64,000 nucleotides of DNA, taken from assembly GCF_023278565.1 (NCBI RefSeq), contig NC_064673.1, positions 434,001 through 498,000 on the forward strand, written 5' to 3'. This document shows positions 1-64,000 of the stretch, one piece after another (positions within the stretch are counted from its first letter, which is position 1; each line of letters opens with the position of its first letter). A program made the position numbers and the translations under genes. The notes beneath the pieces were generated by a model. The model had not been told where the DNA came from. It saw only the letters and a program-made list of their open reading frames with translations, and did not search any database. The DNA is from Colletotrichum lupini. Lineage: Eukaryota > Ascomycota > Sordariomycetes > Glomerellales > Glomerellaceae.

Positions 1-424
1 CCATCAACACTGAGTCTCGATTTCGTGCACAAGTCGAAAACCTTCTCGATGCCCATGTCTTCGAACAGATGGCACGAGGGCGCAGCTGCGCAGGGCTGGC
101 GGAAACCTGCTAACTGGGTGTTATTGTCTCAGTACCGGCAAACCGGCCGCCGTCAATATCTCTGCGACTCGTCAAGTGGGGTTGGTCTCCGCCGATCAGC
201 CAGTCACCCAAAGCTTTGATCAGAACGCACTGGGGGGGCACGCAAGCCCAGCGAATGGTCTCGCCCTTTCTGATTAGCCATCGAGGATCACCCTGCAACG
301 TCCATTGATGGTGTGTTTCTCCACGTGGGTAAAGAGCAAGCAAGAAAAAATCGAAGCTTTTTTGCTGTTTTATCCCTCTCTTTAGTTTTCAGTCTCTGCG
401 GGTTTGCGCACGAGTAATTCGATA
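1..424. other. Non-coding flank left of the transposon block
   Basis: Ordinary base composition, with CA and TG present at normal-looking frequency. The short open frames here (under 80 codons) show no recognisable protein, and I see no splice-linked model. The segment ends at a TA dinucleotide (423-424) where the AT-rich element begins. A 9-bp word, TTTGCGCAC, at 403-411 recurs just beyond the element's other end (12041-12049). Confidence 0.5.
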
Positions 425-521
425 AACTAATAATAACCCCCCCTAGTTAAGGTAAGAGTCCCGTGCATAATAGTAAGTACTTAGTTATTAATAGATCCCT
501 AGGTAAATTTTTAACTAATTA
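425..521 (+). repeat. Left terminal inverted repeat of the outer element
   Basis: The outer end begins AACTAATAATAAC, followed by a C-run, CTAGTTAAGGTAAGAGTC and then CCGTGCATAA. It matches the reverse complement of 11934-12027 with only a few transitions and small gaps. The inner part of the arm (GTGCATAA) keeps TG and CA, so the tips look less mutated than the interior. It is preceded by a TA at 423-424. Confidence 0.85.
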
Positions 522-3500
522 GGGGCTAGAAATATTTTACTATATAATCGCTTTATTACTAATTTAAATATTACGAGTTTTATATAATAAGGGAATATAT
601 TATTTTACGCTTTATTAAATTATTTTAGAAATATTTCTTAATTATATTTCTTTTTAATTATATTAAAATTCGCTTATTATAACTAACTCTATAGAATTAT
701 TCTTATAAAACTTATTTATTATATATAATAATAATATTATTTTAATACTTTTATTTTAGTAAAGCGAATTTAATTTATTATAAAATATCTGAGAAAATTT
801 AGATTACGATAGTATATTTACTTTATATCCTAATTTTTATAAATATCGAGCTCCTATTTATAAAGAATTAATTAGATAAATAAGTATTATATAAATTAAA
901 CTTATATACTAAATATTAATATAATACTTAAGTTATAAAAAATAATTCTAATAATTATATTATTATTTTTAATAACTTAAATATCCGTATTAAAACTTAA
1001 AATAACCGAGGTATTATTATAATATAATAGCTTTAATATACGGCCGGTATACTTAAGTTTTTTTTAATTATTAATAATAAAGTTATACATATTATTTTAA
1101 TTAAAACCTTATTTATATAAAAAATCGAGCGGCTATAAGATATAATATATTTAACTTTTTATTTCTTAATATTAAAAATTATTAAAAAATAGTAGATTTA
1201 ATATAATACTTAACGGGGTATTATTAGTTTTTTAATAATTAGTATTATTCTAAGAAATATATTTATAATATAATATTATTATACTTATTAAAATAATAAA
1301 GCCTATTTATATATACCCTATAACAACTTTTATTATATAATTATTTTAAAGGACCTCGTTAAGAAGTATAATATACTACGAAATAGAGTTAAGACATTTA
1401 ACATTATAAAAAAGATTATTAAATAAGTCCGGTTATTTAAAAAATATTTTAGAAACGTTTTAAAAACGTTTTAAAAATATTTCTAATCGTTTTTTTTTTA
1501 AATAAAATATTATTTATACTATATATACTAGATTTAAAAAAGGCATTATATATTAAAAATAGAATATAATATGTTTTTTTAAACTAAGGAAGATATAATA
1601 TAGTATATATATAAAATTACTTAATAAGATAATATAAAAAACTTATAAAAAACTTAATAAGAGCTTATTAGTTTTTAGTAATAAATCTTAGTATACTAAA
1701 ATTCGTATCCTTTATAAAGACTTATAAATTATTACTTTTATTTAATTTTATTAAATTAGAAATATTATATATAATATATTAAAGTAGCTATAAATAAAAC
1801 GGATACGTAATTGATAAAAAAAAAAAGGGGTTAAAAATACTTTATATTTATATTAAGTCGTTAAAAACGTCCTATTTATAATAAGCTTATTAAATATTTT
1901 ATTAAGGGATAAGACTAAGTTATTACTAATTAAATAAAACTTATTTTAAACCACTATTTAAACTTAAAATAATAAAGTATTCTGTTAAATATCGATACTT
2001 TATTCTAAAAGATATTAAGATAATACTATTTATTATTTTAATATTTTATAATAAATATAACTATCCTCTACTATTACTAAATAAAACTTTAAAAACTATT
2101 ATTTAAAGTAATTTTTAAGTTCTTTAGAGGATTAATAAACTAAGTACGAGTTTAAACGCCTTTCTTCGATCTTTTTAATTCTAAGAATTCTTAGCTAAGA
2201 ATAAGAAGTAAATAATTATAAATATTTATTAAAGCCTTATAAAAATAGACTTTTTATAATATATTATTTATAAATAATAGATTTTTTTATTTCTTAGGGG
2301 AAGTTAGACCTTAGCTTTTATATTATAATAGTAAAGAGAAATAAATAAGCGAATATATATAAGTTTTTTTATAAATATAAAAAGATAGCTATTTTAATAT
2401 TATAATAAGTATATAATATATTTAATATACGTACTAATCTAATATTAACTATATAGGTATTTACTTTTTTTTTAAAAATAAGCGGAATAATAGAAGTTTA
2501 ATAATATAAAGTTATTTATAGTTAATATAAACTATAAATATATAAAGGGTATAGGTTAATAAGAAATTATCTAGGGCTAGTATAGTTAGAATAATAAAAA
2601 AGGTATATTATAATATTAGAAATGTTTTCGAAATATTTCTTAACCTTTATTCTAAAATTACTAATATATTATTTATAAAGCTCTACTTTTTATACGGGTC
2701 TATATAAATACCGAAATTATAAATATATATTACCATATATTTTAAGCTATGTTTAATATCTTAGAGCGAAATATTAAGTTTAGGTTTAATAAAAATATAT
2801 TTATAAAACTAGCCTTTTTAAAATTACTTTAAATTAAATAGATATAGTAATTAAGGGCTTAAGTAAATACTTTATTAAAAAGTTTAACTTTTAATAAATA
2901 TAGCTTATATAGGTCTAAAACTATATATACTTATATTATATATATTTTAAAAGAGGTATTAAAGAACTCCTAAATAAAAATTATTCTCGTAATATAAACT
3001 CTACTTATAATATATTAATATCTTTTTTAAAATATTAAACGGTACTTAATTATAATAAGCTATATAATATAAATTATTATAAGTATTATGTCTTATTATA
3101 TATAGCTTATAATAAAAACATTTTAGAAATATTTCGAAAGGGGAAAACGTTTTTAGAATGTTTTTGAAATGTTTCTTATTAATGCCTCGCTTAATTAATA
3201 ATAATTTATTACTTTATAAAAAACTTTCCGTAATATACTAACTAAGTAAAATATAAACGAGAACTATATATTATAACTAGGTTTTATAATAAGATAACTA
3301 AGGTTTTTTTAGAAAACTAGCTTTTAATACCCAATAGTATAAATATAATCGACATTTTTTATTTAGTTTTATATATTTAGACTAGCTAGTATCTCCCTCT
3401 ATTTATTATAATTAATAAGTATATATTAATAATTAGCTATTATAAGAATTAACTAATTTTAATAATACTCGCAACTAAAATTAGAATTTAATATTACGGG

Positions 3501-4355
3501 ATTTTATAATATATTATAAATATATTATAACTTTATATCGAAATATTAGTATTATAGGCCGTTTTTAGTATTTAATATAATATTAAAATATATTTAAAAT
3601 GCGCTTTAATAAATATTTATTAACTATTAAATTAAAAAAGAAAGTAAGAGATCGGGCTAAGAGTTTATAAATTAATATTAAAGAATTATCTCGTACTTAA
3701 TAAAGAACTTATAAGGATTTAGTTACTAATTAATAAAGTAGTTTTTAAAGCGAGAATTTAATAACTTTAGTTTTAATAATTATAATAATTTTAATAATAC
3801 TCGGTCTTAATACGGAGTAAGTATTTTATTTTTTAAAGTACTTTTTTTATTAAATAAAAATCGAAACCCCCCGAGTTCCTTAGTACTTTATAATAGTTTA
3901 TAAAAATAAGCTACTTAATTATAAACGTAAATAAGTATAAATTATTTTATATTTAAAAAATAATAAATAAGGGTTAATAAGATTCAAGAAAATAAAGAAT
4001 AAAAAGAATAGAAGTTTAAGCTTAAATAAGAACGTAAAGAGCATAAGTTTTTAATAAACTAAGCTTATAAAGAGCATAAGTTTATTATAAAATAAAATTA
4101 CTTAAATAGGGTAATAGAAGTAAAAAATAGCGCTTAATTAACGAAAATAGGAGTAGGAAATAAGCTAGTAAAATAAAAGCTTTTTAAATATTTTTATATT
4201 TATTTCTTTTTTAACTTTTATTTTTATTTGAATAATTTAAAATATTTCTTTTACAATATTAATATAAAGTATAAATTAATATTTATAATATTTTATTAAA
4301 TTATAAATAAGAATGTTTTATAGGTTTTTTTAAGTATTAATAATAATAAAAATTA

Positions 4356-4597
4356 TTCTTTTAATAAAGTAATCCGTTAGGGCCGTATTATATATTACGT
4401 ATTAAAAAAAGCTAAATATATTACGCTTTATACTTAATTACTAATTAAAATAACTCCTAGCTTTTTATTACTTATTTAAAAAGCAAGTTATTCTTATTTT
4501 AATATATATAAAACCTCTTAATATTAGCTTATATAAGTAGCTAAACTTTATATTATATACTTCTTTTTATTAAATATTAAGAGACTTTTTATATATT
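4356..4597 (+). repeat. Direct repeat copy A (LTR-like), heavily RIP-mutated
   Basis: This 242-bp stretch aligns along its length with 8036-8277 in the same orientation. Almost every difference is C in the other copy to T here, or G to A, for example AATCCGTTAGGGCCGTA against AATCCGCCGGGGCCGTA. It lies directly outside the left arm of the 4604-9314 inverted-repeat element. Two same-direction copies about 3.7 kb apart resemble LTRs, but there are no TG...CA ends, and the inverted repeats between the copies argue against a simple retrotransposon. Confidence 0.7.
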
Positions 4598-4775
4598 GTT
4601 TTAGGAATTAATATACGGGCGTTATAAATTAATATACGGGCGTCGCTCTTATATGGGCGTTGTTATTCTACTTTTTAATTAGTTTAAAAAAAAATTATTA
4701 ATATAGTTAAATTCTACTAAATACTTATAAAGTATCCTAAGCCTTTATTCCTTTACTCTCTCTATACTTAAATTA

Positions 4776-7700
4776 TATTATTAAGCCTCGAAATCTAACT
4801 TATAATATTTATTTATAATAGCTTTTATGATTAGAATTAAAAACGTTCTTTAAGGCTAATTTTAAAGTAATACCCTTATTAAAAGACTTCTCCCTCTATA
4901 AAAGTAATTATTAATTAATTACGGCCTCTTATTATTATTTAATTAATTATTATTATCTCCCTTTTTAAAAAGTAGCTACTCTAACGTTAACTAATTTTAT
5001 AAAATTAATAATCTTAAAAACTAATACGACTTTATTACTAAGCTCCTAATTAGTATATTATAAAATATATAACCTCTTATAAATAATTATTTTAATATAG
5101 AGCTTATATTATACTTTACTTACTATTTTCCCAAGGGAATAATAAAAACCTAGCGGACTACCCTTTTATAACTTTTTTTAAAATATAACCCTTCTTTTTT
5201 TAATAAATAGTCTTAGTAACCTTCTTATTTTATAATAAAGTAGTTTAATAATACTTTTTAGCTTATTAAATAGGTTATTAAAACTAATTAATAGTTAATA
5301 ATAATACTACTTTAATAATAAGAATATATCTATTAATAATAATAAATATAAAGTCCTTAAGTTAACTTACTACTCTATTTACTCCTATAATTATTTTTTA
5401 TTTAAAATAAAACATTTTTTTAAACTATAACTTCTTATTATATTTTAAATAACTAATCCTCCTCTCTTTTTATAACCTAAATCCTAAACTTATTAATTCC
5501 TAGCGATTTAAAATAAACCTATAATACCCTTTTTAACTAAGTTAATAATTTTATAAGAGTTAATAAATTTAGTATTATAAAATGGAATAAGTATAAAGCT
5601 CGAGGCTAAATTATTTAATATATTTTTAATATAATTAGTTTAGTAAGCTTAGGCTTATATAAAGCACTAATATTTAATAATATAAGTTTCGTAAATATAG
5701 TTATAAATAGTAAGTTGTTACCGAGGCTTAAGAAGAGGATAAGTAGTTATTATATTATTATTTAAACCCCTAGTATAATTAATATAATTATAACCCTAGT
5801 TTTAAAGCTTTTACGTACCCTTTATATTATAAGCTTATTTAAGTAGTTAAGGATATTATTAAAACTATAAGCTAATAAGTTAGGATTTAGGCTCGTAACA
5901 TGTATATTATTATTTAAGAATAATTCCTAAAGTCCTTATTTACTTAGCGAGATATTTATAATATTAGGGCTTATATAAACTAAAAAAAACTAACTCAATA
6001 CTCGCTAACTATAGTATTAATTAAGCTATTTAATAAGTAAAATATTTTATACGTAATAAAATAAGTAAATAACGAGCTAAACCGCCTTATTAGCCTTATT
6101 TAGACCTTTTTTTATTATTTTTAAATATAAAAGCAATTCCCTAAAGTAATTAGCTTCGATAATACTTATAACACTAATCGCTTTAAGCTCCTTTTTTTTT
6201 AAATTACTAAGTAGACCTACTTTAAATCTATTTATAACGCCGCGTTTAGCTTTATTAATAATAAAAAACTAAAAGGTTTTTAGTTTTTTTTAATAAGTAT
6301 TTACTAACTTATAAACTAATACTTAGTCCGTTACCTTATTATTATTATTATAAACTATAATAAATAAATAAAAACTATACTAAATAAATAGTTCCCGGAT
6401 GTTTAGTAATAACTCTATATTTATTATATTAACTTTAATATTATACTTAGGGCTAAGTAAAAATAAGTTAAGAACCGTAGTTATAGTAATAATAATAATA
6501 AGTTTAATAATAAGAGATATTAGTTATTAATATAAGTAATAATTATATTAAGTAATAAGAATAAGGCTTATATTAATATACTTATTAATAAACCCCCCCC
6601 TTATATATATTATAAGGTCTTTATAATATAAAAGCTTATTATTTTTATTAAAACTAAGTATATTTTTAAAAAAGCCTAGACTAAGCTCTATAAAGAGTTT
6701 AATAACTAACGCCTAATCCTCTAATACTTTTATATAATATACTTATTTTTAAGAGTATAATAAGCCTATTATTTTATTTAAAAATACTAAAACTTTAATA
6801 CTTACGTTACCTCTAGTACTAAGTTAAATAATAATAATATTAAGGGTTATTTCTTAAATAGTTTTAATTACTTATATTAGCTTATTAACGTTATATAGGA
6901 TATAATTAGTAATTAGGAGCTATATTTTTATTAAGTTTATATAGAGGACGAGGTACTTATAGGCCGGGAGTATATAAGTACTCGCTTTAAATACCTAAGC
7001 GAACTTTAAATAATATTTTTTTAAAATATCTTATTTTAATTAGGATATAAAGCTAGCTTATAAAAAAAGTAATATTATTTAATAAGAGGCTATTTTTAGA
7101 ACTCCTTAGATTTTATAATTTAAATTATACTATTTTAATTAAGCTAAGTATTTTATATTACTATAAGATCTACTTAAATAATTAACTTAGTTAAAAAAAG
7201 TATTATAAGTTTATTCTAAATTATTAAGAATCGGTAAATTTAGGATTTTAATTATAAAAAGAAAAGAAGATCGGTTATTTAAAATATAATAAGAGGTTAT
7301 AGTTTAAAAAAACGCTTTATTTTAAATAAAAAATAGCTATAAGAGTAAATAGGGTAATAAGTTAACTTAAGGACCTTATATTTATTATTATTAATAAATA
7401 TATTCTTATTATTAAAGTAGTACTATTATTAATTATTAATTAGTTTTAATAACTTATTTAATAAGTTAAAAAGTATTATTAAACTACTTTATTATAAAAT
7501 AAAAAAGTTATTAAAATTATTTATTAAAAAAAAGAAGTTATATTTTAAAAAGAATTATAAAAAAGTAGTTTACTAAGTTTTCGTTATTTTTTTTAAAAAA
7601 ATAATAAGTAAAATATAATATAAGCTCTATATTAAAATAATTATTTATAGAAAGTTACGTATTTTATAATATACTAACTAGGAGCTTAGTAATAAAATCG

Positions 7701-8035
7701 TATTATTTTTTAAAATTACTAACTTTATAAAATTAGTTAATACTAAGGTAGCTACTTTTTAAAGAGGGAGATAATAATAATTAACTAGATAATAATAATT
7801 AACTAGATAATAATAATTAACTAGATAATAATAATTAACTAGATAATAATAATTAACTAAATAATAATAAGAGGTTATAATTAATTAATAATCGTTTTTA
7901 TAAAGGGAGAAGTCTCTTATTAAGGGTATTATTTTAAAATTAGCTTTAAAAAACGTCTTTAACTCTAATTATAAAAGCTATTATAAATAAATACTATAAA
8001 TTAAATTTCGAGGCTTAATAATATAACTTAAGTAT
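4776..8035. mobile_element. Inner long-inverted-repeat element, about 3.3 kb
   Basis: The arms at about 4776-5130 and 7598-8035 are inverted copies of roughly 350 bp, starting ATACTTAA(A/G)TTATATTATTAAG. The right arm is longer because an 18-bp unit is expanded to five copies there. The 2.5 kb between the arms has no surviving reading frame. The first 15 bp or so of the left arm are shared with the inner end of the outer 4.7 kb element's arm, so the exact border is uncertain. Confidence 0.65.
7771..7860 (+). repeat. 18-bp tandem repeat, five copies
   Basis: The unit ATAATAATAATTAACTAG is repeated five times head to tail; the last copy ends TAA instead of TAG. It lies inside the right arm of the inner inverted repeat. 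The left arm holds only about one copy, so the array expanded after the arms formed. Confidence 0.9.
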
Positions 8036-8277
8036 CCCCCCCGACGGAGCAATCCGCCGGGGCCGTACCGTATATTACGTATTAAGGAAAACTAAGTATA
8101 TTACGCTCTATACCTAATTATTAATTAAAATAGCTCCCGACCTTCCCCCGCCTATCTAAAGGGCGAGCTATACTTATTTTAATATATATAAAACCTCTTA
8201 ATATTAGCCCGTATAGGTAGTTAGATCCCGTATTATATACTCTTTTTTATTAAGGGTTAGGGGGCCCCTTATATATT
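8036..8277 (+). repeat. Direct repeat copy B (LTR-like), lightly mutated
   Basis: The less mutated partner of the repeat at 4356-4597. It begins with a run of C residues and keeps GC-rich words such as GACGGAGCAATCCGCCGGGG and GGGGGCCCC that are AT-converted in copy A. It abuts the right arm of the inner inverted repeat (ending 8035). Confidence 0.7.
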
Positions 8278-9314
8278 CCCTTACGTTTATAATATAGCCT
8301 ATATTAAAGGGATTTTTAGCTCTATAAAATATAATTTCTAAGCTAGTATTAATATACTAAATCTTAATATCCGTATTAACCTAGCTATTTACGGCGTTTA
8401 TATTATTACCTAGCTAAATTCCGTATTATTAAAAAGTACTTTACTAATCCTCGGGTATACTTATATTAATTATAATAGCTATAGCGTTAAGCTAGTTAAA
8501 AAGGGTGCCTAGCTCGAGAGGGGTAGACTTATTAACGGATATTTTTAAGTTCTCGTTAAGGTAGTATTTTAACTAGCTAACCTCTTAATTAGTTATTTAA
8601 CTAGCTATTTAAGTAGTAGTTTATATATTAATAAGTTTATTTAGTAGATTTATTTAATAAATTTATTTAGTTTAAATAGAGCTTTAGGCAATATTAAAAG
8701 TAATAAGGATAGAAAGAATCTTTACGAGCTTTAGTATAAAGAGTAATAAATATTAGCCTATTTAGCCCTTTTTTAAAAAAACCTCTACGTTATTATTAAA
8801 ATTTAGAACTTCTATAGTTAAGGAAGGCCGCTTCTAATTATTATAGCTAATTATTATAGCTAATTATTATAGCTAACCTTTATTATCGACCTTTTTAACT
8901 AGCGCTACTACGTAAGTATATTGCTTAGCTTATTATTAATAAGTAATAGGGCAGCTTACTTATCCCGAATTATATAGTAGTTTTTATATCGAAATTATTA
9001 TATTACGTTAAGCGCGTACTTAGGGCATATTACGTATATTATATAGTTAAAAAGTATACCGTATTATATAATTTCTTTTAAAAGCGTAATCCCGTTAAGG
9101 TCGATCTTTTATACTTATAAAGCCGGAAAAAAAACCACTATATAACTTAAGTATAAAAAGAGTAAAAAAATAAAAGCTTAAAATACTTTATAAGTATTTA
9201 GTAAAATCCAACTATACTAATAATTCTTTTTTAAACTAATTAAAAAGTAAAATAGTAACGCTTATATAAAAGCAACGCCCGTATATTAATTTATAATACC
9301 CGTATATTAATTCC

Positions 9315-9316
<2 letters not shown>

Positions 9317-9363
<47 letters not shown>

Positions 9364-9438
9364 ATTATTATTATTAATATTATTATTATTATTATTAATA
9401 TTATTATTATTATTATTATATAAAATAATAATAATAAT
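9317..9438 (+). repeat. ATT/TAA microsatellite tract
   Basis: A nearly pure run of ATT triplets with a few interruptions (AACATTATT, AATATTATT), turning into ATAATAATAATAATG at the right edge. It directly follows the TA flank of the 4.7 kb inverted-repeat element. A second short AAT tract lies at 9952-9976. Confidence 0.85.
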
Positions 9439-9948
9439 GTTACGAAGGTAACTTTGTTTACTTTATTATTCGCCTTATTATCAATATTACGTAAGTAAAC
9501 TATATACTATATTAATTTACGATTTCTGTAGATTATTATAGGTATTGATTATGTAAGCAATACTGCTTATATAAGCTTACGTGAGTAATGGAAAGTACTA
9601 GAAGGTAACTAAATAATCTGGAATTTACTCGAGGCGGAATTACGTACTACGATTACGCATTTACTTACGTATACGCTTATTAATTATATTATAATTAATA
9701 AGTAATGGAATATTCTAGTAGGAGGTTTTTATGCCTATATATAGGCGTGTATTTGCCTACCTAGACCTTTCGTTAAGCAAGCAACTTCTTATATAGTAAT
9801 TCAACTATATTACTCTCTTTATTACAAAACCCTCTTTTATATACGCTTATTTCCCCTATATTTATATATTCTTGCTTCTATATGAATATTTACTTTTTAT
9901 ATTTTTTATAAGAATATCCCGTATTACTTCGTTAAAGCTATACGTGCT
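9439..9948 (+). repeat. RIP-spared island, possible solo LTR or unrelated insertion
   Basis: About 0.5 kb between two AAT-type microsatellites in which TG and CA dinucleotides are common again (for example ATTGATTATGTAAGCAATAC and GAGTAATGGAAAGTACTAG). It begins near TGTTACGAAGG and ends near TTACTTCGTTAA, which could be eroded LTR termini. A TATA-like CTATATATAGG sits at 9735-9745 with pyrimidine-rich sequence downstream, like an LTR promoter. There is no open frame. A solo LTR is my best guess, weakly held. Confidence 0.35.
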
Positions 9949-10195
9949 AGAAATAATAATAATAATAATAATAATAGTATAACTATATATATATATATAT
10001 ATTATTATTTATATTATTATTATAATAATAAGACTATATATTATTATAAAATATTGATATTATAATTATAAATAGTAAATTATATTGAATATATAATTAT
10101 ATAATAAGCTTATAATATATTAAAATAAGTTAATAATTTATTATTTTATTATTTATTAATTAATTTATATTTATAAATATTATAGAAATTAAAAC

Positions 10196-10390
10196 GATGA
10201 AAATATTCAAGAAATATTTGAGATATATTAAGGAAATATTTAAAATAGATTAAGGAAATATTTAGGAAATATTTAATATATATTAAGGAAATTTTTAGGA
10301 AATTTCTAGGAAATTTCTAGGAAACGTTTAGGAAATGTTTAAGAAACTTTTAGGAAATTTTTAGAAAATATTTAGGAAATATTTACGATT
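10196..10390 (+). repeat. Degenerate short tandem repeats of the AGGAAATATTT type
   Basis: About twenty imperfect units of roughly 10-11 bp built on (A)GGAAATATTT, GGAAATTTTTA, GGAAACGTTTA and GGAAATGTTTA. Relatives of the same word, often as the palindrome GAAATATTTC, occur singly or in pairs elsewhere in the block (near 528, 627, 1448, 2621, 3124, 11071 and 11640). Confidence 0.75.
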
Positions 10391-11933
10391 AAAATATTAT
10401 TTACTTAGTATTTATAGCCTTAACCTCTATTTATATATTTATTACGAATATTTCTTTATAATACTATAATATTTTTAATTTATATAGTACTACTTTAAAA
10501 AGGTAAATAAAATACTTCTATTTTAATAAACTTTTTACTTATAGACTTCCCTAGACTAATTGTTCCCTATTATTCCTTAACTTTTGATTATACTTTTTAT
10601 TTATTTATATTTTTAATAAAGATCTAGGTAGAAATAGCGGGGTTTATTTAGGAATCCGTTTTATTATTATTAGAATTATTAATAAGGGTAAGCTAGACCG
10701 GCTTATTTTTAATTATTTTATTATTTTAGCCTATTTATTTAGGGGTTTTAAAGATTTTTAGAAATAATTAATATTAAATATAATAATATATAAGTATTAA
10801 TAAAGTAACTCACTAAAAATATCCTCGTTTAGTACGAGTTTAGGGTAATAATACTTATAAAATATTAAGTAAGTTAGCTTATATATATCGGAAGAAAAAT
10901 AAATTATAAAATCTAGTTAAAAAGAGTATTAATTAAAGAATAAGTTATATTTATTATAGTTAATAATATCCTACAATTTATAAACTTTATAGCTCTCTTT
11001 AAGGCCGAGCTTAACGTTTATTTTTATTCAAATAATGTCTTATTAAAAATAATTAGTTTCATAAATTAGAAATATTTTAAAAATATTTTTATTTATAATA
11101 CCGTCCTTTTTAAAAAGGATAGTAAATAACGCCTTATTATTTATAATAGCCTTAGGCTTTTAGGGGGTATTTAAAAGCATATCCTAGCCCTTTATAAATA
11201 ATATTATTTTAGTATAATATTTTAAAAAAAATTATTAATAAGGTTAAAAATATTAATATAAAATAGGAAGTAACTTATAAGTAACCTCGAGGTTAATAAT
11301 AATAAAGAGGGATTTTTTATAAGAAATTATAAAGTTAATACGATAATCCTTTTTAAAGTACTTTTTAAGTATATTAAGAAACGACTAGTAATAATTATTA
11401 AAATAAAAGCTATTAGCTTCTAAGTAATAGTAATAAAGTTCTTTTAGTAATAAGATTATTTAACTTTATTATTATAAAAATAAGTAAATAAATTACGTAT
11501 TTAATTATAATAATAGGGATAAAACTTATATTATTAGTTTTAAATATAAGGAGATTTTTAGGCCGGCCCTTTTTATTATTAATATAGGATTTAAAGCTAT
11601 TATTATTATAATAGCGGGAAGGTATTATAAAATTAATTTAGAAATATTTTTAATTAATTATTAATAAATTTTGAGTATAATAGTAAGTTTTATAATAAAA
11701 ACTTTTAATAAAAGTTATAATAAAGAGTAGAAGTTTAGAAAAAAAATATAAAAGTTTAAAAAAAGGGATATAAAAGTTTAAAAAAAAGAATACGACTTAG
11801 CTAAGATAATAAAAAAATATAAGTCGGAATTATTTCTTATAAAGCGGACCTTAATTAAGTAATAGTACCCTAATTAGCTATAATTTATTTTTAAAATATT
11901 TCTAGCCTGAGTACCCTCAAAAAAAACGAAGTC

Positions 11934-12027
11934 TAATTAGTTAAATTTAGCCGGGATCTATTAATATCTAAGTACCTATTATTATGCACGGGACTCTTAC
12001 CTTAACTAGGGGGTGTTATTATTAGTT
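11934..12027 (-). repeat. Right terminal inverted repeat of the outer element
   Basis: The reverse complement of this arm starts AACTAATAATAACACCCCC and follows the left arm for about 95 bp, diverging after the shared AACTAATTA. It is followed by TA at 12028-12029. Differences from the left arm include one A/C change in the C-run and a few transitions. Confidence 0.85.
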
Positions 12028-15000
12028 TATGTATAGACTCTTTGCGCACTGGGATATATGCCGGGCCAGTTGGATTGTTTATAGTTACACGCGAGTTGCA
12101 CACGCGACTCCTTGCTCAGGGCCGCAGGAACACTCAGACGTCAGCCTTGGGACAACTTAATCGGCACAACAGAGCCCCATCGTCTGTTCGAGACGGAGTA
12201 CTGGCTTTCGAAGGGCTTCGATGGCCGTGACACGAATGCTCTATCCGACTCTGTGGAACTCAAGCCCGGGGCTCGGAATCTGGTGCCCAGGCCCATGTTC
12301 AGTTCTCGTCCTCCCCCAGTGTCGTCACAGGTGCAGGACAGTGATTGAATCCTGAAGCAATGCCATGAGAGGAGGGAATGAGGGTCGGTGGAACAGCGCT
12401 CCTGAATACACGAGAGATTGAGGCTGTGCAGCACTCTCATGCCTTGTCTCTCTGCTCTTCTGCCACAGCCATGTCCCGTTCCCATTCCTCGCCTATCCGC
12501 AAGTTGCCGTCCGGCCCGTCTCGTGTTGTGTCGCGTCACATCGTCGAGCTTCAAGCGGCGGTGTCATCAACGTGCCAGAGTGTCTGTTCCATCGGTACCC
12601 GTCACTCTAGAAGCCATTGGACGGGAGCCACAGCAAGCATCGAAATGAAGTCACATCAATTGCTGCTTCACTGGCGGCACGGTATCCGTACGCGGTACGC
12701 CTCTGAAGACTGAAGCTGCCGCTCCGGCCCCCGAGTCCCGGTGGCGGTTCCCGCTCCAACGGCATCGACTGTGTCTGCCAACTTCGCGTGCCACCATCGC
12801 TAGCGAGCGGACCGGGCTGAGTCAAAATAGCACCAAGACATGCGCTATCGTTGGTGCGTCAGGTACTAGAGGCACGGCGTGAGCGTGGCTCTCGAGCTAA
12901 CTTGAATAGCTACGTGCTCTCATTCCCAATCTCCAGGGAAAGCTTCCAGTCCAAAAGTGACGAATTTCAGTTCCTGGCGGCGTCCAGGGAGACGCTATGA
13001 CCACGGCATCAAGAGTTCGAGACCCCTTCGTCACCTCCAGCGTCTCGGCTACCCACGCAACGCTGTGTCTTGCTTCGAAATCGATTCGAAATCGCCTTCT
13101 CCTTTGTTTAGTGCGACCTGACGGCTGCTGCCCTCTCCCTCCCTCTACGGATAGGCTCCCGAGGCTTTGCCGCACCTGAGAATGTGGGCTACACACCCTG
13201 AAACCCTGGTAACATGCTGGACAGCTGGAAAATCGAATTTGGGACCCATTGCAGCATTTTCCAAGGTGTTTCAAGATGTGCTGGGGAGTGCTTGTCAGTC
13301 TCCCTCTGAAAAGTGAAAGGGGGGGTTGTTTACCTGCCGATCATTCTATTGCCTGCAGCTTCATATTACCGACCAATGTCTTCCGTTCCAAGCAGCCAAA
13401 TCTTCGCTGTATTTGCCATATTATGATCCTCACGGGTGTTTGGCCATGTCTCTGGGGTGTGGGCCGCAGCCGTTCGCAGAATTCACGGGAATCTGATGCA
13501 GCCCCAGGTAAGATTGACTTGACATGAGATCAGGACTAACATGACGACCCAGGCATTCTCACGTATCGAGTCTTCGTCTCGTATCTTTCTGCACGTGCTC
13601 CCGCCCGCGAAGCACCGCAGAGTCGACTCGCGGGTGATGCTGCACAGGTGTCATGTTTGAGATGTCGGGATGAACTCTGCGGCAGCCTCGTCCCCAACAC
13701 TGGCAAAAAACCAACACGGCTCTAACTGTGTGTTTCAAAATGACAGCAGAGTACGATGATGGAATGTGATGGGAATGAGGGATTCCGTTGCAGGCTCATC
13801 CAGAGGGCTGCTGTGGCACCGGACGCTTCAGCCACGTGTTTCCCTGTCGCCTACGTGCGATGATTTCGTACTCGGCCAGGCCACTGATTTCTTCTGCGAC
13901 GCTCTGTTCAGCCTGTGGCATCGAGGATTCCAGGGGTAGGGATCTCATCATTTCATAGTGTTCGTTGGGCACTCTACATCTTGCGACGCTCGTGTCAGGT
14001 ATGGTATGCACTCTGAATTCGAGGCGGCAAAGGATGCCATGGCCGATTCGTCAGAGAGCCGGCACCGAGAGGAAGGTGGCATACGCCGGAGCCTCCGGTA
14101 GGTGTGGAGATTGACGGATCGGACGGCAGGTCGGCTCAGACCGTAGTGCCGGTACCTGCCCGGCCGAGTGTCATTTCAGCGACTACCGGAGCCTCATTGC
14201 CTTCACGTCGACAGAGAGTCAACGACTGCCATGTGCCAACCGTGACAATGAGAACAGATACGCTTCTGACTGCTCACGGTGCTCTGTCGACGCCCTTTAT
14301 GGCATTTCAGGTTTGTGGGCAAGCTGTGGTTATTGATGTATTGAGCAGTTCATCAGGATCATGTGACGCGTGACAGAAATACATGTCATTCGTCTCTCGA
14401 TCATAAAAGAACCCACTGCATTCGATCATGGTGCACCGGCTTGATGCGAAGAAGGAGCAAACAATGTGCAGATCGGACGGTATTGGGAAGCATGAAGATA
14501 TATACCTTGTCGGAGCTGCAGCCGCCATGTCCAGCATCCATTACACGGCTTGCGAAAGCAGTCATTGGCGAGACTTCGCTGCCCTGGAAACTTCATCCGG
14601 CTTGCTTTCTGCAATGCATGGACTCTTTCTGTCTTCTCACCTTGACGACTGCTCGGGACCGGGTCTGCAGGAAGTGTTCCGCCGCGAGGCCGTGGAGCAG
14701 CTCGGGATCCTGTCAGCCTGGCCCTAAATTGGCGACGATGAATGGCGGGCTCTTCGCAAGCATAACCAGAACGGTATTGCGAAAGCCGCAAAGATGCATA
14801 TGCATATGGCAGACGGATATGAGCAGTCACATTGTGTGCCCGCCGCCCAAGACCAAAGACCAAAGACCAAGGAGCATTTGCGTCGAGTTTGACGCCTCCA
14901 CGAGAAAGCCCCAGCCGACGAAATCCACCTCGTCTTTTCTTTTTCTGCCGTTCGTGTCCCGCGACGTGCCTTTTCTCACGGGATATGATGGAGGTGGTTG

Positions 15001-16869
15001 GCAGACGCAGTGGGGATCCGCTTCCTGTCATTTTCGACGTCCACCATCATTTTGTGACAGGGCTGGGTGGCGCCGTGGACTCCAACGACCGTATACAAAC
15101 CGGCCGAGTGGCCGAGAGACATGCTGACGAACAACGTCTTGAGTGCAGTTGGATGCCGACGACGAAATCTCAGGCTGGCTTTGGACGTTGACGAGTGGCG
15201 GCGGCGGCGGCGGCAGCGAGTGACACCAGGTTGGTTGGACGAGCGTTGATCTGCGAATAGCACGATGGGATGGAGGGGCAACGCAGGGCCGGGAGGTGAG
15301 AACTGGGGCAAGCCGCAAAGCCGCAAAGCCGCAAAGCCGCAAAGCCGCAACCCCTCGTTCGCAGGCTCGCTGCAGGACGACGTATTAGCGCTTGGACGCT
15401 AGTCTGCCCGAGGGGCAATTCCCGCACGTCGCGATGCAGCCTTTTGACAATGGGGACGACGGGAGGTGGGCTTGACTGAAGCGGAGAAATCGGGGGGAGA
15501 CGCAAGTTTCGCAATAGCAATACTGCGTAGGCGGCGGCGAGGACGGCGGACGGTGGTGATGATGACCAGTCAGAAGCGATGGAAAGCCGGCTGAACCATG
15601 GATCTCAGCGGCGGGATCAGCGCGAGCGGCCGAATCTCGACGGCTAGCTACGTTTGGGGCTTTTCCAGACGTGGGAGAGCCGGATTGACGGTATGTGCTT
15701 GGGCGGTGAGATGATGTGACTCGCATCTGAGGTACCTTGCTTGAAGGTGAGCAACACGGATAAGGTTGACGTATCGACGCAAGCCACCGCGTGGGTGAAC
15801 TGTCGACCTTTGGTATGATTGCCAGGGGTGCGTGGGAGAGTTGCGGTAGCCGTTGCCAACTTTTTGTGTGATTTTCTAATCATTATTTTGAGCATGTAGT
15901 GAAAGGTATCCCCAGTGCTGGGTTGCGCTGATACAAACACACAAAGCTTCTTGCAGGTACACGCGCACAAGCATTCAACCAGTCCTTGGCCGGGTACTTT
16001 ACCTAGGTCAGGAACCTCGGAAAGGTTACGCGCAAGGTGAAGCGAGGACGACCGGGAGTTGTTGGACGCTCGAGGTTAAACTCTGGTGGTTGAGGGTGTT
16101 GAGGAACTGTCCGCTGCCGCCCGCGCCTACTGTTCTGACAGGCCGCCCTGACGTAAGGCACAGCCGGCTGTTTGGCGGGGTCGGCAAGGTACCTCTGCTC
16201 GCTGGGCGGGGACCTTTGGCTTCGGGATCGCCCATCACGGCGGACTCTGTTTCTTGGTAACGGTACCCAGGCGAGGAGTAGACTTTTCGGCGCGACACAG
16301 GCAAAAGGTTACAGCGTTTACAAGTCTCCGCAACCAAGAGCCCGGGTTCGTCATCGGGTCCCTTGGCTGGGGCGGTAAGTACCTTTTTTCCCTTCCATTT
16401 GGTTTGAGCACCTCACCGACGCAACCGCAATTCGAGGCGATGCGCGCGAGTCGACCTCCCCCCCCCCCCGTTCCTCTGCTTGTCGCAATGCCTGGTTCGG
16501 TTCGATATCCCCTCGTTTCTCAGTACCGGTAAACCTAGGATGTAAGGTAGATAGATACATGACATAGATACATTGGGTGGCCCTTGCCTCACCGTAAGGT
16601 ACCATAAGGTGCTTCTTCCCATCGCAAGGTGACGAAACTATGTAGAGCGCCAGGCTGCATTCTGCCCCCTCCAAACTACTGGACCATTGTCCTCTGCGAT
16701 TTTACCCCTCCATCCTCTGTCAACCCCACTTGGATTCCCTCTACCTGCTTTTGCTGCCCTTGTCTTTAAAGCAGTAGCTTCCCTCGGCTTCCTTCTCTGC
16801 AATTCTTTCCCACCAACATCACCACCACAAACACACAATTCAATCACTTCACAAATCACAACCGACAAA
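12028..16869. other. Gene-free ordinary DNA, 4.8 kb
   Basis: The base composition returns to normal directly after the transposon end. Many open frames are present (the longest, 254 codons, begins at 14363 on the plus strand), but none shows family motifs, low-complexity protein character or splice-linked neighbours, and long frames overlap on both strands. The segment contains an 8-bp tandem repeat (15311-15350), a GGC run (about 15193-15215) and a poly-C tract near 16458-16470. The last few hundred bases are the promoter and leader of the FKBP gene. An unannotated non-coding RNA cannot be excluded. Confidence 0.6.
15311..15350 (+). repeat. 8-bp tandem repeat AGCCGCAA x5
   Basis: Five perfect head-to-tail copies of AGCCGCAA in gene-free DNA. 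A GGC-rich microsatellite lies about 100 bp to the left. The unit is not a multiple of three and no gene spans it. Confidence 0.95.
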
Positions 16870-17659
16870 ATGGGTGTTACCAAGACGACTCACCAGTCCG
16901 GCTCCGGCGCCATCCCCAAGCCCGGCCAGACTGTCACCATTGAGTACACTGGCTTCCTCAAGGATACCTCCCAGCCCGACAACAAGGGCAAGAAGTGAGC
17001 AAACAACCCCTCCACCCCGCCCGTCTCTGTTCCCTCGCATGTTATGCTAACGAGTGCTCAATTGCCAGGTTCGACTCCTCGGTCGGCCGCGGCGACTTTG
17101 TCACCAGAATTGGTGTCGGCCAGGTCATCAAGGGTATGTCTGCACCCAGACGCTTACCTACGTCCTCCCTCCCTTCCTCTCCTCCTCGGGCTTCTTCGAA
17201 TACATACACGATGCTGGTGATGCGGAATTGGATGCTTACTGACGCATGAATGCAGGCTGGGATGAGGGTGTCACCCAGATGAACGTCGGCGAGAAGGCTA
17301 CTCTCGACATCACCAGGTAAGAAATATCTGTCCTACAGTCCTCAGTGGAATGGCTTTGTACAGCGTACGGCAAGACAATGAACTTGGCTAATGTGTGTTT
17401 TGCAGTGACTTCGCCTATGGCGAGCGGTAAGCAATACTCACCATCAACGGTGCCCAGGGCCATGCCAGGCATCTGTTGCTACCATGACGACCAATTGATG
17501 CTAATTATGTTCCCCCACAGCGGCTTCACCGGCCACATTCCCCCCAACGCCGACCTCATCTTGTAAGTTGACCCGGGAGATGACTGCTGTTTGTCAGCAC
17601 CAAGGCGTCGTTGGCTAACCACATCCCATAGCGACGTTGAGCTCAAGAAGGTCCAGTAA
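16870..17659 (+). CDS. FKBP12-type peptidyl-prolyl cis-trans isomerase
   Basis: A small cytosolic prolyl isomerase of the FKBP12 family. In fungi this protein is the receptor for FK506 and rapamycin. Six exons: 16870-16994, 17069-17133, 17256-17316, 17406-17426, 17521-17562 and 17632-17659, all with GT-AG borders, giving about 113 residues, close to the family's usual 107-115. The ligand-pocket residues are present: Tyr in IEYTG, Phe-Asp in KFDSS, Trp in GWDEGV, Tyr in FAYGERG and Phe in LIFDVEL. Relative to human FKBP12 it carries a few extra residues in the DTSQPDNKGKK loop, as other fungal FKBPs do. The start ATG follows the leader CACAACCGACAAA, and no other in-frame ATG competes. Five introns in so short a gene is intron-dense for this window. 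Confidence 0.95.
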
Positions 17660-19115
17660 AGCATCAAAGCTTTACTTCGTTTCGCGCAAGTGGTTAGCTA
17701 GAAAGATGATATGGAGTAGGCCCACGCAGCCTATCTTAGAGGGTGGATAGTACAGTTCCCAGAACATGCTCGAGCCCAAATATACTCTCTTCGACTACCG
17801 CATAACAACGCTTTTACTGTCAATTAGTGTGAATGTTTCCGTGTATCTGCCGGATCGCGTGCGCGACAGAGTCTGGACGGTGCCCACGTCACACGGCATG
17901 TGGTGCTGGTGATACACGTACTCATGTGATCTTGATCCTGCTACATCGTTAATTCTTTCCAACGAATGCCCTGCTGCAACCGTGTATGAGTGCTCGTCAG
18001 TAAATATGAGGGAACGCAGATATAACGTCCATGGACTATGACATGTCTGTGTATGGTGTGCTGTCTAAGTGAAAGGAAGATTTAGAACATGATATGCGCC
18101 ATTCCACACGTGTACCAGACTTTCCAGTCGTAAAAAAATAAGCATCATGATGGTAGACGTCTTGATTTTCATTTGAGGAATTCAACGAGTCTATACGTGT
18201 TGGTGGACGTTACATTTGATTTTATTTGCTGTTTGAATCGATGTCTTAATTCCTGTCACTAACCAGTGTCAACATCTTTATGTTGCTAGAATCAACCTCC
18301 TTGGGCAATATAGTAGTATATTGTAGACACCAATATGACCCTTACAAAGAAACAGCATGAAGAATCTCTGCGCTCGAAGACCTACTCAAACCAAAGAACC
18401 AAGCTGGGACTCACGTCCAGGTCGACTTCAAGTGGTGATGGAACTCGGTAGATTCTCGGAGAAACTGGCACACAGTAATTTCTTACCGTGCGCAAAGAAG
18501 TCGCCTACTACGATACATGATGGCACACATGCAATCTACTGGAAGAAATGTATACACAGTACAGTCGACACTGCCTCACCTTCGCTGAGGCCGTCTTAGG
18601 CTGTACCTTATTCCTTACTGCTGAATGCATTGAGGGGCAATGTTTAGAAATCGCCCAGTGGAGCTTCCCTCTACCTCACAGCGCCAGCCAGCCTGCATCG
18701 CCCGCCTTACGTGAGGTAACCCAGGCGCACCCCTGCCCCTCGTCGACACCTCCACATCCGGCTCCACGACCACCTTTACATCACCAGAAACGAGGCTGCT
18801 CTTTCTTCCTGCACAACCACATCAACTGCAACACGACGCTTCTTGCCTGGTGCATTTATTCCCTTCACCTCTCCCACGAAACGCAGCGACACTCTCTCTG
18901 CAACCTTGACGAACGACGAGAGAACCAACCGCGGTTCCACTATACGAACACACGAACACACACGTCTTTGTTTGGTGGGGTTGGAAGCTTCATCGTCCCA
19001 CCCGCCGCCCGTGTTTCCCTCCACGTCATAGCAAACGACGTTCCGGTCCGGCATCGTCAAGCTGGGGAAGCGCAAACTCTCCAACGGGGAGACACCTGAT
19101 CCCAATAAGAAAACC
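17660..19115. other. Intergenic region, FKBP 3' end to E1 leader
   Basis: Holds the 3' end of the FKBP gene and the promoter and leader of the E1 gene. Open frames here (for example 18548-19099 plus) have no recognisable protein. The last 350 bp are C/T- and CACA-rich, as in many fungal leaders. Immediately before the E1 ATG, the E1 frame stays open back to about 19032 and would read KRKLSNGETPDPNKKT, which is protein-like; see the E1 entry. Confidence 0.6.
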
Positions 19116-22100
19116 ATGGCTGTACGTTGCCCTCGCCGTATCGCCGCCGTCTACATACCCCGCATCGTCCATGCATCGTCAACGCATCGCGCCGCTGACT
19201 TGGAGACTCCCTAGGATAAGAAGCTACCGGAGGTCGACCTGGTGACCCGCATGCAGGTCGACGACTCCGTTGTCGGAAACACCGAGATCGATGAGTCGCT
19301 CTACAGTCGCCAGCTTTATGTGCTGGGCCACGAGGCCATGAAGCGCATGGGCGCTTCCAACATCCTCATTGTCGGTCTCAAGGGCCTGGGTGTCGAGATC
19401 GCCAAGAACATTGCCCTTGCCGGCGTCAAGAGCCTCACACTCTACGACCCCGGTCTGGTCGCCCTCGCCGACCTGTCCTCACAGTTCTTCCTGCACCCCG
19501 AGGATGTGGGCAAGCCCAGAGACGAGGTCACCGCCCCGAGAGTCGCCGAGTTGAACGCATACACCCCCGTCAAGGTCCACCAGTCGTCAAGGTGAGTTAG
19601 GATGCCCTCCCGCGAGACTACGCTAACACACATAGCCTGGGCGAGAACCTCTCCCAGTTTGACAAGTACCAGGTCGTCGTCCTGACCAGCCTGCCGCTGA
19701 AGCTGCAAGCGCTGATTGGCGACTACTGCCACTCCAAGGGCATCTACGTCGTGGCCGCCGATACGTTTGGTCTTTTCGGTTCGATTTTCTGCGATTTCGG
19801 CGCCGACTTCACCGTCATCGACCCGACCGGCGAGGCACCCTTGACCGGCATCATTGCGGGCATCGACGAGGAGGGCCTGGTTTCGGCGCTCGACGAGACC
19901 CGCCACGGCCTCGAGGACGGCGACTATGTCACCTTTTCAGAAATCGAGGGCATGGAGAAGCTCAACGGAGGCGAGCCGCGAAAGATCACCGTCAAGGGCC
20001 CGTATACCTTTTCCATCGGCGACGTTTCCGGCCTCGGCCAGTATGTCCGCGGCGGCCTGTACCAGCAGGTCAAGATGCCCAAGAAGATCAACTTCAAGAG
20101 CTTCTCTGCCGCGCTCAAGGAGCCCGAATTCATGATTTCAGACTTTGCAAAGTTCGACCGCCCCCAGCAGCTTCACCTCGGGTTCCAGGCCCTGCACGCC
20201 TTTGTGGAGAGCCAGGGCCGTTTCCCGAACCCCCTGGACGACACGGATGCGACTGTGATCTTGCGCTCCGCCGAGGCGTTTGCCAAGGCAGAGGGCGTCG
20301 AGGTGGAGTTTGACGAGAAGCTCCTCAAGGAGCTCAGTTACCAGTCCCTTGGTGACCTGAATGCCATGGCTGCCCTGTTTGGCGGAATCGCGGCGCAGGA
20401 GATCCTCAAGGCCGTCTCGGGCAAGTTCCAGCCCATCCAGCAGTGGATGTACTTTGACTCGCTCGAGTCTCTGCCAACCAGCTCCGCTCGCACCGCCGAG
20501 CTGTGCAAGCCTCTCGGCACCCGCTACGACGGCCAGATTGTCGTCTTCGGCCGCGAGTACCAGGAGAAGATTGCCAACCTGCGGCAATTCCTCGTTGGTG
20601 CCGGCGCCATTGGCTGTGAGATGCTCAAGAACTGGGCCATGATTGGTCTCGGAACCGGTCCCAAGGGCCAGATCACCGTCACCGACATGGACTCTATCGA
20701 GAAGAGCAACCTGAACCGTCAGTTCCTGTTCCGCCCCAAGGACGTTGGCAAGATGAAGAGTGACTGCGCTGCCGAGGCTGTGCAGGCGATGAACCCCGAC
20801 CTGAACGGCCATATTGTGTGCCTCAAGGATCGCGTGAGTCCCGATACGGAGGAGACCTTCAACGAGGAGTTCTGGGGCAACCTCGATGGCGTCACCAACG
20901 CGCTGGACAACGTCGAGGCCAGAACGTACGTCGACCGCCGCTGTGTCTTCTTCCGCAAGCCCCTCCTTGAGAGCGGAACGCTCGGAACCAAGGGCAACAC
21001 CCAAGTCGTCCTCCCCCATCTTACCGAGTCGTACTCCTCATCGCAGGACCCCCCTGAGAAGGAGTTCCCCATGTGCACCGTCAAGAGCTTCCCCAACAAG
21101 ATTGAGCACACGATTGCGTGGTCCAAGGACCACATGTTTGAGAACCTCTTTGTCACGTCTCCTTCCACGGTCAACCTGTACCTGACGCAGCCCAACTACA
21201 TTGAGGGCACGCTGAAGCAGGGTGGTAGCGCCAAGCTGACGCTCGAGACGCTCCGCGACTACCTCACAACGGACCGCCCGCGGACCTTTGAGGACTGCGT
21301 TGCGTGGGCGCGCATTCTCTTTGAGAAGGAGTTCAACAACAAGATCCAGCAGCTTCTGCACAACTTCCCCAAGGACTCGACGACGTCGACCGGCACCCCT
21401 TTCTGGTCTGGCCCCAAGCGCGCGCCCGAGCCGCTCAAGTTTGACGCCAACAACCCGACACACTTTGCGTTTGTCGTGGCGGCCGCCAACCTGCACGCCT
21501 TCAACTACAACATCAAGTCGCCTGGCACCTCCAAGGACATTTACCTGCGCGAGCTCGACAACATTATCGTACCCGAGTTCTCACCCGCCGAGGGTGTCAA
21601 GATTCAGGCCAACGACAGCGATCCTGTGAGTTTATAGTCCATGTAAACATGCAAATACTGACAGACCTAGGACCCCAACGCCGACGCGGGCAGCTCCTTT
21701 GACGACAACGACGAGCTGCAGAAGCTCATCAGCAGCCTCCCTTCGCCTAACGAGCTTGCCGGTTTCCAACTGCAGCCTGTGGACTTTGAAAAGGACGACG
21801 ACTCGAACCACCACATTGACTTCATCACGGCCTGCAGTAACCTGCGCGCGGCCAACTACAAGATTGAGCAGGCTGACCGCCACAAGACCAAGTTCATTGC
21901 CGGCAAGATCATCCCGGCGATTGCGACGACAACGGCGCTCGTCACGGGCTTGGTGATTCTGGAGTTGTACAAGGTCATTGATGGCAAGGACGACATTGAG
22001 CAGTACAAGAACGGTTTCATCAACCTGGCGCTGCCGTTTTTCGGCTTCAGCGAGCCCATTGCCAGCCCCAAGGTGGAGTTCAAGGGCCCCAACGGCATTG

Positions 22101-22408
22101 TCAAGTTGGACAAGATCTGGGACCGCTTCGAGGTCAACGACATCACACTTAAGGAGCTGTTGGAGCACTTCGAGAAGCAGGGCCTCACCATCTCCATGCT
22201 CAGCTCCGGCGTCAGCTTGTTGTACGCCAGCTTCTTCCCTCCGGCCAAGCTTAAGGACCGCCAGAACCTGAAGCTGAGCCAGCTCGTTGAGACGGTGTCC
22301 AAAAAGCCCGTGCCGGCTCACCAGAAGGAGGTCATTTTCGAGATGGTGGCCGAGGACGTGGACGGCGAGGACGTTGAGGTTCCCTACATCAAGATGAAGA
22401 TGGCGTAA
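19116..22408 (+). CDS. uba1: Ubiquitin-activating enzyme E1
   Basis: Adenylates ubiquitin with ATP and passes it as a thioester to E2 enzymes, the first step of ubiquitination in nucleus and cytosol. Exons 19116-19121, 19215-19591, 19636-21625 and 21671-22408 give about 1036 residues, the normal E1 length. The N-terminal inactive adenylation half begins [19 protein letters not shown]. The active adenylation half has the nucleotide motif VGAGAIGCE near residue 447, followed by [17 protein letters not shown]. The catalytic cysteine is in [10 protein letters not shown], about residue 608. The C-terminal ubiquitin-fold part ends [19 protein letters not shown]. The ATG at 19116 has a good ACCATGG context but leaves a two-codon first exon. 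The same frame is open upstream without an ATG, so an extra 5' exon and a longer N-terminus are possible. Confidence 0.96.
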
Positions 22409-22973
22409 GTGGGGCCGTGTGCAATTGATGATATCTGCCAGAACTGGCGAGGCTAGAAGCGCAGGGTTTTAGAATGGCCAGAAACTGTGGTCAGCCAAAT
22501 AGGCAATAGGATCACGGAATAGAGCTCTTCACTGTTACTATGCGTGTACTATGTGTGATGGTGGTTTTCCTAAATCGAGGGCGTTACTAAGCCCGCAGCC
22601 GCTAACGCAGACATTTGTAAGCACCCCTGTCGCTGGCGGCTCAGCGTGGGGAAGCGCTGGGTTTACGTCACCATTAGCAATTGCTTAGAATCGTCAAGCT
22701 GCCTTAGCGTAGCCGCGGGGTCTGCGAGTCAACTGTGTAAAGGTAAGCTGCAGCTGTAGATTTGAAGTGTTTATGAGAGCAGTGAGCGACAAATCAACTC
22801 GTTCGATCCACTGCTTTGGAAAGTGAACCCTGGGCCTAAGTGGACTGCCCGCGCGGTTGATTGTAGTTTGCGGTGTTGGCTTTGTCGACCTTATCCAGAC
22901 TATCGGCGTATAAGAGGCTCATCCGCCCACCCCGCACCTTCAGTCATAGTGCTCGTCAACGGCAGAGCACTTC
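22409..22973. other. Intergenic region, E1 3' end to GST promoter
   Basis: No coding signal. Contains the E1 3' region and the GST promoter, with a TATA-like element near the right end. Confidence 0.6.
22909..22914 (+). promoter_or_regulatory. TATA-like element upstream of the GST gene
   Basis: TATAAG in the context GGCGTATAAGAGG, 60 bp before the upstream start at 22974 and about 245 bp before the downstream start at 23157. Initiation some 30-60 bp beyond it would fall close to or just past the first ATG, which matters for which start is used. Based on sequence only. Confidence 0.3.
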
Positions 22974-24647
22974 ATGAACACTGGTACCCCTGCACTCACT
23001 CGTCTCACGAGATCTCTCACGTCGACGACACGGAGAACGTTGTACTTGCATAACCACCTACCCGCCCGCGCATTCTCATCCGTCCCGCGTTTCGGTCAAG
23101 AAAGGGACGCGTCTGTAAAGTTTCACACGAGCGCTGTACGGAATCAACCAAGCAAAATGGTGTGTACCCACAGGCTCTGATGACGATGAATACAAAAGGA
23201 AAACAGACTGAAGGGACTGACGACACAACAGGCCGGCAAAGTCACAGACTGGGTGAAGCCCAACGACAAGTCGGGCGAGTTCAAGCGTCAGCAGAGCTCG
23301 TTCCGCAACTTCATCTCGCGCGAGGAGGGGGCCAAGTTTGCGCCTGAGAAGGGGCGGTATCATCTCTACGTCAGCTATGCGTGTCCTTGGGTGAGTTGTT
23401 TCTGTTTCCCACTCATTTCTCTCACTCATCGAGAGTGTTGATGAGAATGAGAGAAAGAGGGAAAAAAGGATGGGTTCGTCTGACGCGTGAATAGGCTTGC
23501 CGGACGTTGATCACACGCCAGCTCAAGGGTCTCGAGGACTTTATTAGCTATTCTGTTGTTCATTGGCATCTTGGCGAGAAGGGTAGGTCACCTTTTTGTT
23601 TTCCCTCTCCTTACTCAGCACGCATCCCATCTCGATGATCTCTCGCGCTGAATGGGCCGGAACACCCAACAAAAGAAAACCCCCCTTACTTTAGAAAATA
23701 AGACCAACAACACAGGCTGGCGGTTCGTGACAAGCGACGAAAAGGACGTCCCCGGAGCCCGCGTCGTGCCCGACCCCGTCCCGGGCCACGAGTCCTACAC
23801 TCACCTCCGCGACCTCTACTTCGAGTCGGAGCCGGGCTACGAGGGCCGCTTCACCGTGCCCGTCCTCTACGACACCAAGCTCAAGACGATTGTCAGCAAC
23901 GAGAGCAGCGAGATCATCCGCATGCTCTACACGGAGGTGTGTCATGACCCGTTCACCATGAACCATGATGACCCCTGAGCACCACAGCTAACACACCCAG
24001 TTCGACGACCTCCTCGACGAGCAATACCGCAACGTCAACCCCTACCCCGAGTCCCTCCGCGCGCAAATCGACGAGGCAAACGAGTGGACGTACGACAAGA
24101 TCAACAACGGCGTCTACAAGTCCGGCTTCGCCACCACGCAGGAGGCCTACGAGCGCAACGTCGTCGCCCTGTTCGAGGCGCTCGACAAGACGGAGGCGCA
24201 CCTAAAGAGCACGGCGGCCGAGGGGCTGTATTACTTTGGCAAGGAGATTACCGAGGCCGACATCAGGCTGTGAGTGAACGTCTCTGTACATCAGTCTTGA
24301 TGTTTTTGCTAACGTGATAACGACAGCTACGTAACCATCATCCGCTTTGATGTAAGCCTCACCCCCCCCAACGCAACCATGATCTGGTGCTAACAAAACA
24401 GCCCGTCTACGTGCAGCACTTCAAGTGCAACATCCGCGACATCCGCTCCGGGTACCCCCTCATCCACAAATGGATGCGCAACCTGTACTGGAACGTGCCG
24501 GCCTTCAAGGACACGACCCAGTTCGAGCACATCAAGTGGCACTACACAAAGAGCCACACCCAGATCAACCCCTTCTCCATCAGCCCCGTCGGCCCTCTGC
24601 CGCACATTCTGCCCCTGGACGAGGAGGTGCCGGCCGCGAGCAAGTAG
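22974..24647 (+). CDS. Glutathionyl-hydroquinone reductase-like GST (ECM4/omega-like)
   Basis: Glutathione transferase of the S-glutathionyl-hydroquinone reductase group, which uses an active-site cysteine to remove glutathione from quinol conjugates. Exons 22974-23159, 23232-23390, 23495-23582, 23716-23936, 24001-24269, 24327-24351 and 24402-24647 give 397 residues, or 336 from the internal ATG at 23157. The signature YACPWACRTLI carries the catalytic Cys and is split by an intron after CPW. Downstream are VPVLYD and SNESSEIIRML (the thioredoxin-fold glutathione site), then the helical domain with EADIRLYVTIIRFDPVYV. The extra N-terminus (RLTRSLTSTTRRTLYLHN) is basic and Ser/Thr-rich with no acidic residue for the first 45 or so residues, like a mitochondrial presequence. 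Two start sites could therefore give mitochondrial and cytosolic forms. It converges on the class V chitin synthase, with 281 bp between stops. Confidence 0.9.
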
Positions 24648-24928
24648 TTCACATAATACAGATCAAATACAAACTGTCTTCAATAATGAGGTTATATATA
24701 CTCTGACGCGAATGCTAAAACTCCAGTCATCCGCCATGCGGTGTCCCAAACCAAATAACAACATCTGTCTGCCCGGGCGACTTGATCCAGTATTATGCTA
24801 AATTCCATTTTATATTTCAAACATGCTCCTCCCGGGCCCCCGTCAAACTAAATGAGATCCGTCGACGCAAAGTCGGCCTTTTTGGTGTCCCCAATCCAGA
24901 AATGATGCATTAAATTAGTATAAATTGA

Positions 24929-27900
24929 TCACAATTGGCCAGACAACAGCGCCTCGGTTGCTATGAAGAGTTAGCACGTGTTTTACATATCACAGACAAA
25001 AGACATACCACTGTTGATGTATTGGCGCTTGGCATCGAGGGGAACGCCGAAGCGGCGCTCCAGCTCCTGCTTGATACCCTTCTTCGTGACGGTCATGAGG
25101 TCGGCCGTCCGCAGGATCTCGCGGATCTCGGCCAGGAGGGCATCGTCGCTGGGCAGGCCCACCATGTCCTCGGGGGAGAAGAACTGGGAGCCGCCAAACT
25201 GGCTGTTGCGGTTGCCGCCGGCGTCCGAGGCAGCGAGCGACATGCGCGAGTGGTTGCGCTGCTCGTAGCCCATGCCGGGGGCCCTCGGGGGTGCGTATCC
25301 GCCGGCAATGGAGCCGGGACGGCTGTGGTAGCCGTACTCGGAGACGGGGACCTGGCCCTTTGTAGCGTAGCTGTAGCCAGAGACCTCGGAGCGGGCGTCC
25401 TCGCGGACCGTCTGGGCGTCCCAGAGTTCGGCCTGGTACTCCTCCCACTTCTTCTTGGGGATGACGGAGGGGTCGAACTTGCCCTCGTCGGAAATGACAA
25501 TCTTCTTGCCCGACTCGCCGGCAATGACACGCGTGTTACCCCAGTTGAAGTCGTCCATGTGCCAGAAGGCGTACAGGGGCAGGGCGAAACTGAAGACGGG
25601 AATGGCCAGGATGTACAGAATCATCCAGCCAATCATCTCCCACTTGCGGCGAACAATAAAGATGATGGCCTGCAGACCGTAAATGGCACCAAGCATGATG
25701 AAAGCCGTGACCGGCACCACGCTGGGGTTCAGGGCGACCGTGACAATCAGGTAGATGATGTAGGCGACGACGACGGGCTGGACGACGGTTGACAGCAAGT
25801 CGATGAAAACGATGAAACGCATGGAGAAACAGCAGAAACCGCAAAGCTGGGACATGGGGATGAGCTCCATGAGGTTGTGGACGGTCGAGTTAATCCAGCG
25901 ACGTCTCTGCGAGAGGAAGACGGACCAGGAGTCGGGCGCAATGGTGTAGGCGTGGGCGCGGTTGGTGTACTTTGTCTTGTACGAGTTGTGGAACTTGAGC
26001 AGCAGCGTCGTCAGGTATCGATCCTCACCGAGATGGAGCAGGTTCTTCATGTGCAGCGTGTCGACACGGATGGTTGAGTAGGCTTCGACGACTTCGCGAC
26101 TGACAAACAGGGGCTTGCCGCTCTCGGAGGCGCGGATGCGGTACATGGAGAAACAACCGGGCAAACAGGTGACACTGCCAAATAGACTCTCAAAGGCCTT
26201 TGTCAAGTTGTGAGAAATCCAGTATTCGTAGACCTGAATCATGGTGACGAACGAGGCCTTTGCGTTGGTCAGCGCCGTCTCACCGCACACGGCGATCAGG
26301 CGGGTGTCGTTGAGGAAGGCGGCGACCATGCGGGTGGCGGAATCGGGTGCGACGACGGTATCGGCATCGATCTGGAACATGAACTCGTAGAACGTCGGGT
26401 TGACACCGATGATGTTGCGGATTTGGTGGTACATTTCAAGCTCGAGAGGGCTCATGGGCAGGTTGTAGTGGACGCGGTTGAGGAAACGCATAATGACCAT
26501 CTGGGAATCACGCTTGCCACGGTTACCGGGGCGGGACACCTCGGACGGCTTGCCAATCTTGACGACAACCATGAACGGCACAATGTGGCCCTGGACTTCG
26601 TACAGACCCGAGTAGATCTTGCCCATGTTGTGCTGCTTCTGACCTTCACCGAGAGACTCGAAGCTGAGGGGCTCGGGGTCGACGGTATCGGAAACACCCA
26701 GAATGTCGAGCACGATGCGCGGCGTCGGCTTGTCGTTACCCTGACCGATAATCATACCGTCGCAGATAACGACAAGGAGCTTGCGCTTATCATCGTAGTG
26801 CATTCTGGCAACGGAATCAATGGCACGACGAAGAGCCTCCTCGTCTTCCGTGTAGGCGGGAATCTGGCACATGACAAACTTGTCGAGGTTCTCTGGCACG
26901 TTCTTGCCACCGAATTGGAGCGCGGCCAAGAACTTGAATCCGAGAATGGCACAGAGGATGATGGAGATGGCTAGGACGAGATACTCGGCAAACTGGCAGC
27001 GGACCGAGTTACGCGTGTCAACGTCGCCGACATAAAACAGGTTGTCGAGACACGTCTTCATGCGCTTCTTGGCAGCGGTGTCGAGGGACAGCTTCTCCCA
27101 GAGGTCCGTGAGGTCGGTTCCCGACTTGCCCTGGAACAACTGCACGACGGCGTCGTCCATGAAACTTGTGAGGGAGGAATCGTCGGGAACGGACTCGCCC
27201 GCCTTGGCTTGCATCTTGAGACCACCGTTCATGTACTGGGTGAGGTCGTACACGCGGCCGCCCATGTAGGCAATGTTCTGCTGCTTGTTGGCGAGCGTCT
27301 TGATATACTGGGGCGAGTAGCCGACGGTGCCCTTCTTGTAGTTGGACTTGAGCATAATCATCTGCTCATAGTACCAATCGGGACGGCTGTCATTGGTGAA
27401 GTAACGGAAGTCGTGGTACTTGAAGTTGAGGTCGGTCGACGTGAGCTGCGCGGACCCCGTGAGATTGGTGTTGCGGTAGTCCAGAGTGACGTGAGGGTCG
27501 ACGGAGCCGTCCTTGCCCTGGCACAGAGCGTTGACCTGGACGGGGAACAGAGTGCTGATATCCTTGCCAGCGTAGTTCTTGAGCTGCTTGTTGGTGACGT
27601 ACGGCGGGTAGTGGCGAGGAGCGTAGGCACCCAGGTCAATGACCACGCCGCGGATGGCGACATAGGCCGAGTTGTCGTCCTGGCCGTCGTTGGAGGAGAG
27701 TTCCTCGGCACTGTAGACGTGTTGGGTGGGGCAGATGAGCTTGGGGAATACGACGATGAAGAAGGCGGCAAAGAGACAGAAGAGCCAGATGAGCAGGTTG
27801 ATGGCGAACTTTTCTCTCCACGCCACGCGAATGTCCTTGCGGGGCATGCGGCCCATCTTGCGGATGGCAATGTCCGGCACGAACCAGGTCATGAGGTAGA

Positions 27901-30624
27901 CCATGAATACCCACCGCTTACGGCTGGCGCTGTCCTTGAACTCTTCAACCTCCTCGAGGTTCTTCTCGTTGCCGCGCTCGGCCATCTGCTCGCGCGTGTC
28001 GAGGTTCTTGAACATGTCACCGCCGCCAAACGCGGATACGCCAGCTTCCGAACGGGCATCGGAGCCGTCCTGGCCGCCAAAGTAGCCGTTCTTGCCCTTC
28101 TCGCCGTACAGCAGAGGCGTGCCTCCGGCAGAGAGTAGGCGCTCCTTGGAGGCGGCAAAGGGGGTGTCTTGGGGAGTCAGGCCGTCGCCGTTGTCGGATG
28201 GTAGGGCATAGCGGCCAGTGGCCGAGGCGCCATCCGACAGCTGGGCGACCTCCATCCAGCATCGCTCACTGAGGAAGACACCGGTCGATCCGATGCGGAC
28301 CTCATTGGCGGGCCAGTGCCTGTCTTCGACGACGAGCTCGACACGCTCCCTCTCGGTGCCGACGAGGATGGTGTCCGAGTCGGCAAGGCCGAGGAACTCA
28401 CCAAAGGGGAGGAACAAACTAAAGTCTGCTGAACGCAGGCGCTGGCTGATCTCGGCAATACCAAACGTCTGCACCTGGGTGCGGACGCATTTGCTGTCAA
28501 ATTGATTGGCAATGCGTCGGTCGTTGGGCTTTAGGCAGAAGACAAAGTACGAGTTGCTGCTAGGGTCGGCAACAGACTTGGTGACGTTGTCCAAGGACGC
28601 GAGGAATTGGCCAGAGGCGCCCTGCTCCGAGGCCTGCAGCTTGTTGCCGCCCGACTGCGAGTTGCCCTCGCTGAGTCTGTCCAGTTCATCCTGAGCGGCC
28701 TCGTCCTGCTGCTGCTGGTACTGCTGGATGCGGCGCTGGTTGCGAGCGGTCCTGGTGGTCTTGCGGGACATGACACTGGGCGCTCTCGTAGGCTTGGAGC
28801 TGATGGTGGCCTGCATGACCGTCGACCTCTCCTTGGGGTGGGTGACGGTCTTGAGGGCCTCCTGGCCAAAGAGGCGGGCGACGAACTCGCTCTTGGTGGA
28901 GTTGATCATGTTGAGCAGATCACCGGAGATGACCTCGCCGTTCTCTTCGATGATGTCCTTGACGGGGTAGTCGACCTCGCCGGCAAAGTGCTTGACGGTG
29001 AAGAGGGCATTCGTGTTCTCGGTGTAAAAGTTGCTGCCGGGCAGTCTGGTGTTGGCGGAGCCGGGGGTGATGGCCGGGTTCTTGCCCTCGAAGCGCTTGC
29101 GCAGACTCTCGAGGAACTGCACGTCGGTGCGGTTCCTGCGCGTCTGGTCGTCGAGGATGCTGAGCAAGCCGTTTCCAGGCTTGAGCAGACCCCTGACGGC
29201 GTCCGAGTTGTCAAAGTAGCTCGTGGCCGCCACGCTGACCTCCTCGTTCTCCAGCATGTCTGCCTTGCGGTCGAAGAAGTTTTGCAGGGTGAGGTTGTAG
29301 AGGGCCTCGCAGGCGGCGTTATTGAGCAGCTGGTCGAGCGCCGAGTGAGTGGACGCTTGCTGGGCGAAGCCGGGGAAGTCGATAATGGAAATGGTGTTGG
29401 CAACGCTGTCCTCGGGCGCGCAGAGTCTCTGGTTGATGGACTCGACAATGTAGGCCACCAAGAGCGAGTACAGAGTGCGGGCGAGCTCGTTGGCGTGCGA
29501 GCGGGCGCCAGCGGGGTCCAGCATGACGGTGACTCTCTCCTTGTGGATCATCTTGGTCTTGTACGAGAGGGTGGTCTGCAGGTCCTGGGAGCTGACGCCC
29601 AAGAAGGCGGCGACAATGGTGAGGACATCCTTGTTCTTGACGGCAGTGACGGTCTGGGCACCCTCGTGGGAGAAACCGCCGCTGTCGTCACCTTGGGCTT
29701 GCGTGTCGGACGTCGTCTCGAACTCGAGCTGGCCAATGTGCAGAATCGTGGCCAGAACCTGGCAGATCTCGGCAATCTCGCTGCGAGGGAACTCGAGCTT
29801 CTTGAGGGCGTTCTTGAAAACCTGGAACCCTTCGGTGTCGTTGATACCGACCTTGAGCTGGGTGGGGTGACCCAGGTACTTCCACCTCTTTTGAGCAACG
29901 CCGGCCGGCGTCTCGAAGCCAAGATGGGCCTTCTCGGCCGCGCTGGTGCCGGCCATCAGGTAGTACAAAACATGAAAGTTACGCTCTCCCGTCGGGATAT
30001 CCGTGATACGGCTACGCTCGAGTCTGTGGTCGAGGAGCTTGGCACCAATCAGGACCGGGTTGGTCGTGGTAGCCGTGTCATACTGCAGCTCGTAGAACAA
30101 ACCGGCCTTGGAGGCTGTGGGAGTAGTGGCGGTCTTGGTCGTCGTCAAGGTATCAAAGACGTAGGCGGCCAGAGAGACCTTGGTCGACAGAGGGGTGGAG
30201 GACTTGCCGAGGAACGCGGTCAGGAGGTGGGATCGAATGGTTGATTTTCCGGAGCCGGATTCACCCCTATTCACGTTAGCCATGACCTTTGATATTGTCA
30301 GAATGTCACATACAAAAAGACGACGGATTGGTTCTCCGATCTGTGACCCAATCTGATCCATGCCCGGTCCGCAATGTCCTCGGCGCCGCCCATGGCGCTT
30401 CCCTCCTTGCCGCCATCAGGGCCCTTTGAGGAGGACGTGTAGGTGTTGAGAGAAATGAGGGCGTGAGACGAGAGGCGAGCGGTCGGCAGCGACACATGGA
30501 AACGACTGGCCAAGTGTGCCGTTAACTGCGTGTCTGATTGTGAATGTGCGGGTAGCGAGGGTAGAGAAGGTTGAGTGTGAGCGCCTCCGCCGCTCCCACC
30601 GATGGGAGGCAGGTTCATCGCCAT
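24929..30624 (-). CDS. Class V chitin synthase with myosin motor-like domain
   Basis: Membrane glycosyltransferase that polymerises UDP-GlcNAc into chitin at hyphal tips and septa. Exons on the minus strand, 30624-30314, 30266-25009 and 24960-24929, give about 1866 residues. An N-terminal myosin motor-like domain holds the P-loop GESGSGKST (residues about 105-113), which is created across the first intron. TASKAG stands at the switch-I position and DFPGFAQ at switch II. A cytochrome b5-like segment ([13 protein letters not shown]) and membrane spans follow. The GT2 catalytic core shows QIDADTVV near 1402, [10 protein letters not shown], and the chitin-synthase signature QRRRW near 1557. A C-terminal DEK-type domain ends [14 protein letters not shown], completed by the last 32-nt exon; without that splice the frame would end in a false tail. 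Its partner class VII gene lies head-to-head 5.1 kb away. Confidence 0.96.
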
Positions 30625-33600
30625 GTTGGGCACGACGACGCCAACGTCGATGGACTCGAGATACGCGTAGTGTAGTCAATGGCGGGGCTTTTCGAACGAG
30701 AGGCTTTAGTCAAAGGGGGTTCGATGTTCGTCGTGTAGAAGAGTCTTGAGATGTTGATTAACGGTCAAAGAGCTCAGATTAGTCGTGATAGTAGTAGGTA
30801 AACAGGGAGATTGGCCGAAACCCAAACGAAAGGAGATGTACAAATTGCCAGACTAGGAAACGAGTGTGCACGGAGAAGTGAGGAAGAGGAATCGAGGATT
30901 CGGAAACAGCAGCGACTTGGGATGGCGAGGCTGAAGGTGGGAAAAGCTCGAGGCACCAAACGAACGAAGTAGTCGCTGGTAAAGTGCTGGCAAAGGTCAA
31001 GGACGTCCCGATTTTTCGTGGTCTCTCGCCGTCGACGGTCTCCCTCACTCTCTCTTCTCTACACAGTACACAGTACGCAATATGGTAAGGGAGCGTAACC
31101 GGGGGGAGGGGGGTGGGCAACGGCAACGGGCACCAGGAAAGGGGATTGTTTTCTTTGGGTACCAAAAGTGCTGCTCTCACGCGAAGAGTGATCCGGCGGG
31201 CGACACGAACACGAGACGCACGACTCGTCCATACGAACTCTGTGCCACAGCACCACCCACACACTGTGGGCTGTTGCGAAGCCCCAAGAGTCGACATCAG
31301 CTGCCTGAAGCATTGCCTCCCGTCTGTACGGACAGCTGTGGCCTCGAGGGGTGTCGCCGGCGAAGACGAAATTGACAGACCCCTCCCCCCTGCTCGAATT
31401 TCTTCTCGATTTTTCCCCCTTCCTTTTTTCCCTGATCTCGGTTCTCATCGCGGAAGCCACATTACACTGTATCCCCCTGTACCCGTCATTTCCTCCGCGG
31501 GACTTCTATATTCCTTGCGTTCCCCTGTATTTTCAGCGGTCCTGTGCGGGGTCTCTTGAGCTTGTTCGACATGGAGCACGTTCTGTGCAATGATGCTTGT
31601 TGTGTTGCGCGAGGGCGACGATACTCGGTATGACACCAGGCTGCAAACGTGTCTATATACTGCGCAGTCAGATCATTAGGAGACGAGAATTCAGGAGACC
31701 GATCATCATCAGGGTAATAACCGCGCTCCAAGGGTTGGTCCAAAGGCTGCAAGTGGTCTCCGCATATTCTCATAAACCTTGAAGACGCGACTTGGCAGCC
31801 TGGCTGTGACAACATTGAGCGGGCTTCGGTACCAGGGGCGAGTGCCAGTGGTTCTGCTGAGAATGCAGAGCTGGCACTGGCCAGGGTCCGTCCAGCATGA
31901 AGAATGCACGCGTCTCGCATCATGATGTGTATTTCGCTTCTCACCTAGTTCCGAGTTGATGCCAAGAGCATAATAACAGCCCTCTACTTCATCCCCAACG
32001 GGTAGCATTGAATCGTAGAAGCAGACGCGAAAAGTGTGGTCGAAACAACAGATCAAGGTCCGCTCTGCCGGAAGTCTGTTCAACAATCCCTAAACCTTGT
32101 GGTGGCTGTTAGCGGACGGATTGGTGCGGTGGCGCCCCAACATTGTGCTTCTCCGCGAATACCGGTACCTTGGGCAGCCATCTTGAACAGTACACGGCTG
32201 CTGTGCTACGGATCCGTTGACGGGGGACCTGCTGGCACCGGGGCGCCATGAGGGATCATCTCACACTCGACGGCGCCATGTTATTCACTGCCACTTGGAC
32301 GTTGGCGCTGGCCGACGGTTTCCAGCGCGCCGCTAGACTCTCGTCCTCCCGATGGGTGTAGCAGACGGAGGGCGCGGACTGGGTGCTGCATCCATGTCAG
32401 CCGATGGGAGCGCTGATATAATACAAAAGGACAAGCAGACCGAAGACGCTGAGGCCGTTGCGTTCCAGCGGCCAGTGCCTGAAGATCGGCTTCCCTTCAG
32501 ATCCTGTGATGGCTCAAGGGAGAGCCAACGGGTCGACTCCGCCCGGGCGAGATTGGTTGATCGGACCGGTGCGTGGAGAGAAATGTTGTCATCAATGATG
32601 CTGTTGACCCGGCGTCTCGAGGAATGCAGCGTGTAATTGCGTCTCATCCCTATTCTGGGACAATGTGGTTCGTGTCTCGCAGAATTCTTTGTTTACACGG
32701 CTGTGGCTGAGGGACCATCGACAGCACTCTAGAATGTAGTGCAAGCCGTTTGAGTTTGGATATCGAGCATGATGCATGATTGATGAGCAGGATTTTGCGG
32801 TTCATCCATGATGTTAGGATGGCAGGCGGCAGACGGTCCAAGCCGCATGTCCCTGTGGTCCGGGGCGGCAGACGTGGAGGAGGCGGGCTGATTACCTCGA
32901 ATTGTCGACGTCTCAATTAGAGAAGAGAATTGTGGACGTGTGGATGGGACGGGAGGTACTTCCGAGAGGTACATGTACGTACAGTGCGAACAGTGCGGAT
33001 CAATTGTGCCGCTGCGTTCCCCGGGGTGTCGGTGCTTACGGATCCGAGGGAACGTACCTGCTCATCGACGACCTCATCATCCTGTTGCAACTTACAACCC
33101 ACCGACAATTGTAGTCTCAGCACTCCCGGAGGCTGGACATGCAGGGCGAGACACTCGATGAAGAACCAGTGAGCCGCCAGAGAAAATTCAGCAAGGAAAG
33201 AAAAGAAAAAGGGGGCACCGATGCAGATTGCAGAAGCATGGGGATCAATCCATTGGATCTGAAAGCAGCCGGCGAGTTCCCATCGGCCGCTAAAAGGTCC
33301 AAAAAAAGACCTGCAGCACATGATAATGGGGTTCATGGTTCCTTGCGGGCATAGCGTGTGTCCATAAATCAAGGTAAAGCAGAAAACCCTGTGTTTGGCG
33401 GGAACATAAAAATTGCACACTCACACGCTCCATAGAGGAAAAAACAACTATTCGGCGCTCGAGGGCACAGCCTCACGCCGAGACTCCATCATGGCAGTCA
33501 TTCAAACCAACCACCAACCACTCCGCTCCATTCAGCCAAGCCAAATCCGACCCTCTCCTCTCCGCTGACCAATGGCTCAGTTTCCATGATCATGCTGTCA

Positions 33601-35711
33601 GCAACAGACACGAAGGTCACGGGTCACACTCGAGTCTTGCTGCTCTCGCACCCGCCATCGCGGCTCCGCTCGAGGTGGCCCTGTCAGCGGCAATTGGCGA
33701 TAACAACAAAGATGCTCTCACTGCTCAGTGCCTCAATACGAACAACACCAAAATGCACCGCCCTCCATCTATCCTCTGTGTACGAAGTAGATGCACAGCT
33801 CCATTAGTCTGCCGCGAGAGTTGCTGCACCCACCACCACATTGCAGGCAAAATCGGACGCTTACGACGTTGTGCTCAAAGCTTATGCATGATCACAACAC
33901 AATTCCATCACGGTCGCCATGACCGAGTCAATAGATGCACCTGCGTGGATCCGATAGAGTATTGCCGGCACCAGCAACATCTCTCAGGGGAGCACAATAC
34001 TACTACACAGCAGGCTCTACGCTGCAGCACGCCGTGATGCCATTGCTAGCATCAACTTTTGGATGAAATCCTGCTTGGCCTTGCAGACGCTTGGAAAACA
34101 CCCGCTCTCGCGTCGGCATGCACTTCCTCTCTCAGCAGTGAGCAACAGTGGCATCTTATGCACCAAATGGCAAACGGTGCGATCGGATGGGTGGGCCGAC
34201 TCTCGTCTCCATGGGCTCGTATTTGTTCCAAGAAAAGGACTGCCCGCGGCCAGATCTACAGTCATTGCCAGGCTAGCCGGGGCTTTCGTTGGCCACCACA
34301 GGATGCGCGACTGACGACTGTGGACTCGTGGAGACGGGCTCTTGGGGGCCTTTCCAGCTGGATCCTGATCACCGGGGGTGGTTGGCACTTGGATCCACGT
34401 CGTTTTCCTTTGGGTTCGAATCTGGTTTTGGCCGTGTTGCACCTCTGTCTCTGTTCAAGCATCGATGGAGCCAAGCCTCGTCCTGGTGTTCCATGCTGAC
34501 GAGCTTCCTAGATCTCACTTGAGCATCAGCCATCAGGCCAGCTCCAGCCTCATAGTCAGCGTCCGTCGTGAAGCAGTCCTCGAGGAGCTGAAGCGTGCAT
34601 AGGAACGATATTTTTTACAGTGCGAAGCAGCCCTGAGCCTCCAGCCGAACGGTCTGCTCCAGGTATTCCACCGTGGTGCAAGGTACATGCGGTCGGGCTA
34701 AGTTTAGGGACCCGAGCTTGACGGCAACGTCGCCAGGGTTCCCCTTCTGATGGCAAAAATTTGGCCGGGGGCCTCTGGACTGAGACTATGCGTCTTTGGT
34801 CCGTCTCGCCCGCCCCAGTTCAGGGGTCAACACAAGGAAGCCCAGAGGAAAGGACAAGAGAGGGAGGAACAATGCACACACACGTTCGAATCCATACTGT
34901 ATTTTTGGACCTGGCCATGGAAGCTACAGACAGGCTGGTGGTGTGTTGATGATCCCTCGACCCAGGTATCTATTCCTACTGTGTTCGTGAGACCGGTACT
35001 TCGGGCAGTACGAAAAGAAGCATCTTCTATCCATCATTACGAGACCCACGCTCCAGGTCTTCCGCCTTGTCTGAGCTGTGTGTCTGCCGTCTGTGCCTGT
35101 TAGCTACGTTACCTATTAGCGGACGCTCGTTTGCCAGACACTCCGGGACCTGTGTAGAGAGAAAATAGGTCATTCTCTGTCTCTGAGTGTCTCCCCCCCT
35201 TTCGCTCGCCACTTTCTTCTTACTCGACACTCGATTTTGAAAGTGTCCGAGAGACTATTCAGCCCTTCTTCCTCTCAAACCTCTTTCCTATACAGACGCC
35301 TCACTCGTTTTGGTGGTCTGCCTACTCTATCGCTAATTTGTTACACATCCTCTTCCTTTTAATTTTGCCTTTGCTTGTTGATCGCCATATTTGCGTTTTG
35401 CAAGAGAGGAGAAAGAAAGGGAGAGAATCCAGCTGCAGCCTCATCACACACACCACCAACCCGCGTTGCTCAGTCGACAAATCGTGCAGGAAATACGCCT
35501 CTTTTTGCTACCTACAACCTTAATCATCACACCCTTCTAGACACTCGCTTCACTGAACGACTTTCTCGACTTCCTTCTCAATTCTTACCCATTGACGACA
35601 GTCCTCATCGTCTTGTTTACCTCGAGCTAGACGACATCACCGACTTCGAATAGCGTCTCGTCCGTCGACGTGTTTGTCCGCGCCGGACATCACGAACCCA
35701 ATCCCATCACC
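30625..35711. promoter_or_regulatory. Shared divergent promoter region of the chitin synthase pair
   Basis: A 5.09 kb region between the two divergent start codons, with no credible gene. Next to each gene is a long leader-like stretch without any ATG in the sense direction: 30625-31229 for the minus-strand gene (605 nt) and 34952-35711 for the plus-strand gene (760 nt, strongly pyrimidine-rich). The remaining core, about 3.7 kb, has scattered short frames only. A large shared upstream region is known for linked class V/VII chitin synthases in Aspergillus and Fusarium. Co-regulation here is inferred. Confidence 0.7.
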
Positions 35712-38700
35712 ATGGCGAGCGGACGCATGTCCATGTACTCGGTGGCCTCCGAGGGCATGGGAGGTCCTCGTGCCGGCCAACAACCCTCGCAGTTTTCCAC
35801 CACGACCCTCCTCAACGCCATTCACAATATTTACCTGTCATCCCAACCCTTCAAGTTGGACGCTGGCTCCAGCCTTGTCGTAAACACATGGCTCACCGCA
35901 GCACAGGCCGGACCGGACGGAAGAACAGGAGGCACCATAGATCCTGCCCTCGGTGCCAGAGCATGGGAACATGCTCGCCGCCGTGCTGAGGATGGCTGCA
36001 TCATTCTTGGGTAGGCTTCAAACCCCAATCAACAGACAACAATTGCTAATGCTGCGTAGTTCCCTTCACACATCGAGCCCCTCGGTCCTCACGCCTTTCC
36101 TCTCATCTCTGCCGCTCAACATCCCGTCATCCGTCTACAGGTCACTCGAGGCCATCCAGCCTTTCTTGAGATGCTCCACCCCCTACAACCCCTCCGCTTC
36201 CAGACAGGCTGCCCTCGGCGTCACCTTGACGCTCAACTTGACCGGTAACTTCCAGGGAGCCGCCATCGCCCTGTCTCAGGGCGGCATCGATACCGCAAAG
36301 GGCCTGCTCAATATCCCCTCTGAACCGGGGTACCGCGCCTTTGACGTCTTTTACTACCTATTGACGTCGGTCTCTACGCCCGCCGAGAGGGAGTTCTTGG
36401 GCCTCAAGCCCGCCTCCAGCTATGCCCTGCTTGCGAGATCCGGCACATACGACCCGCCCTCGTACCTCCCCACGGCTGACGATGCCGCTGCTGCCGATGA
36501 CTTTAGGACCGCCCTCAAGGACATTGGCATCAAGGGTTCTGCGTACCGCAACCTCATCTCTACCCTCGCCGGCCTGCTCAAGCTCGGCGACACGCTCGAC
36601 TACAACCTGGACGAGGACGTGTTTGACGAAATCTGCGAGGATGTGAGCGGCCTGCTGGGCATGGATCCCGAGACCCTTGCCACGCAGTGTACAACGCAGG
36701 ACCGGTCAACGCTGGTTGGCGGTCTGTACGAGGCGTTGGTCGACTGGGTCATCTCCAAGGCCAACCAGGCGATCTCCGCGCAGATGGCACGTATCAGAGA
36801 CGGTACCGAGTCCATCGCAGGTGGTGCCCGCACGCCCACATCCAACGGCGACGGCGACACCGTCTGCATCACCATCTTGGATGTCCCCGACCCAACCCTG
36901 GGCAAAGCCTTGACCATGCGTGGCATCTTTGACGACACCGTGGGCATCAACTCGGAGATGATTGCTGACGGCATCGAGGCGTCTCCCGCCGGCAGCACCG
37001 TCGTGCGTGAGATGCAGACGGCCATTGCGGAAGTTGGCCACGAGCTCGGCATCATGTCTGGCGCCGCCGGCAAGGACCGCCAGCACGCGCTCGAGAAGCG
37101 TGAAGAGGTTCTCGAGAAGATTGGACACTCTGCCGATGACGACGCGTTCCTCAAGAAGCTGCTCTTCCCGGTCTCCGGCCAGGGCATCAACCTCGGAGTT
37201 GCTGGACGTCTCGAGCTCGCAACGCTTCTCAGCTCCAGCCGCGTGTGGTACCACCTCTCGATCCACCCCACCGACGACTCTCCCGCCAGCTTGGCTGCTT
37301 TGCCTTCCGTCAACTCAGCCTGGTCAGCCGGCACTGTCTCCCGCCAGCTCCGTTCCTGGAGGCTGCCCGAGTGGGCCAACAGGCGAAACAAGAACCTGGA
37401 CTTCACCGCTGATTTCGACATTGACGAGTTTGTCCAGCGATACGCTGCGTTGGGCTGCCAAGACGGCCGCGAGGGCATCGAGACGTGGATCCTCGAGCGC
37501 GGATGGACCAACGGCGAGGTCATTGTCGGTAAGGAGCGTGTGTGGACACGTGAGAGCGCTTGGTGGGAGGCGGAGAGCATGCTCGACATGAAGCCCCTCG
37601 ATAACAACCTCCCCGGCATGGGCAATGTCCTGGCCGTGAACAACCTCGAATCAGGCTACTCGGCAAACGGCAGCGGCTACTTCCCAACGCCCATGCTGGA
37701 CACGACACCCAACGGAAGCCGTGATCACCTCATTGCCCACCAGCGCAATGCCAGCCAGGGCAACCTCTCCCAACACACCCTCGCTCACAATGCCGCGATG
37801 CGTGCTCCTTCCGTAGCTCCTTCGGGCATGCGTCCCGCGCAGAACGGAGACTACGGTCTCGGCACCAAGGGTGACACCTACAAGGGCCAAGTCTTTTACA
37901 ACAACGAGGGCGAGTTTGTCGGCCAGATGGACCCCGAAATTGCTGACGGCAAGCACGTCGAGGAGAAGACCATGGACAAGGACCGCCGTCTCTGGGTTGC
38001 CATTGTGTGGTTCTGGACCTTTTGGATCCCCTCGCCTGCGCTGCGCCTCATCGGCCGCATGAAGCGTCCCGACGTGCGCATGGCCTGGCGTGAAAAGTTC
38101 ACCTTGGTCTGGTTCATCGTGCTCATCAACGCTGCTATTGTTTTCTGGATTATCGGGTTCGGCAAGCTCCTGTGTCCCAACTTTGATAAGGCCTGGGATA
38201 GCACGGAAGTCGGCACGCACCAGGGCGAGACGGATTTCTACGTTAGCTTCCGCGGTGGCGTGTACGATGTCTCCAAGTTCTGGAAGACGCAGCACTCCGA
38301 TACCAACATTGAGACGACCAAGGCCAACATGATTCAATTCGCCGGATTGGACATGGACGACTACTTCCCGCCTCCCCTTACTCTGGTGTGCCCCGGTCTC
38401 GGAATCGCCTCGTCCACCGCACTCCAGGCCAACACCACCCCCGAGTACACCATTGGTATCCACAAGTCTGGCTCTCTGGCCGATGACCGTACGAGCGCGC
38501 TCGGCGACTCTGATTGGTACAGCAAGAAGCTGCTGCCGCGCATGAAGGAGTTTTACAAGGGCGATCTCGTCTGGGACAAGGGCGACGTCAAGTCGGACGG
38601 CCAAGACAACAGCCACATGTGGGTGATTTACAACGGCGGCGTCTACGACTTTACAAACTACTACCACACCCAAGACGTCTTCAAGCAGGTCGACACGTAC

Positions 38701-41164
38701 AAGTTCCTTAACACCAAGATGATGAGCGCTGTCGAGAACAACCCGGGTGAAGACATTACCGACAAATGGAACACCATCATCAAGGCCGCCGCCAGCAACT
38801 CGACCGAGAACACCAGCGTCCAGAACAGTCTCAATTGCGCAAAGAATTTGTTCTATAAGGGTATTCCAGACTTCCGCTACTCCGCTAGGTGTCAGGTCAA
38901 CAACTACATCATGTTGGCCATGACGATTATTCTCTGCGCCGTCATTCTCATCAAGTTCTTGGCTGCTCTGCAGTTCGGTTCCAAGCGTCGCCCCGCTCCT
39001 CAAGACAAGTTTGTTATTTGCCAAGTACCGGCCTATACCGAAGGCGAGGACTCGCTGCGAAAGGCGCTCGACTCTTTGACGGCCCTTCAGTACGACAACA
39101 AGCGCAAGCTCATTTGCGTCATTTGCGACGGTGTCATTGTCGGTGAAGGCAACGATCGTCCTACCCCCAAGATTGTCCTGGATATTCTCGGCGTTGACCC
39201 CAAGGTTGACCCGCCCGCGCTGCCCTTCAAGTCTGTCGGCACGGGCAGCGAGCAACTCAACTACGGCAAGGTGTACTCTGGTCTGTACGAATTCGAAGGC
39301 AACGTCGTCCCCTACCTCGTCATTGTCAAGTGCGGCAAGGAATCCGAGCAGAGCAAGGCCAAGCCCGGTAACAGAGGCAAGCGTGACTCCCAGATTCTGC
39401 TGATGAGCTTCCTCAACCGCGTCCACCACCGTTCTCCCATGTCCCCGCTTGAGCTGGAAATGTTCCACCAGATCAACAACATCATCGGCGTGGACCCCGA
39501 GCTGTATGAATATCTCATGATGATTGACGCCGATACCTGTGTCCGGGAAGACTCGCTCAACAGACTGGTTTCCGCCTGTGCCAACGACGCCAAGATTGCC
39601 GGTATCTGCGGTGAGACTGGTCTGCAAAACGATGACAAGACCTGGTGGACCATGATTCAAGTCTACGAGTACTTCATCTCCCACAACCTGGCCAAGGCTT
39701 TCGAGTCTCTCTTCGGATCCGTCACATGTTTGCCTGGATGGTATGTACCCTCACTTCTCACTTGCAGGACCAAGCTAACCAGTCAGTTTCACAATGTACC
39801 GTCTGCGCACCGTCGACAAGGGCAAGCCGCTCATTATCTCGGACAACATCATCCGCGACTATGCCGTGTGTGACGTCGACACCCTCCACAAGAAGAACCT
39901 GCTGTCTCTTGGTGAGGATCGTTACCTGACGACGCTCATGACCAAGTACTTCCCGTCCATGAAGTTCAAGTTCATCCCCGACGCGTACTGCCAGACTGCC
40001 GCCCCCGAGTCGTGGAGCGTTCTGCTGTCCCAACGTCGTCGCTGGATCAACTCCACCATCCACAACCTGTTTGAACTGATGAAGCTCAAGGAGATGTGCG
40101 GTTTCTGCTGCTTCAGCATGCGCTTCATCGTCTTTATTGATCTCTTTGGTACCATTATCCTCCCGGCGACGACCTTCTACCTCGGCTACCTCATCTACCT
40201 CGTAGCCAGTAGGACCGGACAATTCCCCATGATTTCCATCATTATGCTCGCCGCGGTGTACGGTCTCCAAGCCCTCATCTTTATCCTGAAACGGCAGTGG
40301 CAGCACATCGGATGGATGATCATCTACATTCTCGCCTTCCCCATCTACAACTTTGCGCTCCCCATTTACTCCTTCTGGAACCAGGACAACTTCTCGTGGG
40401 GTAACACGCGTATCGTCATTGGAGAAAAGGGCATGAAGAAGCTCATCGCCGTGGACGACGAAGGCTTCGACCCCCGCAGCATCCCGCTCCAGCGCTGGGA
40501 CGACTACGCCATGATGAACAACCTCCCCGGCCGCCGCGGCGGCTACATGGAGAAGGCCGACATGGGCTACGACGACCAGTACGAGATGGACGAGATCCGC
40601 TCCGTCTACTCGTCCGTCCGCCAGGGCTCCGTCCTCACGGGCATGAACCGCAACAACCACTACGTCCCGCCCCAGTCGCCCGCGCCCTTTGGCGGCATGG
40701 CCCGCGCCTCGGGCGCCACGAGCCCCTACCACCAGGACCAGCACATGGCCAACCGCCAGTCCATGGTCTCGCTCGGCGCCCACGACATCCACCGCGGCCA
40801 GACGCCCTACCAGGACTTCCCCAGCAGCCGCCCGAGCGTCTCCAACCTCCGCGGCCAGGCCAGCGTCTCCCCCGGTCTTGGCGTCGGCAACAACCGCTCG
40901 CAGTCGGCCCTCGGCATCAACCGCCAGCAGGCCGGCGCCGCGCAGTCGACGTCGTCCTTCGACTTCCAGCGCGGCAACATGCAAGGACCCGACGACGGCA
41001 TGATCATTGACGCCATCCAGGGCGTTCTGCGCGAGGTCGACCTCGACACGGTGACAAAGAAGCAGGTCCGCGCGCTCGTCGAGCAGAGGCTGCAGACGGG
41101 ACTCGTCGGCGAGAGGAGGACGTTTATGGACAGACAGATTGACAACGAGCTGGCCAACATGTAG
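35712..41164 (+). CDS. Class VII chitin synthase with degenerate myosin-like domain
   Basis: Chitin polymerising membrane enzyme, paralogue and usual genomic partner of the class V enzyme. Exons 35712-36010, 36060-39740 and 39787-41164 give about 1785 residues. The N-terminal myosin-like domain aligns in outline ([25 protein letters not shown]) but lacks the P-loop, the feature that separates class VII from class V. The cytochrome b5-like segment reads [15 protein letters not shown]. The catalytic core has MIDADTCV near residue 1254, [14 protein letters not shown], and QRRRW near 1409. The second intron interrupts the conserved LPGCFTMYR just before these. A DEK-type C-terminus ([17 protein letters not shown]) ends the protein, preceded by a long Gly/Ser/Gln/Arg-rich linker. 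The ATG at 35712 (CACCATGGCG) is the first after 760 nt of AUG-free leader. Confidence 0.95.
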
Positions 41165-41478
41165 ACTGTGTACGTGTATCGGCATCTTAACGGCAAATCG
41201 TACATAACGCGGGCCAGCTTTCATCTCTGTCGTATAATGAGGGCATTTTAAAACAAAAACTGGGGGCGTTGCGAATCTAGGGGCATGTCTTGGATACAAA
41301 TCTTGTTTACAATGTTTCTTTCTCTTTATTTGGGGGCATATCGTAGTTCTCTGGCACCACATTCGCGGATGGCTTCCACCGGATAATACATCTCCTAGTA
41401 GTTCAAATTAATCTTTATGAGACAATGGACCTTCATTATGAATCGTGTGAACTGGATTTTATTTTCACTCCTGTCTAC
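41165..41478. other. Convergent intergenic spacer
   Basis: A 314-bp gap between the stops of the class VII chitin synthase (plus) and the mitochondrial kinase (minus). AT-richer than the flanking genes, holding the 3' ends of both transcripts. No gene seen. Confidence 0.6.
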
Positions 41479-42904
41479 TCATGTTCTCCGCTCCTGAATC
41501 TTGCCAACGCCGTTGAGCCGCAGGTAGACATCGGTGCCCCAGCCGTACAAGCTCTGCACAGCAATCCCACCGCCAAAGTACTCGGCGTACGCCCGACTCA
41601 GCGGCAGACCGTACCCGAGACCCGCAATCGAGCTCCCACCAGCGCTCGCGCTAGAAATCACATTTAGGCCACCATCATCGGACCCGGGAAACTCGTCGTC
41701 ATCGGAAAAGGTGGTGAAGGAGTAGGACCAGATGTTGGGTAGCACCTCGGGGGAGATGCCGCCGCCGCGGTCGCGGATGCGAATCGTCACGCCGGGGACA
41801 TTATCCTCGAGCGGCTTGATGGCGTCGCTCCTGAACTCGCCGCGCGTCTCCTTGGGCACTTCAATCTTGAGGTGCTGGTTTGGTCGGGGCGGCTCCGGGG
41901 CGATGGTGACGACGATGGGCTCCTTGTTATCCCTGGCTTCCACGGTGGCTCGGAAGGCATTCTTGAGGAGTTCGGTGACGATGTATTCGAGGTGCATCGG
42001 TATAAACGCAAACGTGGTGTCGGGCTCGCCGTCGATGACGAGCTGCGGCCGTACGCCGTACCGCAGCTCGCAAATATCCGCCACGAAGCCGGCACAGGAC
42101 TCAATGATGTGGGCCGGCTTGAGGGCCGTGTCGATGACGCCAATGTAGCTGGGCTGCTCCGGGCACGGGGTCGGGCTGGCCTGGGGGTCAAAGTGAGGCT
42201 GGGAGCTGTAGTGCAGGGCAATGTGCTGCTCGGCGACGAGGCGAGTGCCGATGCGGGCGCGGAGGTGCTCGTCGAGGAAGCGGGTGACCTCTTGCGGAGA
42301 GATGTAGCGGCGGCACTCGAGGAAGCCACGGGCGAGGATGGGGATTGTGTCGGTGTGGGTTGCCACGAGCTCGGCGAGGACCTCTGTGAAACGTATCTCG
42401 TCGTCGAGAGTGCGGACAGCGCTATCGCCGCCCTTTGTCCACCAGGGGAGGAGGGTGGAGAGGGAGTGAACGTAGTTGTTGTAGATGCGGCTGATGTTGG
42501 GGTTGGAGACGACAATATAGGGTAGGTTGCGGAGGGCCTGGATGCGGTGGGCGAGGCGGATCGGGAGGAGGGAGAGGGTGAAGTTGGCCGAGGATAGCAA
42601 GGACTTTTCGCTCAGAGGAGGGCGGCCGTGTCTTTCGATGTTAGTGCTTGGATTGACATTCGAAATTCAAAGAGTGTCAGTACTTGACCAGGTCGGTGAG
42701 GCTCAAGGGATGCTGCGTCTTGTTGGCGAGCTGGACAATCTCGTGGTCGTCGACGCGAGACAGGTGGTGAGAGGAGCCATGGCGGTGACTGTGACGGTGA
42801 CCGTGCCGAGAGGAAGAGAGCAGACGAGTGTTTGAAGGAGTATGGAGTTGTGCGAGTATCCTCTGGGGCGTCTTGGGCCTCAATGGTCTCGCTATGGGTA
42901 TCAT
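41479..42904 (-). CDS. Mitochondrial protein kinase, PDK/BCKDK family
   Basis: A GHKL-fold protein-serine kinase of the mitochondrial matrix that inactivates the pyruvate or branched-chain 2-oxoacid dehydrogenase complex by phosphorylating its E1 alpha subunit. Exons on the minus strand, 42904-42684 and 42631-41479, give about 457 residues. The ATP site is complete: N box ELLKNAFRATVE, G1 box IRDRGGGI, and G2 box GLGYGLPLSRAYAEYFGGG. The C-terminal GWGTDVYLRL resembles BCKDK (GTDVYLRL) more than animal PDKs (GTDAVIYL). That leans towards the BCKDK/yeast Pkp2 side, but the substrate is not settled. The chosen start gives an Arg-rich, acid-free leader (MIPIARPLRPKTPQRILAQL) typical of mitochondrial import, followed by a His/Arg-rich tract. 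An in-frame ATG at 43018 would add 38 residues including a Leu run. Confidence 0.93.
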
Positions 42905-43414
42905 GGCGGCATTGTCGATGTTGCAAAGAGGAGTGATACGGTCAAGGGGAAATCCGTTGGTGGAGGAGGTTTCTGGTGCAACAGGCAGTAACAGCAGCAG
43001 CAGCAGCGGAAAGAGCATGAGACCATACGCTTTGGGACCTTAGCGCGTGGTTTGTGCACTGTCCTTTTTGTGGGGTTCCCAGTGGCTACCGACGGCCCCT
43101 GGGTGAGGTGGTCCGGGCTCTCCATGAGCCCCGCGCCGGGGGTGGTGAGACACTTGGACCTCTGTCGGCGGGGGCCGATTCCAAGCGCTTGATGCTGTTA
43201 CGGAAGGTACCTCGTTTGTATGGATGAGGACCTTTATGGCAAAAGAGAACATGTTTGCCTAGCTGCCCTGACGAGGCAAGTTGCTACGAGCCAAGCGTCA
43301 CAAACAATAAAACTAGTAAAGGATGTGAAGCGTAAACCATTAAGAATCTCGTGAGTCTAAGGTATGTAGTGGATCAAGTACAGCTTGCCAGCCCCTCGCT
43401 CGCGATACATCCCT
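42905..43414. other. Kinase upstream region and 3' flank of the inhibitor gene
   Basis: On the minus strand this is the leader and promoter of the kinase and the 3' flank of the I9 inhibitor gene. It includes a GCA/GCT triplet run near 42987-43010 that, if translated from the ATG at 43018, would encode a short Leu tract. No separate gene recognised. Confidence 0.5.
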
Positions 43415-43795
43415 CTATTGCGTCTTGACCTCCTGGTCCTTCTCGACGTGCTTGACGTGCTCGTGGCTCTCCAGAGTTGAGATCTGGTCCTCGGGGAACT
43501 CGACGCTGTAGTTCGTAAGTCATCTGTACTGCTGAGGGACATGGGGGAGAGCGTACGAGAAACCCTTGATCAGGCTGTACTCGTGGCCAATCTTTCCTCC
43601 CTGGTCGGTAGCGTGCTTCTTGGCACTGGTCTGCTGTTAGTTCTTAGATCTGTATCGTCGTGGACGAGAAGACTTACGCCGCGACCTGGTCGGCGGAGGC
43701 ATCCTCCTTGCAGGTGACCTGGGAGAGGTTAGCTTGCTGGACGGTGACGGTGGTATTCAGTGTAAAGGAGCTGTATTCACAATGTAGGTAGGCAT
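43415..43795 (-). CDS. Proteinase inhibitor I9 domain protein (proteinase B inhibitor-like)
   Basis: A 71-residue stand-alone inhibitor I9 domain, the fold of subtilisin propeptides and of yeast proteinase B inhibitor 2, which inhibits the vacuolar serine protease in the cytosol. Minus-strand exons 43795-43781, 43718-43678, 43625-43557 and 43505-43415; the first exon encodes only MPTYI. Family landmarks: TYIVTCKEDASADQV, then DQGGKIGHEYSLIKGFSVEF, and a C-terminal EHVKHVEKDQEV, the segment that binds the protease cleft. No signal peptide, so it is cytosolic like Pbi2. The gene is easily missed because no exon exceeds 91 nt. At the second intron the acceptor must be GACCAG|TGCC to keep the AAKKH reading. 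A TATA box lies about 110 bp upstream. Confidence 0.88.
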
Positions 43796-45027
43796 TCTGA
43801 TGGATGTGGTTGGGTTTGTATGGTGGGAGTTGTAGTTTGTGGTTGTGCAAGAGCGAGGTTGAAGTTGACAAGCTCCCAGGTTGGACATAGGCCGGCAGAG
43901 TCTCTTTATAACCAAGCCGGCAGGACTCATGCCTGCCCGGTTTGCTAAGGGATGTGCTACCTTCTAGACGGTACACACCAGTGACAGTGACGGGATGGGT
44001 GTGGGAACTCGAGGTGGGCTGCCTACTGCGTACAGCCGGGAACTAACAGTGACGCGGAAAAGGTTCGTGGGTGGCCCAGCGAGTGGAGGGAAAGGTCCAT
44101 GCAACCACAGCAACCTATCTGCTGCCCTGGACCGCGTGGGTGTGGACGCCTGTGTGGTACGTAAAGCATTGGATGGCACCAGCATCTGCTTGCTTCCTAC
44201 TGTTCAGGAATTGCTCCCCTTATGCACACGCAATACGTCATCCCACCTTTGCGCGCCTCTTGAGCCGAGATGGTCGCCTCCATCTGCCTGCCAGACAACC
44301 AACAAGTTATCCCTCAGACGCATCTATGGCGCATAGAGCGCATCCACAACACGACCGACGTGCACAGCCGAGATAAGACGCGAAAAGACTGACCAGATCT
44401 GGCGCCTCATACATCTCGTTTCTTCACGCATCATCCTGCCGGCGTGCGCAGAGGATTGCGGAGCCTTGCATTGTCTTGTGACTTGGCCCAGAAACCAATC
44501 AATGCGTCCCCGGCCATCTCTCACCATCTCCCACCACCGGGTCGTCATCGCCATGCCGTCATTGCTGACCTAACCCTCTGCCTCCGTTGCTCTACCTTTT
44601 CGATGTACCTCTGTTCGTAACTGAAGGTACCGGTATGTATGAGTCCTTGCCAACTTCGTGTCGTATACAACCACCTCCTCATCCAACGTGGTCCATGACA
44701 TTCCACAAAACACCCGGATACAATAAAACATTGAAGAACCGGAATCGTAAAGACATCATCGTGTAAGACCATGCCGCAAACTGTGATCCCATATCGTGGG
44801 GTCGGCTCAACGACGATCTCCGAGGGAGGGGCACAGAGGGGTAACACGAGGAAGTGGGGGCGCATACTGTCTTATCGGTAGGTAGATTAGATAAGCCAGA
44901 CCCGCAACAAATTTTTGATCGATAGCAGTCGAGGCGCGAAGCGCTGCGACGAAAGAAAAAAAAACCCCAAGGCCCGTCTTTCGTCGTGTAGCTGCAGGAC
45001 CTCCCAACATCTTTGGGCAACGCCGTC
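43796..45027. other. Divergent intergenic region, inhibitor and BMS1 promoters
   Basis: A 1.2 kb region between the divergent starts of the I9 inhibitor gene (minus) and BMS1 (plus). Short frames on both strands show no recognisable protein. It contains the TATA box of the inhibitor gene and, near it, a GCCGGCA/GCCGGCAGG repeat pair (about 43891-43923). Confidence 0.55.
43904..43910 (-). promoter_or_regulatory. TATA box of the I9 inhibitor gene
   Basis: TATAAAG on the minus strand (context GGTTATAAAGAG), 109 bp before the ATG at 43795. The intervening leader is C/A-rich (CACAACCACAAACTACAACT), typical of highly expressed fungal genes. Confidence 0.5.
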
Positions 45028-48000
45028 ATGGAGGACCAAGTACACAAGCCTCACCGCAAGGCGAAGGACAAAAAGGGGAAGCAAAACACTGGGGGTGAGT
45101 CTTCTGTACTTATGACCACCCGCCAATTCGAATACTGACGAGCGCGCAGAGAAGAACCCAAAGGCCTTTGCCTTTTCTAACCCCGGAAAGCTTGCCAGGT
45201 CGGCCGCGAGATCTTCAGATGTGCGGCCCTTCCTTTTGCTCACATGGCATACCAGCAACTGACTTGTACCTTTACAGATCAAAGAACGACGCTTCCATGT
45301 CCCGCAAGTCGACCGCCTCCCCGACGAGCCGCCACCGAGGCTGGTCACCATCGTGGGACCGCCCGGTGTCGGCAAGACGACCCTTCTCAAGTCCCTGATC
45401 CGACGATACGCAAAGGAGACCGTGTCCGACCCCCAAGGCCCCATCACCGTCGTCACCTCCAAGAAGCAGCGGTTGACCTTTGTCGAGTGCCCCAATGAGC
45501 TCGAGGCCATGGTCGACATGGCCAAGATCGCCGACATTGTCCTCCTCATGATTGACGGCAACTACGGATTCGAGATGGAGACGATGGAGTTCCTCAACAT
45601 CCTCGCCGCCACCGGTATGCCCGGCAACGTCTTTGGCATCCTCACGCATCTTGACCTGTTCCGGAAACCCCAGGCGCTGAGGGACGCCAAGAAGCGACTC
45701 AAGAAGAGGCTGTGGAGCGAGCTGTACGCCGGCGCTCACCTGTTCTACCTCTCTGGTGTCATGAACGGACGTTATCCCGACCGCGAAATCCACAACCTCT
45801 CCCGTTTCCTGTCCGTTATGAAGAACCCGCGCCCCCTAATCTGGAGAAACTCCCACCCGTACACCATCATCGACAGCTACCGAGACATCACGCATCCCAC
45901 AAAGATTGAGGAGGACCCCATGTGCGACCGGTCGATCGTGTTGTCGGGATACCTGCGCGGCACCAACATGACGCAGCAGGGGCAAAGAGTTCACGTTCCG
46001 GGACTGGGCGACTTTACCGTGGCGAACCTCGAGGTCATGCCCGACCCGTGCCCGACACCCGCCATGGAACAGGCCCTCGCCAAGGTCACCGGCAAGACGA
46101 CACGACGACGCCTGGATGAGAAGGAGAAGAAGCTCTACGCCCCCATGTCCGACCGCAGCGGTCTCAAGATTGACGGCGACGCCATCTGGATCACGAGGGA
46201 AAAGGGTTTCACGCTCGACAAGGACGCCGAGGACGGCGAGCGCGGCGAGGGCGAGGAGCTCATCGTGGGACTCCAGGGCGAGCGGAAGCTGCTGGGCCAG
46301 ACCGAGGAGGGCGTGCAGCTCTTCCGGGGAGGCGAGCAGCTGAAGCAGGTGGCCGAGGAGGAGGACACGGGCAGAAAGACGCAGCGCCACGCACGCTTCG
46401 CAGACCGCGACGAGGAATCCGACGCCGAGATGGACGACGACGAGGGGTTCGTTAGCGGGGAAGACGAGGGCGAGTCCGACGTGGAAGAGGAGTTCAACGA
46501 GGGCAAGCTGGGCAAGATGTTCCGGAAAACCGCCGACAAGGACGCCCAAGAGGACGACATTGCCTTTGCCGACAGCGACTCGGACCTCGGCTCAATATCG
46601 GGACTCGAAGACGAAGATGAGGACTCGGAAGAGGACATGGACGACGAGGACTTTGACTCAGACGAGGAGGCGGCGGCCATGAAGTGGAAGGAGAACATGG
46701 CAGAGCGCGCAAAGAAGCTTCACGGCAAGCGACGCTCGTACCACACACCGGACCTGGCCAGGTTCATGTACGACGAGAAGCTGTCGCCCGACGAAGCGCT
46801 GCAAAAGTGGCGAGGCGAGGATCCGGAAGAAGAAGACATCGAAGCGGACGAGGACGACGACTTTTTCCAAAAGTCCAAGCAGGACAAGGAGGACAAGGTC
46901 GAGGACAGATCGATACCCGTGTACGACTACCAAGATCTGGCAGCGAAGTGGTCGCAGGCGGCGGCCGTCGAGGCTCTGCGGAAGCGCTTCACCACGGCGG
47001 GCATGCGTGACGACGACGGGGATGACGATGACGAGTTTGACGGCATCGACGATGATGAGGAGGACGAGGACGATGAAGGTGACGGTGTCTTTGAGGACCT
47101 CGAGACGGGCGAGCAGCACGGAGGGGACGCGGAGGAACCCACAGAGGAAGAAGCGTTCGACACGGAGCGCGAAAAGAACGCGAAGCGCAAGGAGGAGCTC
47201 AAGCTACGCTTCGAAGAGGAAGACCGCGAGGGTTTCATGAACGACAAAGCCAACGCCAGGCGGGAAGGCGCGGCAGGCGACCAGGAGTTCGGCGAGGACG
47301 ACTGGTACGAGGCGCAAAAGGCCGTCATCCAGAAGCAGCTCGACATCAACAAGGCCGAGTTCGAGACGCTGGACGAGCGGCAGCGGGCGGCCGTCGAGGG
47401 CTACCGCGCCGGCAAGTACGCAAAGATTGTGCTCGAGGGCGTCCCGGCCGAGTTTGTCGAAAAGTTCAACCCGCGCAACCCCATCATCATCGGCGGCCTG
47501 TCCCCGACCGAGGACCGCTTCGGCTTCGTCCAGGTGCGCATCAAGAAGCACCGCTGGCACAAGAAGATTCTCAAGTCCAACGACCCCTTGATCTTCTCCC
47601 TTGGCTGGCGTCGCTTCCAGACCATGCCCATCTACAGCACCTCGGACTCGCGGACGAGGAACCGCATGCTAAAGTACACACCCGAGCACACGCACTGCTT
47701 CGCGACCGTCTACGGCCCGCTCATCGCGCCCAGCACGGGTTTCGTCTGCTTCAACTCCTTCTCGCCCGAGAACCCGGGCTTCCGCATCGCGGCGACCGGC
47801 ACCGTCCTCAGCGTCGACGAGTCGACCGAGATTGTCAAGAAGCTCAAGCTCACGGGTACCGCCGACAAGATCCACAAGAACACGGCCTTCATCAAGGGCA
47901 TGTTCAACACGGCCCTCGAAATCGCCAAGTTCGAGGGCGCTGCCATCAAGACCGTCTCGGGCGTCCGCGGTCAGATCAAGCGCGCCCTCTCCAAGCCCGA

Positions 48001-48592
48001 AGGCCACTTCCGCGCCACGTTCGAGGACAAGATCCTCTACAGCGACATCGTCTTCCTCCGCGCCTGGTACCCGATCAAGCCCCACCGTTTCTACAACCCA
48101 GTCACCAACCTCGTCGGGTGGCAGGCGATGCGTCTTACCGGCCAAGTCCGCCGCGACGAAGGCATCGACACGCCCCTCGAGAAGAACAGCCAGTACCGCA
48201 AGATCGAGCGCCAGACGCGGCACTTCAACCCCCTCAGAGTCCCGCGCGCCCTGGCCGCTGAGCTGCCCTTCAAGTCGCAAATCGTGCAGCAGCGCAAGCA
48301 GAAGAAGGAGACGTACATGCAGAAGCGCGCCGTGGTGCTCAACAAGGAGGAGAAGACGGCGCGCAACCTGCTACAGCAGCTGTCGACGATCCGCAACGAC
48401 AAGGTCGCCAAGCGCGCCGCCAAGAAGGAGGAGAAGCGCGCAGAATACCGCAAGAAGATTGCCGACTCGGACGAGAAGAAGGAGGCGCGGGAGAAGAAGG
48501 AGAGCAAGGAGTTTTGGCGCAAGAACGGGCGGAAGCGCCAGGCGGCCGACGATGGAGGCGGTGGTGGCGGACAGAAGCGCAGCAGAAAGTAA
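45028..48592 (+). CDS. bms1: Ribosome biogenesis GTPase BMS1
   Basis: Nucleolar GTPase of the small-subunit processome, needed for early 18S pre-rRNA cleavages and recruitment of the Rcl1 endonuclease. Exons 45028-45094, 45150-45220 and 45278-48592 give about 1150 residues, close to yeast Bms1. A basic N-terminus is followed by the P-loop GPPGVGKTT (about residues 73-81). The GTPase domain continues with IADIVLLMIDGNYGFEME, and GILTHLDLF stands at the base-recognition position. An AARP2-central-type segment follows (about 230-320). A long, very acidic, intrinsically disordered middle (DDDGDDDDEFDGIDDDEEDE and similar, about 370-640) leads to the conserved C-terminal domain (KKHRWHKKILKSNDPLIFSL to FYNPVTNLVGW) and a Lys/Arg-rich nucleolar-type tail. 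The start is the ATG before EDQVHKPHRKAKDKK; the second intron uses GTGCGG as donor. Confidence 0.95.
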
Positions 48593-48954
48593 ATATTCGG
48601 AACACGGAAAACGGGAGACTAAAAAGCAAGTAAGAGAGAGAGAGACAGAGTATGTGTAATCAAGGGCGCTTGGCTGTCATTTGCATTAGACGGCGCAGGC
48701 TGTGAAGCCTCTCAGTAGGGTATCTAACTTCAAAATCATTTCCTTGATACGTGCCCGTCGCTTGTGTCTAGTTGCGCCTTGTTTTCTTCGTATACCACCA
48801 AGCCTCTGATGGCTATTGGGAGGACCTCGCTTCACAGTGATTACGAGGCCGGTGACTTACGGCACGATACTCAAAGTACTCAGCCTTGGTGACATACGGT
48901 GCCGGATTCTCCAGGACTCGTCTACCTGCCAGCCCAATTAACATCATCATACGC
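48593..48954. other. Convergent intergenic spacer
   Basis: A 362-bp region between the BMS1 and SEH1 stops, holding two 3' ends. A purine-rich GAGAGAGAGA stretch follows BMS1. No gene seen. Confidence 0.6.
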
Positions 48955-50303
48955 TCAAACCGTTGCCATTCTCGTCTTCACCATGGCCAACTCGGAACTC
49001 TTGGCCCATGTGCCGCTCGGGGTCTGCCGGTAGCACACAAGCTTGCCATCATCACCAGTACTGGCCAGGATCTGTCCGTCATCGTCAAACCCGACGCGCC
49101 AGACGGGCGTGCGGTGGCTGTCGAGCTTGGCGACTTCCTTAAAGACGTGCTTCACTTGGCCCGGCTGCCCCGAAAAATGCCGTTCCGCATGCGAGCCAGA
49201 CTTTGCCAGGCTTGCGCTGAGTCCCGATTGATGCTGCTGTTGCTGTTGCTTGTCGTTCGTCTGCCCTCCCGCCTTTGCCGATGCTTGCGCATAGTGATTT
49301 TCGTGCCTGGTGAGCTCCGTCGTGGCCCACGTCTTGCCGTCGTCGGCCGAGTGCGGCGTGTCGATGCGGAACACGCGCACGCAGCCGTCCTGGCACGCCG
49401 TCGCGATGGTGTCGTACCCTCGAATGTTGCCCGTCGCCCACGCCACGTCGCGCACGAGGCCGCGGTGGACGCCCACCTCGACGGCAAGGTAGAACTCTCG
49501 TTGTGTCTGCGCCACGCCATACGAAGTCGCAATCACGTCCCTCGAGCGGTAGATCTTGACCGACGACATGCCTGCCACGACCAGCCCCAAGGAGTCGCTC
49601 GCCACACCCGCCCGCAGGGCGTTGTAGCACGGGTCCAGGTTCGGGTCGAAGCGGACCTTGAAGCTAATCTCCTCGCCGCGGCTCGGCTTGGGGCAGATGC
49701 TCAGCTCGTCGATTTGTGTGTATTCCGACATGTTTTCGGGCTGTTCATTCTCGTAGACCACCAGACGGCCCTCGGTGGAGAGCAGGGCGAGGTACGTGTG
49801 CCGCGTCTCTTCGTTATGTTTCATGGAAAAGGAGCGGTAGGGGTATTTGGGAGAGCGCATTTCGTAGGCGGCTTTGCTCGTCGTCGCGCGGCTGCTGGCG
49901 CTGAATCGGCGGCCCGGTGCTGCTGATGGGTCTTCCGCCCACAGCTTGAAGCGGCCTTCTATGCCGAGGGAGGCGATGAGGTTCGGGTAGACTGTCGGGG
50001 GGAGCCATTGGAGCTGGGGCGAAGAGGCAGAGGTCAGCGATTTCGTTTTGCTTGCGGCTCCTGTGTTCATACCTCGAGAATCTCGCCGCCGTGGGCACCC
50101 CATGTATCGCAGTGGTGCCAGACGCCGTCCTTGTGCCGGTTGAAGACCTTGATCTTGCCGTCTACGGACCCTGTCGCGCACCGGTCGCCGTAGGCGTTGA
50201 AGGCGACGGCCTGGACGAGGTCCTGGTGTCCATGCTGGAGGTTTAGGTCGAATCCGGTCTTTTCTTCGGCAATTGCAGGTACTTCGTGAGGGTACGTCGC
50301 CAT
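48955..50303 (-). CDS. seh1: Nucleoporin SEH1 (WD40 protein)
   Basis: Beta-propeller subunit of the Y-shaped nuclear pore subcomplex and of the vacuolar SEA/GATOR2 complex. Minus-strand exons 50303-50073 and 50013-48955 give about 429 residues. The N-terminus has a typical SEH1 first blade: GHQDLVQAVAFNAYGDRCAT followed by SVDGKIKVF. The second blade (GGEILELQWLPPTVYPNLIA) is joined by the intron. Later blades show VRDVAWATGNIRGYDTIATA and TPVWRVGFDDDGQILASTGD. An insertion rich in Gln, Ser and Ala (about 335-375, including QQQQQHQ) separates the last blades, as in other filamentous ascomycete SEH1 proteins. Without the intron the frame would be continuous with a false upstream extension; the ATG at 50303 starts a natural propeller protein. 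Confidence 0.93.
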
Positions 50304-50748
50304 CTTGCGCCGAATTGGGTGATGGGGAGCTGGTTACAGTACTCGTACAACGAGGTCGTGGTGTTGTAGTTGCGACCGAGTTGAAGGTCGAGCGAGGGAG
50401 CTCTGCCCCGCGCATTTAGCTCCGGTACGTACCGATCTGGTGACAACCTCAACTTCAGTCAATAATACAAGCAACAGAGGGGCCAAAGGCCAATTTACAA
50501 TTACAAAGGCGTCTAGAGATTGGAGAATAATGAGTATTGACGGATTTCCAAGTTAATTAAGCCTGAGATACAGACAATTGATCTCACGACAACCCAAACC
50601 ATGTCTATGATGTATCAAGACATAGTGACACAGAACAAACAGTCCAAACACATGCTCCAGGGTCTCAATCAGTCATTGAAAGTGTTGAAGAACAATGCAA
50701 ATTCAAGGCTATGCTGTGTCATTTCATCTAAGTCAAATACCACCCATG
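50304..50748. other. SEH1 promoter and 3' flank of the Zn2Cys6 gene
   Basis: A 445-bp region upstream of SEH1 and downstream of the Zn2Cys6 regulator; all reading is on the minus strand. No gene or clear promoter motif. Confidence 0.55.
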
Positions 50749-52496
50749 TTAATTACCCCCTTCAACGTTGATGCGCAGCTCCTGTAGCTTCTCATAGAGC
50801 GCCGGGATGCCTTTCCCAAACGCAAGCGAATGCGGTACATCCTTGAGGGGATGGACCGGTCCGTAGCTGACATTCTCAACAGTGACCAACAAGTTGCGCA
50901 CAAAGTTGCCGTCCCAGAGATTTTCTCGCTGCGGGTAGTTTCGCAGCACCCCAAGGGCTTTCCCCTGGATAACGGGATCTTGACAGGTAACGAGTATAAA
51001 GTAGAGGGGCGGTATAATCCCGATATCGAGCGTGAACGACCGAGGCATTGCCCCAGATTCGCGCTGCTTGGCAACCAGCCCTTGGTGTAGCAGGGCAGCT
51101 AACGACACGAGCTCCGCGTGCTGGGCGACAACGTCGGGCGATTGCTGCCTCTGGTGCGGCTTCTGATGCAGCGTCTGACATATCAGACGCGCGCACTTGT
51201 AGTGGAGCATGTCGAGGCAGATAGAGTGGTGCTCTTCGGTACCGCTCGCGGGGGCTTGGGGCCTTTCCATGAAGCGTTGGAAGAGACCCGTCAGGTGATT
51301 GCCCCGTTCCATGAGGATCTCGTGCTGGCGGTGCGGTACGGGGCGAGCCCAGAACTCGTCGTCGCCTTGTTGCTCCTTTGTCAACCAGACCAGGGCAAAC
51401 ACGTCACGCGTGTATTGCACGATGGCTCGATGAGCATCCGCTATGGTCTCGAACTCGTCCAGCAGCGTGTCGTCGAGCTCTCTCCCCTCATACAGCTTGA
51501 TGGCGATAACGGGCTTGAAGTTCTCGGCAAAGAGCGCGCATGAGATCTCCCAGGTGGCGAAGAGTCTCAGGATGTAGTCCATTGACAGGACGTCTTCCGA
51601 GGGGTCTGCGCTAGCATGAGGGGGCACAGCGTCTCGCAGCTCGTTGAGCTTGCTCATGGGAAGACTCTCAATGATGCGCAGGCCATTCGAAAGATGTGTC
51701 AGTGCTGGTCGCCAGTTATTCCGCAAGGACTCGATGCAGACAAAGGACACGCAGCAGAGGAGAGTGACGGTGATCCTGTCCTTCATCGGAACGTGGGCAT
51801 AGCTGGAGAGCTTGGACATGGCCGTGCCGTACTGCTGGATAGTGAAGATTTCGAGCTCGCGGGGAGGCGCCTCTCCGCCACGAGGAGGAGCTGTCTGATA
51901 CATGTGATGGGCAGAGCCGAGGGCGACAATGGCGTGCTTCACGGCGTCGTCTGAGTGGCTTAGCTGGGTTGCGAATCGGCTCCAGAAACTGGTGAGATTC
52001 GTGACATGGTTGGAGAGGCCGGCCTCTGCCATGCGGCGGAAGCGGTGGAAGTAGACGCGCTCCGTGTGTGTACCGTCAATGTCGGCAACGAGGGGACGCA
52101 GCAATCGAGGGTTCTGGCTCTCAGACAAGACTCGGATGAGTAGAGCCTGGGGAACAAGAGCATCGCTGTCTCTTGGCCGAACTGGCAGGCCTTTATCGTA
52201 GCCGTCGCAAGCCCGGCCTGTTGACGTGCAACGCGAACAAGCGGGCCGCTCCTCTCCGCACTTGATGCGTCTGATTCTAGGGGTCGAGTTAGTATCGGTG
52301 GGGGGCCAAGCACAAGTTGAGGTCTTACTTGCTGCCACCGAGTCAGTTAAGGTTGATCACAGCGGTTCCGAGAAACTTACCAAGTCAGACAGCCGGTCCG
52401 CACTTTGGGCTTACTTGCTCTTTTTCGCTTCGCGGTGATGATTGCCTTCTCTAGCGTAGGCGTGGCAATGCCGCTTTCCTGTGATGTAGATGCCAT
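50749..52496 (-). CDS. Zn2Cys6 transcription factor with a 3-nt microexon
   Basis: Fungal binuclear zinc cluster regulator of about 548 residues. Minus-strand exons 52496-52381, 52331-52329 (three bases, CAA) and 52276-50749. The zinc cluster, near residues 36-63, fits C-x2-C-x6-C-x6-C-x2-C-x6-C: CLTCKIRRIKC, then GEERPACSRC and TSTGRAC. It is preceded by basic KRKRASKPKVRTG, a likely nuclear localisation signal. The second Cys and the following Lys are assembled from exon 1, the microexon and exon 3. The rest resembles the Fungal_trans_2 type of regulatory domain (RVYFHRFRRMAE, DDAVKHAIVALGSAHH). Its targets are unknown. The MFS gene lies upstream on the same strand; nothing in the sequence proves it is a target. 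Confidence 0.87.
52329..52331 (-). other. Predicted 3-nt microexon (CAA)
   Basis: Bounded by GGTGGCAG before and GTAAGACC after, on the minus strand. The left intron (52332-52380, 49 nt) has donor GTAAGT and a CTGAC-like branch site. The right intron (52277-52328, 52 nt) has a TACTAAC branch site and acceptor CCCCTAG. Including it joins ACT TG|C AA|A ATC, reading Thr-Cys-Lys-Ile. Skipping it makes TG|A, a stop. Keeping the right intron makes TGC AAG TAA, also a stop. Confidence 0.85.
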
Positions 52497-53580
52497 CCGT
52501 GACGAAGCATCCGGCAGATCTAGTAATCCCGGGCTCTGTCTGTTTATTTAGGGCTGAGATGGGTTGCGTAACGGCGCGATGGGCTGATCAGTCATATCAA
52601 TCATGGAGTAATATGACGGGAATCTCCTCCTCCTTGTCCATGCCCGGTTGAGTAGCATTGGCGGCGTGCTCGATGCCAAGACAAGATCAGGATGCCAGTC
52701 CGAGCCGTCGTTGAAGTTGATGTTGACTATAAGGGAGCAAAGCTTGTGGGCTGGACAGTAGACTTTCGGGCGAAGGAGGCTACCCGCGGTCAACCGTAAC
52801 GTGCAGGCTAATTATATTTGATGAATGGGGCGAATCCAACTCAAGGTTGACGCGACTCGGTCATTATCCGTTGTCGTTACTGGCGTGGAGTTTCTTCCGT
52901 CTTTATTTCTGGCCCCACCAACCTCGCCGACCCTCCGTCGAAGGCCGGTGTTCGGTAACTTAGCAACGGACTCGATAAATGAAAGCTGAAGAACTGCGAC
53001 CAGATCAGGAGGTGTGTTTGTGTTTGAATCCGGGTAGTTGGGACGAAGACAAGAATCTATACATAGCATGCCCTGTACTCCGTAGAGCTATTCCCGTTGT
53101 GGCCTAGAATATTGCTTAGTTGCTGCCCACCCCGCAATTCAGCGTTGCTCAACAGCAAGTCAGCTACAGTTCGTGAATCATCCAATGTATATTCACCCAG
53201 CATCTCGAATACACCACGACTGACAGCCCTCATATACCCCTTCAGGTCCATTCCTGTCACCAGCCAGCAAGCGCCCCTTTGGGGGTCAGGTCAAAACTGG
53301 CTGAGTGGTGGAGTGGTTGAAGTCCACGAACAGCCTAATCGGTGAAGGCTCAGAGGTCCCGAGTTCGAGTCGACAAAATCCCAGCATGTGCACCAAGAGA
53401 TGTAGCCCCCATTCGCCACCGGGGGGGTGAACTCTTTTTAGTTCTACCTCAAAGTGAGACTGTCCAATTGTAGTGTAGATAGGGCCGCGCGATGGCATAA
53501 CAACTTATTATTACCTACCCTGATCTGTATATATTGAATTCATGTCCATACTCTAATCGTTATCATTACTTTACCCTCAT
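52497..53580. other. Intergenic region, Zn2Cys6 promoter and MFS 3' flank
   Basis: About 1.1 kb holding the promoter of the Zn2Cys6 gene and the 3' flank of the MFS gene. No protein is recognised. The right half contains a tRNA-like sequence with Pol III-type A and B boxes and a downstream T-run. Confidence 0.55.
53298..53438 (+). ncRNA. tRNA-like / SINE-head-like Pol III candidate
   Basis: TGGCTGAGTGG at 53298-53308 matches the tRNA A box. GAGTTCGAGTC at 53361-53371 closely resembles the B box (GGTTCGANTCC), 52 nt further on. A T5 run, a Pol III terminator, lies at 53434-53438. The T-arm stem does not pair and no cloverleaf or clear anticodon stem forms, so it is not a functional tRNA as read. 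It may be a tRNA pseudogene or the head of a tRNA-derived SINE. Confidence 0.35.
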
Positions 53581-55630
53581 CTACGCGCCCATGTCTCCTG
53601 GCCTCAGCTGGCTGACACGCTGCTTGGCCCGCTGCTGCTTCTTGTTCTTCTTGATGTTCTTCCACTCCATAAACAAGGCGCAGATGAGCGTCGCGAGAGA
53701 CAGCCCCATACCGGCCAAAAAGATGCGCGTGCAGGCGTAGTTGTACGCTCGGACAACCACGTCCAAGAACTGCGCCGGCACAACAGTGTGCAGGTTGGTG
53801 GCGCCAGTGTTGACGATGGCTTGCGCAGACAGCCCCGGGATGCCCGAGAGCTCCGACACGAGCAGGTTGCTGAGGATGGACTGCCCAACGGAGACGAAGA
53901 CTGCGGCTCCCAATTGCTGGGCAAAGAAGCTGATGGAGACGCCGGTCGACACGTCCTCTTTGGGGAGAACCGCCTGTACCGCGAGCCCAACGGTCTGCAT
54001 GCCGAAGCCCAGGCCGAATCCGGTCAGGAACTGGTAGCCGATCCAGTGGCCGGAGCTGATACCTGGTTGGAAAGTGCTCATCAGGCCCAGGCCCACGGAC
54101 ATGATGCAGGGGCAGAGGATCATGGATGGGACGTAGTATCCAATCTTTTGCGTCGCACCACCGGAGATGATGGAGGATACCACGATGCTGAGGACGAGAG
54201 GGATGGTGTAGATTCCCGAGTTGACCGGGTTGGCTCCCTGCACAGCTTGGACTGGAGGTTGTCAGCACGTGTTCATTAATGTTGATCGCATTACTTACAC
54301 CAGATGGGCAGGTAGTACACGGCCAGCATCATCGAGCCGGCCAAGAACAGCATGAAGAAGGCACCCGCCAGCATGGTTCTTTGCTTGATGATCCTGACAG
54401 GCACAGTGGCGGTCTTGGGCATAAAGACCTGCACGGCAGCGAAGGCCATGAAGCCAACGCCGAAAACGACAAACAAGGCGATGATGCGGCCGTCGTTCCA
54501 CGCGTACTCTGATCCGCCCCACTCGAGCGCCAGAAGGAGGGATACCACGGAGGGGACGAAGAAGAACGTTCCCAAGGGGTCGAGGCGCTTAAAGTGTTGA
54601 AACAGCGTAGCCGGCTCTTGAGGCTGCCGCCTGGGAGCCTTGAGCATGAAGAACAAAAAGACGAACGCCACGCCTCCAATAGGGAGGTTAATGTAGAAGC
54701 ACCATCTGCGTCTCGTTAGTTGCGCCACAGCCCATAGGCTTCTGAAGCACATACCTCCATGTGACGTTGCTCGTGAAGCCACCGCCAACCAAGGGTCCAA
54801 TGACAGACGCCAGACCGAACACCATGCCAAAGATGCCTTGGAACATGGGTCTCTTGTGCAGCGGGATCATGGGAATCATGACCATCATCGCTCCCGTAAA
54901 GATGCCAGCCGAACCAACACCGGCAATGGCTCTGCCCGCAATGAGCACCGACGAGCTCGGCGCCACACCGCAGATTAGCGAACCAATCTCAAAGATGAGA
55001 ATGCTTCCAAGGAATGCTCTACCGTTGTGTTAGCATGCTTACAGAGTCAGTGACCATCGAGACTCACCCCCTCAGGCTGTAAAACTTGTAGATTCTACCA
55101 AACACTAATTGCGAGGCCGCAGTCGTGAGCATGTACGCTGAACCGTACCAGCCGATATCGCCAAGACTTTGAAACTCATCAGTGATGCGTGGGATGGCCG
55201 TGGCAATGATTGTGCGGTCCAGAGCAACGAGAAACATTGCTACAAAGTTGGACAGAATGACGAGCCAAAAGGTAATGGTTTTCGGCTTGAAGTTTTCCTC
55301 GGCTTCATCGAAAACGGGCGGGGGCCCCGTGGATGGTCCCCCTTCGATATCGGCCTTTTCATCGACGTCGTCGTCGACGTCTGGCTGCTTGGCCACATCG
55401 TTATGGCTCTCGTTTGCTGATATCGCCGAGGACTGAACTGTTGCCTTTTCTGTTGGTCTCTCGCTCTCAATTTCGGGTTCGATGGGCTTCTCCTCGGATG
55501 ACTTCTTCTGCTGCCGCTCGTCGCTTTCTCTCGGAGTCAAGGTCCGCGTGGAGCTGTTGGACGTCTCCACCTCACGGGTCTTCTCTGAGGCAGTATCGCC
55601 CTCGACGGGCCTCGCACCTGCGTCCGCCAT
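53581..55630 (-). CDS. MFS exporter, 14-span DHA2 (drug:H+ antiporter) type
   Basis: Plasma- or vacuolar-membrane major facilitator of the fungal 14-transmembrane drug/toxin exporter group. Minus-strand exons 55630-55068, 55018-54755, 54705-54299 and 54251-53581 give about 634 residues. A long, charged, disordered cytosolic N-terminus (about 115 residues, rich in Glu, Lys, Ser and Asp) precedes TM1. The first span region carries [17 protein letters not shown], then [20 protein letters not shown], with the loop 2-3 motif [11 protein letters not shown] completed at the first intron. After TM5 is [12 protein letters not shown], the signature of this group. The C-terminus is basic ([12 protein letters not shown]). 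Its substrate cannot be told from sequence; relatives export secondary metabolites or antifungals, but no biosynthetic gene lies in the window. It is divergent from the Zn2Cys6 gene at 56988. Confidence 0.92.
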
Positions 55631-56987
55631 GTTGAAGCTGTCGTGAGGATTTGGGCAGCTGGAAGATTTCGAGTGAAGCCACGAAATGTAAACAAAGAAT
55701 GTAGCACGCGCAAATCTTTTGGGGCTTGGCAGCGGGAAAATATTGCTTAATGGAACGGGGAGGGAGCTAGAGGTTCGTCCGGACTCTCGAGCGCACGGTC
55801 AGATCTCAAGTTACAGATCACGTTCGGACCACGAGCTCGTCTGGCGGAAGAGACACTAGGACGGGGTCATGGAACTAAGAGGCGAGGATCGCTATATATG
55901 GCGAGACTGGCCATCGCCGCCATTCTGCCCTGCCTGCTTATCTTGGACGCGGTGGCCGGCAGCATAGTGTGACAGGCAGAGGGCGCGACGCGAAGCCACG
56001 CAAGGCCATCATAGCCCGCATAGGAATGTCTCACAAGAAGAAAGTCATGACGAGATCCAGAAGCCGACTTGTCAAGGCCGATGGGGATGTCCAGAGAAGG
56101 ATGCTTTGCCCAGTTCTCGCCCTTGTCTTTTGGTGGTGTACGGACATGGCGTTGCAGTTGCTCGGGCACCGGAGGTCGATGTTGTGTCCGGGCAAAGGGT
56201 GGAGCTTGCCCTCTTCCGGCATAGCGCCGGGTGCTCGGGTATCTCACAGCAATCTCCGGCTTACCTAAGGGTCTCTACTACGCACTTCAGCTGAAGGAGC
56301 TTGGGCCATTTTCGACCTCTTGCAGGCGCGGGCCACGGGGAGGCCAGCACCGATGGGTCCCCCTTCGGTCCCGGGCGGGTAACGTAGCTGACCGCAGTCC
56401 CCGCTTCCCCTGATGCTCATCTTACAACCATTCAGTTTCTTTTGTAGTCTCAACACGAGAAGGCACGAGAGGCCCAAGTTAAGCAAAGAGCCTCAATTCT
56501 TAGCACCGGACTGACCAAGTTGACAGTCATGTTGTTCGTCTCATAGGCTAGACGTCCCCGTATGTGACTTTTGCATACTCTCTGTCATACCACCTCGATT
56601 GTTTTGTACGAATTGTGATCCGGATCGTCCGTCTCTAAGCTCTTGCCTGCTCGTTCCTGGCCATCTACACTGCCCGCATACAGGATACGGCACCTCAACC
56701 TATCCCGGGACCGTCTTGTACACCATCACGTCGATAGCGTCTCGGTCAATAATACAGCTTCCTCCTCCGATCCTGGCAAGAAGTTTGGCGGCAGCATCTG
56801 GAAGTGCTTCTTCATTGGATATCACTCTTTAGACTCACATGCTGCATCCCGTCAACGTTTCGCCTGCAAACGTCACCCCTCGGATCCGAGTTGGGAACAA
56901 GCCAGCCGACGAACCACGTCTGCAAGGTGGCTGACTGTCGCGTCGTCGTTGCATCTCAAGAGAGAGGCATCCACATAATACTGAACC
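55631..56987. other. Divergent intergenic region, MFS and second Zn2Cys6 gene
   Basis: A 1.36 kb bidirectional promoter region between the MFS start (minus) and the Zn2Cys6 start (plus). Short frames on both strands are unconvincing. No binding-site pair strong enough to report was seen. Confidence 0.5.
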
Positions 56988-59589
56988 ATGTCGTCGGGAG
57001 AAGCCCAGCTCCCACCCCCGCCGAGGGCAGTTCCTCCACCCGCACCCGAACCCGACCCCATGGCAGCGATGAAGCTTACCAGGGGGACCTCGTGTGTGCT
57101 GTGCCAGCAACGAAAAGTCCGCTGCGACAAGAACAAGCCGTGTGCCAACTGCGTCAAGGCCAGGGTAGAGTGTCGAATAATACCACCACAGCCGCCCAGA
57201 AGGCGCAAGAAGCGTCTTCAGGAACGCGATCTCGTCGACCGCCTCAAAAAGTACGAATCCCTCTTGGCGGAGAATGGCGTCAAGTTCGACCCCATCGCCG
57301 CCGAGCTCAAGGCCGGCGATAGGAACTCGACACACCTTGACGACGACCACATGCTCGACGAGGATGCCGACCTCGCAAACGACTTTGAGGGGCTAAAGAC
57401 CTCGCCCGAGGGGAGCACATCCCCTTCCGTGGCAGGGAGTCGGAGATCACAATCTGATAAGTGCGCAGGCCCACTCCCTTACACTTGATCGTCAGCTAAC
57501 TCAATCCCAACTAGGCCATTTAGCAAATGGTTTCCCTTTCACAAAGAGGTGTGTTTTCTTACCTTGCTTTGCCATCCGCACATCTAACTTGGATTCAGTT
57601 TCGAGCTAGCGAGGAGCTGTTGCGAGACTCGTCAGAAGACGAGGTTGACGGCTCAACCATCCATCACGCCTTTGACAAGATGTACGATAACCAGGACGGC
57701 TTTCCATTCATCGTGGGAAGTCGAAACGCCTCCGTGACGCATCTCCACCCATCACCTATCCAAATCTTTCAACTGTGGCAAATCTACATTAACAACGTCA
57801 ACCCCTTACTCAAAATAACGCATGTGCCAACGGTACAGGGCCTTATCATCGAGGCCAGCGCCAACCTCGAAAAGATCCCAAAGAGCGTCGAGACGCTCAT
57901 GTTTGCTATTTACCTCATGGCAGTCACCTCCATGGAAGACGTCGACGTGGCAAAGATGTTCAACGAGCCAAAGCCTACCGTCCTGTCAAGGTTCCACACC
58001 GCACTTCAGCAAGCCTTGGTCAACGCAGGCTTCATGCGGACCAGTGATACGATGGTCCTCCAGGCTTACATGCTCTACTTGGTAAGTCATCACACAACAT
58101 TTGAGGAAGCACGCTGACAAGCTAGATTGCCGTTCGCATGTTTGTCGACCCGCGGCAAATATTCTGTCTCGTTGGTATCGCCGTGAGGATAGCCCAACGG
58201 ATGGGCCTCCACCGCGACGCTGCCGCATTCGGCCTGTCGCCGTACGAAGTCGAGCAACGCCGGCGGCTGTGGTGGACCATTGTAGGCTACGACCGCCGGA
58301 TAGGAGAGATGACGGGGTCGACCGTGACGGCCCTGTCTACCGCCGCCGACTGCAAGCTGCCCCTCAACATCAACGACACAGACCTCCACGTCAACGGCAA
58401 GGACGCCCCGACCCCGCATCAGGGCGTGACGGAGATGCTCTTCGTCCTCATCCGGACAGAGCTGGCCATGGCCATCAGCAGCGACACCTTGCGCGACGGT
58501 CAACGCCACAGCGACAAGGACAAGGACGCCGGCGGCGGCGGAGGCACCGGCACCAGTACCGGCCCCCAAGCCCCGCCGCGCCCCATCTCAACGGTGCGCA
58601 TGGCCGGCCAGGACCAAGTCTACACCCTTGACGGCTTCTTCGCGCACATTGAAGGCACGTACCTTAAGTGGTGCGACCCCAAGATCCCACTACACTTCTT
58701 CACCCTTACCATGACGCGACAATCGCTCTGCAAGATGCGCGTCATCTCGTTCCTCGTGCGCATGGGCAACGGCGAGGCGACGACGCTGGCGGAGCACGAG
58801 CGCGACACGCTCTTCCTCGAGGCCGTCCAGATGATTGAGTACGACAACGTCGTCCAGGCCGCCGACAGCCTGCAGGGGTACAAGTGGTACACGTACCTCC
58901 ACTTCCCGTTCCCCGCGTACATGTTCTTGGTGACGGAGCTGCGGCACAGGTTGACGGGCACCATGGTCGAGCGCGCGTGGGACGCCATCGCCGAGAACCA
59001 CGAGCGGAGGGGTCTGATGAGCACGCTGCACAGTCCCATGCACATTGCGTTTGGCAACCTGTTCATCAAAGCGTGGGACGCGCACGCGGCTGGGCAGGAG
59101 CAGATTGGGAAGAAGCCGGTGCAGGAGCCCATGTGGATCACGAGACTTCGGCAGCGGGCGGAGAAGATGGGGAAGAAGCAGCACGGGGGTGGGGGTGGGG
59201 GTGGACGCCGGCCCGGGCCGGAGATGGGCATGGGCGGTCCCGGCGTCGGTGTTCCACCGGGCGGCGGCGTTTCGCAGCAGGCGGGTGGCGTGGGTAGGGC
59301 AGCGCCGGTGAACAACACCGCGTCGCAGCTCCCGATGCAGCAGATTCCGCAAAACATGATGATGACACCGCCGTCCGTGACGGCGGGCACGCCAGTGATG
59401 AACCCGCCTCCGTCCGAGGCCGACGTCATCGACATGGACTGGAGCTACCTTATGCAAGGATACGACATGGACACGTACGGGGCCTTTGGAGGCGGTTTCG
59501 GTGGGTTTCCCATGGGCGGGAACGGCATGGTTGGCGGCGGACCCGGCATGATGGGCAACCCGGACGGTAACAACATGTTTGGAAATTAG
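56988..59589 (+). CDS. Zn2Cys6 transcription factor with fungal-specific regulatory domain
   Basis: Binuclear zinc cluster regulator of about 817 residues. Exons 56988-57460, 57515-57548, 57599-58081 and 58126-59589. A Pro-rich N-terminus is followed by the cluster CVLCQQRKVRC and DKNKPCANCVKARVEC (C-x2-C-x6-C-x5-C-x2-C-x6-C, about residues 36-62), a basic linker RRRKKRLQ and a short coiled-coil-like RDLVDRLKKYESLL. The middle is a fungal-specific transcription factor domain: RIAQRMGLHRD, then EQRRRLWWTIVGYDRRI. The C-terminal 130 residues are low-complexity, with a Gly run and Met/Pro/Gly/Asn repeats, and may act in activation. It converges on the glucoamylase gene, with 106 bp between stops. 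I do not recognise a named orthologue, and it should not be taken for the amylase regulator AmyR on position alone. Confidence 0.9.
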
Positions 59590-59695
59590 GGGTCTATCAA
59601 AGTATCTGGGGTCTTTCTACCTGGACCTTAAACCATCTTTATTACGATGTAATGAATTCAAACGTGCTAGCGAATAGCACTTGTACTTTTTTTTT

Positions 59696-61673
59696 TTAGC
59701 AGCCATTCGTCTTTCCAACCCACGCATCGTCCGTGACCACCTTTTGCGTAGAGTTGCACGCCGGCACCGTGAGCGTGCGGTTCCTCTCCTCGTAGAGAAA
59801 GCCGCAGCTCTGTTTCCGCACGTAGACGTAGCTGACGTTGGACCCGCCGGGGAGCTCAACGTCGACGCTCCAGAGCGGGCGCTCGGCGGTGTACCCAGAC
59901 GCCGACATGGGCTGTCCGTTGTCGACGTTCCACGCGCCGAGCTCGGCAATGTTGCCCAGGAGAGAGAGGCCTTCGCCGTAGTAGGTGGTGGCGTTGACGA
60001 GGAAGGTGACGGGCACGGTGCAGGAACCCGTGACGTCGGGCGCGCCGGCGGCGGTAGCGGGAACGTAGACGCCGGTCGTGGTCGAGGCGGCGCAGGTGAC
60101 GGGAACCTCTGATGCGGCCTCAGGCACCCAGCTGGGCGGGTACTGGCCGGCGCGGCGCTCGGCCATGGTGATGAAGGCGGCGTAGGACCAGGTGAGGTCG
60201 CGGGCCGAGGTCGGGGATCCGGTAGTCTTGTTGAACTGCTCGGCGAGGGCACCGTCGGCGGGTGTGTACTTTTGTGCGATCTCGACAAAGGAGTCGGCGT
60301 AGGCGTTGACGGCCTTGACGATGCCGGCGTAGTCGAGAGTGGAGTTGCTGTTCTTCTGGTAGGTCGTCTCCCTGGCGGTCGGGTAGAGTTCCTTGAAGAA
60401 GGGGAGGGAGGTCGCGTCGACCTTGATCTGGCCGTGGGCGTTCCACTGCGCCACTGCGTCGTAGAGGAACTCGGCGGCGCCGAGGGTGATGAGGTACCTG
60501 GCTAGTTAGCTTGAACGTCTTGACACCTTGAAAGCGCAACTCACCAAGGGTTGCCGTTGTAGTACGTGTCCTCGATGTACCGACCGAGAGCAACACCTTG
60601 ACCCTGCGCGATGCCCTCGTTGACGGGGTACAGCGTGCCGTTGCGGAAGGAGTCGACCCAGACCTTGAAGTTGCTCAGAGCCTTGCTGTGGCACGGCTGG
60701 ATGGACGGGTCCTCGCAGCTCGCGGCCACGTCAAAGACGGCAATCGAGCCAAGCATGACGTTGGCGTCCTTGCCGGAGCGCTTCGTCTGCGTGTTGACAT
60801 TGGCGACGTAGTAGCCGTCCGCGGCGTTCCAGTACGTCTGGAGAAAGCAGAGGACGTCCGGGGCCAACTCACATCCCGTGCACTTGACGGAGAGCGACTC
60901 GGCCAGCGCAGCTCCCTCGACGAGGGCGCGGTACTGGTTCTGGGTGGTGAAGAAGCTGGAGCCGTTGACCTCCTCCCACAGGTCGAAGCCAGTCGAGTTC
61001 CTATCATTGTGAGCTGCCTGCAAAGCCATGAGAAATTAGTCTGCTTACCAGTACTGAGCGGTGTACGACAGATCGTTGGAGATGATGGGCCAAACAATAT
61101 CCTTGGCCTTGGCCTCTTGCCCGTTGTCGACGAGCCAGCGGGAGTAGGTGATGAGCGTGATGGCCCTCAACGCCGGGCCGTCTCTCTGCGGGCGACCCCA
61201 TTCGCCGTTGAAGCGCGAGCCATCGACGAGATACTTTGCCTCGCCGAGGCCACGACCGGAGGGGAGAAATGATCCGGAAGGGTTGCCGACGGTCTGCAGA
61301 ACGGCCTGGGACTTGTAGTAGTCCTCAATATGAACCTGGAGCTCGTCGTGTCCGAGGATGAACTCGTCGACAATCATCTTCATGGTCAGGGCGGCATCGC
61401 GAGTCCACGTGAAAAAGTCTGGCCAAGTCAGCAAGAGAACAACACGTTTTCGTGAACACTCTTACAGTCGGGATCGGCCTTGGAAGGGCTGGCAACGACG
61501 ATGCCGGCACTTGCGCCTGCAACCGAAGCGCCATCAGGTCCTATGTTGCTCAGAACACCATTGAGCGCAATGGTTCTTTGACCTGAAATGAAGTCGTCGA
61601 GATCGGCGGCGGCAACGCGTGCAACGTTGGCAGCGAGGCCAACGGCACAGAATAGGGTCTTTGTTAGACTCAT
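59696..61673 (-). CDS. Secreted glucoamylase (GH15) with CBM20 starch-binding domain
   Basis: Exo-acting 1,4-alpha-glucosidase that releases glucose from starch and glycogen outside the cell. Minus-strand exons 61673-61466, 61418-61049, 61000-60545 and 60497-59696 give about 611 residues. A signal peptide (MSLTKTLFCAVGLAANVARV) is followed by the GH15 (alpha/alpha)6 domain: PDYFFTWTRDAALT, then FDLWEEVNGSSFFT with the catalytic acid Glu, and GALAEQFNK with the likely catalytic base Glu, before SARDLTWSYAAF. The C-terminal CBM20 begins VTFLVNATTYYGEGLSLLGN and includes RPLWSVDVELPGGSNVSYVY. The Ser/Thr-rich linker long in Aspergillus glucoamylase is very short here (about 30 residues). A TATA box is present upstream. 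All splice joins restore conserved words (DYFFTW, AQYWNSTG, NPWYLIT). Confidence 0.95.
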
Positions 61674-62049
61674 GGTGATCGTGCCTTTACTTCCTCAGTC
61701 GTTGAAGTGTTCGGTGAAGGTGCCGGACTAGAGCCTTTCGGGTCGACGATGGGATGGGAAACTCTTATATCCCAAACATAGCCCCCGAGACATAGTCGTA
61801 TAGCAAAGTGCGGGCCTAGCTGGGCAGTGGGCACAGAACAACAATAGTAGCTCTCGAAGTTTATTACTGGCATCATCGTGCTGCAGACCCCTGCGTGTTC
61901 ATCCCAAATCGAACGCGGACAGGGATGGCGTCTCTTGGGTAGCATTGGGGATAGGGGATCGTCGTGGATCCGTCAATTCGTTCTAGAAGTCTAATGCCCT
62001 GAGTTGCTTTGGCAGAGTTTCTACGGCAGACTGCAAGAGGCACTCCGCT
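61674..62049. other. Glucoamylase promoter region
   Basis: Ordinary DNA between the glucoamylase start (minus) and the right AT-rich block. Only about 370 bp of promoter stands between the gene and the transposon-derived sequence. Contains the TATA box below. Confidence 0.6.
61762..61770 (-). promoter_or_regulatory. TATA box of the glucoamylase gene
   Basis: ATATAAGAG on the minus strand (context GGGATATAAGAGTTT), 89 bp before the ATG at 61673, a usual distance for secreted-hydrolase genes of filamentous fungi. No other TATA-like word lies between it and the start. Confidence 0.5.
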
Positions 62050-64000
62050 AAAACACTTTTTTTATGTGTTAAAGTAGAAATCGTATTTTACGGTCACCCT
62101 ATTACCTAGGATAGGGTCTAGACTAGTATAATAATTTATAAATAGGGGTTATAGAGATTTATAGCTTAAGAAATATTTTAATTTTATAATATATTAAACC
62201 GTATAGTAGTATATAAAATCGCATAATATTATACTTTAATATAAAAGTTTTTCTTCTTTTTATAACTTTATTATAAAAATAAGTATTACTTTTTACCCTC
62301 TTATAAATAAAAATTACTTTTTATTTAAGTTATTAAACTAATAGCTCGTTTATAAATATTATAATATAGATTTATAATAACTTCTAGTCTTTATATAAAA
62401 CGTTATTAAACTAATCGACCTTACGATACCTCTTTATAAAGCTATTTTAAAACGACTAATTAATAATAATACTTATATAAGCTCTACCCTTTTTATATAA
62501 TAAGAACGTATAAACGTATAAGCCTTAATATTAATAAAATCTCTTTTTATAAGCTTAAAAAAATAAAAACGAAGTATTTAATAAATAAAAAAGGAGCTAA
62601 AGTAATTATTAATAATTAATATTTCTATTATATTATATAATATATCCTTTTTTAAAAACGAACTTAACGGTTTCTAAGTAACGACTTATATTAACGTCTA
62701 AGTTATTAAGAAGTTTATTAAAAAAGTTTAATTTAATTACTTCTTAACGTTTATTTTATATTAAAATATAATACGATTTATTATTTTATATTTTATAATA
62801 AATTAATAAATTTTTTTAATAGAGTAGATAGTATTTCTAATTAATATAAAGAATTTTTATAATATTTCAGAGTATTATAAAGTAGTATACGAAGCTATAA
62901 GTTTAGAAAGATTCCTCTCTAAAACTACGATCTTATATAATAAAAAAAATTATTAACTTTTTATTATTTTTTAAACTAAAATTAAGTCGCTAGTTATTAA
63001 ACCTTAGTTAATAAAAAAAGGAAAAGGTTATATAAAGCTAATTATAACTAAAACTTTAAATAAAACGATATATAAAAATGTTCTAAAAACACGGCTTTTA
63101 ATAAGTATTAATATTAAACTAACGATAAAAATTAAAGAGAAATTGTTAGTTAAGTAAAAAAAGAAAATCGTTAAGAAGGAGGTAAAGGCTAAGAAAAAGG
63201 TTAAAAAGGATAAAAACGATAAGAAAGATAAGATTATAGTAGTTTAATAAGAAAATAAAGTTTACGATAGTAAATAACTTAGTATATTATAAGGATAAAA
63301 ACGAGTATTCTCGTTAATAAATAGTTTAGAGTAAATTATAATTATATTTATAATTCCTCTTTATCCTTAGTATCACTTATAATTACGAAGCTATTTAATA
63401 TTTTAAGATTAATTCTAAAGTTTTTAATTTTTATTTAACCTATATAATACTGCCCTATAGTTTACTAAGTAAAATAACTTCTAGTTAGAGCTTATTATAT
63501 ATATACTATTTTAAATAAATATAAAGATATTAATACGCTTTAAAATAAAAATAATTAGCCTCGCTAAACTTCGTATTTTTAGTTAATATAATTAGGGAGC
63601 CCTTAATAATTAAGGTATAAATTTATAAAGTAGCTTAAAGAAAATATGCGTTTAGATTATTATTATTTTAAATAGTATTTAATAATTATTAAACTTAGTC
63701 TTAGTTAATTAGCTATATAAAGTCTTATATAGTTCGTAACGTAGGTTAATAATATAGTTACTATAGCTAACTAAAAATAACGTAAGGGCGACCTTTTTAA
63801 TAACGAATTTAATAAGAGTTCTAAATTTATACGAAGTTAATAAAATTAGAACGAATTAGTAATATATATATAAATAGAAATATAATTTAGTTAGAGAGTA
63901 TATTTATATAAAATAGCCCTTAGAACTTAAGTAGTTAGAAGTATTTTTATAAATATAAGTATACTTATATATACTAAGATATATATTACTTACCCGCTAA
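62050..64000. mobile_element. Second RIP-degraded AT-rich block, cut by the window end
   Basis: From about 62050 the sequence becomes very AT-rich with few CA or TG dinucleotides and stops in every frame, as in the left block. The border carries AAAACAC, a T-run and GTGTTAAAG, a small inverted repeat that may be an element tip, next to a TA. A purine-rich stretch at about 63135-63235 (AAG/GAA-rich) would encode a Lys-rich tail on the plus strand if repaired, like the C-terminus of many transposases; this is only suggestive. The far end lies outside the window. Confidence 0.7.

What the first reader, a model, noticed from the sequence alone, without database searches (positions are those of the whole stretch)
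52277..52381. A 3-nt microexon completes the zinc cluster of a Zn2Cys6 regulator
The two canonical short introns (49 and 52 nt, both with fungal-type branch sites) flank just CAA. Only its inclusion gives the conserved C-x2-C-x6-C. Skipping it creates a TGA at once, and retention of the second intron gives TAA. The regulator's DNA-binding domain therefore depends on splicing three bases, which may happen by ordered (stepwise) intron removal because exon definition is impossible at this size. Automatic gene finders would very likely misannotate the N-terminus, for example by reading the second intron as coding. Mis-splicing could act as an off switch.
Basis: partly seen in the sequence, partly recalled or inferred. 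Interest (0 to 1): 0.75.

Follow-up and report, generated by a model that had tools for sequence, protein, structure and literature searches.

The report
Three-nucleotide exon completing a DNA-binding domain
A gene-control protein of a plant-associated fungus can only form its DNA-binding zinc cluster if the cell splices in an exon just three letters long; traces of the same tiny exon appear in related fungi, where public gene models often miss it.

Summary
On the minus strand a 3-nt exon (CAA, 52331-52329) lies between introns of 49 and 52 nt with standard fungal splice signals. Among the one- and two-intron paths enumerated, only this one gives a Zn2Cys6 cluster. Skipping, or retaining either intron, stops translation inside it. 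Shuffles give such an exon with good signals in 2 of 20,000. The genome is very probably Colletotrichum lupini (contig length). Two paralogues have the same layout: another 3-nt CAA and a 4-nt GCAA; fifteen others have only the downstream intron. Deposited relatives carry traces of a skipped exon: 26 of 281 retrieved proteins read C-x2-W where kin read C-x2-C-K, as removing CAA from TGCAAG would give; W is the only residue seen in a one-residue gap. The nine lineages looked up cover eight Sordariomycete orders and one Leotiomycete. So this is an old, probably constitutive microexon that annotation often misses. No RNA and no orthologue DNA were available, and the proposed off switch is untested. 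Closest precedents: Xlr2 of Trichoderma (20 nt) and the 1-nt exon of Fusarium CYP621A.

The parts
52381..52496 (-). exon 1, coding part, from ATG to the TG of Cys39
   Evidence: RASKPKVRTGC recurs in relatives
52332..52380 (-). intron 1, 49 nt, GTAAGT...GCAG
   Evidence: same place in paralogue L032, one base earlier in L060
52342..52346 (-). likely branch site CTGAC of intron 1 (TTAAC just upstream is an alternative)
52329..52331 (-). 3-nt microexon CAA: third base of Cys39 and first two bases of Lys40
52277..52328 (-). intron 2, 52 nt, GTAAGA...CTAG
   Evidence: the same position holds the only intron of the cluster in 15 paralogues
52288..52292 (-). branch site CTAAC of intron 2
50749..52276 (-). 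exon 3: rest of the zinc cluster, Fungal_trans_2 region, stop
52207..52391 (-). span that encodes the Zn2Cys6 cluster, Cys36 to Cys63, both introns included

Best explanation
The gene encodes a Zn2Cys6 regulator of the PF11951 (Fungal_trans_2) type. A widely shared intron lies inside the codon after the second cysteine (TGC-AA|A). In this gene and some relatives a further intron lies exactly 3 nt upstream (TG|C), which leaves a 3-nt exon. Shown: the sequence, the uniqueness of the path among those enumerated, the shared intron position, two more such exons in the genome, and protein traces in other fungi. Inferred: both introns are recognised as short introns and removed one after the other, since the splicing machinery could hardly sit on both sides of 3 nt at once; removing either intron first makes the other an ordinary one. 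Inclusion is most likely constitutive, and skipping or retention ends translation inside the cluster. The exon probably arose before this gene and paralogue L032 parted.
For: One splice path restores the cluster; strict chance rate 2 of 20,000. Zn_clus 32 bits against a cut-off of 21. Paralogue L032: TG|GTTTGT..ACAG|CAA|GTAAGG..TCAG|A; paralogue L060: T|GTAAGC..ACAG|GCAA|GTGAGT..CCAG|G. Of 20 genome places matching an acceptor followed by the second half of the cluster: 3 microexon, 15 one intron at the intron-2 position, 2 intronless. Protein traces: 26 of 281 retrieved proteins have W in place of CK; all 26 one-residue gaps are W. Twenty of the 26 are among the 120 hits listed by the first search and six came with the third, both made with CK-form queries. 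Fourteen further proteins read S-K before the second half, as AG-CAA-G gives if the end of intron 1 is read. Tree: window-gene clade 100/99, L032 joins it at 96/94.
Against: No transcript was seen, here or for the paralogues. L032 intron 1 has a weak donor (GTTTGT), and no CTRAY/TTRAY branch site was found in L060 intron 2. The protein traces come from gene models, not from orthologue DNA. 129 of the 281 proteins read CK or CR, and whether they have a microexon, one intron or none is unknown; two-residue gaps of other kinds occur in 4 (YR, HR, IR, DR). L032 sits on a long branch. A wrong reading through intron 2 still reaches 24.8 bits for Zn_clus, so a Pfam hit alone does not prove the model.
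Confidence: 0.88

Rival explanations
1. Regulated switch (not exclusive of the exon itself): inclusion of the 3 nt varies with conditions, so that skipping or intron retention turns DNA binding off, perhaps leaving a product without the cluster from a downstream start such as the Met at 52032.
For: Skipping and retention stop inside the cluster. A 20-nt microexon in the Zn2Cys6 domain of Xlr2 is reported as glucose-dependent in Trichoderma virens (PMC11121469, abstract and passages). A deposited relative starts at that Met (P0003).
Against: No RNA evidence here. The short deposited product looks like gene-finder output. Plain necessity explains the conservation as well.
Confidence: 0.12
2. Nested intron (stwintron) or one long 104-nt intron: CAA is intronic and the mature mRNA skips it.
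For: 26 deposited relatives read as if this path had been chosen. Stwintrons exist in fungi (search listing and abstracts).
Against: In this gene it gives TGA at codon 39. In relatives it removes the second cysteine and the lysine, while close kin keep CK (P0037 W against P0028 CK, sister rows 100/100).
Confidence: 0.03
3. Artefact: an assembly error, or a decayed gene in which the pattern arose by chance.
For: No transcript support was available.
Against: The 548-aa frame is intact; three Colletotrichum relatives are 70, 78 and 82% identical over 99-100% of it; two paralogues have the same layout; strict chance 2 of 20,000.
Confidence: 0.02

Closest known systems
Xlr2 microexon, Trichoderma virens (PMC11121469; abstract and passages seen)
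   Same: Microexon inside the Zn2Cys6 domain of a fungal regulator; by the passages its upstream exon ends in TG and the microexon begins with T, so that intron too cuts a Cys codon; missed by annotation.
   Different: 20 nt rather than 3; encodes PCRRCE with two cysteines; a PF04082 rather than PF11951 regulator; RNA evidence of glucose-dependent use.
Single-nucleotide exon of Fusarium CYP621A (PMC12940212; abstract and passages seen)
   Same: Ultra-small exon in a conserved motif of filamentous fungi, conserved among species, wrong in all but one of the deposited transcripts the authors list; inferred from relatives.
   Different: 1 nt, in a P450 gene, supported by 18 SRA reads; reported from Fusarium.
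Plant microexons of 1-15 nt (PMC8831610; passages seen)
   Same: Conserved, often missing from annotation; some copies lost the flanking introns.
   Different: Plants; supported by RNA-seq and RT-PCR.
Stwintrons (search listing and abstracts only)
   Same: Two neighbouring U2 introns that need consecutive removal, in ascomycetes.
   Different: There one intron lies inside a splice element of the other and no exon remains between; here 3 coding bases remain.

Membership tests
Zn2Cys6 (Zn_clus, PF00172) regulator | C-x2-C-x6-C-x5-12-C-x2-C-x6-8-C (spacing recalled; score from Pfam) | tested here: met
   CLTCKIRRIKCGEERPACSRCTSTGRAC, 32 bits against 21; among the paths enumerated only the one with the microexon has all six cysteines
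Fungal_trans_2 (PF11951) regulators | Pfam score over the cut-off | tested here: met
   24.8 bits against 21, residues 135-422
Microexon | Exon of at most about 30 nt between two introns with standard splice signals | tested here: met
   3 nt; GTAAGT/GCAG and GTAAGA/CTAG with branch sites
Microexon | Present in mature mRNA | not testable with these tools
   no RNA reads available
Microexon | Conserved in relatives | tested here: inconclusive
   met for paralogue DNA in the same genome and supported by W-type and SK-type protein traces, but no orthologue DNA was available
Switch-like microexon as in Xlr2 | Condition-dependent inclusion | not testable with these tools
   no RNA data
Stwintron | Internal intron interrupts a splice element of an external intron and the whole is removed | tested here: not met
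   removing the whole 104 nt gives TGA at codon 39

The most novel reading that the evidence does not exclude
The 3-4 nt exon is an old element shared by two regulator clades across Sordariomycetes and Leotiomycetes. It marks a place where an intron was repeatedly gained or shifted just upstream of a fixed one, a standing intermediate of intron sliding, and its inclusion is used as a regulated gate on DNA binding.
Probability: 0.1. Interest if true: 0.8.

Novelty: new member of a known kind. Interest (0 to 1): 0.5.

Why it matters
It adds a 3-nt exon, and a 4-nt relative, at the heart of one of the largest fungal regulator domains. It gives a simple sequence sign (C-x2-W followed by the second half of the cluster) for finding gene models that lost their DNA-binding domain. 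It also gives a series of genes (no upstream intron, 3 nt, 4 nt) on which the origin of neighbouring introns and the order of splicing can be tested.

Tried and rejected
Single-intron readings: 109 stay open, none restores the cluster. Stwintron reading: rejected (TGA). The stwintron paper PMC5639578 was searched for six terms, zinc and microexon among them: no occurrence. ARAGORN (bacterial code) found no tRNA in the window and Rfam nothing over its cut-offs in 50000-56500. The second protein search, with a W-form query, added no new W-type protein. The pattern for TG|GT exon ends gave 7 places, and by eye only the window gene and L032 show a zinc-cluster start ending there. The pattern for T|GT ends gave 12 places; L060 is among them, and the other eleven were read by eye but, apart from L077 and L083 (the latter = L045, intronless), not solved for introns. 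L089 and L090 matched the acceptor pattern by accident and are intronless. L062 first gave false solutions; with more sequence it has one long intron at the usual place. The tree left out L088 (short frame) and L077, and cannot say whether L060 gained its upstream intron separately: L060 groups with single-intron paralogues L061, L048 and L050 at 100/100, inner order open. Literature: the listings showed no report of this 3-nt exon; some listings were cut (20 of 476) and the library holds only open papers.

Full report
The finding was checked on the minus strand. Exon 1 (coding 52496-52381) ends ...GGC-TGT-CTG-ACT-TG. Then come intron 1 (52380-52332, 49 nt), CAA (52331-52329), intron 2 (52328-52277, 52 nt) and exon 3 (52276-50749). 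The spliced product has 548 residues and the cluster CLTCKIRRIKCGEERPACSRCTSTGRAC.

The model is not one choice among many. One search tried GT or GC donors with AG acceptors (single introns of 30-400 nt, pairs of 35-200 nt each): 109 single-intron paths stay open, none has the cluster; one two-intron path has it. In one search the inside of the 104-nt stretch was shuffled 20,000 times with the outer splice sites kept: 390 shuffles held some inner exon of up to 39 nt that restores the cluster, and 2 did so with good acceptor, donor and branch signals. Pfam gives Zn_clus 32 bits and Fungal_trans_2 24.8 bits, both over the cut-off of 21. A wrong reading through intron 2 still scores 24.8 for Zn_clus over profile positions 7-34, so domain searches need not reveal the error.

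The genome. The closest deposited proteins are from Colletotrichum, those of 95-99% identity from C. costaricense and C. cuscutae (C. costaricense belongs to the acutatum complex). A C. lupini protein is listed with a longest contig of 7,882,614 bases, the exact length of contig C3 of this genome, so the window is very probably C. lupini.

Paralogues suggest how the exon came about. A pattern for an acceptor followed by the second half of the cluster found 20 places. Read by sequence alone, 15 have one intron at the position of intron 2 (14 after TGY-AA, one, L077, after TGT-GA), 2 are intronless and matched by accident, and 3 have a microexon: the window gene, L032 (CAA, C9:3608296) and L060 (GCAA, 4 nt, C10:2832486). 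Three further paralogues outside that pattern (L035, L039, L043) also read as one intron at the same place. Intron 2 is therefore the common and presumably older intron, and intron 1 the addition. In L060 the upstream intron lies one base earlier. In the tree (40 rows, 633 columns) the window gene lies with relatives from several Sordariomycete orders (16 rows, 100/99), L032 joins that clade (96/94, but on a long branch), and L060 lies with single-intron paralogues (100/100). One gain before the window-L032 split is the simplest reading for the 3-nt cases; for L060 a second gain, or a common origin with losses and a one-base shift, cannot be told apart. A paper on novel intron positions made by sliding or tandem duplication in Drosophila (PMC2891723) was seen only in a search listing.

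Protein traces in other fungi. If exon 3 begins with G rather than A, skipping CAA turns TGC-AAG into TGG, so C-K becomes W and the frame stays open. This is what is seen: 26 of 281 retrieved proteins have W there, and W is the only residue found in a one-residue gap (26 of 26); one further protein, P0045, has no residue in the gap. Two-residue gaps are CK in 122, CR in 7 and something else in 4. Twenty of the W forms were among the 120 hits listed in the first search and six in the third; the search made with a W form added none. Lineages were looked up for nine of them, two by genus only: Calosphaeriales, Microascales, Amphisphaeriales, Xylariales, Sordariales and Glomerellales for kin of the window gene, and Helotiales (Leotiomycetes), Diaporthales and Hypocreales for kin of L032. 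Fourteen further proteins read S-K before the second half, as AG-CAA-G would when the end of intron 1 is read as coding; three S-R cases are not counted. The structures of the 129 CK or CR proteins are unknown. In the first search none of the 20 best proteins has the full cluster; in the third, by my reading, 2 of the 23 best (all named Colletotrichum) do, P0178 and P0180. In the nearest kin the deposited protein P0003 starts downstream of the cluster and runs on into the neighbouring WD40-repeat gene.

How it works. In fungi short introns are thought to be recognised as units (general knowledge), so a 3-nt exon need not be bound as an exon. Whichever intron leaves first, the other then has a normal neighbour: after intron 1 the donor context is TTGCAA|GTAAGA; after intron 2 the acceptor context is GGCAG|CAAAATC. 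Which goes first is unknown. Skipping or retention stops translation at codons 39-41. That this serves as an off switch is possible, given Xlr2 (PMC11121469, abstract and passages), but nothing here tests it.

Known work. Xlr2 is the nearest in function and place; the 1-nt exon of CYP621A (PMC12940212, abstract and passages) is the nearest in size and in the way it was found; plant microexons (PMC8831610, passages) show similar conservation and misannotation. In Aspergillus nidulans about 159 of 520 regulator genes were judged to need re-annotation, 124 of them predicted to code for Zn2Cys6 or fungal-specific domains (PMC8396895, passages). I found no report of this 3-nt exon in the searches listed under Tried and rejected. 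I file it as a new member of a known kind: an unusually small and apparently old microexon in a DNA-binding domain.

Noticed in passing
L060 with L092 (G000:C10:2831200-2834600): Paralogue with a 4-nt microexon GCAA at nearly the same place, upstream intron in another phase (T|GC); skipping it would shift the frame.
   Followed up: partly
L032 (G000:C9:3608107-3608322): Paralogue with its own 3-nt CAA microexon between introns of 73 and 102 nt; only 2 of its 23 best deposited Colletotrichum hits show an intact cluster (read).
   Followed up: yes
window 48958-52032, minus strand: Deposited kin (P0003, P0012) join the truncated regulator to the adjacent WD40-repeat gene, probably an annotation error that goes with the lost N-terminus.
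   Followed up: partly
window 24986-30415 (-) and 35941-39870 (+): Two diverging chitin synthase reading frames about 5.5 kb apart; the first has a myosin-head match over the Pfam cut-off, the second one just below it.
   Followed up: no
window 1-12000 and 62001-64000: AT-rich blocks (17-26% GC) flank a gene block of 54-63% GC.
   Followed up: no
window 57087-57200 and 58126-59586, plus strand: A Zn_clus match followed by a Fungal_trans match, probably a second Zn2Cys6 regulator about 5 kb away.
   Followed up: no
window about 53300-53390, plus strand: Stretch that looks like a serine tRNA by eye; neither ARAGORN nor Rfam reports it.
   Followed up: partly
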